Positions 1 through 38,794 of a DNA stretch of 38,794 bases are shown piece after piece. The notes under the pieces are model-generated. The model was not told the origin of the DNA, did no database searches, and worked only from the letters and a program-made list of their open reading frames with translations. Source of the DNA: Alphaproteobacteria bacterium (GTDB lineage: Bacteria > Pseudomonadota > Alphaproteobacteria > Puniceispirillales > UBA1172); the NCBI GenBank assembly GCA_016778985.1, contig JADHOM010000018.1:1-38794 (forward strand), in the 5' to 3' direction. A program made the translations under genes and the position numbers. Position 1 is the first letter of the stretch. Each line of letters begins with the position of its first letter.

Positions 1-100
1 ATATCTTGCCCATTCTATACCCTAAGCCGACTATATGTTTCAATCGTTTTCTTTACATTAATTTTTGGCTATCTTGGGGTAGTATTACGCGCAGGATATT

Positions 101-1012
101 ATGATACTAGACAGCAACAATAAAGATCACAAAGATAACCTTAATGATGGCAAAGCTGTTATCGTGACAGGTGCGCTGCCGAGTGTTGTTATCAAATCAA
201 GCGGCAACCCACGGCTCATCGTATCATCCCCTCATAGCGGCAGGTGTTATCCTGATCATTTTCTGTCCAGCACATGCCGCACACTTGACGAATTGCGGCA
301 AGTCGAAGATGCCTTTATAGATATATTGCTGACCCATTATGGGCTAGATGCTATGCAGATTTACGCTGATTTCCCACGCAGTTTTGTCGATGCGAACCGC
401 CATCAGGATGAATTGGAAAAGCATATATTTGATCACTTGAGTGACAGTATTAAGATTAAAACAAGCCGCTATACAAAGGCTGGGCTGGGAGTTATCCCAT
501 CACATTTATCTCGAAAAAAACCGATATATGACCATAAATTAACCGAAGATGAGCTGAATATCCGGCTCAAGAGCTGTTATACGCCATATCATCATGCGTT
601 AGCGGCTATGATTGAAACTGGCAAGGCAAGTGGTGAAGTTATTTTGCTTGATATCCATTCCATGCCTTCAAGCTTAGGCATATCAGAGGCTGATATTATT
701 ATCGGTACATGCCATGGAAAATCGGCACCAGCATGGTTAAGTAAATGGATACAAGACTATTTCACCAAGCAAGGGCTAGCGACACGGATGAACACACCCT
801 TTGCTGGCGGTTTTATTACCAGTCATTATGGCAGTCCTAAGGATGATGTTTTTGCCCTTCAGATTGAGATTAATCGAAATCTTTATATGAATGAGCAGCA
901 ACTGACCTTATTGCCAAAATGGCATGATTTTGCAAAAATAATGGCAGACCTAATCAATCAGATCAGCAAAGATATCCTGAATAAATCACCTATAACCCCG
1001 CCCGCCGACTAA
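101..1012 (+). CDS. N-formylglutamate amidohydrolase family protein
   Basis: 303-residue cytoplasmic hydrolase of the N-formylglutamate amidohydrolase family (PF05013), which deformylates N-formylglutamate to glutamate and formate in histidine breakdown or acts on related N-acyl amino acids. The family motifs are visible in order: SSPHSGRCYP (about 42-51), RSFVDANR (93-100), LLDIHSMP (182-189, Asp184 and His186 probable metal ligands) and LQIEINRNLYMNE (253-265). No other hut gene is adjacent, so the histidine pathway is not supported by context. The 3' end overlaps the convergent mnmC gene by 23 bases. AGGA lies a few bases before the ATG. Confidence 0.88.
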   Translation: MILDSNNKDHKDNLNDGKAVIVTGALPSVVIKSSGNPRLIVSSPHSGRCYPDHFLSSTCRTLDELRQVEDAFIDILLTHYGLDAMQIYADFPRSFVDANRHQDELEKHIFDHLSDSIKIKTSRYTKAGLGVIPSHLSRKKPIYDHKLTEDELNIRLKSCYTPYHHALAAMIETGKASGEVILLDIHSMPSSLGISEADIIIGTCHGKSAPAWLSKWIQDYFTKQGLATRMNTPFAGGFITSHYGSPKDDVFALQIEINRNLYMNEQQLTLLPKWHDFAKIMADLINQISKDILNKSPITPPAD

Positions 1013-2918
1013 AGCGGAACGGGTCAACCGCGCGTCGCATTGCGGTATCAAGGGGTGATGGCTCTTGACAGATATCAGCGGCAATAGCCTCTGCCAAAAG
1101 CGGTGCTGTTACCATGCCACGTGACCCCAAACCGCCAAGAACATATATGCCATTGCCTAATGCGCCTGCGATAGGTTGTCGGTCGGGGGTTGTCGCCCGA
1201 ACGCTTTGGCGCCCCTGCCATTGATCCGGCGTAAAGGATAAATGCTGTTTCAGGGTATCTGGCAAGCGCGCATAATTTTCTTGATGCGCGGCAAAGCTGC
1301 GCTGATTTTCGGAGCCAAGATCATCGCCATCCTTGAGCCGCTGATAGCTTGCCCCTAGCGCATAACTGCCATCGCTGGCTTGCGCCAAATATCCACCAAA
1401 GCTCATCGGCAGATTAATCTTGATATCTGCATCTGCTGGCAAGTGACTGACATGCCCACGATTGCCAGTGATTGGTAATATCGGCTCAAGCCGCTTGCCC
1501 CACAATGCGGAAAGCCCTATGCCGGCTGCAATGACTACAACATCCGCCGCAATATCATTACCATATTGATCAGTCAGGATAATCGCGTCATGGGACGCTG
1601 ATAGATGATGAATTTGCACCTCATATCGGCATGGCACACCTTGGAGCAATGCGTTGACCCATTGCCGCGGATCAACAGCCCCGGCATAAGGGTAATGAAG
1701 CCCTTGTTGCGTCACCTCATCATACGGTAACTCTATACCGAGCTGATTTGATAGCACATCATCATCAATGCTATGAAAAAGCGTTTTCGGCCATGCTTGC
1801 GCCAGCAATTTCTGTTGCCGCACAGCTTCCCTGTCATCTTTGGCCAACGTCACCAACCCCGCACCCATACCAGTACCCATTCCAGCACTGTTGCCAGCGC
1901 CTGATAGCCCTGCCCCCATCGCCAGCGCAGAACGGCGGGCAAAGCCAAAGGCATTGAGCGAGAGCCAGCCATGATCGGTATAGCTAGCGGTCAGCCGAGG
2001 TGATTGCAAGGCGGCGATATTTCCGCTTGCCCCATCAGCGGCCGCTGGTGCGGCCTCTAACACCTCAACATCAATCTGTCGTCTGGCCAGTGCCGCCGCT
2101 AATGATGCGCCTGCTATCCCGGCGCCTATGATTTTCACGCGCCCAATGCCAGATGCAGACGCAGGTGCTGATCGGCCAGCAACACGATTTGATAATACGC
2201 CAGTGATGCGGTGACGTTTTTGACCAAAACCAGCATGTCTGGTGATATCAAATCCGGCAAGCTCTAACCCGCGTCTGACCGAACCGGCGGCGCTGAAACT
2301 GGCGCAAACCGCATCTTTGGCGGAACATCTGGCCATATGGCGGAACATGTCATCTTGCCACATATCAGGGTTTCGTGATGGGGTAAATCCATCCAAAAAC
2401 CAGACATCAGCGGCAAAATCTGAGCCTGATAACATATCGTACGCATCCTGATAGATCAGATCAAGCGTGACGCGACCTTGATCCAAAAACACCCGATGTC
2501 GCCCCGGCCATCGTGGCGGTAATGCCGCGATCACATCATCACATTCCTGATGCAATTCGGGAAAGGCGGATAATACCGCGCATATCTGATCATCGGTTAA
2601 TGGCGCATGTTCGGCGGCAATATAATGCAGGCGAGCATGATTTGGTGCGGTCTGACGGAACAGCGATAACGCCAGACAAAAATTAAGCCCTGTGCCAAAG
2701 CCAAGCTCAGCAATCGTTGTCAGTGCAGATGATTTAAACCGCGCGGCAAGCTCTGTTGGTTCAACAAAGACAGCCATGCTCTCCGCGTAGCCGCTTGCCG
2801 ATGAAAAATAAATGTCATCATAAAGCCGTGAATAGGCGGTAATGAGATCACCGTCACGGGTAATCTCAATCAACGGGTCATGAAGCGATATCGGATGATC
2901 TGGCATAGCGCAGGCCAT
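990..2918 (-). CDS. mnmC: Bifunctional tRNA 5-methylaminomethyl-2-thiouridine biosynthesis protein MnmC
   Basis: 642-residue two-domain enzyme completing mnm5s2U at the tRNA wobble uridine. The N-terminal methyltransferase has the SAM motif GFGTGLNF (73-80) and the family signature WFLDGFTPSRNPDMW (173-187). The C-terminal FAD oxidase, which removes the carboxymethyl group, starts with the Rossmann motif GAGIAG (265-270). Length is close to the approximately 670 residues of E. coli MnmC. A Gly/Ala/Met-rich stretch (about 334-354) replaces ordinary sequence in the oxidase domain. It stands alone, convergent with the amidohydrolase gene, and is followed upstream by an unrelated lipoprotein gene 35 bases away. 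Confidence 0.95.
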   Translation of the reverse strand: MACAMPDHPISLHDPLIEITRDGDLITAYSRLYDDIYFSSASGYAESMAVFVEPTELAARFKSSALTTIAELGFGTGLNFCLALSLFRQTAPNHARLHYIAAEHAPLTDDQICAVLSAFPELHQECDDVIAALPPRWPGRHRVFLDQGRVTLDLIYQDAYDMLSGSDFAADVWFLDGFTPSRNPDMWQDDMFRHMARCSAKDAVCASFSAAGSVRRGLELAGFDITRHAGFGQKRHRITGVLSNRVAGRSAPASASGIGRVKIIGAGIAGASLAAALARRQIDVEVLEAAPAAADGASGNIAALQSPRLTASYTDHGWLSLNAFGFARRSALAMGAGLSGAGNSAGMGTGMGAGLVTLAKDDREAVRQQKLLAQAWPKTLFHSIDDDVLSNQLGIELPYDEVTQQGLHYPYAGAVDPRQWVNALLQGVPCRYEVQIHHLSASHDAIILTDQYGNDIAADVVVIAAGIGLSALWGKRLEPILPITGNRGHVSHLPADADIKINLPMSFGGYLAQASDGSYALGASYQRLKDGDDLGSENQRSFAAHQENYARLPDTLKQHLSFTPDQWQGRQSVRATTPDRQPIAGALGNGIYVLGGLGSRGMVTAPLLAEAIAADICQEPSPLDTAMRRAVDPFRFSRRAGL

Positions 2919-2953
2919 AGCAGATTTTATGGTGGCAGACTAGCCCAAGCACA

Positions 2954-3604
2954 TTATTGCGGCCAGTTTTTGAGATCAAGGGGATACACTTGCTCCGCCA
3001 GATTGCCGCGCAGAAACACCAATGTCACCGACCCGATATTGATGCCATATTTGCTGACATAGGCGCGGTTAATGGCGACATTTTCATCTTGCTGATAAAT
3101 CCAGTCATTGAACTTCACCCGCAGGCTACTATCGCCAATGGCGAGGTCAATATCATAGACCCAGTTGAGCGCATTGCCGCCAATTTGGCCTGATGCGATG
3201 CCGATGACATCTGCCGCCTCACCCTCATAGCGGAGGCTGCCGTCATCTTGCTGGCCGAGGTTTTTTATAACCCAGACACGTTGATCCGTTTCCCCATCAT
3301 CATAGAGAAAATACTCATCAAGCGTCAGCGTGTCGCCATCCAGCGTGCCGGTGATATTGACGCGGAATTGCCGTTTCAAATTACCGTAACGATCCTCAAA
3401 AATGCCATAGGCAACAGTGTCACCCGTGAAAAACGTCTCAAGGCTCAAATCAGGGCTGCGCGATTGATGCACCATAGGGGAGCTGGGCGAACATGCCGTC
3501 ACCGTGACTGCCAGAATTATCGCTAATATCGGGGCAAATATCAGGGGTAATTTCAAGTGTAATTTCGGGGGATTAACCCCATGCTGGTGCAACCACTTGA
3601 TCAT
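2954..3604 (-). CDS. DUF3833 family lipoprotein
   Basis: 216-residue predicted lipoprotein. The start is the ATG at 3604, preceded by GAGGGAG at good spacing; an upstream TTG in frame has no such site. A hydrophobic segment ends in the lipobox VTAC, with Cys38 as the probable lipidated residue. The mature part matches the DUF3833 pattern: GDTVAYGIFEDRYGNLKRQF, LDEYFLYDDGE, QRVW, GNALNW and the final INRAYVSKYGINIGSVTLVF. The family has no established biochemical function; members are small envelope lipoproteins. It lies just upstream of mnmC on the same strand with a 35-base gap, so co-transcription is possible. Confidence 0.85.
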   Translation of the reverse strand: MIKWLHQHGVNPPKLHLKLPLIFAPILAIILAVTVTACSPSSPMVHQSRSPDLSLETFFTGDTVAYGIFEDRYGNLKRQFRVNITGTLDGDTLTLDEYFLYDDGETDQRVWVIKNLGQQDDGSLRYEGEAADVIGIASGQIGGNALNWVYDIDLAIGDSSLRVKFNDWIYQQDENVAINRAYVSKYGINIGSVTLVFLRGNLAEQVYPLDLKNWPQ

Positions 3605-3817
3605 AACCGTCTCCCTCAAACCATGTATGATCTTAAAATAGACCGCCCTGTGGTTGAGGAAAGTGTTATATTTTTGAGCTTGAGATGGGGGTTAGTGATG
3701 TGGGTGTTACTAGACTGCTAGCTAGATCATATGAATATTATTCGTAATCGCAAGATCCCAGCGCATTCTTTCTCTATGATCCGCTAGCGTTAGGTACATA
3801 ACTACAAAGGCAACGAC

Positions 3818-4096
3818 CTATTTGTTGCTTACAATTATCATCTGTATCTTCTTTTCCTGTTCAGCAAATTGTGCCGACATGTTCTCATTTGTAGTTTTTA
3901 ACTGGGTGTCCAGATCACTCATCCGAGTATTCAGGCGACCTTCCATCTCATGCATATCAGACTTAATGCCGTTTTCCATATCTAACATATCGGCCTTAAT
4001 GCCGGCGCGTGTGGAAGACATAGCTTCCTCGAAAACACCTCGCATTGCTTGCGCTAATAGGTCAACACTGCCGTTCATTTTTGTTTTGGCTGACAT
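3818..4096 (-). CDS. Small coiled-coil protein with 11-residue repeats
   Basis: 92-residue protein with no signal peptide or membrane helix. From residue 32 it is built of 11-residue units: GIKADMLDMEN (32-42), GIKSDMHEMEG (43-53), RLNTRMSDLDT (54-64), then two weaker copies to about 86. Hendecad spacing of hydrophobics predicts a right-handed or straight coiled coil. I do not recognise a family; similar short amphipathic proteins occur as antitoxin-like, phage or scaffold proteins, but nothing here decides. A long open frame on the opposite strand covers the same DNA, but this strand has the more protein-like composition and a promoter candidate upstream. Confidence 0.6.
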   Translation of the reverse strand: MSAKTKMNGSVDLLAQAMRGVFEEAMSSTRAGIKADMLDMENGIKSDMHEMEGRLNTRMSDLDTQLKTTNENMSAQFAEQEKKIQMIIVSNK

Positions 4097-4122
4097 AACT
4101 CATTCCATCTTGAGGTTTTAAA

Positions 4123-4150
4123 ATTATTATCTCATTAAAAGTATTTGCAA
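4123..4150 (-). promoter_or_regulatory. Candidate sigma70-type promoter for the coiled-coil gene
   Basis: On the minus strand TTGCAA (4150-4145) is followed after 16 bases by AATAAT (4128-4123), five of six matches to the -10 consensus. A start near 4116 would give a leader of about 20 bases before the ATG at 4096. Assigned by eye only. Confidence 0.35.
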
Positions 4151-4214
4151 CAAAAAATTGACATCACGCAACAACGCCCTCTAGTCGTAGGTTTTATCGG
4201 ATAGACGATTAGCT

Positions 4215-4808
4215 TCAACAATCTTCATACCCTGACCCAAGGCATGTTCTGGCCATGTCTCGCGCAGTGCTGATATCGGCTGGGGTCATGTTTTCTTCTA
4301 ACAATTTAATGTTATCGCGCGCCCTTGCTTCACCATTATGTAAGGCAAGGCTGAACCACATATAGGATGTCTTAATATCCGCCGAAACACCCCGCCCCTC
4401 GAAATACATTATTCCTAGATTGTTCTGTGCGAAGGCATCACCTTGGAGGGCGGCCATGCGATACCATCTCGCCGCTTGCTTGTAATCCTGCGCTACGCCT
4501 TCGCTGGCCTCATATCGCCAAGCGAGAATAGTTTGGGCTGTCGCGTGGCCCTGTTCGGCGGCTTTACGAAACCAGTTTGTCGCTGCCGCATCATCTTTAG
4601 CGACTCCATCACCCTGAAAATACATCACACCGAGGTTGAACTGAGCTTCGATATGTCCTTGTTCTGCTAATGGCTTTAATATCGTAAATGCGCTGTCAAA
4701 ATCGCCATTTTGAATAGCCGCCCAACCATCATCATAATCATCCGCCAGAGCTGGCAGGGCTGGCATCGCCAGAACCAGCACTACACATATCCATCTTAAC
4801 ATTCGCAT
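4215..4808 (-). CDS. Secreted Sel1-repeat protein
   Basis: 197-residue protein with a clear Sec signal peptide (hydrophobic run ending ALPALA at about residue 22). The mature protein holds three Sel1-type TPR repeats, seen as AQFNLGVMYFQGDGVAKDD, AQTILAWRYEASEGVAQDY and AQNNLGIMYFEGRGVSADI, each followed by A..W+.+AA.QG. Sel1 repeats form alpha-solenoids used for protein-protein contact; the partner is unknown. Two Cys near the C-terminus could form a disulfide. AAAGG precedes the ATG. Expression is probably CtrA-linked, because a TTAA-N7-TTAA box and -10 element lie about 30 bases upstream, nearly the same as those of the metalloprotease gene behind it. Confidence 0.85.
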   Translation of the reverse strand: MRMLRWICVVLVLAMPALPALADDYDDGWAAIQNGDFDSAFTILKPLAEQGHIEAQFNLGVMYFQGDGVAKDDAAATNWFRKAAEQGHATAQTILAWRYEASEGVAQDYKQAARWYRMAALQGDAFAQNNLGIMYFEGRGVSADIKTSYMWFSLALHNGEARARDNIKLLEENMTPADISTARDMARTCLGSGYEDC

Positions 4809-4843
4809 GATTTATGCCTTTTGTCTGAACATTGATCCATAAA

Positions 4844-4875
4844 AGTAAAGCAAGCAGGGGTTAATATTTAGTTAA
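4844..4875 (-). promoter_or_regulatory. CtrA-like box and -10 element upstream of the Sel1 gene
   Basis: TTAA (4861-4864), seven bases, TTAA (4872-4875) is an exact match to the CtrA full site. It is followed on the minus strand, after 11 bases, by TTTACT (4849-4844). The box would overlap the -35 region, the usual position for CtrA activation, and the leader would be about 30 bases. A 36-base block here (4841-4876) matches 7244-7279 at 31 positions. Confidence 0.6.
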
Positions 4876-4928
4876 TGCGGGGCGCGTTATGCCAGCATTC
4901 GGCATATTTAGCCATAGCGCTATCAATG

Positions 4929-7103
4929 CTACATGATTGTGTTGATGAGACTTTCCACCCCATCAAAATCTGTTCCCGGGGCGCCATAGAGAAATTGCAT
5001 AGCGTCAATATCGGCTTGATAAAGCTCCTGATCGCGCGCCGTAGGATTTGCGTATGACATGATCGTTTCCGTGCTACGCTTGAACTCGTTAGGGTCGTCT
5101 GGAAGCGGCCAAGCTGTATTAAAATCATCTTCAAATAGATGTTTTAACCCCAACGCATGGCCGATTTCATGCAATATGGCCGAATACCGCCAAGGGATGT
5201 CATCTGTCCTTGCTGTTTCTGGAATTTCACGGATGACAATAATAGGGTCATTGCTCGGCAGTCGGGCAAAGCCAAGATTGAACCCTGTTGTCCCTATCAA
5301 AAATTCTGAACCATAGGTAATCAGAAAGTCACCGGCAGTATCATCAGTGATGGCGACTTCGATAAAGCGCAGATTGGCGGCGGCTTCAAAACTATCAAAG
5401 GCACGTTGCATATCGCCCCTAAATTGGTCAATAATCCCCTGATTAGTTAACAGAGATAGCGATTCATACGCATCGGTTGCCAGCGACCAAGTGATGGTAA
5501 GCGGGCCTGTCGCTGGCATTTTCCAGGCTCTGCCACTGATCAGATATTGAACAAAATCAGACGGCAAGTATGCCGTATCAATATCCAATGGCGTAAAAAT
5601 AAAGTAATCGATGTTTTCATAAAGACCATTAACACCTGCTGGGCGTTCAAAGCTGATATCCTGAACAATGATGTCAAGCCACTGGTCAAACTGCTGGCCG
5701 GGGGTGCCATCAATCGCATCAGGTTCGGTATAGCGCAGTTTCAACTGATAGCGGTTGTTACCCCAGCCATCTTGCGCGTCCTCATAATCGGGGAAGTCAC
5801 GCCACCAGAGCTTACCGCCGTCTCTGATCTCAAACAGGCTTTCATCACTAAGCACGCCAGCGGTTTCAGGCAGAGACCACGTGCCGCCAGCAATAGCATC
5901 CCATTCTGCCTTAATCATGGGCCTGTAGGCAGGTTTATTTGTGGGGTGATTTTCATAGATCATGACTTCAAGCGCATTGGCCTTAGGGGCGTCATCAAGG
6001 CTGGACGGACGGCTGATGAAATCATCATTAAGCAGGTTCAAGACGATGTCAAAGTTCTTTAATTGAAGGCTGAAATCATCAAAACTGTCACCTGATTTGG
6101 ACAGGAAAATATCACCTCGAATGACGTGATCCTGATCAAATAAAATGGTCAGGATAGTCCCCGTTAACCGCCCTGTTGGCAAGACAATGGCTGCCGGAAA
6201 ATGGAACTCTAGTCCCGTGATAATGTAATTGGCCCAAATCGCCTTATCTGTCCGTCCATAAGTGAAAAACAGCTCATCACGAGGCAGTTTTTCTAGGATA
6301 GGGACAACGACATACGCCTCACCAATAACTCCGCCCGCCGATGTTGGCAAAACGGATATTTCTCCAACAGTGATTGTGTCGCCAGTACTGGAAGGGTTAT
6401 GAAATTGGAGGGTATCCTGACCGGGTATGAAACCGGTGATTTTGTCACCACCATCAAAGGCAACAAAATTGTTGCCCACTTCCTTAAATTGATAGATGAC
6501 CGCGTCTTTATCGTTAATATCCGAAGAAAGATCAATCATATCACCATCTTTGCCGGCAATAATAATATCGTTAAGTTTACCAGTGGTGATGGTATCAATA
6601 CCTGCCCCGGTGCTGATTTGTTCAGGGATAATCTGCTCACCATGATCAACAACATTGTCGGCATCTGGAGTATTCGGGGTAAACTCACGCCGGACAACAA
6701 AGGTCAGTGTTGCGTGATCGGTTCTGTCACCATTTGTGGCTGTATATTCGATATTGCCTGTCGCGCTACCATCCGTATCAGCTGCACTGTCATAGGTTAC
6801 GGTGATATGTTTGCTAGTGTCGTCTCCTCTACGAAAATTATCAATAATGCTGTCAGCGACTAGCGCTTTGCCTTTCTGAGCAAAGGTAAAAGCACCACTT
6901 ATCGACGTGATTGTGATGACGTCATCACGTGCAGTAAGTGGCGGCAAATAATAGAAATCATATCTATTGCTGGACGGATTAAAAAAAGGCTCATAAAGGA
7001 AAAAGTTGCCTCTGTATTCGGTTGTTGGGATTGAGCCATGGATATACCAATTGTCAACACCACTATTATCGGCAATCTTGCGGATAGAGAATATACTCAA
7101 CAT
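4929..7103 (-). CDS. Metzincin-type (serralysin-like) metalloprotease with RTX-like segment
   Basis: 724-residue predicted secreted zinc protease. The catalytic site HEIGHALGLKH is at 645-655 and the Met-turn ETIMSYANP places Met682, as in matrixin/serralysin enzymes (peptidase M10). Residues 165-193 carry a degenerate RTX calcium-binding stretch (GAGIDTITTGKLND then IIAGKDGDMIDL). There is no N-terminal signal peptide, consistent with type I secretion. The order is unusual: serralysins have the protease first and RTX repeats at the end, while here the protease is C-terminal and the protein stops 42 residues after the Met-turn. Residues 1-160 look like beta-rich adhesion-type sequence. No type I secretion genes are nearby. 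GAGGGG precedes the ATG, and the leader holds a tandem repeat. Confidence 0.85.
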   Translation of the reverse strand: MLSIFSIRKIADNSGVDNWYIHGSIPTTEYRGNFFLYEPFFNPSSNRYDFYYLPPLTARDDVITITSISGAFTFAQKGKALVADSIIDNFRRGDDTSKHITVTYDSAADTDGSATGNIEYTATNGDRTDHATLTFVVRREFTPNTPDADNVVDHGEQIIPEQISTGAGIDTITTGKLNDIIIAGKDGDMIDLSSDINDKDAVIYQFKEVGNNFVAFDGGDKITGFIPGQDTLQFHNPSSTGDTITVGEISVLPTSAGGVIGEAYVVVPILEKLPRDELFFTYGRTDKAIWANYIITGLEFHFPAAIVLPTGRLTGTILTILFDQDHVIRGDIFLSKSGDSFDDFSLQLKNFDIVLNLLNDDFISRPSSLDDAPKANALEVMIYENHPTNKPAYRPMIKAEWDAIAGGTWSLPETAGVLSDESLFEIRDGGKLWWRDFPDYEDAQDGWGNNRYQLKLRYTEPDAIDGTPGQQFDQWLDIIVQDISFERPAGVNGLYENIDYFIFTPLDIDTAYLPSDFVQYLISGRAWKMPATGPLTITWSLATDAYESLSLLTNQGIIDQFRGDMQRAFDSFEAAANLRFIEVAITDDTAGDFLITYGSEFLIGTTGFNLGFARLPSNDPIIVIREIPETARTDDIPWRYSAILHEIGHALGLKHLFEDDFNTAWPLPDDPNEFKRSTETIMSYANPTARDQELYQADIDAMQFLYGAPGTDFDGVESLINTIM

Positions 7104-7147
7104 CTTTTATCCCCTCATCTATGCAGAAATGCTGAGGCGAACCAAAA

Positions 7148-7189
7148 GCAGATGCTAAGTTGCAGATGCTAAGTTGCAGATGCTAAGTT
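7148..7189. repeat. Three perfect tandem copies of a 14-base unit
   Basis: GCAGATGCTAAGTT occurs at 7148-7161, 7162-7175 and 7176-7189 without mismatch. It lies between the CtrA-like promoter and the metalloprotease start, so it would be in the transcript leader. The unit is 14 bases, so copy changes would not be frame-related but could alter leader length. Confidence 0.95.
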
Positions 7190-7246
7190 AAGGTTCTATA
7201 TCTAGACTCTCTCTGCTCTAATGATTGCGCCAATCATTCCAAAAAA

Positions 7247-7278
7247 AGTATAGCAAGCAAGGGTTAAAAATTAGTTAA
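7247..7278 (-). promoter_or_regulatory. CtrA-like box and -10 element upstream of the metalloprotease gene
   Basis: TTAA (7264-7267), seven bases, TTAA (7275-7278), then 11 bases on the minus strand to TATACT (7252-7247), preceded by TG one base away (extended -10). Spacing is identical to the copy upstream of the Sel1 gene. Transcription starting near 7240 would give a leader of about 137 bases containing the 14-base tandem repeat. Confidence 0.6.
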
Positions 7279-7346
7279 GGGGAAGAAGAAAATAAAACTC
7301 TGGCGAGCCGCCCTAAAACGCTAAATAATATATGTAAAAAAGGCGC

Positions 7347-8453
7347 TTAGATAAAACGTTCAGGCGAAAGCCCCGAAATCAAATCAACATCAGCAACGGC
7401 ATCTTGGCCTGCCACACCCGTGATTAAATCAGCCGCTAATTGCGACAAAGCCGGGGCGGTTTGAATGCCGTTACCGCCCTGCCCTGCAAGCCAGAAAAAC
7501 CCAGTTGCCGCAGGATCAAACCCAACCACAGGTTCATGATCAGGGGCAAAACTGCGGAGCCCTGCCCATTGCTGTTCCACCCGCGTCACGGCAACGGTGG
7601 TGGCTTTCTCAAAACGGTCAATGCCCTCCGCCAGCACCATATCATCGACCCACGCATCACAAGGCGCAATCGGGTCTTGATCGGCAGGCGATACCATCAG
7701 TCGTCCCGCATCAGGTTTCGCATACCACGTCTCTGAAATAGACGCGATCATCGGCCAAGGCGACGGATCAAGCCCATCCGCCAAGGGGATCATTGCCGCC
7801 GACCGCCGACATGGGGTAATGGTGATCGGGCTAGCCTTGGCATGCATGGCCAACTCGCCAGCCCACGCCCCTGCCGCATTGACAACAATCGGTGTCTCAA
7901 ATCGATCTGTTTTTGTTTCAATCTGCCAAGTCGAGCCGATTTTGGTCAGTGACAGAACCTCTTGCCGCGGCTGGATATCCGCGCCTGCCTGCCGCGCCAT
8001 TCGGATAAATCCTTGGAACAGCTTATCAACATCAATATCAGCGGCGCTAGCCTCATAAACGGCTGACACGAAAGGCTCTGTTCGCAGAATTGGGCAAAGC
8101 TCTTGTGCCTCATGCGGCGTGATCTCGGCTAGCCCTGTGCTGCCATCCATATAGGCGGCCAGCGCATCAGCTTCAGCCTCTGTCACCAAAGCAAGCTCCC
8201 CCCGACGGCTGGTGACGCCTCCATCAACAATAGCATCACCAGTTAGCGCATCCCCCGACATGCGGATAAGCTGACGCAACAACGCCGTCCCATAATTGGG
8301 GATATACATGGCCGCCGAACGGCTTGTCGAATGATAGCCAAGCGACGTTTCGCGCTCAAGGCAGGTCACGGTCATCATCGATGCACATCTGGCGGCAAGG
8401 CTAATGCCAGCGATACCGCCGCCAATAATGACAACGTCACAAGTCTTAGTCAT
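7347..8453 (-). CDS. FAD-dependent D-amino-acid dehydrogenase, DauA-like
   Basis: 368-residue DAO-family flavoenzyme, closely resembling D-arginine dehydrogenase DauA, which oxidises D-amino acids to imino acids. Motifs: GGGIAG (11-16, FAD), GYHSTSRSAAMY (39-50), TPCRRSA, KPDAG, SPADQDP, WAGLRSF and GQGGNGIQT. The arginines that bind the substrate carboxylate in DauA appear kept, but the His of the SAAHY motif (His48 in DauA, from memory) is Met here, so D-arginine is not assured as substrate. The start is the ATG at 8453: its first eight bases overlap the end of the PLP-enzyme gene, implying translational coupling. An in-frame start at 8498 would need a larger overlap and adds a Cys-rich, unlikely N-terminus. 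Confidence 0.85.
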   Translation of the reverse strand: MTKTCDVVIIGGGIAGISLAARCASMMTVTCLERETSLGYHSTSRSAAMYIPNYGTALLRQLIRMSGDALTGDAIVDGGVTSRRGELALVTEAEADALAAYMDGSTGLAEITPHEAQELCPILRTEPFVSAVYEASAADIDVDKLFQGFIRMARQAGADIQPRQEVLSLTKIGSTWQIETKTDRFETPIVVNAAGAWAGELAMHAKASPITITPCRRSAAMIPLADGLDPSPWPMIASISETWYAKPDAGRLMVSPADQDPIAPCDAWVDDMVLAEGIDRFEKATTVAVTRVEQQWAGLRSFAPDHEPVVGFDPAATGFFWLAGQGGNGIQTAPALSQLAADLITGVAGQDAVADVDLISGLSPERFI

Positions 8454-9537
8454 CAAAAGCACCTTCGGACAAAAACAACAGCACCCGCGATTGATCATTT
8501 AGCCCATATAGCCCTTGCGACTTGGCCAGCTTTAATGCAGCGTAACCAGCACCCCCCGATGCTGAGCAAGCAAGTCCAGCCGCCGCCAGCTCCGCAATCA
8601 GGCGTTTGCAATTCGCATCACTAATCGTCATGAAAGCATCCGCATGGGCAGCTAATCCTGCCAGCGCAACCTCTGATGCTTCTTTACAATCGAGCCGCCC
8701 CATGATCGACACATCACCCCCAGATGAGATGACCTTACCAGCCTTGATCGCCACTTGCAGTGCTGGCGCTTCATCCGGCTCAACGACCGTGATATGCGGC
8801 GCATCACCATAATAATCACGCGCCAATGCCGCAACCGCCGCCGCCAGGCCGCCGACCCCTGCTTGCAAGAAAATATGTGTTGGCGGCTGCTCAAGAGCGT
8901 CAAATGCCTCTGCCGCCATCACCAGATAACCTTCCATGATATCAACGCCGGTGTAACATTCTGGCCATGTTGTATCCGACATAATCTGCCAGCCTTCGGC
9001 CTTGGCACGGGCAAGGGCGGCATCCATGCTGTCTTCGTATGTGTCACCAGCAACCACCACCTCAGCGCCATAGCCACGCAAGCGTTTGGCAAAATCCGCT
9101 GGCACATGCTTCGATAAATAGATAACGGCTTTGGCGCCAAATAGTCTAGCGCCGGCGGCTACCGACAAGCCATGATTGCCCGCACTTGAGGTAACAAAAA
9201 CCTCACCCGACAGAACCTCTGACCAATCCGCATTCTGGCTTTCATGATCGGATTGGCGTTTTGCCGCCGCTTGTTTAGCGATAGCATAGGCCGCGCCCAA
9301 TGCCTTAAAACTGCCTAGATTCATGCGCTGGCTTTCATCCTTGATATCAAGACGGGCAATATCCAACGCCTTTGCCAAGTCTGGACAGGCGACCAAAGGT
9401 GTGGCTTTTGCTGATGGACATAGCTTTAGCAACTCCAGTGGTGCAGCGACATTGATGCTCACCCCCTTCGGGTCAAATCCAGGCATGCCCTGACCACGCC
9501 ATGGATTATCAATAGTAAACTCGGCTTCTGTTAACAT
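8446..9537 (-). CDS. PLP-dependent lyase, diaminopropionate ammonia-lyase-like
   Basis: 363-residue fold-type II PLP enzyme. KDESQRMNLGSFKALG (66-81) supplies the PLP lysine Lys78; SSAGNHG binds the phosphate-side substrate loop; HIFLQAGVGGLAAAV is the glycine-rich PLP phosphate site. The block after AGNHG (GAKAVIYLSKHVP, GAEVVVAGDTYEDSM, GW..MSDTTWPECYTGVDIMEGYLVMA) matches diaminopropionate ammonia-lyase (YgeX/DpaL) better than threonine dehydratase. The protein is about 35 residues shorter than YgeX, so the substrate may be another beta-substituted amino acid. AGGAG precedes the ATG. It is the middle gene of a three-gene operon with two FAD amine oxidases. Confidence 0.8.
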   Translation of the reverse strand: MLTEAEFTIDNPWRGQGMPGFDPKGVSINVAAPLELLKLCPSAKATPLVACPDLAKALDIARLDIKDESQRMNLGSFKALGAAYAIAKQAAAKRQSDHESQNADWSEVLSGEVFVTSSAGNHGLSVAAGARLFGAKAVIYLSKHVPADFAKRLRGYGAEVVVAGDTYEDSMDAALARAKAEGWQIMSDTTWPECYTGVDIMEGYLVMAAEAFDALEQPPTHIFLQAGVGGLAAAVAALARDYYGDAPHITVVEPDEAPALQVAIKAGKVISSGGDVSIMGRLDCKEASEVALAGLAAHADAFMTISDANCKRLIAELAAAGLACSASGGAGYAALKLAKSQGLYGLNDQSRVLLFLSEGAFDD

Positions 9538-9591
9538 TCCTTAATCTCCTGAGGAAAAGCTTTAATTCGGTTACTGAAAGGCAAGTTCATT

Positions 9592-10911
9592 CTAGCCATG
9601 ACGCCATTCATTTAAGCGGTCTTGCAACCCATACCACGAATAGACCATAGGTAAAAACCATGGATTGCCATTATAGAAAGGCAGTGCTGGAGGGGCGGCG
9701 GCGGTCAAAACACTAGGTGCATTAGTCTGGCCTAAGACTTGTTCAGCAAGTTTCTTACCGCACCAACGCGCCCATACTGTCCCTGAACCAGCATAGGCAG
9801 CAGAATAATGCACCCCATTATGACTAAAAATACGCGGAATCAACTGGCGATTAAAAGCCACATAGCCTGTCCAGCAATAATCAATCTGAACATCCGCTAA
9901 TTGCGGCAAGATACTGATTAGCCTGTTACGCAAAAAATGCACCGTTTTTAGGGTTGGATTATGTTCCGCCCCGCGCGCCCCTAGCAAGATACGTTGACCG
10001 TCAGGCGTTGGGCGAAAATAGGTGGTAAGTTTCGCCGTATTTCCATACATCCGCAGGGCTGGCATTAAAGCCTTAACGCGCTCACGCCCCAGATTTTCAG
10101 TAACGATGATACTGCTCCTGACCGGAACAGTTCGTTGCCGCAGAAATCGGCTAAACCGATGTTCAGACCCGCCCGTATAGCCATTGGTTGCAACGACGAC
10201 AATATCAGCATGGATACTGCCCTTATCGGTAACAACCAGCTTCCCCGACGTGGCATGATCTTTGATATCGTCAACAGCCGTCTTTTCATAGACCTTGACG
10301 CCAGCCTCAGTAATAAGCCGCAAGAAACCCGCAAAAAACTTAGATGCGTGGAAGCCGCCAACATCATCCTCGACCATACCGCCATAAAAGCGGTCAGATA
10401 CAATCTCACCATGTTGATCAGCTTGGCTAACCATATGGCAAGGGATACCCAACCGCGATTGCAACAAATCGGCTTCCTTTGCCAGATAATCATAATGTTT
10501 TGCCGACATAGCGCCCTTGAACCAACCCGACAGTTTGAACATGGCGTCAATGCCTTCGGTTTCACAGAACTCAGCTAGATCAATGCGGGCGGCGCTGGCT
10601 TCTCGATATAAATCATCAGCAAATTGCCGTCCCCAAGATTGTTCAAGCTCACCATGACTAGGCCGGATACTTGCAGAATTAATGCCGCCATTGCGGGTTG
10701 AAGCGCCGTATCCAGGCGTTGATTTTTCAATAACGATGACAGATTTACCTGCCCTAGCAAAGACAAGCGCCGCCGCCATGCCAGTGTAGCCACCACCAAC
10801 AATCACCACATCCGATGCTTTGGGCAAAGGATCATGATTGTCCTGCCGTAAGGGTTCATCAATATCCCACCAATATGGACGATAGGCAATGCGGTCGGGA
10901 TCGAGGGTCAT
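9592..10911 (-). CDS. FAD-dependent oxidoreductase, gamma-glutamylputrescine oxidase (PuuB/OrdL)-like
   Basis: 439-residue DAO-superfamily flavoprotein. YWWD near the start, VVIVGGGYTGMAAAL (FAD Rossmann), GYGASTRNGG, VEDDVGGFHASKF, VVVATNGYTG and the final WTGYVAF / YAGSGTVWARWCGKKLAEQ are typical of the PuuB/OrdL group, which oxidises gamma-glutamylputrescine and related amines. It is the first gene of the operon, 54 bases before the PLP lyase. I chose the ATG at 10911; an in-frame TTG at 10929 also exists without a clear ribosome site. The 5' region is very AT-rich and shared with the divergent glutaryl-CoA dehydrogenase gene. Exact substrate cannot be read from the sequence. Confidence 0.85.
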   Translation of the reverse strand: MTLDPDRIAYRPYWWDIDEPLRQDNHDPLPKASDVVIVGGGYTGMAAALVFARAGKSVIVIEKSTPGYGASTRNGGINSASIRPSHGELEQSWGRQFADDLYREASAARIDLAEFCETEGIDAMFKLSGWFKGAMSAKHYDYLAKEADLLQSRLGIPCHMVSQADQHGEIVSDRFYGGMVEDDVGGFHASKFFAGFLRLITEAGVKVYEKTAVDDIKDHATSGKLVVTDKGSIHADIVVVATNGYTGGSEHRFSRFLRQRTVPVRSSIIVTENLGRERVKALMPALRMYGNTAKLTTYFRPTPDGQRILLGARGAEHNPTLKTVHFLRNRLISILPQLADVQIDYCWTGYVAFNRQLIPRIFSHNGVHYSAAYAGSGTVWARWCGKKLAEQVLGQTNAPSVLTAAAPPALPFYNGNPWFLPMVYSWYGLQDRLNEWRHG

Positions 10912-11089
10912 GATCGATGTATCTCGCAATTATAATGTTCACATATAGTGTATAATATTTTTATAAATATCAATATTTGAATAAAGGGGCAGCGAATTAT
11001 TAGCTAAAGGTCTGATGCGACGTTGCATACCTTGTTTTTTTTGGCAGTATCTCTTATGTTTGTTTTGATATTAATTTCTGGAGAAACCC
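10912..11089. promoter_or_regulatory. Divergent AT-rich intergenic region
   Basis: 178 bases between the starts of the PuuB-like operon (minus) and the acyl-CoA dehydrogenase gene (plus). It must hold both promoters. Many TATA-like hexamers occur at 10930-10980, but I could not single out one convincing -35/-10 pair. GGAGAAACCC directly precedes the plus-strand ATG. Confidence 0.5.
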
Positions 11090-12337
11090 ATGCCTGACGC
11101 ACAATTTACGAATGTCGCCGAAGATCATATTTTAACGCCTGAGATTGCACGTGCAAAACCAGCACAGATGAAATGGGAAGACCCGTTTCTTCTCAATGAT
11201 CAGCTTACCGACGAAGAAAAAATGGTCATGCAAACCGCCCATGACTACTGCCAAGACGGATTGATGCGACGGGTTATTAACGGCAATAGAAATGAAGTCT
11301 TTGATCGTGAGATTATGAATGAAATGGGTGAATTGGGGCTACTTGGAGCAACAATTCCCGATACCTATGGCGGTGCCGGCGTCAATTATGTGAGTTATGG
11401 TTTGATCGCCCGTGAAGTCGAGCGTGTTGATAGCGGCTACCGCTCGGCTATGTCGGTGCAATCATCATTGGTGATGCATCCAATATTTGCCTATGGCACA
11501 GAAGACCAGCGTAAAAAATATCTGCCTAAACTTGCCACTGGTGAAATGGTTGGATGCTTTGGCCTAACCGAACCTGATCACGGCTCAGACCCTTCTGGCA
11601 TGGTAACTAAGGCCAAGAAAGTTGATGGTGGTTATTTGGTTTCGGGGGCAAAGAACTGGATCAGTAACGCACCGATCGCCGATGTTGCCATCGTTTGGGC
11701 GAAATCAGACGCCCATGATAATAAAATTCGTGGCTTCATTCTGGAAAAGTGCATGAAAGGGCTTTCCATGCCAAAGATAGAAGGTAAGTTTTCACTTCGT
11801 GCATCTATTACAGGTATGATTCAGATGGATGAAGTGTTTGTTCCTGATGAAAATCTCTTGACCGAGGTCGAGGGTCTAGCAGGCCCATTCGGTTGTCTTA
11901 ACCGTGCCCGCTATGGCATTAGCTGGGGCGTTATGGGAGCAGCAGAAGCATGCTGGCATGCTGGCCGTGAATATACAATGGACCGTAAGCAATTTGGTCG
12001 GCCACTTGCCCAAAATCAGCTTATCCAGAAAAAATTAGCTGATATGCAAACTGAGATTAGCCTTGGACTGCAAGGATGCTTGCGGCTTGGACGGATGTTC
12101 GATGATCATTCCGCTTCGGCTGAACTCATATCCTTGATGAAGCGGAATAATTGCGGCAAGGCCCTTGATATTGCTAGGGTAGCCAGAGATATGCTAGGCG
12201 GCAACGGGATTTCAGATGAATATCCGGTTATTCGTCACGTCCTCAATCTTGAGGCGGTAAACACCTATGAAGGCACACATGATATACATGCCTTAATCCT
12301 TGGTCGTGCCATTACGGGAATGCAGGCGTTTTTCTAG
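11090..12337 (+). CDS. gcdH: Glutaryl-CoA dehydrogenase
   Basis: 415-residue acyl-CoA dehydrogenase family flavoenzyme that oxidises and decarboxylates glutaryl-CoA to crotonyl-CoA in lysine/tryptophan degradation. Diagnostic features: [16 protein letters not shown] (FAD/substrate loop), [34 protein letters not shown], and the C-terminal [19 protein letters not shown], in which Glu394 is the catalytic base position of this subgroup. The first about 20 residues are a variable extension. A strong ribosome site (GGAG) precedes the ATG, and a strong hairpin terminator follows the stop codon, so it is probably monocistronic. Confidence 0.93.
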
Positions 12338-12394
12338 GCCTTACGCTTAAAACCTGTTTTCAGGGACCTGTTTTAATAGGCAAAGAACAATGAA

Positions 12395-12422
12395 AAAAGG
12401 GGGCAAGATTGAGCCCCCTTTT
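12395..12422. terminator. Rho-independent terminator, probably bidirectional
   Basis: AAAAGGGGGC (12395-12404) pairs with GCCCCCTTTT (12413-12422) around an eight-base loop. It lies between the 3' ends of gcdH (plus) and the DUF1330 gene (minus) and gives a T-run on both strands. Confidence 0.88.
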
Positions 12423-12475
12423 CTCCCCCTTATATTAATCTTTAAATTATGAAATAAAGCTGGCTATATTTCAAG

Positions 12476-12766
12476 CTAGACGCCTTCGACAATTCGCATG
12501 TCCCTATCTGCCGCACCATCCAGCGCTGCCAAGGCTTCGGCATAGGCCGGGCTTTCAACCGCAGTGATCGCAGCATCTAATGATGGAAACTCACAAACTA
12601 CTGTGCGCTCCATGATGCCGTTTTCTTTCACTTTAGCTGGCATCCCGCGAACAATAAACTGCCCACCAAATGATTCGAGCGCTGGTCTAGCAAGCGCGGC
12701 ATAAGCTGCTAGCTTATCTTGATCATGAATGGCTCTATAAATGGAAACAAGATAGCCTTTAGGCAT
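12476..12766 (-). CDS. DUF1330 domain protein
   Basis: 96-residue protein matching DUF1330 (PF07045), a small ferredoxin-like alpha/beta-barrel monomer: KGYLVSIYRAIHDQDKLAAYAALARPALESFGGQFIVRG, then ERTVVCEFPSLDAAITAVESPAYAEA. The function of the family is not established; the fold resembles dimeric monooxygenase/ABM proteins. AAGGAG with seven-base spacing precedes the ATG. Monocistronic, facing the gcdH terminator. Confidence 0.88.
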   Translation of the reverse strand: MPKGYLVSIYRAIHDQDKLAAYAALARPALESFGGQFIVRGMPAKVKENGIMERTVVCEFPSLDAAITAVESPAYAEALAALDGAADRDMRIVEGV

Positions 12767-12928
12767 AATATGACTCCTTAAGTAGGTCTTTTCAGAAACG
12801 GATTAATTAATATATTTCAGCATAGCCAATTATGTGTTCTTAATGCAACTGGCAAGATGACTGATACAATTACCGGCACGATTAATGGCAAGATTGCCGG
12901 ATAAGGAATTTGTAATGATGGGGGTTTT

Positions 12929-12979
12929 ATGAGTAAGATTTATCCGCATAGAAAGCAACAAAGAGGTTTGTTGATATGA
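12929..12979 (+). CDS. Possible 16-codon leader ORF before the VOC gene
   Basis: GGGGG precedes an ATG at 12929; the frame runs 16 codons (MSKIYPHRKQQRGLLI) and its TGA overlaps the ATG of the next gene (ATGA). Arrangement suggests translational coupling, but a frame this short can occur by chance and nothing else supports it. Confidence 0.2.
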   Translation: MSKIYPHRKQQRGLLI

Positions 12980-13401
12980 CCCTTACCTTTCATCACATTA
13001 ATTTTGTCAGCAAGGATGTTGATAAACTGCATGAGTTTTATACTGATGTCCTTGGGCTAAGTGATATTCCGATTGCAAACTTTCCGCGCCCTCCTGAAAC
13101 CGATGACAAGGGGTATGGCGGCTATATCCGTTTTGCTACTGATGGCGTGATGCAGATGCATCTGGCAGAGCGCGATTTGAATGTTGCCTACAAAAATGGT
13201 CAGCATATTAATCCTGTTGAGCGTGGACATATTGCGTTTCGCACGGATGATATCATAAGCTTTATGGCTGATTTAGATGCGAAAGGCATTAGTTATGCCG
13301 ATTATGGAACAGCATTTGCTAAAGAATGGCATCAGGTTTTCTTTTATGATCCAGAAGGCAATATTATTGAAGTCCATCAGCAGGTCAGCGCCACCAATTA
13401 A
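12976..13401 (+). CDS. VOC superfamily (glyoxalase/dioxygenase-like) protein
   Basis: 141-residue single-module vicinal-oxygen-chelate protein. The beta-alpha-beta-beta-beta units are evident: FHHINFVSKDVDKLHEFYTDVLGL at the start, QMHLAERD in the middle, GHIAFRTDD, and VFFYDPEGNIIEVHQQ at the end. His7, the His of GHIAF and the Glu of IIEVH are probable metal ligands. Members act as glyoxalases, dioxygenases or fosfomycin-type resistance proteins, and the substrate is not evident. It is followed after 45 bases by the enoyl-CoA hydratase-like gene on the same strand, suggesting a role in a catabolic pathway. Confidence 0.85.
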   Translation: MTLTFHHINFVSKDVDKLHEFYTDVLGLSDIPIANFPRPPETDDKGYGGYIRFATDGVMQMHLAERDLNVAYKNGQHINPVERGHIAFRTDDIISFMADLDAKGISYADYGTAFAKEWHQVFFYDPEGNIIEVHQQVSATN

Positions 13402-13446
13402 CGATGGGCGGCGTATCACAGCTAACATGAAAAGGACGTATATCCA

Positions 13447-14247
13447 TTGACAGAAACAGATATTTTACTTCGTGAGCAATGCAAACATGGAATATTGCGG
13501 CTAACCCTAAACCATGAGGCGCGGCGTAACGCACTTTCAGAGGCAATGATGGCAACAATAACCGAAGCTATCGCAACTGCCGGATCAGACCGCTCTGTCC
13601 GTGTCATTATCTTAGGCGCAAATGGCAAAGTATTCTGTTCTGGCCATGATTTAAAGGAAATGACCGCAGGACGCGATGCCCCTGATGGCGGCAAAGCCTA
13701 TTTTAATGAGGTTATGACCACCTGCTCACAAATGATGCAAACTATCGTCAACTGCCCCAAACCTGTTATTGCAGAAGTATCGGGGATTGCCACCGCCGCT
13801 GGCTGCCAATTAGTTGCTAGCTGTGATCTGGCGATTGCCGCTGATACGGCTCAATTTAGCACGCCAGGGGTTCATATTGGTCTGTTCTGCTCAACGCCAA
13901 TGGTCGCGCTATCACGCAATGTCAGCCATAAACATGCGATGGAAATGCTGTTAACTGGCGACATGGTATCCGCCGAACGAGCGGCACAAATAGGATTAGT
14001 TAATCAGGTGACAACGCCGGAAAATCTATCTGAGGCTAGTTATATCATGGCAGAAAAAATTGCCTCAAAATCAAGTCTGACCGTTGCCACAGGCAAGCAA
14101 GCCTTTTACCAGCAACGCGAAATGCCATTGGCCGATGCTTATATCTATGCCTCACAGGTCATGGTCGAAAATATGATGGCGCGCGATGCCAGCGAAGGCA
14201 TCAATGCCTTTATTGAAAAGCGGCCAGCCAAATGGCAAGATAAATAA
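13447..14247 (+). CDS. Enoyl-CoA hydratase/isomerase (crotonase) family protein, ECHDC3-like
   Basis: 266-residue crotonase-fold protein. Oxyanion-hole segments are VFCSGHDLKEM and SGIATAAGCQLVASCDLAIAA. The position of one catalytic Glu of true hydratases (the PE of the PEI/PEV motif) reads PGV here, while the second Glu region (AMEMLLTGD) is kept, as in the ECHDC3-type group; standard hydratase activity is therefore uncertain. Translation must start at TTG (13447), preceded by AAAGGA, because the next in-frame ATG is too far into the conserved domain. Same strand as the VOC gene upstream and convergent with the next gene. Confidence 0.85.
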   Translation: MTETDILLREQCKHGILRLTLNHEARRNALSEAMMATITEAIATAGSDRSVRVIILGANGKVFCSGHDLKEMTAGRDAPDGGKAYFNEVMTTCSQMMQTIVNCPKPVIAEVSGIATAAGCQLVASCDLAIAADTAQFSTPGVHIGLFCSTPMVALSRNVSHKHAMEMLLTGDMVSAERAAQIGLVNQVTTPENLSEASYIMAEKIASKSSLTVATGKQAFYQQREMPLADAYIYASQVMVENMMARDASEGINAFIEKRPAKWQDK

Positions 14248-14264
14248 TCAGAGCGGTGATGTGC

Positions 14265-14921
14265 CTAATCCAAGATCACCCTGCCCTTTGGGGTTTTAAC
14301 ATCAAAGCTGAGCCCTGCCGAGCCTTTGACGACATTAGCCAGCCCGTCAATTCCTAAAACCGTCATTAATTCTGTCATCTGGTGTGGCTCAGGTGAGCTG
14401 ATCGTAATCTGGTTCAAGCGAAGCGCGTTATCTGGCATATCTTGGCTTGGGTTCTTACCATCCGGCCATTCAATAAAGCCAGGGATAAGCCCGCCCATAG
14501 GCAAGTGACCATCATCAGGAACAGTAAGCCGCCAGCGCAGATTGCCACGAGCAAGGCTTAAAATCCTCCCCAGATTAATCGGGCTTTGTGCGGCAAATGC
14601 ATCAAGATCATGAACCCCGACAACCCAGCATAGCGCCCTTGGCTTAATATCAATATGCGCGTGGGTTTTAGGATCATCAAGACTGAACCATCGCGGTCGA
14701 TCAGGTGGCGGCGCCTCAGGGTCAATCGCGATAAGCTCAAAATAGATGTCTCCACCAGCTTGGATAAGCGCATTATGTGTGCTCATCACAGGGTGCTTGC
14801 CGCCATCAGGGATAGCTATCCCAAGGCGCGCCTGCAATTCTGCTTGTCCGGCAGCCAAATGATGACAGCCCATGACAAAGTGGTCAATTTTAGGAGAAGG
14901 TGGATAGATATTTCCTGTCAT
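14265..14921 (-). CDS. Glyoxalase-like domain protein (Glyoxalase_3 type)
   Basis: 218-residue VOC-related protein of the larger glyoxalase-like group (PF13468). Characteristic: KIDHFVMGCHHLAAGQAELQARLG, then GGKHPVMSTHNAL and YFELIAIDP, and a second half with the weaker repeat (LNQITISSPEP..M). The His of IDHFV and the Glu of FELIA are plausible metal ligands. Enzymatic role unknown. It is convergent with the crotonase gene (17 bases between stops) and divergent from the start of the large envelope cluster. Confidence 0.8.
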   Translation of the reverse strand: MTGNIYPPSPKIDHFVMGCHHLAAGQAELQARLGIAIPDGGKHPVMSTHNALIQAGGDIYFELIAIDPEAPPPDRPRWFSLDDPKTHAHIDIKPRALCWVVGVHDLDAFAAQSPINLGRILSLARGNLRWRLTVPDDGHLPMGGLIPGFIEWPDGKNPSQDMPDNALRLNQITISSPEPHQMTELMTVLGIDGLANVVKGSAGLSFDVKTPKGRVILD

Positions 14922-15035
14922 ATTGAATTATAACCTTTCCTTAAAATCTGTCAAAAGGCGATCATCATGGATTGCTTGATCAGTATAAAAATATATATGT
15001 ATAACTATTAATTTTATAATTTAGAGAAACCTAAA
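14922..15035. promoter_or_regulatory. Divergent intergenic region before the envelope cluster
   Basis: 114 bases between divergent starts. On the plus strand TTGCTT (14972-14977) followed after 16 bases by TATATG (14994-14999) is a weak promoter candidate for the 15036 operon. No CtrA-type full site was seen here. Confidence 0.3.
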
Positions 15036-15428
15036 ATGCCCATTAAAACTATCGTCTGGTTTATTTGTCTGGGACTACATATTTATCAGAGCATGATACT
15101 TCGCGAGAATGGTATTTCTTCGACTTGGATTATTGCCGCTATCATGCTTGATCAAGGTTATTTTTTAACTACTGGCTCTGCGACTTTAGACACGTTATTA
15201 GAAATATTAATCTATGTTTTAGATGTGATTTTAGGGTTTATTTATAATCTTTGTGCTGTTCCCGCTGATATTATTGTCGCGATCATGGGTGATGATGTTG
15301 GCCAAATTCTATTTCGTATTGGCTTAGAAGCAGGGTCGTTTCAGATTGCGATGATCTATCTGATTATTCTGGTCATATCTTTCTTTCTGCCAGATGGGAA
15401 CAGGCAAAGCCGGTATGATGATGAGTAA
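15036..15428 (+). CDS. Small integral membrane protein of unknown function
   Basis: 130-residue protein with about three hydrophobic segments: an N-terminal helix (TIVWFICLGLHIY), a central stretch (LEILIYVLDVILGFIYNLC) and a C-terminal helix (IAMIYLIILVISFFLP), ending in a polar RQSRYDDE tail. I recognise no family. It is the first gene of a two-gene unit, 18 bases before the Tat-exported protein, and opens the 20-gene envelope cluster, so an inner-membrane role next to an exported partner is the simplest reading. Confidence 0.7.
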   Translation: MPIKTIVWFICLGLHIYQSMILRENGISSTWIIAAIMLDQGYFLTTGSATLDTLLEILIYVLDVILGFIYNLCAVPADIIVAIMGDDVGQILFRIGLEAGSFQIAMIYLIILVISFFLPDGNRQSRYDDE

Positions 15429-15446
15429 AATATTAGGTATTACTTC

Positions 15447-16718
15447 ATGAAAAGACGTCACTTTATAGCTGGTGCCAGTAGTGGGATGACAGTTGCCTCT
15501 CTCTCCAAACTTGGTTGGATCACACCTGCTCTTGCACGCCTGCGTCAGCCTGTTACTTGGGGTGGGGCATATCTGCAATCGGATTCTATGCCCATGCCGG
15601 TTCTTAATCAAGCCATGATCATGCGCAATACAGACAACCAGAATATTAATCAAGTATTGTTGGAAACAATTCGCGGAATAAACTGGGCTGAAACAAATAT
15701 TGATCTCGCGGCAGCTATTGATCAAGATGTTTCCACAACAACTGAATACGGCATGGTATTGGTATTTGTCGCTGAACAATCGCTAGGGCAAGTGTATTTT
15801 CCAGATAACCAAGAGACGCTTTATATCGCCCGACTAGTTGGCTACAATATGGTTTATAATATTGCAAAGCGCAAAATTATTGCCAATTTCGGTATTCGCG
15901 GCAGATATTATCATGCTCTCCCTGGAAAACCTAATAATGCGGCTTTGCCGGAGATTTATTTTGACCTTATCACAAATCAGCATCGTGAGGGTAGTATTGC
16001 AAAATCTATGACCGAAGAAATATCACAATATCCATTTAGCAATAGATATGGCGGCAAGCAGTTCAAAGTGACGTCAGTTCAGGCGAAGCCTCTGGTCGCA
16101 TCTGCTGTTAAAAAAATAGATATGGATGCAGATTTCTTTCGCGAACAGATTGGCTATCTGGCGACAGTATGCTTTTCTGAAAAAACGGCTGTTCCGGTTA
16201 TTCCTTACACAAAAACGGCGGCGCTCAATAAAAATCTTGTCCAAGAGATGCGGATCACCGCTTTTGATGGCAATAGTGCATTAAACACCTCGCTGCCCTT
16301 ACCTGATCCGGAAATTGGCATTAATGTCATTCTTGATGGTTGGAATTTTAGCGAAACGCCGGTATCAGATCAACGCAATCAAGTCAGCTTAACCTTATCG
16401 CTAACCGTTACATTTGAAAAACAGAATAATGGTGAGGTCATATTTTCTCAGCAGTTCTTTGCCCAGAAAGATTTTTATGAGATTCCGCTTGCAAAATATG
16501 CTCTTTCAAGAGATGCGCGTGTTTATATCCTCCACGAAGAATGTATTGACCATATTTTTGCTGGCATTAGTGACGCGACGATCCGGTCAGCCCTTTATGA
16601 AGGAATTGAGCTAAAAACCCAAAGTGAGGCAACATTTGTACAAGCCGTCACAGATGATAAAAAGACCTATAATAATGAATATGAGAGCATTTCAGAATAT
16701 TTGCCGTATTCGATGTAA
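15447..16718 (+). CDS. Tat-exported protein of unknown function
   Basis: 423 residues. The N-terminus MKRRHFIAGASSGMTVASLS has a twin-arginine motif (RRHFIAG) followed by a hydrophobic stretch ending in ALA at about residue 30, so Tat export is likely. The mature protein is mixed alpha/beta; segments such as YNMVYNIAKRKIIANFGIRGRY and SLTLSLTVTFEKQNNGEVIF resemble the beta-strands of TolB/CsgG-type secreted domains, but similarity is too weak for a family claim. No cofactor motif is visible to explain Tat use. Operon partner of the small membrane protein; a strong bidirectional terminator follows. Confidence 0.75.
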   Translation: MKRRHFIAGASSGMTVASLSKLGWITPALARLRQPVTWGGAYLQSDSMPMPVLNQAMIMRNTDNQNINQVLLETIRGINWAETNIDLAAAIDQDVSTTTEYGMVLVFVAEQSLGQVYFPDNQETLYIARLVGYNMVYNIAKRKIIANFGIRGRYYHALPGKPNNAALPEIYFDLITNQHREGSIAKSMTEEISQYPFSNRYGGKQFKVTSVQAKPLVASAVKKIDMDADFFREQIGYLATVCFSEKTAVPVIPYTKTAALNKNLVQEMRITAFDGNSALNTSLPLPDPEIGINVILDGWNFSETPVSDQRNQVSLTLSLTVTFEKQNNGEVIFSQQFFAQKDFYEIPLAKYALSRDARVYILHEECIDHIFAGISDATIRSALYEGIELKTQSEATFVQAVTDDKKTYNNEYESISEYLPYSM

Positions 16719-16757
16719 CCCAAGCAGGGCAAACCCTTCAAAACTTATTAAACAAAC

Positions 16758-16786
16758 AAAAGACCGATACATCATATCGGTCTTTT
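16758..16786. terminator. Bidirectional rho-independent terminator
   Basis: AAAAGACCGATA (16758-16769) pairs perfectly with TATCGGTCTTTT (16775-16786) around loop CATCA. It separates the convergent 15036-16718 unit (plus) and the 22926-16818 operon (minus), with U-runs in both directions. Confidence 0.92.
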
Positions 16787-16817
16787 TAAGATGAGTGTTA
16801 TGATTAAATTATCGTTG

Positions 16818-18221
16818 CTATGATTTCTTTTTAGGTCGTGCGATACCCTCAACAACAACTGGATTTGATAACTCAATGTCAAAGCTGACTTTACCAGCAT
16901 AATCATTGATACCATTATACACTTCACAGGCTTTGCTTCGCATAACGCCTATTTCATAAACCAGATTAGCCGTATCTCTGTCCAAAATATTAACATTGTC
17001 AGAGCTCATAAAGGCTAGCATGGTTGTGGCTGTATAGAAGCCAAGCAACTGATGCGTATCAGATACATATTCACCATTCATATCATGCAATGCCTTGAGC
17101 AAATTAAGCCCTTCTTGGTCAAGTTTATTAATCTCTGTCAGACGCTTTTCTATACTGTCTTGAAAGGCGTTGCTGGTGACCATTAATTCGTTAAGCAGGG
17201 TTTCCATGTTTGATTGATTAATAATATCCTGGGCGGCTAGTCGATAGGCCTCAACCTGATCCCCCATACCGATAATGTTACCTAATTCAATAAGCAGATT
17301 GGCACGGCGAATAGCTAAATCAGCAATGTCCTGACGGAAAAGTGTGGCTGTGCTTACACCGCCTGAGTTCATCTGATTGGTCAAATCCGCACGCATTTGC
17401 TGAGCCTGTGTCGCCAGATCAATATAAAGGTCTCTTTGTGGATAGCTGGGATGAAAAACAATCTCATAAAACGTGTTTGACACAATGCTTGAGAAATCAT
17501 CTTTTTGCTTGTAGGCAATCTCATAACTTGGCCGCATCCATGTCGCGGCATTAGTCAGGTTAGGGTTACGATTATAACCGTAATACCAGAATGCCCCTTC
17601 AATATATCGAGAGGCATATTGGCCTTTTTTAGCTGCCGATTTAACAAACTTCTCACCAAGTTTGATATTACCGCCTTGGTTGCCATACATCATATGAATG
17701 ATGCCATAGGCAAATGTCGCGTCTGCAATCCGCTTTTTGGCTTTAGTGTCAAATGAGCTTTTTTCTGATGTTGCCAGCATAATCGCTAAATCTTCAGAGT
17801 TTGGATTATTGATAAAGTTTTCAAATAGCTCTTTGCCTTCAGGGCTATCAAATCCGCCTTTGATTACATTAAAACTAGGTAAAAAGGGAATGGGCGACCG
17901 CGCCGGCGCCTCTAACATCTTGTCAATTTCCGCAACTGACATACCAAAACTTTTTTCCAGCTTCTTAAAATTAGCCTTTTCCAGTTTTTTATAAATATTG
18001 GGTTTTGGCTTCCGCTTACAAATAAAATTTATGGTGCTGTTACTATTGGCAATATCGCTGGCATTTGAAACCAATATCATATGGTTGTTAAAAGCAGAGC
18101 CCTTAAGCATTGACTCATCAATAGCAGGAACCCGCGTATCTGCACTAACAGATGACGCTATAACACCCATACATCCAAGCAAGGCCGCAATACTAGTTAA
18201 GCGATAAAGTGATATAAACAT
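16818..18221 (-). CDS. Exported alpha-helical (TPR/Sel1-like) protein, last gene of the minus-strand operon
   Basis: 467 residues with a Sec signal peptide (ends near ASSVSA). The start is the ATG at 18221 with GAGGA ahead; an in-frame ATG at 18242 lacks a ribosome site. The mature protein is strongly helical. Residues in FAYGIIHMMYGNQGGNIKLG..FVKSAAKKGQYASRYIEGAFWYYGYN look like degenerate Sel1/TPR units, suggesting a scaffold. Two Cys pairs (FICKRK; SKACEVY) may form disulfides. No family recognised. It follows the 262-residue exported protein gene after 72 bases and ends at the bidirectional terminator. Confidence 0.75.
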   Translation of the reverse strand: MFISLYRLTSIAALLGCMGVIASSVSADTRVPAIDESMLKGSAFNNHMILVSNASDIANSNSTINFICKRKPKPNIYKKLEKANFKKLEKSFGMSVAEIDKMLEAPARSPIPFLPSFNVIKGGFDSPEGKELFENFINNPNSEDLAIMLATSEKSSFDTKAKKRIADATFAYGIIHMMYGNQGGNIKLGEKFVKSAAKKGQYASRYIEGAFWYYGYNRNPNLTNAATWMRPSYEIAYKQKDDFSSIVSNTFYEIVFHPSYPQRDLYIDLATQAQQMRADLTNQMNSGGVSTATLFRQDIADLAIRRANLLIELGNIIGMGDQVEAYRLAAQDIINQSNMETLLNELMVTSNAFQDSIEKRLTEINKLDQEGLNLLKALHDMNGEYVSDTHQLLGFYTATTMLAFMSSDNVNILDRDTANLVYEIGVMRSKACEVYNGINDYAGKVSFDIELSNPVVVEGIARPKKKS

Positions 18222-18293
18222 AATAATCCTCAAATTAAGCATTTGTCATATAAAATAATGCTAATTTATAATTTTCAACTCTCATTGAGAGAA

Positions 18294-19082
18294 TTAATTA
18301 CTTTTAAGAGATGTTGTAAAATAAGCGTCTATGGCTTGATCTAATCGGGCTTGATATTCTGCTTGCAACCATTGATCCAATATCGCTGAATGATCTAACT
18401 TTTCATCTAGCGCAAAGGCTTCATCATATTGTTTTTGTTTAATATAAGCTAATGCAAGATAGGCTTTGGCGTCTGAAGTGTAATTCTCATTTATATAATT
18501 TTGCATCCGTGACTGTAAGTTATCATAAGCCGCATTATCATAAAGCTGACGCGCAATCATCATCTCTGCCCGCGCTAAAATAGCGGGACTTACATCATAA
18601 AAATCGATACTGATATTGTCAGAAGCGGCCTTGCATATACTAATAATTGCACCATCATCAGTGCGTTTATAGGTTGTCGTTTGAGCATCCTTTACCTGCC
18701 CTGAGCTTTGCCACATGCTTAACACGGTTTTAATCAGTCGATTATCATCGGTTTTGGCAATTAGGCTCATCCTGACCTGCTCAGCTTCAGGGGCCATCAG
18801 GCGTGATCGACACAGCTGTTCAGCCGCTTGTGACATATTGATTTGGGTTTTAATTGGCACGGCAATGATGGCATATCTAATGGCATCTTTTTCAACAAAA
18901 ATATACGCCTTATCCTGCCCTATCGGCGCTATTGTCTGCTCAGCAAACAACATTGCCAAGCCATCATTATCAGCGATTAGATTAGTAATCGCCGTTTTGG
19001 CAGAGGTAATATCACTCGCGGCGATAGGCCTGACCATCAATAAAATAATAGCCAGCCCTATCAGGAAAAAACGCTGCCACAT
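18294..19082 (-). CDS. Exported protein of unknown function with C-terminal helical repeats
   Basis: 262 residues with a Sec signal peptide (hydrophobic run ending RPIAAS). The N-terminal half is mixed alpha/beta with two Cys (QLCRSR; SICKAA) that could pair. The C-terminal third (MIARQLYDNAAYDNLQSRMQ..., DAKAYLALAYIKQKQYDEAFAL) has the look of TPR helices. No family recognised. Its ATG lies two bases after the stop of the 442-residue gene with no clear Shine-Dalgarno sequence, so it is probably translated by coupling. Confidence 0.72.
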   Translation of the reverse strand: MWQRFFLIGLAIILLMVRPIAASDITSAKTAITNLIADNDGLAMLFAEQTIAPIGQDKAYIFVEKDAIRYAIIAVPIKTQINMSQAAEQLCRSRLMAPEAEQVRMSLIAKTDDNRLIKTVLSMWQSSGQVKDAQTTTYKRTDDGAIISICKAASDNISIDFYDVSPAILARAEMMIARQLYDNAAYDNLQSRMQNYINENYTSDAKAYLALAYIKQKQYDEAFALDEKLDHSAILDQWLQAEYQARLDQAIDAYFTTSLKSN

Positions 19083-19084
19083 GA

Positions 19085-20413
19085 TCAGAAATCGTTACTA
19101 TCCGATACCTGACCGCTTGGGCCTTGAGGGTTTACCCCATTATCCGAAACACCGCCATCCATTGTCATGGTCGAGCTATTATTTGACGATGAGATTGATG
19201 GTGCTAGTGGTGCTTTATCAATAGCATTAATGGCATTATTGTTTTCTATGGCGGTGCCTTGGGCAATGGCTTGGGCGGATTGCGAATAGACGGCGATAGA
19301 AAAATACCAGTTGCCGTCAGCAGAGATAAAACCCTTGGTCTGCACGCCTTCAGGCAATTGGCCACCTGCAATGGATTGATAGTTGTTATTCATGCTAATG
19401 GTATTTAGAAAGCTCTGGCGTTCCTGGTCATACACTTCTGGATCACCATAATTACCTTGATCATCGACAGGGATGGTGAACTGCTCGACTTGTTCAATCT
19501 GGCTTTCATCAAAGCCGCCTTGCCAATACACATCATCACCACGCAGAAAAGCGATAAGCGCATTACGGGCACGCATGCCCGATTGATCACGCGATAATTT
19601 CTTCAATTTTTTTGCGACCGTGCTATTGCTGTTCTTGCGTATAATAGAACTGCCAAAACCGATGACAATTTGCTCACCAGTCTGTGGATGCGTGATTAGC
19701 TTTGCGCCCATTGGCGGCGTTGCATAATTCATAATCTCATTCATAACATGCGAGAAAGCGGCGTTAGGATCAGTGGTGCTAATAACCGCTGGATTTAAGC
19801 GCAGAAATGCATTCCGCGTTTTAGTGCTTGTCGCAATAGAGATTGAGACTTCACGATCATTAACATTGTCATTAACATCATAAACCACGTAAGCGGCAAG
19901 CATTCCTGATACCGCTTCGCCGCATATTTCATTTGAATTGCGGCTAGTATTGGCAGCCCCCTCTACGCCGCTATCAATGGCAACCAGATCACTTTCAAGA
20001 ACATTACTACACGTATTCTGGATAGGCTGAATATTAGCAATGAGCTGTTTTTTGGCTTCCATATATGCCTCAGCATAAGCCCCACGCTTTGACAATAAGG
20101 TGGCATTAGGATTTTCATAAATGGTATAAGAGGCGCTAGCACTGGAAATCGTGCCAAGCCCGGTTTTTGTTGAAACGATGCGAATACCGCCATCATCTTC
20201 TATCATATCATTGGCGTAATTCATGCCGTCCTGCATAGTATCAGCATGGACAGTATCTCCATCAACAATAGCACCGCGGACAGACGTATCACCGCCTTGC
20301 ACGGGTGGGATAAAATCGTTCAGGTCAATAGATTGGGCTTGCGCCGGCACGATACCAAGACTTAATGGCAGCAGACAGGCTGACAGTAAATAGCGATACA
20401 TTCTAGTTGTCAT
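19085..20413 (-). CDS. Exported LPP20/CsgG-like protein
   Basis: 442 residues with a Sec signal peptide ending VPAQAQS. Two helical stretches of the kind found in LPP20/FlgP-like domains are visible (LLSKRGAYAEAYMEAKKQLIA, and MRARNALIAFLRGDDVYW), each followed by beta-rich sequence. The last 60 residues are Ser/Asn/Asp-rich and probably disordered. No cysteine lipobox, so it should be periplasmic or surface-exposed rather than lipidated. The FlgT-like gene directly upstream ends in GAG GAG TAA, whose codons form the ribosome site of this gene. Similarity is by pattern only. Confidence 0.7.
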   Translation of the reverse strand: MTTRMYRYLLSACLLPLSLGIVPAQAQSIDLNDFIPPVQGGDTSVRGAIVDGDTVHADTMQDGMNYANDMIEDDGGIRIVSTKTGLGTISSASASYTIYENPNATLLSKRGAYAEAYMEAKKQLIANIQPIQNTCSNVLESDLVAIDSGVEGAANTSRNSNEICGEAVSGMLAAYVVYDVNDNVNDREVSISIATSTKTRNAFLRLNPAVISTTDPNAAFSHVMNEIMNYATPPMGAKLITHPQTGEQIVIGFGSSIIRKNSNSTVAKKLKKLSRDQSGMRARNALIAFLRGDDVYWQGGFDESQIEQVEQFTIPVDDQGNYGDPEVYDQERQSFLNTISMNNNYQSIAGGQLPEGVQTKGFISADGNWYFSIAVYSQSAQAIAQGTAIENNNAINAIDKAPLAPSISSSNNSSTMTMDGGVSDNGVNPQGPSGQVSDSNDF

Positions 20414-20416
20414 AGT

Positions 20417-21742
20417 TTACTCCTCAAAAAAATTACTTTTTTGATCCTCTATTTTTGCCTTAGCATCATTCATTTTTTGGTCAGCGTCTGCTGCTTCAGC
20501 CAGAGGATCAGGATAAATAGGCCGCAATAATAAAGCTGCTTCTGCATTGATATTCATATCTAATGCGATAATTTCTGCCATTGATTGTTTTGACTGAACA
20601 TCGGTAATACGCACCTTGCCAATGGTTGTTTCCTTGCGCCCAATACTTTCTTTCGTATAAGGGTCTGCTAACCGCTCACCCAATATTACCAGATGATATT
20701 CGCCAGCTAGTTTCATGGTCTCACCGCCCTGACCAATCGTTAGCGATTTACCATTAATAGCAACAACACGCGCCGGATAAATGGCGTTGCTTATAAACTG
20801 TCCCAAGTGAAAGGAGACATGCTCATCAAGGGCGGTTTCCGCTGGGTTAACTTGAAAACTTCGGCTTTTTGCATATTTAATTTGTGAGGTAGCAACATCA
20901 ACAATCCGAACGGAGACTTCGGCAATATCTCTAACCTCACGCTTGATGGTTGTCGTGCCTAATAACTGGCGATCATTAATCACTCTACCATGCTGGTAAA
21001 CCGTCAGAATAACCAGATAATCACTGCCAACTCTTTGCCCTAAGCGAGCCAGTTCAGCTGTCGCCATGCCGCCACCCGCAATCAGATTAAGCTCATCTTG
21101 TGTATCTGCGAGCATTTGCCGATCTAGCATGGCAAAACGGCGTGTTTGTGTCAGGTAATCTTCCACCTTGCGGCGAAGTGATCTGGCAAATCTAATCGCT
21201 TCAGGATCAGCGGCAATGCTATTATCCAAATACGGATCAATGACAGACATGCGGAGCCTGTTAAGTTGCTTTGAGGCCGCATACTTAGCGACTTTAACCT
21301 TTAAGACCACCTCAATATAATTATCAAAATCAGGTCGCAGGCGCGAGGAGACAATCTCAAAGCTTTCAATCTGCCCAGATGTGGCCGTGGCGATATCTTC
21401 TATAAACTCTGATGATGACGCAAACTCTGAATATTGGTCTGTGTCGATGACCTGTGTCGAGAGCCTAGAGATCGTCTGTGCAGATATGTCCATCCCGTTT
21501 ATCTGACCAATGGCAATTTTAAGACCATCCAGAATTGCATCACGTTGCGTAGGGCCTAGCCCCTCTGCCCTCACCTCAACCAGCTTTATGCTAGCTGATG
21601 CCTGAGGCAGTAAAACAGCCATAGTTAGAGCAACGGCGATAACGGAAACAGGCAGTTTTGTTATGCCGCCACGCCTCACTAAAACCCTATACATGATGGC
21701 AAAAAAGCGGGCAGTAATAATATCAAAGACACGTATCATCAT
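20417..21742 (-). CDS. FlgT-like three-domain secreted protein (TolB/CsgG superfamily)
   Basis: 441 residues; start ATG 21742 (AAGGA ahead; an upstream TTG is less likely). A long N-region precedes a hydrophobic helix ending PQASAS. The mature protein follows the plan of Vibrio FlgT: an N-terminal alpha/beta domain (VRAEGLGPTQRDAILDGLKI... SGQIESFEIVS... YIEVVLKVKVAKY), a TolB/CsgG-like middle domain (RRFAMLDRQMLAD, LGQRVGSDYLVILTVY, VSVRIVDVATSQIKYAKS), and a C-terminal SH3-like beta domain (INGKSLTIGQG, YHLVILGERLADPYTKES, IGKVRITDVQSKQSMAEI). FlgT builds an outer ring around the flagellar motor, but no flagellar genes occur here. Second gene of the operon. Confidence 0.72.
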   Translation of the reverse strand: MMIRVFDIITARFFAIMYRVLVRRGGITKLPVSVIAVALTMAVLLPQASASIKLVEVRAEGLGPTQRDAILDGLKIAIGQINGMDISAQTISRLSTQVIDTDQYSEFASSSEFIEDIATATSGQIESFEIVSSRLRPDFDNYIEVVLKVKVAKYAASKQLNRLRMSVIDPYLDNSIAADPEAIRFARSLRRKVEDYLTQTRRFAMLDRQMLADTQDELNLIAGGGMATAELARLGQRVGSDYLVILTVYQHGRVINDRQLLGTTTIKREVRDIAEVSVRIVDVATSQIKYAKSRSFQVNPAETALDEHVSFHLGQFISNAIYPARVVAINGKSLTIGQGGETMKLAGEYHLVILGERLADPYTKESIGRKETTIGKVRITDVQSKQSMAEIIALDMNINAEAALLLRPIYPDPLAEAADADQKMNDAKAKIEDQKSNFFEE

Positions 21743-21765
21743 TGATTTCCTTCTCAAAAGGCGTT

Positions 21766-22926
21766 CTACCTAATGCCATTCGCATCAAGAACATTCGCCA
21801 ATTCAATAGCGGTTTTCGTGCCAACATTAGCAATAGCGTTTCGGATAGCGGTAGCTTCATCACTGCCACCATCGTTCTGCTGGACAGGGCCAAATGCAGC
21901 AATTGTGAAAGGGATACCATCACGCAGGTCTATAATCTCACCAGTGACAGATACAGCAACCGAATACCCACTAACCGTCGATGGTTTTGGGATGCCAATA
22001 TCAATGGTTCCGATAGCCATCAGTTCCATCCGGCAGTCCAAGGCGGCGGTTTCAACAGAAATCAAATTTTCCATCGACATAACCCCGTTCATGGCAATAT
22101 CTTTTTCAATATCACGAGGGTTAACGCCGCCACATCTGGCCGCGACATAATCATATTGTGTTGGCCGGAAATTATTTTGGGTCAGCCCTTGTTTTATGCT
22201 CACGCCAAAAACAGCATTAATCTTATCATTTACTGATATCTGGGTCGTGCCCAAGGTTGAAACATTGCCGCCAGTGGTAACGCTTCCCGATGACTTTGAT
22301 TGGGTCATGCTCTCGGTAAGTGTGCTTTCAACTGTATTCGTTCCATCCGATTGATAAGTATTGTCCAAGGTATTTAATGACTTGGTAGAGCTCCTGTCAT
22401 CAACGGAAGGAGCAAAGGCTTGCAAGGTGCTATTTTGCTGATATGTTGCCTGACTGGTCGTGAACAGCCACATCATGCGAATACCGCGGCCGCCAACTGT
22501 CCCCGCCTGCTGTGCGAATAATGCATCAACTAGGTTAGTTTTAACGCGGATAACAATTCTTCCATCAAGGACATTCTTTTTACTTTTGTTTGGGTTATGC
22601 TCAAAACCAACGACAGATACATATTTAGCCAAGTCCATCACAATCATATCTTTTTTGGCCAAATATTGCTGTAATCTGCCCGGGTTCATACAGCCGGAAA
22701 CATATTCCTCCCACGCCGCTTTAATCGCCATTTGCTGTAATTCAGCGATATCCTCATCCTGAGGCTTTGTCGATAAAAACTTAGGTGTGTATTTCATAGA
22801 TACTTCCGCAGATGCTTCTGTGATACTGCCACAAGTCGCATCACTTGCCGCGGTGTTGACATAACACATACTTATGAAAGCCGCCGATATGACTATATAT
22901 AAACGTGATAGGGATATATGCTGCAT
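21766..22926 (-). CDS. Exported TolB/FlgT-like protein, first full gene of the operon
   Basis: 386 residues with a Sec signal peptide (ends near VNTAAS). An N-terminal alpha/beta domain (MAIKAAWEEYVSGCM... VLDGRIVIRVKTNLVDALFAQ) is followed by a Ser/Thr/Asn/Gln-rich linker (about 160-225) and a C-terminal domain with the TolB/CsgG-like pattern GYSVAVSVTGEIIDLRDG then ATAIRNAIANVGTKTAIELANVL. Four Cys in the mature part suggest disulfides. AGAGG precedes the ATG. It may be coupled to a 19-codon leader ORF. Function unknown; one of a group of related secreted folds in the cluster. Confidence 0.72.
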   Translation of the reverse strand: MQHISLSRLYIVISAAFISMCYVNTAASDATCGSITEASAEVSMKYTPKFLSTKPQDEDIAELQQMAIKAAWEEYVSGCMNPGRLQQYLAKKDMIVMDLAKYVSVVGFEHNPNKSKKNVLDGRIVIRVKTNLVDALFAQQAGTVGGRGIRMMWLFTTSQATYQQNSTLQAFAPSVDDRSSTKSLNTLDNTYQSDGTNTVESTLTESMTQSKSSGSVTTGGNVSTLGTTQISVNDKINAVFGVSIKQGLTQNNFRPTQYDYVAARCGGVNPRDIEKDIAMNGVMSMENLISVETAALDCRMELMAIGTIDIGIPKPSTVSGYSVAVSVTGEIIDLRDGIPFTIAAFGPVQQNDGGSDEATAIRNAIANVGTKTAIELANVLDANGIR

Positions 22927-22985
22927 TATAACCTCTTTTGGTAATTCAAATATGTAATGGACAATTTTGGCTCAAAATATTTCAT
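22926..22985 (-). CDS. Possible 19-codon leader ORF
   Basis: AGGAG, three bases, ATG (22985) opens a frame of 19 codons (MKYFEPKLSITYLNYQKRL) whose TAA overlaps the ATG of the 386-residue gene (TAATG). The arrangement is that of a translationally coupled leader peptide. Length and the short Shine-Dalgarno spacing leave chance as an alternative. Confidence 0.3.
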   Translation of the reverse strand: MKYFEPKLSITYLNYQKRL

Positions 22986-23071
22986 TAACTCCTATAATAA
23001 ATTAGTTAATACTTATAAACTTCAATTGTTTGGATTAAATTAAAAGCCAAACACCTGTTAAGGAATTGAAA
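22986..23071. promoter_or_regulatory. Divergent promoter region at the centre of the envelope cluster
   Basis: Very AT-rich DNA separating two operons of exported proteins. A perfect TATAAT at 22993-22998 on the plus strand would give a leader of about 65 bases, but no good -35 lies 16-18 bases upstream. AAGGA at 23060-23064 is the ribosome site of the plus-strand gene. TTAA words occur here but not with CtrA spacing. Confidence 0.45.
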
Positions 23072-23893
23072 ATGAAAACGTTTATTATTGGATTGTTAGG
23101 AAGTATATTTCTTAGCCTTAGCCATGCACAAGCTTTAGACAGTATTTTACTTGCCCCTGCAAGCACAAAAAACATGCCAGTTCAACGTCTTCATTATGAA
23201 TTTGAAGCAGCGTTACTGGATATTGGCGTTAGTGTAAAAAGCAGAATGTTTATCGAAAATGAATTAGAGCAGTCGTTAAACAATACCAGCATTACAGATA
23301 TTATAAAAATAGCTCGGCCCTATGCTGTGAGCATGCCCGACCATCTGATCCTAGTTCAGGTTGGATTGATCGAAAACAACTCCCCTTACCCTGACCCGTA
23401 TCTGAAAGCCATAGACATGAAAACGGGTGAAATTGTTGCCCAATCCACAACATTGCCCTTGCTGGATGCTAATTCAAATAGCATTGCCGCCGCCGCCGCT
23501 GCTCTGGCACGAAGCCTGGAAAAACGTCTAGATAAGGCGGGGTATGAAATGCATATCTCAGACATTAAACCGTGGGGCGGCAAGGCGCATCTGCTAAGGC
23601 TTTCTTTTGAAGGGTTTGATGGCTGTGAGCAAGAAGCCGCCATTCAGATTATTGAAGATGAGTTTCCTGGTATCGTCAATATTGACCTAGAAAAAGCACC
23701 AAATCATAACTATGCGATTTATCAAGTTAATACCACTGCCCAAACTCAACGCATCCGCAAATGGCTTCAGCTAATGATGGTGGAAACAGGATTACGACTT
23801 GGCACGGATTACAATATTTACGTTAATAATCAGACTATTAGAATCAAGAAGCCTGATGTAGTTGAAACATTCTGGTTTCAATGTGGCTTTTAA
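23072..23893 (+). CDS. Exported TolB/CsgG-like protein, paralog 1
   Basis: 273 residues. The ATG at 23072 is chosen because AAGGA lies seven bases ahead; an in-frame TTG two codons earlier sits too close. Sec signal peptide ends near HAQA. The N-terminal domain (DSILLAPASTKNMPVQRLHYEFEAAL, DHLILVQVGLIEN, LKAIDMKTGEIVAQST, AAAAAALARSLEKRL) has the TolB-like layout in which a shallow alpha/beta fold ends in a helix. The C-terminal domain (LLRLSFEGFDGCEQEAAIQII, DEFPGIVNI, TQRIRKWLQLMMVETGL) also occurs in the next protein. Function unknown. First gene of the plus-strand operon, 28 bases before its paralog. Confidence 0.72.
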   Translation: MKTFIIGLLGSIFLSLSHAQALDSILLAPASTKNMPVQRLHYEFEAALLDIGVSVKSRMFIENELEQSLNNTSITDIIKIARPYAVSMPDHLILVQVGLIENNSPYPDPYLKAIDMKTGEIVAQSTTLPLLDANSNSIAAAAAALARSLEKRLDKAGYEMHISDIKPWGGKAHLLRLSFEGFDGCEQEAAIQIIEDEFPGIVNIDLEKAPNHNYAIYQVNTTAQTQRIRKWLQLMMVETGLRLGTDYNIYVNNQTIRIKKPDVVETFWFQCGF

Positions 23894-23921
23894 CACTGAT
23901 CTGAAGAGATAAGGTATAAAC

Positions 23922-24824
23922 ATGTCTATTCATTCATTTTCAAAGTCTTTATTGGCCATAGCCCTGATCATCATGGCAACATTTTCAGCGATGAGCCATA
24001 CGGCGTTAGCAAATAGCCTTGTTGTGTTTTCCGAAACCCCAGCAAGCTATCCTTGGGTCAGCCAAAAAGCCACCGACATCATGGCATCACGGTTTAGCAA
24101 AGCTGGATATATGGTGACTGACAAAACCAGCGTCTTAACCAAGATTGGTCAGCCCCTAAATGCTAATCGCCAAGCCATCCTTGAGGCCTCCTCAGCGATC
24201 AGGGCGACCATTGGCAACGGGTTCATCATTTTTGTTGATTATGAAGAATGGATTGAACCGAATAGCCGTCAGCTATCCATGCGCCTAGCCGCCCAAATCT
24301 ATACGACCAGCAATGGCTTTGTTGCGAACTGGGTTGAACCTAGCCAAGTCATCCTCATGCCAGAGAATTGCAATCAGATTTGTCTAGATGGGCTGCTATT
24401 GCCTGAACTAGAGGCACAGGCAGATAGTCTGGCTAGCAACATTATCCAGGTATTAAAACGCCCAACCGGATCAACGGCCGGATCATCAGATGGTGAGGCA
24501 ATACCAATTCAGATTTTTAAAGTGGAAATGATTGATCTTGATAACGAAGAAATGCTTGAGCTGATGGATTTAATGGAACATGAATTCCCTGGCTTTATTG
24601 CAATTACCCAAACCGAGTCGAGGGCGCCAAGGCTCCGCTTTTCCTATCACACCACGGTATCAGCACAAAAGCTGAATGAATGGCTACGGGTTAGCCTGAT
24701 GGAAATAGGCATTGATCCAGATGATGATGCAGCGCTGCAAGTCCAATCCGATTTCATCAGCATTAAACGCTATGACAGCATTGAAAGTCGCGGTAGTGCT
24801 GGCAACACGCTTAAATTCAATTAA
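23922..24824 (+). CDS. Exported TolB/CsgG-like protein, paralog 2
   Basis: 300 residues with a Sec signal peptide ending HTALANS. It repeats the plan of the preceding protein: TolB-like N-domain (SLVVFSETPASYPWVSQKATDIM, GFIIFVDYEEW, LAAQIYTTSNGFVANWVEPS, LEAQADSLASNIIQVL) and a C-terminal domain with VEMIDLDNEEMLELMDLME, HEFPGFIAI, AQKLNEWLRVSLMEIGI. The shared pattern E.EFPG...WL...+.E.G shows tandem duplication followed by strong divergence. One likely disulfide (ENCNQICLDG). AAGG precedes the ATG. Function unknown. Confidence 0.72.
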   Translation: MSIHSFSKSLLAIALIIMATFSAMSHTALANSLVVFSETPASYPWVSQKATDIMASRFSKAGYMVTDKTSVLTKIGQPLNANRQAILEASSAIRATIGNGFIIFVDYEEWIEPNSRQLSMRLAAQIYTTSNGFVANWVEPSQVILMPENCNQICLDGLLLPELEAQADSLASNIIQVLKRPTGSTAGSSDGEAIPIQIFKVEMIDLDNEEMLELMDLMEHEFPGFIAITQTESRAPRLRFSYHTTVSAQKLNEWLRVSLMEIGIDPDDDAALQVQSDFISIKRYDSIESRGSAGNTLKFN

Positions 24825-24914
24825 ATCGTCGGGTTAAGCATCATTTTATGAAAAAATAGGTCAGATTTTCCCATTTAACATATGAACACATCATATTGTT
24901 AGACGGAGTGATTG

Positions 24915-25310
24915 ATGATTTCAGATGATGCCAACCCCCTTGCCGAAGTTGCCTTTGCGCTAGCCATGGCGTTTTTCAGTCTTATGGTTTTGATGCTCTT
25001 CGCCATTGTTCATCAGCCTGAAGCGGTAGCGCCGGATAGTATTGCGGTATCGTCATCCGTCTCAGCAGAGATACCTGAACAAACACAACCGCAATTTCTG
25101 CTGTTTCATCCAAATGGATATTTTGATGAAAATCTGGCCAGTGTTAACCCAGAAACCCTCGATCCATCGCGACCAGTGTTATTAGCTGTTGAAGATAGCA
25201 TCGCCATATCAGATGTCATGGCATTCAAACAATCATATGCCAATTTAGATATTCAGATATCAGCACTGCCTAGTGAGTTAGCAGCTGTTCTGTCAGCCAA
25301 ACGTAATTAG
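24915..25310 (+). CDS. ExbD/TolR-like membrane protein
   Basis: 131 residues. The start is the ATG at 24915 (GGAG six bases ahead). One N-terminal membrane helix, PLAEVAFALAMAFFSLMVLM, lines up with the ExbD/TolR helix pattern PLIDVMLVLLIIFM, and the essential proton-carrying Asp is replaced by Glu11. The periplasmic part has the ExbD-type order FLLFHPNGYFDE (beta, dG), RPVLLAVEDSIAISDVMAFKQ (strand then helix), NLDIQISAL. ExbD/TolR proteins pair with ExbB/TolQ to convert proton flow into force; the candidate partner is the 31764-32327 gene. Identity is by pattern, with low raw similarity. Confidence 0.65.
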   Translation: MISDDANPLAEVAFALAMAFFSLMVLMLFAIVHQPEAVAPDSIAVSSSVSAEIPEQTQPQFLLFHPNGYFDENLASVNPETLDPSRPVLLAVEDSIAISDVMAFKQSYANLDIQISALPSELAAVLSAKRN

Positions 25311-25344
25311 TTAGCAATAATGAGAAATGAATGAGGAATTAATT

Positions 25345-26154
25345 ATGCTTATAACTAAACCCCATCACCCTATCAGTCATTCCCGCATCCCCCATTACCC
25401 TATCTCGCGTTTCACCATGATGATAGCCGCACTAAGCTTGCTGATAGGCGCCATTATAACCGTGCTTCCATCATCAGCATCAGCATCACGCTTGGATCAG
25501 AGCGATCAGATTAAAGCCATGATTATTCAAGAAGCCTTAAAATCAAGATATGTCTCCCCCAGCCTGGCCTTAGCGGTGGCCGAAACAGAATCCAGTTTCC
25601 GCCCGCATGTCGTCAGTCATAAAGGCGCCATTGGTGTAATGCAAATCATGCCGGCTACCGCCAAAGGCGTGTTTTCTGTTCATCCAGACAGGCTATATCA
25701 ACCGCGGCTGAACATTCAGCTTGGCATTAGATTTTTAGACGATCTGATCGCCACCTATGATGGCCGTATTGATCTGGCACTGTCACATTATAATGGCGGC
25801 TCACGAGTAACACACACTAATCCTCCTAGCATTATTCCCAGCACCAGAGGATATGTTCTAAAAGTGTTGAGCCGTGCCCAACATTATCAAAGCAAATGGC
25901 GCCATATGATGCGGGATGAACCTGCCCTGCCACAGCTGGTATCACTAGTGACGGTATCTAATGCGCCATATGATCAGAATAGCCAATATCTATGGCAGAA
26001 TGAGATTAAGGATATTGATTTCTGGCTTACCAGGAAAGATGCCAGAGCCGTCCACAAGCCGATTACTTCCCATTCCTCGTATAGCCAGCAATTAGTAACA
26101 AAGATGCAACAGAACCGGACGCGCGTCAGCCAGTGGATTAAACAGAACTCTTAG
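25345..26154 (+). CDS. Soluble lytic murein transglycosylase (SLT domain)
   Basis: 269 residues; the ATG at 25345 follows GAGGAATTAATT, while an in-frame ATG at 25327 would overlap this site. One N-terminal hydrophobic helix (about 24-41) exports or anchors it. The SLT domain (PF01464) is complete: LALAVAETESSFRP with catalytic Glu82, GAIGVMQIMPATAK, LNIQLGIRFLDDLIATYDGRIDLALSHYNGG. Such enzymes cleave glycan strands of peptidoglycan, often to let a trans-envelope machine pass the wall. The 100-residue C-terminal extension is unassigned. It sits in the operon between the ExbD-like and cytoplasmic genes. Confidence 0.9.
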   Translation: MLITKPHHPISHSRIPHYPISRFTMMIAALSLLIGAIITVLPSSASASRLDQSDQIKAMIIQEALKSRYVSPSLALAVAETESSFRPHVVSHKGAIGVMQIMPATAKGVFSVHPDRLYQPRLNIQLGIRFLDDLIATYDGRIDLALSHYNGGSRVTHTNPPSIIPSTRGYVLKVLSRAQHYQSKWRHMMRDEPALPQLVSLVTVSNAPYDQNSQYLWQNEIKDIDFWLTRKDARAVHKPITSHSSYSQQLVTKMQQNRTRVSQWIKQNS

Positions 26155-26329
26155 CCGCATGTATATAAACTCCATTATTCCTGATCACGCATTTGAAGCC
26201 GCTGGATGCCGTATTATGTCACCACTCGTGACAGATAATATGGCTTCAAGACTGTTCATTTCATTAAAGCATGTTAAATTATACAATTGTAAAACAACAT
26301 ATTTTAATACAATCAGAAATGTTCAGGTC

Positions 26330-28027
26330 ATGAATGATCCAGAGACTATTTTATCTTCTTGGGCGGAGTTTAGGCTTAACCCACCTTCGCATTATCTGCT
26401 GAATTGTTTGCGAAACATTCATGATGCCACTGATATACAAGGTGAGCCTATATTCTCACCACGAGTTGCAACATTAATTACAACAATGATTGCGTCTAGA
26501 TCATATGGCCCAGAGCTGTATCGGCTATGCGGATTTATGGCCGCAGCATCAGCCTCTGGCATCAATTTTGGTGAGCTTTTACTTGGCGGTAGAGCAACAT
26601 CCGCACGCGTAAACAAGCTGTTTGATCAAGCACAAATAGCGGATGATATAAACATATCAGATCGAAATATTATTCTGACTTCACACAGCCCATCCTATCA
26701 AATTGATAAGGCGCGCAGCCCTGTTATCATTGGCTTGGCTAACTTTATCTGTGACGCACTGGGATTTGATATCTTAGTTAAGATATATGAACGTCTAGGC
26801 AAAGACACCTCATCTGACGCTATTAAAACCACATCAAATGATCTATCGAAACACATATATAGGTTCCTTGGTGAGCATTTGCCGCGAAGCTCTGAGAGGA
26901 AAATCAGTATTCTTCTGCAAGATTACCTGCTGGCTGAGCTTGACGATAATAGCACGATAACCGCAAGCGATGTTGATGATCAGATTATCCTTAATTTCTG
27001 GCTTGAAAAAAGCCTTGATCCTGAGCTAAGCCTCAAGCTCTATGATACTTGCTTGAAGGCATGGATGAGCTTTCGCCAAGGGTTAGATTTAGCTAGCCAA
27101 TCTGCAGCCAATGCAGACAGTCTAGGTGAGGCAGAGTATCGCCTAGATAAGCTGGTGATGAGCTATTTTGATGACCCCGAGATTGATATCAGCATTGCTG
27201 ATTATCGCCCGCCAATTATCCAAAGCAGCGATACATTAATCACTGAAGACCGGTGCAATTTACAATCCGCTTTTCATGAAATCAGCAAACCGCCGCTTGA
27301 TAGCATTAAAATGCTCAATAATGGTGAGAAGGATAAGATTAGCCTGTTGGTGCATGCTGATACGCATGCAACCACCCTGCGCCACTCTATTTTACGAGGG
27401 GCTGTATTTTCCCAAGCCCAGAACCGGATCACCCAAGCCTTGCGCGATCAGCCGCAAGCACAGCCTAATATTATCAGCATGATGCCTGATATTGAGGATG
27501 CCGCTTACTCACATTGGCTCACAGAATGGCGAGATATTCTTACGGTTGCTGACGGCACACTCAAAACCGCCTGCCAGCGGCTTTTAGAAGCGCAACATTT
27601 CGAAGGTTTGGCAATATTGGTGCGGCTATTATCTGATGAAGCCAAACGAGAGCTATCCAGTTTAATGCAAGATGCTGCGACAGCACACAAAGCATCTGAT
27701 CAAACCGCGCAAACTGTTTTTGCCGCCTTGGATCAAAGCAAAGCCAAATTGGCGCTTAAAGGCGAATTAGCAGAGATAAAAACAACGGCACGCGGCTTTC
27801 GCCGTGCAGGGTTAAAATCCGCACCAGCCGCCATCAATGACCCTGAAATATGGCATGATTATCTTGCCAGGGCAGCAAAGTTAACAGAGGTAATTATCAC
27901 GGCTATTGAGCGTTTTATTGAGGCGATTTCCACTACTAATGAGCTGGACGCCTTGTTCCGCCAAGATCATAAAATATTTGCCGATCAATTTTCGCTTATT
28001 TACCATTCAGAGGGTTATCATGAGTAA
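26330..28027 (+). CDS. Large cytoplasmic helical protein of unknown function
   Basis: 565 residues from the ATG at 26330; the frame stays open back to an ATG at 26159 (622 residues). I prefer 26330 because 26155-26329 is AT-rich and poor in protein-like codons, but neither start has a strong ribosome site. No signal peptide or membrane helix. The protein is almost all helical; the C-terminal third (LRHSILRGAVFSQAQNRI..., ALDQSKAKLALKGELAEIKTTARGFRRAGL) has amphipathic helices. No nucleotide-binding motif seen. Its stop overlaps the next start by eight bases, so it is coupled to the 181-residue protein and then to the Lon-like membrane protein. Confidence 0.65.
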   Translation: MNDPETILSSWAEFRLNPPSHYLLNCLRNIHDATDIQGEPIFSPRVATLITTMIASRSYGPELYRLCGFMAAASASGINFGELLLGGRATSARVNKLFDQAQIADDINISDRNIILTSHSPSYQIDKARSPVIIGLANFICDALGFDILVKIYERLGKDTSSDAIKTTSNDLSKHIYRFLGEHLPRSSERKISILLQDYLLAELDDNSTITASDVDDQIILNFWLEKSLDPELSLKLYDTCLKAWMSFRQGLDLASQSAANADSLGEAEYRLDKLVMSYFDDPEIDISIADYRPPIIQSSDTLITEDRCNLQSAFHEISKPPLDSIKMLNNGEKDKISLLVHADTHATTLRHSILRGAVFSQAQNRITQALRDQPQAQPNIISMMPDIEDAAYSHWLTEWRDILTVADGTLKTACQRLLEAQHFEGLAILVRLLSDEAKRELSSLMQDAATAHKASDQTAQTVFAALDQSKAKLALKGELAEIKTTARGFRRAGLKSAPAAINDPEIWHDYLARAAKLTEVIITAIERFIEAISTTNELDALFRQDHKIFADQFSLIYHSEGYHE

Positions 28028-28565
28028 GGAAAACAAAGCTATACTATCCGATGCTGTTATTCTATTTGATAAAATCACGGATGTGCGACTCATGCATGAT
28101 CAGGTTAATGCAACGGCGTCTGAAGGGTTTGACCTCTATCGCTTATGGCAAATTGCTGACGGGTTAGTTGGTGATGATATGCTCCATCAAATATCCCAAA
28201 ACTTTACCGCAAGACGGCAGTTCAAGGCGATCTTGGCACAAAAAGCGCAAGCCTTCCAGCCGCAGCAAGCCGCTGCCTCAAGTGACAGCAATCATCGACA
28301 TGGGGATCAATTTGACGTCCAGATAATGCCCTCAGCTTCACAAGATGGACTAGTCTATGTGCAGTTAATTTTTCATCAAGGTCAAGCCCATCAAAAGACA
28401 TCCGCTGAGATGCTCATTTCACATTGTAATGGTGTATTTCGTCAGAAACCCCTGACGTCACCATTGACGTCTTCACAAGATCAGCGCATACAAATTCTAT
28501 TGCATCATGATGATCCCATGCTAGCCGATTTAAGAAATCCAGAGACGGAACTTTATATCAAGTGA
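28020..28565 (+). CDS. Small cytoplasmic protein of unknown function
   Basis: 181 residues. The start at 28020 overlaps the upstream gene by eight bases and is preceded by GAGGG. An N-terminal helical part (MSKENKAILSDAVILFDKITDVRLMHDQV) is followed by a polar linker rich in Gln/Ala/Ser (about 78-92) and a C-terminal beta-rich domain (FDVQIMPSASQDGLVYVQLIF ... IQILLHHDDPML). No known family. Its TGA overlaps the GTG start of the next gene (GTGA), so these three cytoplasmic-facing proteins are made together, which suggests direct contact. Confidence 0.68.
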   Translation: MSKENKAILSDAVILFDKITDVRLMHDQVNATASEGFDLYRLWQIADGLVGDDMLHQISQNFTARRQFKAILAQKAQAFQPQQAAASSDSNHRHGDQFDVQIMPSASQDGLVYVQLIFHQGQAHQKTSAEMLISHCNGVFRQKPLTSPLTSSQDQRIQILLHHDDPMLADLRNPETELYIK

Positions 28566-29935
28566 CACGCATATTTATACCGACAACACAATATCCGGTA
28601 GAAATTATCTCTCTTACCGAAGAACATTCGGATATTCAGTCTGTTATCTGTATAACCAACACCTTTAATGCATTGCCAGTCAGCGCGGCGTATCATGCCT
28701 TTATCAGGCGGCCAACAGGTATCATTGAAAGAATTACTGGCATCCCGTCCTTTCGTGCTGATGTTAGCGGCCCTATTGATCAAGGCGACAGTTGGCAGTT
28801 AGCCATGCTAATCGCTCATCGACTCCACCATAAAAATGGGTTTAGCCAAAATGATAATTATGACCTGCCCTTCATATGGGCTAGTGGGCAGGTTGATATC
28901 AATCAGACGGTATTACCAATCCACCATATTCGAGAGAAGCTGCTAGCTAGCAAGCCTCTATTTGAGGAGATTAATAGTCGTGGTGGTCAGCTGCATATTG
29001 CATTACACCCTGATAATATGGCAGATGCCACCGACATCATACCCAACTATGCGATTTGTCATCCGCTAGCGCAGGAAGCCGATATTAATCAACTGCTGTC
29101 AAGCATGCTGCTTCAGCATCACCAGAATGAGTCACAAAATCAAATAGATCATATGGAAAGCGCAGAGCAATCTGCCGACACCCCAAAGCGCCGCCAGGCA
29201 AATAGCATTTTTTCTCTAACTAATATACTTAGTCCGTTCTGCAATAAAGGCTGGAAGCGCCTGATCGCCGGCTATGGGCTTGTGACGATACTGTTATTTA
29301 CACTGCAGCAAATGATCCCTTGGCATCCCATTCACGCCGCTATGGAAATGGAAAAATCAGGTGAGCATGTAAAGTTGATCCGAATGTTAAAATCGTATCG
29401 ACAAGATGATAACATTATCGCACGCCTTAGCTTTCTCTATTTTGAAGAAGCCTATTTGCAACAAAAGTCTGATCAGCTGATTGCACAGATTGATATGCAA
29501 TTAGTCTGGGCGGTAGCGAATGATAACGCATCTTCATGTGAAAATGATCAAATGCGCTGGCACCGCTATACCATTACTGATGCCAATTTGCCGTCACTAC
29601 CACAACAACGATGCCATTTATATCTTGAGATACAGAACAGAGGCGACAACAGGTTAGCGCTGGCGGTTGCTATTAATGTTAATGATAGCGGTCAGATCAT
29701 CCCATTATTACAGCCTGCGCAAACACAATTAGCGCCAACCGAACATATCCGTCATCCCATCCATTTAGCTGAACAAAAACCATTTATGATTTTGGTTTCA
29801 TCTTCTGATCACATGACGACAAGCTGGTATCGCTGGTTCAAACGCTGGGCTAATCGACCAGCTGCCCTGACAGCTAAAAAATCGCTCAAAGATACGGGCA
29901 TAGGGGTTCATATGGCGGCGCAAGATAAAACTTAA
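28562..29935 (+). CDS. Inner-membrane protein with Lon-like and DUF4384-like domains
   Basis: 457 residues, GTG start inside the preceding stop. Residues about 15-190 resemble the proteolytic domain of Lon (S16): GPIDQGDSWQLAMLIAHRL lines up with Lon PKDGPSAGIAMATAL (Ser77 at the nucleophile) and IWASGQVDINQTVLPIHHI then REKLLAS with Lon MTGEI...GRVLPIGGIKEKLLAA (Lys126 at the catalytic lysine). There is no AAA+ domain. A single membrane helix (about 233-252) follows, then a periplasmic part; residues 351-417 (LYLEIQNRGDNRLALAVAIN, SGQIIPLLQP) look like a DUF4384-type beta domain. Whether the protease fold is active is unknown, since one residue is inserted before Ser. Last gene of the operon. 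Confidence 0.65.
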   Translation: MTRIFIPTTQYPVEIISLTEEHSDIQSVICITNTFNALPVSAAYHAFIRRPTGIIERITGIPSFRADVSGPIDQGDSWQLAMLIAHRLHHKNGFSQNDNYDLPFIWASGQVDINQTVLPIHHIREKLLASKPLFEEINSRGGQLHIALHPDNMADATDIIPNYAICHPLAQEADINQLLSSMLLQHHQNESQNQIDHMESAEQSADTPKRRQANSIFSLTNILSPFCNKGWKRLIAGYGLVTILLFTLQQMIPWHPIHAAMEMEKSGEHVKLIRMLKSYRQDDNIIARLSFLYFEEAYLQQKSDQLIAQIDMQLVWAVANDNASSCENDQMRWHRYTITDANLPSLPQQRCHLYLEIQNRGDNRLALAVAINVNDSGQIIPLLQPAQTQLAPTEHIRHPIHLAEQKPFMILVSSSDHMTTSWYRWFKRWANRPAALTAKKSLKDTGIGVHMAAQDKT

Positions 29936-29950
29936 TCTTATTATTGCCTC

Positions 29951-31069
29951 TCACAGACAGCGGCCAGTCGATTGATCAGAAAGCATGACATTTGCCGAAA
30001 TTGTGCTGCCATTAATATTAATCTGGCTGAGCAATAATTTACCTTTATTAATCGAATAGGTAGCCTTAATCCGGCCTTCTAGCTTAGGCGTTCCTGCCGC
30101 TGACATGATGCCGCCAATGATATAACTATCACCGATTTTGGTGAAAAGTCGCAGTGGCGTACCCTGCCCTAGGCGCGCTCTCAGCGTTCCGATAGCATCA
30201 GCTTCTGCCGTATCTGCGGGGGTCTGGCTAAGCCGTGAATATGGCGAATAAAGATTGCGATTAGCGCGCTCGATAGCTTGATTGCGAATATGGTATACGG
30301 TTTGATCGGGGGTTAAATAGGCCGCCGTCATGCCAAAGCATTGGCGTAAAATCTGAGCAATTTTTTCTCGCTCGGTTGCACTTTGTGGCCAAAATAACTC
30401 TAACTCTAACCTATCATTAGTTTGATCTAAATGCTGCATCGCCATGCGATGCGATTGAAAGTCAGCAGTGATGATAGCAGAGTCATTTGCCGCCGTGGGC
30501 GACGCCGCAGATGATGGCTTCGGCTCATCCATATGAACAGATGTAATCTCAATCGGCGTCAATGACTTTTTTTGAGGCTGAGTTTGAGGGTTTATGACTG
30601 GCTTTATTTCAGGCTTTATTTCAGGCTTTATTGTTGGCTCTATTGTGAGTGATGGCTCTGATGGCGTTAGTTGCGTTAGTAACACCAAGGGCGTCACCGC
30701 TACCTCAACAGCAACCGCCTCAGACGCAATGACAGGTTTAAGGTCAGCTAGATTATCAACTAATGGTTTAAGATCACCTGGTTTAGCTGATGGCATTGCT
30801 GATGAAGAGGCATCCTCTTGTCCAAGATTGATATTTACATGATCAGGAAAATCAACAAAAGCCATATTATCTTTATGGTAATCAAGCAGATCGGCATGAT
30901 TATATTTAGTTTCAGCCGGCTGATCTAACTGATCACTTTGGTCAGATTTGGCAGCAGTAGCGGCTTCTGATATCTGTTGCTGTTGGATCAGCTGGTCTTG
31001 CTCATGCGGTTCAATCCAAATGAATATCATGAACCCAATGACAGAAATGACAGAAGCTGACCGCCACAT
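29951..31069 (-). CDS. TonB-like-topology envelope protein
   Basis: 372 residues. AGGAG seven bases ahead fixes the ATG at 31069; a GTG two codons earlier overlaps the upstream stop but is too near that site. One N-terminal membrane helix (SVISVIGFMIFIWI) is followed by a long acidic/polar linker and a proline-rich spacer (about 140-170, with IKPEIKPEIKPVINPQ), then a folded periplasmic domain of about 150 residues (LELELFWPQSATEREKIAQIL ... GKLLLSQININGS). The plan matches TonB/TolA, but the C-terminal domain does not show the TonB signature. It ends the minus-strand operon holding the ExbB-like gene and is convergent with the Lon-like gene (15 bases). Confidence 0.68.
   Translation of the reverse strand: MWRSASVISVIGFMIFIWIEPHEQDQLIQQQQISEAATAAKSDQSDQLDQPAETKYNHADLLDYHKDNMAFVDFPDHVNINLGQEDASSSAMPSAKPGDLKPLVDNLADLKPVIASEAVAVEVAVTPLVLLTQLTPSEPSLTIEPTIKPEIKPEIKPVINPQTQPQKKSLTPIEITSVHMDEPKPSSAASPTAANDSAIITADFQSHRMAMQHLDQTNDRLELELFWPQSATEREKIAQILRQCFGMTAAYLTPDQTVYHIRNQAIERANRNLYSPYSRLSQTPADTAEADAIGTLRARLGQGTPLRLFTKIGDSYIIGGIMSAAGTPKLEGRIKATYSINKGKLLLSQININGSTISANVMLSDQSTGRCL
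30600..30647. repeat. Four 12-base units encoding the Pro-rich spacer
   Basis: GGCTTTATTTCA at 30600-30611 and 30612-30623, then GGCTTTATTGTT and GGCTCTATTGTG. On the minus strand they encode the EPTIKPEIKPEIKP part of the TonB-like protein. Spacer length may vary between strains through unequal copies. Confidence 0.85.
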
Positions 31070-31071
31070 AA

Positions 31072-31761
31072 TCACACTCCTGACCGTTCTAAATAAAAGA
31101 CCTGCATGTCAATCATCAACTTACTCAGATCATTAATTCTCTCATTCGGGCTCATATATTGAAGCTCGACACTCGGAACAGATGGGTTTAGATCAGGCGC
31201 AACCTGATTGGTCTGATCGGCCTCAACAATAGCATTGAAAGCATTGGCAATATCAGCATCAGTCACTGGCGCAACATTGCTTTTATTCGCTGTATTGGAA
31301 GCTACAATCTGCTCATTATCCTGTTCTATATTAAGGCCTGAAATGGTGTTTAGCTCAACCTCTGGCACTGGCGCTGCAACATGTTCAAGTGAGGGTGTTG
31401 ATTGTTGTCCACCATCCATCTGAACGCTCGATGACGACGTAACCGGAGCTGCCGCATCCGCCATAGCTAGTTTTGTCAGGATTTCAATATTCGTTGTCAG
31501 GTCTGCTATATCAGATTTCAATACCCTGATCTTATCTTCAAGTTTAGCAACATCCTGAGTGGGCGCAGCAGGGAAGGTTGAAGCGGTTTGATCAATCGTT
31601 TCTTTGCCATCCATCATCACATCATCAATCTGGGCAACCACAGTCTTTGACGTCCCTGTGATCCATCCTGATATCCAGGTTGAAAATGATTGATCAGGTG
31701 AGGCCGTAAACAAATAGCCAAGAGCCGCTAGAACGCTGATATTAAAAATAAGAAAACGCAT
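31072..31761 (-). CDS. Membrane-anchored coiled-coil protein of unknown function
   Basis: 229 residues. An N-terminal helix (FLIFNISVLAALGYLFTA) anchors it; a coiled coil follows (VAKLEDKIRVLKSDIADLTTNIEILTKLA, 71-99), then about 100 residues of low-complexity Ser/Pro/Val/Asn sequence and a short helical C-terminus (NERINDLSKLMIDMQVFYLE). The plan suits a periplasm-spanning spacer protein. AGGAG precedes the ATG, two bases after the ExbB-like stop; its own stop overlaps the region of the TonB-like start. No family recognised. Confidence 0.68.
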   Translation of the reverse strand: MRFLIFNISVLAALGYLFTASPDQSFSTWISGWITGTSKTVVAQIDDVMMDGKETIDQTASTFPAAPTQDVAKLEDKIRVLKSDIADLTTNIEILTKLAMADAAAPVTSSSSVQMDGGQQSTPSLEHVAAPVPEVELNTISGLNIEQDNEQIVASNTANKSNVAPVTDADIANAFNAIVEADQTNQVAPDLNPSVPSVELQYMSPNERINDLSKLMIDMQVFYLERSGV

Positions 31762-31763
31762 GA

Positions 31764-32327
31764 TTATTCTCCTGCGATTATGTGTTGGGAATGAGGGGCA
31801 GGCTTATCGCTGTTCATGGTTGTTGTATTGATCAGGATAAGCATGGTGCGTAGAACCGCAGATAGCGGCAGCCCAATCACTGAGGTCATGAATGCCATGC
31901 TAAAGTGATTGGTCAGATCAGCAATGATATCATTGACAGTGTCGGGAGTCAGGCCACCATTTGATAGTGAGCCAATACCAAGCGATATGCCCAGCAAGGT
32001 AAAGGTTAGCGCAATAGTCGCAATACCATTACAGGCCTGAAGTCCGCTGAGCATCCATTTACGGCGGTAAGCATCAATATTATCTGTGGCAACCTGACCT
32101 TTGGTTTCAAATATCTTCAGACTGCTGAACACACTGACAAAAACTAATAGCATCGTCAGCGTGATAAAGCCGAAGCCAAGAACATCAATCGACCATGTAA
32201 AGATATCTGTTGCCGCAAGATCATTTGATAATGACAGCCCTGCCATGAGGATCACTACTGATCCCAGCATGACGCTTAGGGCACGCCCGCCTATTCCGAT
32301 ATTGTCACTGAATGACGTCCAGTTCAT
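31764..32327 (-). CDS. ExbB/TolQ/MotA-like proton-channel protein
   Basis: 187 residues with four predicted membrane helices (about 16-32, 48-68, 97-120, 143-167). The last two carry the ExbB/TolQ/MotA core: CNGIATIALTFTLLGISLGIG, then AFMTSVIGLPLSAVLRTM, comparable with IATTAPLLGLLGTVIGI and ALYATAIGL..AIPA of ExbB; polar Thr104 and Thr148 sit at the channel positions. Four helices with a very short cytoplasmic loop (69-95) recall a reduced MotA rather than three-helix ExbB. Its ATG overlaps the stop of the preceding gene (ATGA). The partner is most likely the ExbD-like protein encoded at 24915-25310. Confidence 0.75.
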   Translation of the reverse strand: MNWTSFSDNIGIGGRALSVMLGSVVILMAGLSLSNDLAATDIFTWSIDVLGFGFITLTMLLVFVSVFSSLKIFETKGQVATDNIDAYRRKWMLSGLQACNGIATIALTFTLLGISLGIGSLSNGGLTPDTVNDIIADLTNHFSMAFMTSVIGLPLSAVLRTMLILINTTTMNSDKPAPHSQHIIAGE

Positions 32328-32704
32328 CTGCCAACCCTCGCCACCAGCAAGTCACTTGTCGAAAGACCAACGGTTTCTGCCCAATGTTGAGTTATCATTT
32401 GGTTCTTTTCAGCTGCCGCATGACTAAGAAAGGTCAGCTCATAGCTATTGAATGCACGCAATGCCGCCGCTGGAGCAGATGATTTCAGCGATTTGTCATT
32501 GATAACAATCTTTTCAAGATCGGTCAGACGCCGCCAAGATGACATCATATATTCTGACCGCTGCGGGATAGAAATATCTCCATCTAGCATCTTGGAAATA
32601 GCAATGGCGCGTTCGCGTTCAAGATTGTCTAGTGAGTTTGCCATTGCTGGCATCGCTGTTACTAGCGAAACTAAAGTGGCAGATAATGCAAGTAAACGTT
32701 TCAT
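32324..32704 (-). CDS. Small exported protein of unknown function
   Basis: 126 residues with a Sec signal peptide (ends AMPAMA). The mature part of about 103 residues is mostly helical and has no Cys; ISIPQRSEYMMSSWRRLTDLEKIVINDK is the best-structured stretch. No family recognised. GAGGAG six bases ahead of the ATG, and its stop overlaps the ExbB-like start (ATGA), so a stoichiometric periplasmic accessory of the channel is plausible. Confidence 0.7.
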   Translation of the reverse strand: MKRLLALSATLVSLVTAMPAMANSLDNLERERAIAISKMLDGDISIPQRSEYMMSSWRRLTDLEKIVINDKSLKSSAPAAALRAFNSYELTFLSHAAAEKNQMITQHWAETVGLSTSDLLVARVGR

Positions 32705-32724
32705 GAGAAACTCCTCTATTGTGA

Positions 32725-33600
32725 TTAAGACCGATTGATAAAGAGTTGAATATTATTTGCTGGCGAGTCGTAGATTTTAGGCTCAAATCCATCTACACCG
32801 TATTGAAACTCATTCAGATCATCAGCAAATGCCTGCGCATCAAGCGATACAAGTTTGGCCATATGTCCAAGCACATCTTCTTCCATCGCAAGGATAGCTA
32901 GTTTTGACTGAATATCCTGCATGCTAAGACGCAGCTCATCTTCGCGTGACATTTGATCGCCATCTATTGATCCGCCAGCATGATTGGATGGGTGACTTTC
33001 AATGGCCTCAACGAGCTGGCTTATAGCTGACTGATTTTCGGCATAAGCTTGTGCGAACTCGGTTTCAGGCATCATGCTAGATGTGAACAAATCATCCCGC
33101 AGGCTACTATCAACATTCGCCGCCCGATCAGCTACCGCCGCATGAACTTCATCAAATTGTGCTGATTGGCTATTTTCATATGCGGACTGCTTCGATTTAC
33201 GGAGCAAGCGGTTATAGATGTCTAGCTTGACCTCTAAGCGTTTTTTCTTGAGCTGAATTTGCTCGCCCATAAGCTGAATATAGTCACGCTTACCAGATAT
33301 TAACTGATGCCTTGCCTCTAACTGCTCTTGCCCTTGATAGAGATCAAGATCAGATTGCAGTTGTGTTAGAAATGAGACTTGCCCATTAATCGTCTGCTCT
33401 AATGAGCCTAGTTCTGTTGCCAGTGGTGAGCGATCAAAATCTTGCTCAATAGCTGTTTCCAGGTGTTTCGGCGGCAGAATAAGTATCTTTTCGCTGATTG
33501 TTGGCGTCCAGCCAGTTTCATTTGCGGCGGCTTGCAGACTAATCAAACTAGTCGTTGCCAACATGCTCATCGCCAGACTTGCTGTTAAGATTTTTTTCAT
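32725..33600 (-). CDS. Exported coiled-coil protein of unknown function
   Basis: 292 residues from the ATG at 33600, which has AAGGAG ahead and opens a proper signal peptide (MKKILTASLAMSMLATTS... AAA); longer in-frame starts to 33678 would overlap the lipoprotein gene. The mature protein holds a long coiled coil (about 60-140: LEQTINGQVSFLTQLQSDLD ... LKKKRLEVKLDIYNRLLRKS) and a second helical part, with a non-helical tail. It could span the periplasm, as adaptor or YbgF-like proteins do, but no family match is visible. Second gene of the operon. Confidence 0.72.
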   Translation of the reverse strand: MKKILTASLAMSMLATTSLISLQAAANETGWTPTISEKILILPPKHLETAIEQDFDRSPLATELGSLEQTINGQVSFLTQLQSDLDLYQGQEQLEARHQLISGKRDYIQLMGEQIQLKKKRLEVKLDIYNRLLRKSKQSAYENSQSAQFDEVHAAVADRAANVDSSLRDDLFTSSMMPETEFAQAYAENQSAISQLVEAIESHPSNHAGGSIDGDQMSREDELRLSMQDIQSKLAILAMEEDVLGHMAKLVSLDAQAFADDLNEFQYGVDGFEPKIYDSPANNIQLFINRS

Positions 33601-33640
33601 AACCTTATCTCCTTGAAGACCGATAAAAACGGTATGACAA

Positions 33641-34192
33641 TCAATTATTTTCCCAGTACCAGATGCGTCTAATCTCATCCTTAACGGACGGCTTGGCGTT
33701 TAGCGAAGCCAGATTTAAGAGTGATTTTTTGTCAGATTTGGTATAGGAAAATAGCGCTTCATAAGTGTCTAGAAATGACGTTCCATCAGCATAGATCAAA
33801 TCTTTGCCGCCAAAGGCTGTTTTGAACTTTTCCAGATTAACTTTGGCTTTGGCAACATCACCACCGATGAGATAGTTCTGAATACTCAGCGCATAGGCTT
33901 TCATACGCTGCTCTTCGCTGACCAGATGCGTGCCGTCAATAACGCTATACTCGCACCCTTCCAGTATTTTGGCACTTGACAGGAATTGTGCAGTGTCACC
34001 ATTTTCACGCGCCATACGATCACGTTCAATGCCCTCAGTCACACACCGATCAAAGCCACTAATAACCTGCAAATCACCAAGTCTATTTTGATGAAAATCA
34101 ATCACGTTAGCTTGGCCACTAGGGGCAACAGGCGAACAGGCCGTCATCATGGCCGCTACACCAAGGATTGGAAATAATAGATATGTTTTCAT
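33641..34192 (-). CDS. Lipoprotein of unknown function, first gene of the ExbB-like operon
   Basis: 183 residues from the ATG at 34192 (GAGG six bases ahead; a GTG four codons upstream lies on the ribosome site). Signal peptide with lipobox MTAC, Cys19 lipidated; the following residue is Ser, consistent with outer-membrane sorting. The mature part is helical with TPR-like spacing (MKAYALSIQNYLIGGDVAKAKVNLEKFKTAFGG, FLDTYEALFSYTKSDKKSLL). Two more Cys (DRCVTEG, EGCEYS) could bond. It heads the six-gene operon 34192-29951 and may be its outer-membrane anchor. Confidence 0.78.
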   Translation of the reverse strand: MKTYLLFPILGVAAMMTACSPVAPSGQANVIDFHQNRLGDLQVISGFDRCVTEGIERDRMARENGDTAQFLSSAKILEGCEYSVIDGTHLVSEEQRMKAYALSIQNYLIGGDVAKAKVNLEKFKTAFGGKDLIYADGTSFLDTYEALFSYTKSDKKSLLNLASLNAKPSVKDEIRRIWYWENN

Positions 34193-34288
34193 AGTTTTCC
34201 TCACAGAAAATGGGTTCTGAAAAGGATATGAAAGCTTTTGGGAAATTTTTGCTAAATATCTCTAAATGAATATTTTTTGAGCCAGCAT

Positions 34289-35104
34289 TTATACTTTTCC
34301 AAAATCTGGCACCGCATCAATTAGCATCTTAGTATAGGGGTTTTCAGGCTTGGCAAAAAGTTGTGATGGCACGGCTTCTTCGACTAATTTGCCCTCATTA
34401 AGCACACCTATTTTATTAGCCATGGTTGAAACAACCGCCAGATCATGCGAGATGAAGAGATAGGTTAAAGAAAACTCTTTTTGTAGCGTTTTTAATAGGT
34501 TAAGCACCTGTGCCTGCACCGATACATCGAGAGCAGAGGTCGGCTCATCACAAATAATCACATCAGGTTGTGAAGATAATGCCCGCGCGATGGAAATCCG
34601 TTGACGCTGACCACCTGAAAACTCATGCGGGTATTTATTGGCATCTCTGGCTGAAAGACCAACTTGATCAAGCAATTCATTAACCCGCTTATCCTGATCC
34701 GCCCGGCTATCAAACAGCCCAAAGGCTCTGATCGGTTCTTTCAGAATATCACCAACTGCCCAGCGCGGGTTTAGGCTTGCATAAGGCGACTGAAAGACCA
34801 TTTGGATGCGGCGGCGAAGACGTTGGCGGTCGGCTTTACTGATTGTCTCATCATTAATCATTTTGCCATCAAATGTAATCGCGCCAGCGCTCGGCGCTAG
34901 TAATCCAACCACCATCTTTGCAATCGTTGATTTGCCAGAACCACTCTCGCCTACCAGCGCATAGGTTGTGCCTTTATCAATCGAAAAACTAACATCATCA
35001 ACAGCGGTAAGCTGTTTGCGCTTGTTACTTGTAAGCATCCTGACAATCCACGGATCAGACAGATCATATTGGCGGGTCAAATGATTAGCGATAATAAAGC
35101 TCAT
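34289..35104 (-). CDS. dppF: Peptide ABC transporter ATP-binding protein (DppF/OppF type)
   Basis: 271 residues; the ATG at 35104 lies one base after the stop of the upstream ATPase gene with GAGGGG ahead. Walker A GESGSGKST (52-60), signature FSGGQRQR (162-169), Walker B VIICDEPTSAL, and the H-loop ISHD. The DLSDPW segment near the N-terminus is typical of the F-type subunit. The C-terminal peptide-transporter extension is short (PYTKMLIDAVPD then stop), lacking the Cys-rich part found in the D subunit. It energises uptake of di/oligopeptides together with the neighbouring genes. Last gene of the operon. Confidence 0.92.
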   Translation of the reverse strand: MSFIIANHLTRQYDLSDPWIVRMLTSNKRKQLTAVDDVSFSIDKGTTYALVGESGSGKSTIAKMVVGLLAPSAGAITFDGKMINDETISKADRQRLRRRIQMVFQSPYASLNPRWAVGDILKEPIRAFGLFDSRADQDKRVNELLDQVGLSARDANKYPHEFSGGQRQRISIARALSSQPDVIICDEPTSALDVSVQAQVLNLLKTLQKEFSLTYLFISHDLAVVSTMANKIGVLNEGKLVEEAVPSQLFAKPENPYTKMLIDAVPDFGKV

Positions 35105-35105
35105 C

Positions 35106-36062
35106 TCATTGCCCCTCATTTGCATCTAAAAGCCAGCACGCCGCCCGATTAGACAGGACTTCTGGGCGCTCAGCACGGCATTTATCATGCGCATGCTCAC
35201 ATCTTGGATGAAAAGCACAGCCTGATGGAATATTATCTAAGGCAGGCATCGAGCCTGGTATCTGATAGAGCATTTTTTCAAATGATGAGGCATCAATTTG
35301 CGGGGTCGAGGCAACAAGACCTTTTGTGTAAGGGTGCTGCGGATGCGCCATAATCTCTTTGGTAATACCGATCTCTGCTAGACGCCCCGAATACATCACA
35401 CAAACCCGATCCGTTGTTTGCGAAATAACTGCCATATCATGCGTGATTAAAATAATAGAAGTACCGCGAGTTTTGCATATTTGTTTGAGCAAATCCAAAA
35501 TTTGCGCTTGAATGGATACATCTAACGCCGTCGTCGGCTCATCCGCGATAACCAGCGACGGATTAGGGGCTAACGCCAGTGCAATCACAACCCTTTGCCG
35601 CATCCCACCAGAAAAGGTATGGGGATAGGCATTCATCCGGCTAGGATCAATACCAACCTCGACAAGGCAGTGTTTGGCCTTTTTAATCGCATCTTGGTGA
35701 GAAATATTCATATGCGTTGTTATGACTTCAATGAGCTGATCACCTATCCGCCACAATGGATTTAAACTCATCATAGGGTCTTGGAATATCATCGATATCT
35801 CATGCCCACGAACCTCATCTGGGTGTTGATCAATGCGCTTGCCCTTAAACCAAATTTCACCGCCTGAAATTTTAACAGGTTTTTCAATCAAACCTATAAT
35901 GGCTGATCCCGTCATCGACTTACCCGCACCAGATTCGCCAACCAGCCCCAATATCTCACCCTTCTTGACGGCAAGCGTCAAGTTATCAACGAGATTTAAG
36001 ACGTTGCGTCTAGTGGCGACGGTAATTTTAAGATTTTTGATTTCTAGTAAATGGTCAGACAT
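35106..36062 (-). CDS. dppD: Peptide ABC transporter ATP-binding protein (DppD/OppD type)
   Basis: 318 residues. Walker A GESGAGKS (42-49), signature FSGGMRQR, Walker B LVIADEPTTALD, H-loop ITHD. The C-terminal oligopeptide-transporter domain is complete with CAFHPRCEHAHDKC, whose Cys residues bind an iron-sulfur cluster in characterised homologues. Its ATG shares one base with the stop of the permease gene (TAATG). Forms the ATPase heterodimer with the dppF product. Confidence 0.93.
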   Translation of the reverse strand: MSDHLLEIKNLKITVATRRNVLNLVDNLTLAVKKGEILGLVGESGAGKSMTGSAIIGLIEKPVKISGGEIWFKGKRIDQHPDEVRGHEISMIFQDPMMSLNPLWRIGDQLIEVITTHMNISHQDAIKKAKHCLVEVGIDPSRMNAYPHTFSGGMRQRVVIALALAPNPSLVIADEPTTALDVSIQAQILDLLKQICKTRGTSIILITHDMAVISQTTDRVCVMYSGRLAEIGITKEIMAHPQHPYTKGLVASTPQIDASSFEKMLYQIPGSMPALDNIPSGCAFHPRCEHAHDKCRAERPEVLSNRAACWLLDANEGQ

Positions 36063-36985
36063 TATTTCAGCCTCGGGTTGAGCTTATCACGAAGCCAGTC
36101 GCCAAATAGATTGACAGCAAGTGCGAGCGCCAGCAAAGTGAGCGCAGGGAAAAGTAATATCCACCATTCTCCTGAAAACAGAAAATCCTGTCCAATGCGG
36201 ATTAATGTCCCCAAACTTGGCTCTGTTCGTGGTGCGCCTACGCCTAAAAATGATAATGTCGCCTCCGCTATAATAGCCAGCGCAAAGGTGATGGTCGCTA
36301 TCACCAATACAGGACTAAGCACATTGGGCAAAATATGGCGCACCATAATCTGCCAACGATTAAGGCCTATGAGCTGCGCTGCCGCAACATATTCTTTTTC
36401 TTTTTCCACCATAGTTGAGCCGCGCACGGTGCGCGCAAAAGGCACCCATTCAGACAATCCAATAGCGACGATAAGCACCGTGATCGACATCTCATATCTT
36501 AATTCTGGCGGCAAAATCCCTCGCGCCACTCCGTGAATAAGCATGGCAATAAGAATAGACGGAAAGGTCATCTGAATATCGGCAAACCGCATAATGAGAT
36601 TATCTAGCCAGCCGCCAACATAACCCGCAGTCAAACCCAATAAAATTCCTAATACCATGGCTAGTATTACCGCCATCACGCCAACAAATAGCGATATCCG
36701 CAGGCCATAAAGAATGGCCGAGAATAGATCGCGGCCCTGATCATCTGCACCCATCAGAAAGACATCACCAGTAAATGCATTGGGTTGCATCGGCGGGGTA
36801 AATCCGTTCATCAATTCCAAACTGCTGGGATCAAACGGATTTGTCGGCGCAATAAATCCCGCAAAAATGGCACAAGTAACAATGACCATAATGACCACAA
36901 AGCTAACCACAGCAATGGGCGCGTGGGTAAAATCATAAAAGAAATCAGATTTAAGGAAGCGGCGGATCATAGCATTACCCGACAT
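36062..36985 (-). CDS. dppC: Peptide ABC transporter permease (DppC/OppC type)
   Basis: 307-residue inner-membrane permease with the N-terminal OppC-type segment (FWKSDFF-like start, FVVIMVIVTCAIFAGFIAP), then the BPD domain of five helices. The EAA loop is EYVAAAQLIGLNRWQIMVRHILPN, contacting the ATPases. The segment with GADDQGRDLFSAILYGLRISL is typical of DppC/OppC. Start and stop are both TAATG junctions with the neighbours, showing tight coupling. Confidence 0.93.
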   Translation of the reverse strand: MSGNAMIRRFLKSDFFYDFTHAPIAVVSFVVIMVIVTCAIFAGFIAPTNPFDPSSLELMNGFTPPMQPNAFTGDVFLMGADDQGRDLFSAILYGLRISLFVGVMAVILAMVLGILLGLTAGYVGGWLDNLIMRFADIQMTFPSILIAMLIHGVARGILPPELRYEMSITVLIVAIGLSEWVPFARTVRGSTMVEKEKEYVAAAQLIGLNRWQIMVRHILPNVLSPVLVIATITFALAIIAEATLSFLGVGAPRTEPSLGTLIRIGQDFLFSGEWWILLFPALTLLALALAVNLFGDWLRDKLNPRLK

Positions 36986-37968
36986 TATTGTTCTTGCTTA
37001 AGCTGGCTGTCTCGTAAACGCGGATCAATGGCCAGATAGGTCAGATCAACAATCAAATTAATGATAACAAAGACAAAGCCAACAAGCAGTAAATAGGCAC
37101 TCATGACAGGAATATCGACAAAATAAACGGCGTTAATAAACAACAGCCCAACACCCGGCCATTGAAACACCGTTTCGGTGATAATGGCAAATGCCACCAC
37201 CGATCCTAGTTGCAATCCGGCAATTGTGATCACAGGGATCATGATATTAGGAATAGCGTGGGAGAAATACACCTGCCTTGGTGACAAGCCCAAAGCGCGC
37301 GCAAGTTTGATATAATCTTGCCGCATTACTTCAAGCATTTCCGCCCGCGTCAGCCGCATAATCAACGTCATTTGATAGAGACCTAACGTAATGCTTGGCA
37401 GGATCAAAGATTTCAGCCCAGACGCGGTTAGGAAACCGGTATTCCACCAGCCTAGATCAACAACCTCACCTCGGCCAAATGAAGGCAGCCAGCCAAGTTC
37501 AACCGAAAAAAACCAGATCAGCAAGACGCCGATTAAAAAGGTCGGTAACGACACCCCGATCAGCGATGTTGATAAGATTAAATTGGTCAGGAAACTGCCG
37601 CGGTGAATAGCTGTATAAATGCCCGTTAAAACCCCAAACACCATAGCAAAAATTGCTGATGTTAGTGCTAGTTCTAGCGTTGCCGGCAAGCGGCTGGCAA
37701 TAAGGTCAGCGACTGGCAAGGCACCTCTATAAGAGTTGCCAAAATCAAACTGTATGGCACGCCAAACAAACTGAACATATTGCTCATGAATAGGATCATT
37801 TAACCCCAATGCTTCTTCTAAAGCCGCGCGCTGAGCAACCGTCGCTTCCTGGCCTAAAAGATTTTCAACCGGATTACCAACATAACGGAAAATCAGAAAT
37901 GAAATCAGCGCAACCAGAAGCAACACCAATAATGCCTGAAATAAGCGTCTGAGAATAATGATCAGCAT
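36985..37968 (-). CDS. dppB: Peptide ABC transporter permease (DppB/OppB type)
   Basis: 327-residue permease. N-terminal LFQALLVLLLVALISFLIFR and the DppB signature RAALEEALGLNDPIHEQYVQFV, then the BPD domain with EAA loop DYIKLARALGLSPRQVYFSHAIPN. Six helices expected. It pairs with DppC to form the channel for peptides delivered by the binding protein. The gene is separated from the binding-protein gene by 149 bases holding a strong hairpin. Confidence 0.93.
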   Translation of the reverse strand: MLIIILRRLFQALLVLLLVALISFLIFRYVGNPVENLLGQEATVAQRAALEEALGLNDPIHEQYVQFVWRAIQFDFGNSYRGALPVADLIASRLPATLELALTSAIFAMVFGVLTGIYTAIHRGSFLTNLILSTSLIGVSLPTFLIGVLLIWFFSVELGWLPSFGRGEVVDLGWWNTGFLTASGLKSLILPSITLGLYQMTLIMRLTRAEMLEVMRQDYIKLARALGLSPRQVYFSHAIPNIMIPVITIAGLQLGSVVAFAIITETVFQWPGVGLLFINAVYFVDIPVMSAYLLLVGFVFVIINLIVDLTYLAIDPRLRDSQLKQEQ

Positions 37969-38079
37969 AATATCTGCTTTAGTTATTCATGGGGAACAGA
38001 AAAATATAAAACACTTGTTCTCGCCCGGCCATATGTTTTGACTAAAATGATGATGCCTTCTCATCACATATGCGACGAA

Positions 38080-38106
38080 ATACCAGCCTCATAATGAGGC
38101 TGGTAT
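38080..38106 (-). other. Intercistronic hairpin between dppA and dppB
   Basis: Bases 38080-38091 pair perfectly with 38095-38106 around a three-base loop. On the minus strand it directly follows the binding-protein stop and lacks a proper U-run, so it fits an mRNA-stabilising or partial attenuation hairpin that raises the binding protein over the permeases better than a full terminator. Confidence 0.65.
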
Positions 38107-38117
38107 CGCATCAATCC

Positions 38118-38794
38118 TTAATTGAAGGTCAAGAATTGAAAATGCGGCTGGTCTTCGGGTTGCACGTCAAAGACGATATCATCTCGCATACCCCAGTTTA
38201 GAACCTGGTTATGGATAGGCAGATAAATCTGTGCGTCTTGAACTTCTGCCCAGATTTTTGCAATCGTCGCATCACGCTTGGCTAAATCTGTTTCAGATTC
38301 AAGGCTAACAATCATAGCATCGACATCAGCATTGGAATATCCAGTTGGGTTCCATGATCCACGATCATCTGTTTTGGTATGAACGAGGAAGTTGAAGATA
38401 TAATGCGAGTCAAAGGTTGGAACACCCCAGCCGAGCATATAGAAATCAGAATCACCACTCTTGGCAATAGGGAAATGCTGTGCTTTGGGCTTGGCATCCA
38501 ATGTCACATTGATCCCAATCCGCGCCATCATTGCAACCGCCGCCTGACAAATCGCTTCATCATTGACATAACGGTCATTCGGGCAATTAAGCGTCAGATC
38601 AAAGCCATCAGCATAGCCAGCATCAGCCATTAAGGCTTTCGCTTTATCAAGATCGTAATCAGGGTAAGCATTTAGCGCATCTGTCCAACCATTGACAAAT
38701 GGCGGCATAATTACGCCCGTTGGATCAGATTGATCGCGCATCACGATTTGCTTAATTGATTCCCGGTTAATCGCAATATTCATGGCCTGGCGAA
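38118..38794 (-). CDS. dppA: Peptide-binding periplasmic protein, 5' part outside the window
   Basis: The C-terminal about 225 residues of an SBP_bac_5 (PF00496) family protein. The frame is open to the window end, and the residues before the first visible Met (RQAMNIAINRE) match the conserved (V/A)RQAMNYAIDR motif, so the Met at 38783 is internal. Further support: GVIMPPFVNGW, YDLDKAKALMADAGYADGFDL, the final YLPIHNQVLNW. It binds peptides (or a related ligand such as nickel or opines) in the periplasm for the dppBCDF transporter following it. Signal peptide lies outside. Confidence 0.93.
   Translation of the reverse strand, partial: RQAMNIAINRESIKQIVMRDQSDPTGVIMPPFVNGWTDALNAYPDYDLDKAKALMADAGYADGFDLTLNCPNDRYVNDEAICQAAVAMMARIGINVTLDAKPKAQHFPIAKSGDSDFYMLGWGVPTFDSHYIFNFLVHTKTDDRGSWNPTGYSNADVDAMIVSLESETDLAKRDATIAKIWAEVQDAQIYLPIHNQVLNWGMRDDIVFDVQPEDQPHFQFLTFN

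Follow-up and report, generated by a model that had tools for sequence, protein, structure and literature searches.

FlgT is a protein of the flagellar H-ring, the ring around the flagellar motor of Vibrio, and published accounts treat it as an accessory of flagellar motors. The FlgT of Rhodobacter sphaeroides forms a ring and binds both MotB and FliL (PMC7277832), which sets a precedent for a FlgT-type protein holding an ion-driven unit. A search of the open-licence literature found no description of a non-flagellar FlgT or of the gene cluster presented below.

We analyzed a stretch of 38,794 nucleotides (contig JADHOM010000018.1, here called the window) from a marine SAR116 bacterium, in which a FlgT-like protein, F446, is encoded in a cluster together with a MotA/ExbB-like membrane protein, Q187. 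The cluster resembles the Ton and Tol-Pal systems in that it combines a probable ion-driven unit with a bitopic, proline-rich protein (O374) whose globular domain would reach across the periplasm. It differs from them by an added transglycosylase, a FlgT-like ring module and the cytoplasmic proteins of the L, M and N genes, and it contains neither TolB/Pal nor a TonB receptor. The cluster brings to view a widespread gene set, the proteins of which mostly had no family match in the searches made here.

Gene organization

The F446 open reading frame encodes 446 amino acids and begins with a TTG codon at position 21757. The first-pass annotation had placed this end at 21742, which is an internal ATG rather than the start of the gene, while its other end, at 20417, was correct. 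Homologues with intact frames were found in 27 of the 136 genomes of the order, and F446 is therefore a real gene. Its nearest homologues belong to SAR116 and the Alphaproteobacteria, and sampling 289 genomes of the class added two clear ones, in the alphaproteobacteria G239 and G414, and three that were weak. Searches for relatives of F446 or Q187 in viral contigs, and for S317-type and Q187-type relatives on plasmids, found none. The protein has a Sec-type signal region in which hydrophobic residues 32-50 are followed by ASASIK. Two relatives lack the C domain, and in the genome G107 the gene is split into separate frames of 372 and 71 aa (L041:2019-3432), which reflects either decay or an assembly error.

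The cluster spans about 15.4-34.2 kb of the window and comprises 19 genes (Table 1), arranged as three successive blocks that run from B423 to G386, from H275 to N457 and from O374 to T187; ABC-transporter genes lie beyond it. This order is kept across SAR116 genomes as well as in G239 and G414. The absence of flagellar genes from the vicinity of F446, noted from the first inspection of the sequence, was upheld: there are none in the cluster, the neighbours match no FlgO or FlgP profile, and flagellar genes are not adjacent. E442, G386, H275 and I300 were each considered as relatives of FlgP, FlgO or FlgT and found unsupported, all scoring below 18% by profile. H275 and I300 are related to one another with a profile probability of 99.8%, and H275 of this pair (23066-24824 of the window) has a weak match to PepSY.

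Table 1. Genes of the F446 cluster and A130 in the window
Gene	Position	Strand	Description
A130	15036..15428	+	Small membrane protein; close relatives only (one, L040); membership uncertain
B423	15447..16718	+	Exported, RR signal-like N-terminus; conserved in cluster
C474	16818..18242	-	Sec-exported; conserved in cluster
D262	18294..19082	-	Sec-exported; weak TPR similarity; same operon
E442	19085..20413	-	Sec-exported; 3 bases downstream of F446
F446	20417..21757	-	FlgT-like three-domain periplasmic protein
G386	21766..22926	-	Sec-exported; just upstream of F446
H275	23066..23893	+	Exported; paralogue of I300
I300	23922..24824	+	Exported; paralogue of H275; relatives beside core in other classes
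J132	24912..25310	+	ExbD/MotB-like at motif level, single TM, invariant Glu12 (NPLAEVALAL); core gene
K275	25327..26154	+	SLT lytic transglycosylase (Pfam SLT 9.4e-24); core gene
L622	26159..28027	+	Probably cytoplasmic, as it lacks a clear signal peptide; no family match; core gene
M181	28020..28565	+	Small, cytoplasmic; start at MSKENK, approximate; core gene
N457	28562..29935	+	One TM (234-252) between a cytoplasmic and a periplasmic domain; core gene
O374	29951..31075	-	TonB-shaped, with an N-terminal TM, a Pro-rich linker and a C-terminal domain that is conserved; core gene
P229	31072..31761	-	N-terminal TM (conserved MRFLIFNISV) and coiled region; core gene
Q187	31764..32327	-	Probable four-TM MotA/TolQ/ExbB/ZorA-like channel protein; core gene
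R126	32324..32704	-	Small exported protein; core gene
S317	32725..33678	-	Exported, helical by sequence; core gene
T187	33641..34204	-	Lipoprotein, lipobox MTAC; core gene

Relationship of F446 to FlgT

For comparison we used a reference set of 21 authentic gammaproteobacterial FlgT proteins, several of them flanked by FlgO- and FlgP-type genes. Profile-profile alignment (hhalign) of the F446 family with this set covered 305-310 columns and all three domains at a probability of 96.2-96.6% (P 2e-9 to 5e-10), and the N, M and C parts of F446 each lay in register with the matching part of FlgT. Partial alignments gave 91% for the N and M parts together, 85% for M and C together and a weak 1.6% for C alone, while ten column-shuffled controls and all reversed ones remained at or below 0.3%. 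None of the other cluster families exceeded 18% against FlgT. A whole-genome search with the Pfam FlgT_M model returned nothing at E 1e-3, because that model is too narrow for the divergent F446 family.

The AlphaFold model of F446, built on a five-row alignment, is of low confidence (pLDDT 46), with values of 70-80 over most of the N domain. When it was searched with Foldseek, the FlgT crystal structure 3w1e ranked first (E 3.1e-6), followed by the LPHT ring entry 8z5n (2.7e-4). VIA-align superposed the N domain on FlgT with a Z of 8.4 and an rmsd of 2.6 A over 83 residues, and dodecin-like folds followed, lower, at 6-7. Since profile alignment, controls, Foldseek and VIA-align agree, the homology is well supported: F446 is, on strong evidence, a divergent homologue of FlgT. 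The order of an N-terminal domain, a TolB-like middle domain and a C-terminal domain, proposed in the first-pass annotation, is thus borne out by hhalign for all three domains, and the low-confidence model agrees with the likeness to the FlgT crystal structure, but the description of the C domain as SH3-like was not confirmed, this region having low pLDDT.

F446 is like the FlgT of Vibrio, Aeromonas, Shewanella and Rhodobacter (Fla1) in its three co-linear domains, the fold of its N domain and its Sec export, and it may also share a contact with an ion-driven unit. It differs in its low identity to these proteins (~13%), in its place in a non-flagellar cluster with no adjacent FlgO or FlgP, and in its fusions, seen in other genomes, to partners that FlgT lacks. 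The C domain shows a weak profile likeness (E 0.07) to the LysM protein in entry 6ve2, which we take to be TsaP; F446 differs from this part of the TsaP-PilQ system of type IV pili, with its LysM and FlgT-C-like domains, in having no LysM domain, and its cluster has no pilus genes. The two conserved cysteines of FlgT in Vibrio and Aeromonas (PMC4960245) have no counterpart in F446, which contains zero cysteines.

Motor-like components

Q187 has four hydrophobic segments, and the loop between TM2 and TM3 is very short. The ZorA (MotA/ExbB/TolQ) models of PADLOC were the best or nearly the best match for all five members of its family that were compared (best 4.4e-8), the match falling in the TM3-TM4 channel region. 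An alignment of the family (A2) had a MotA/TolQ/ExbB entry, 8vvn (E 0.006), as its sole PDB profile match, which was lost with a broader alignment (A5), and Pfam MotA_ExbB stayed below its curated cut-off, with E 0.041 for the best member. A structure search with a low-confidence AlphaFold model gave generic helix matches only. As a recognisable relative of TolQ or MotA in particular, Q187 was rejected, hhalign being not significant against narrow SAR116 sets of the two. From these sequence features Q187 is probably an ion-driven channel protein of the MotA/ExbB/ZorA kind; it is like these proteins in its transmembrane helices and its conserved small and polar channel residues, and it differs from them in having almost no cytoplasmic domain.

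J132 has a single transmembrane segment with an invariant glutamate, in the motif (N/A)(P/M)(L/T)EVALAL, where ExbD has an aspartate. It had no Pfam match to ExbD or MotB, and profile tests, including those against TolR, were not significant, so that its likeness to ExbD and MotB is suggested at the level of the motif only. With MotB, TolR, ExbD and ZorB it shares the single membrane segment bearing an acidic residue, and it differs from them by the exchange of Asp for Glu and by lacking a wall-binding domain of the OmpA type. Unlike the genes of MotA-MotB-type pairs, those of Q187 and J132 are not adjacent in the window. In another genome (G213) relatives of Q187 and J132 stand alone, side by side, on a contig of 6 kb (L120), an arrangement that would suit a minimal channel pair.

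Linkage of F446 to its neighbours

F446 and Q187 occur together in 23 SAR116 genomes, out of 27 that carry F446 and 28 that carry Q187 (odds ratio 120, P 2e-17). Four genomes have F446 alone and five have Q187 alone, several of these being draft genomes or cases at contig ends. The linkage of F446, away from flagellar genes, to a protein of the MotA/ExbB type, as first suggested, is therefore substantiated by conserved synteny, by this co-occurrence and by the ZorA/ExbB-type profile matches of Q187. The two proteins had been described as neighbours, and here the initial reading was right about the shared cluster and wrong about adjacency, as Q187 is encoded about 10 kb away. F446 homologues were not confined to the company of unrelated genes: all resolved carriers have the same neighbours, and there are fusions to relatives of both E442 and G386. 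At one locus (L037) F446 is fused to G386 in a protein of 856 aa, and in several other SAR116 genomes it forms the C-terminal part of fusions of 740-917 aa with an N-terminal u2 domain (hhalign 100%, P 1e-60). The u2 family occupies the position of E442, to which it has itself a weak similarity (25%). Because fusions join F446 both to G386 and to u2, the three proteins F446, E442 and G386 probably touch, and the fusions point to a single complex of F446 with E442- and G386-type proteins.

A possible trans-envelope machine

The reading that we favor, with somewhat more confidence than doubt, is that F446 serves as a periplasmic scaffold, probably a ring, in an uncharacterised ion-driven trans-envelope machine. 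F446, once exported to the periplasm, would build this scaffold with E442 and G386 beneath the outer membrane, and an ion-driven unit of the inner membrane, composed of Q187 and J132, would be received or held in place by it. Within the unit, Q187 would be a channel ring of the ExbB/MotA/ZorA kind and J132 an axle like ExbD or MotB, with its glutamate as the ion carrier, so that the flow of ions might turn or pull J132 along with the TonB-shaped O374, P229 and N457. The SLT enzyme K275 may open a gap in the wall through which O374, P229, N457 and J132 would pass, and the machine would then do work at the outer membrane, controlled from the cytoplasm by L622 and M181. The formation of a ring by F446, its contact with the Q187-J132 unit, the ion flow, the direction of the work and the cargo are all things that we infer. 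It counts against the machine that the SAR116 cluster encodes no FlgO, no FlgP and no partner that binds peptidoglycan in the manner of MotB, and that by profile neither E442 nor G386 can be recognised as an H-ring protein. The sub-threshold Pfam score of Q187, the motif-level case for J132, the low confidence of the AlphaFold models, the want of the FlgT cysteines in F446 and its absence from most lineages with the core genes weigh on the same side. If it is true, a FlgT homologue is tied by synteny and fusion to another ion-driven unit, and periplasmic rings would be exchangeable holders of motors.

F446 could instead serve the SAR116 flagellum as its FlgT, encoded apart from the other flagellar genes, with the whole cluster decorating or powering the flagellar motor. 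Such a remote flagellar role seems unlikely to us, and less likely than the trans-envelope machine. The flgOPT genes of Aeromonas lie outside its flagellar region (PMC4960245), for which reason location alone is an unsafe criterion, and in the genome of F446 itself FlgI and FliF are encoded on a different contig. FlgI or FliF was found in 24 of the 27 genomes with F446 and in 72 of the 109 without it (P 0.019), a mild excess that may be due to phylogeny. Those same 72 genomes, however, have flagellar genes without F446, and most flagellated SAR116 genomes lack it; the bond between F446 and Q187 is far tighter, and the cluster has no FlgO or FlgP. Moreover, two Gammaproteobacteria (G756 and G776) have the core genes of the cluster without F446 and a separate, true FlgT elsewhere, and G107, which is 91% complete and contains pieces of F446, gave no match to either FliF or FlgI. 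For three further genomes without FlgI (G131, G132 and G134) a lack of flagella was considered and ruled out, FliF being present in all three.

Rather improbable is a second alternative, that F446 is a generic periplasmic protein of the CsgG/LpoB/TolB-N type, a helper in peptidoglycan synthesis or of the curli kind, which forms no ring and resembles FlgT only through a domain superfamily. Pfam CsgG matches residues 201-300 of F446, the TolB-like part only, with 27.9 bits against a curated cut-off of 20.8, and among 21 members of the family tested CsgG and LpoB each match 15 and FlgT_M matches five (best 1.5e-5), so that the generic models match more members and score above FlgT_M. Such matches are as expected for a middle domain of the TolB-N type. 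The alignment to FlgT, on the other hand, extends in register over the N, M and C parts, and the structure search puts FlgT first by way of the N domain and not the TolB-like one. CsgG and LpoB need an N-terminal cysteine for lipidation, whereas F446, besides being free of cysteine, has no lipobox. A Zorya-type anti-phage role for the cluster, in which Q187 would act as ZorA and F446 would be incidental, is very improbable in spite of the PADLOC matches of the Q187 family, since Q187, at 187 aa, lacks the long ZorA tail, J132, L622 and N457 match no PADLOC defence model, and Zorya includes neither a lytic transglycosylase nor a set of exported proteins such as the eight or more found here.

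The core genes in other lineages

Eleven genes of the cluster (J, K, L, M, N, T, S, R, Q, P and O) form a core that recurs across Alpha- and Gammaproteobacteria without the FlgT module. A scan of 385 genomes of the class turned up Q187 relatives in 20, and Gammaproteobacteria have them too; most of these loci hold T, S, R, Q, P and O together with J, K, L, M and N. The FlgT-like module (F446, G386, C474 and B423) is limited to SAR116, G239, the cluster of which is without L, M and N, and one of two loci in G414. As it is missing from most lineages with the core, F446 is an accessory part. A second protein of the H-ring kind, u1 (L098:12197-13093), is FlgO-like (hhalign 90%) with a C-terminal PG_binding_1 peptidoglycan-binding domain; it adjoins J in 12 genomes, mostly without the FlgT module, and folds of the H-ring type thus occur twice with the core, a recurrence that speaks for the trans-envelope machine. 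We propose tentatively, and with slightly more doubt than confidence, that the core across Alpha- and Gammaproteobacteria represents an undescribed class of ion-driven machine, that SAR116 recruited a FlgT-type ring module to it, and that the H-ring and this machine would have a common ancestor or a common way to hold a motor in the periplasm.

In two Gammaproteobacteria the core cluster includes genes for a protein kinase and an FHA-domain protein, beside L622. In one of the two (L209:11124-13742) the N-terminal domain of N457 is fused to a Ser/Thr kinase (Pkinase) and TonB_C, and an FHA protein adjoins it. G414 has two copies of the core (L085; L103/L104), one with F446 and no J-N in view and the other with J, K, M and N, from which F446 is absent. 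In six genomes, proteins of a cluster designated u4 (L101:2172-3731), including one with a caspase domain (Peptidase_C14), are encoded near the core.
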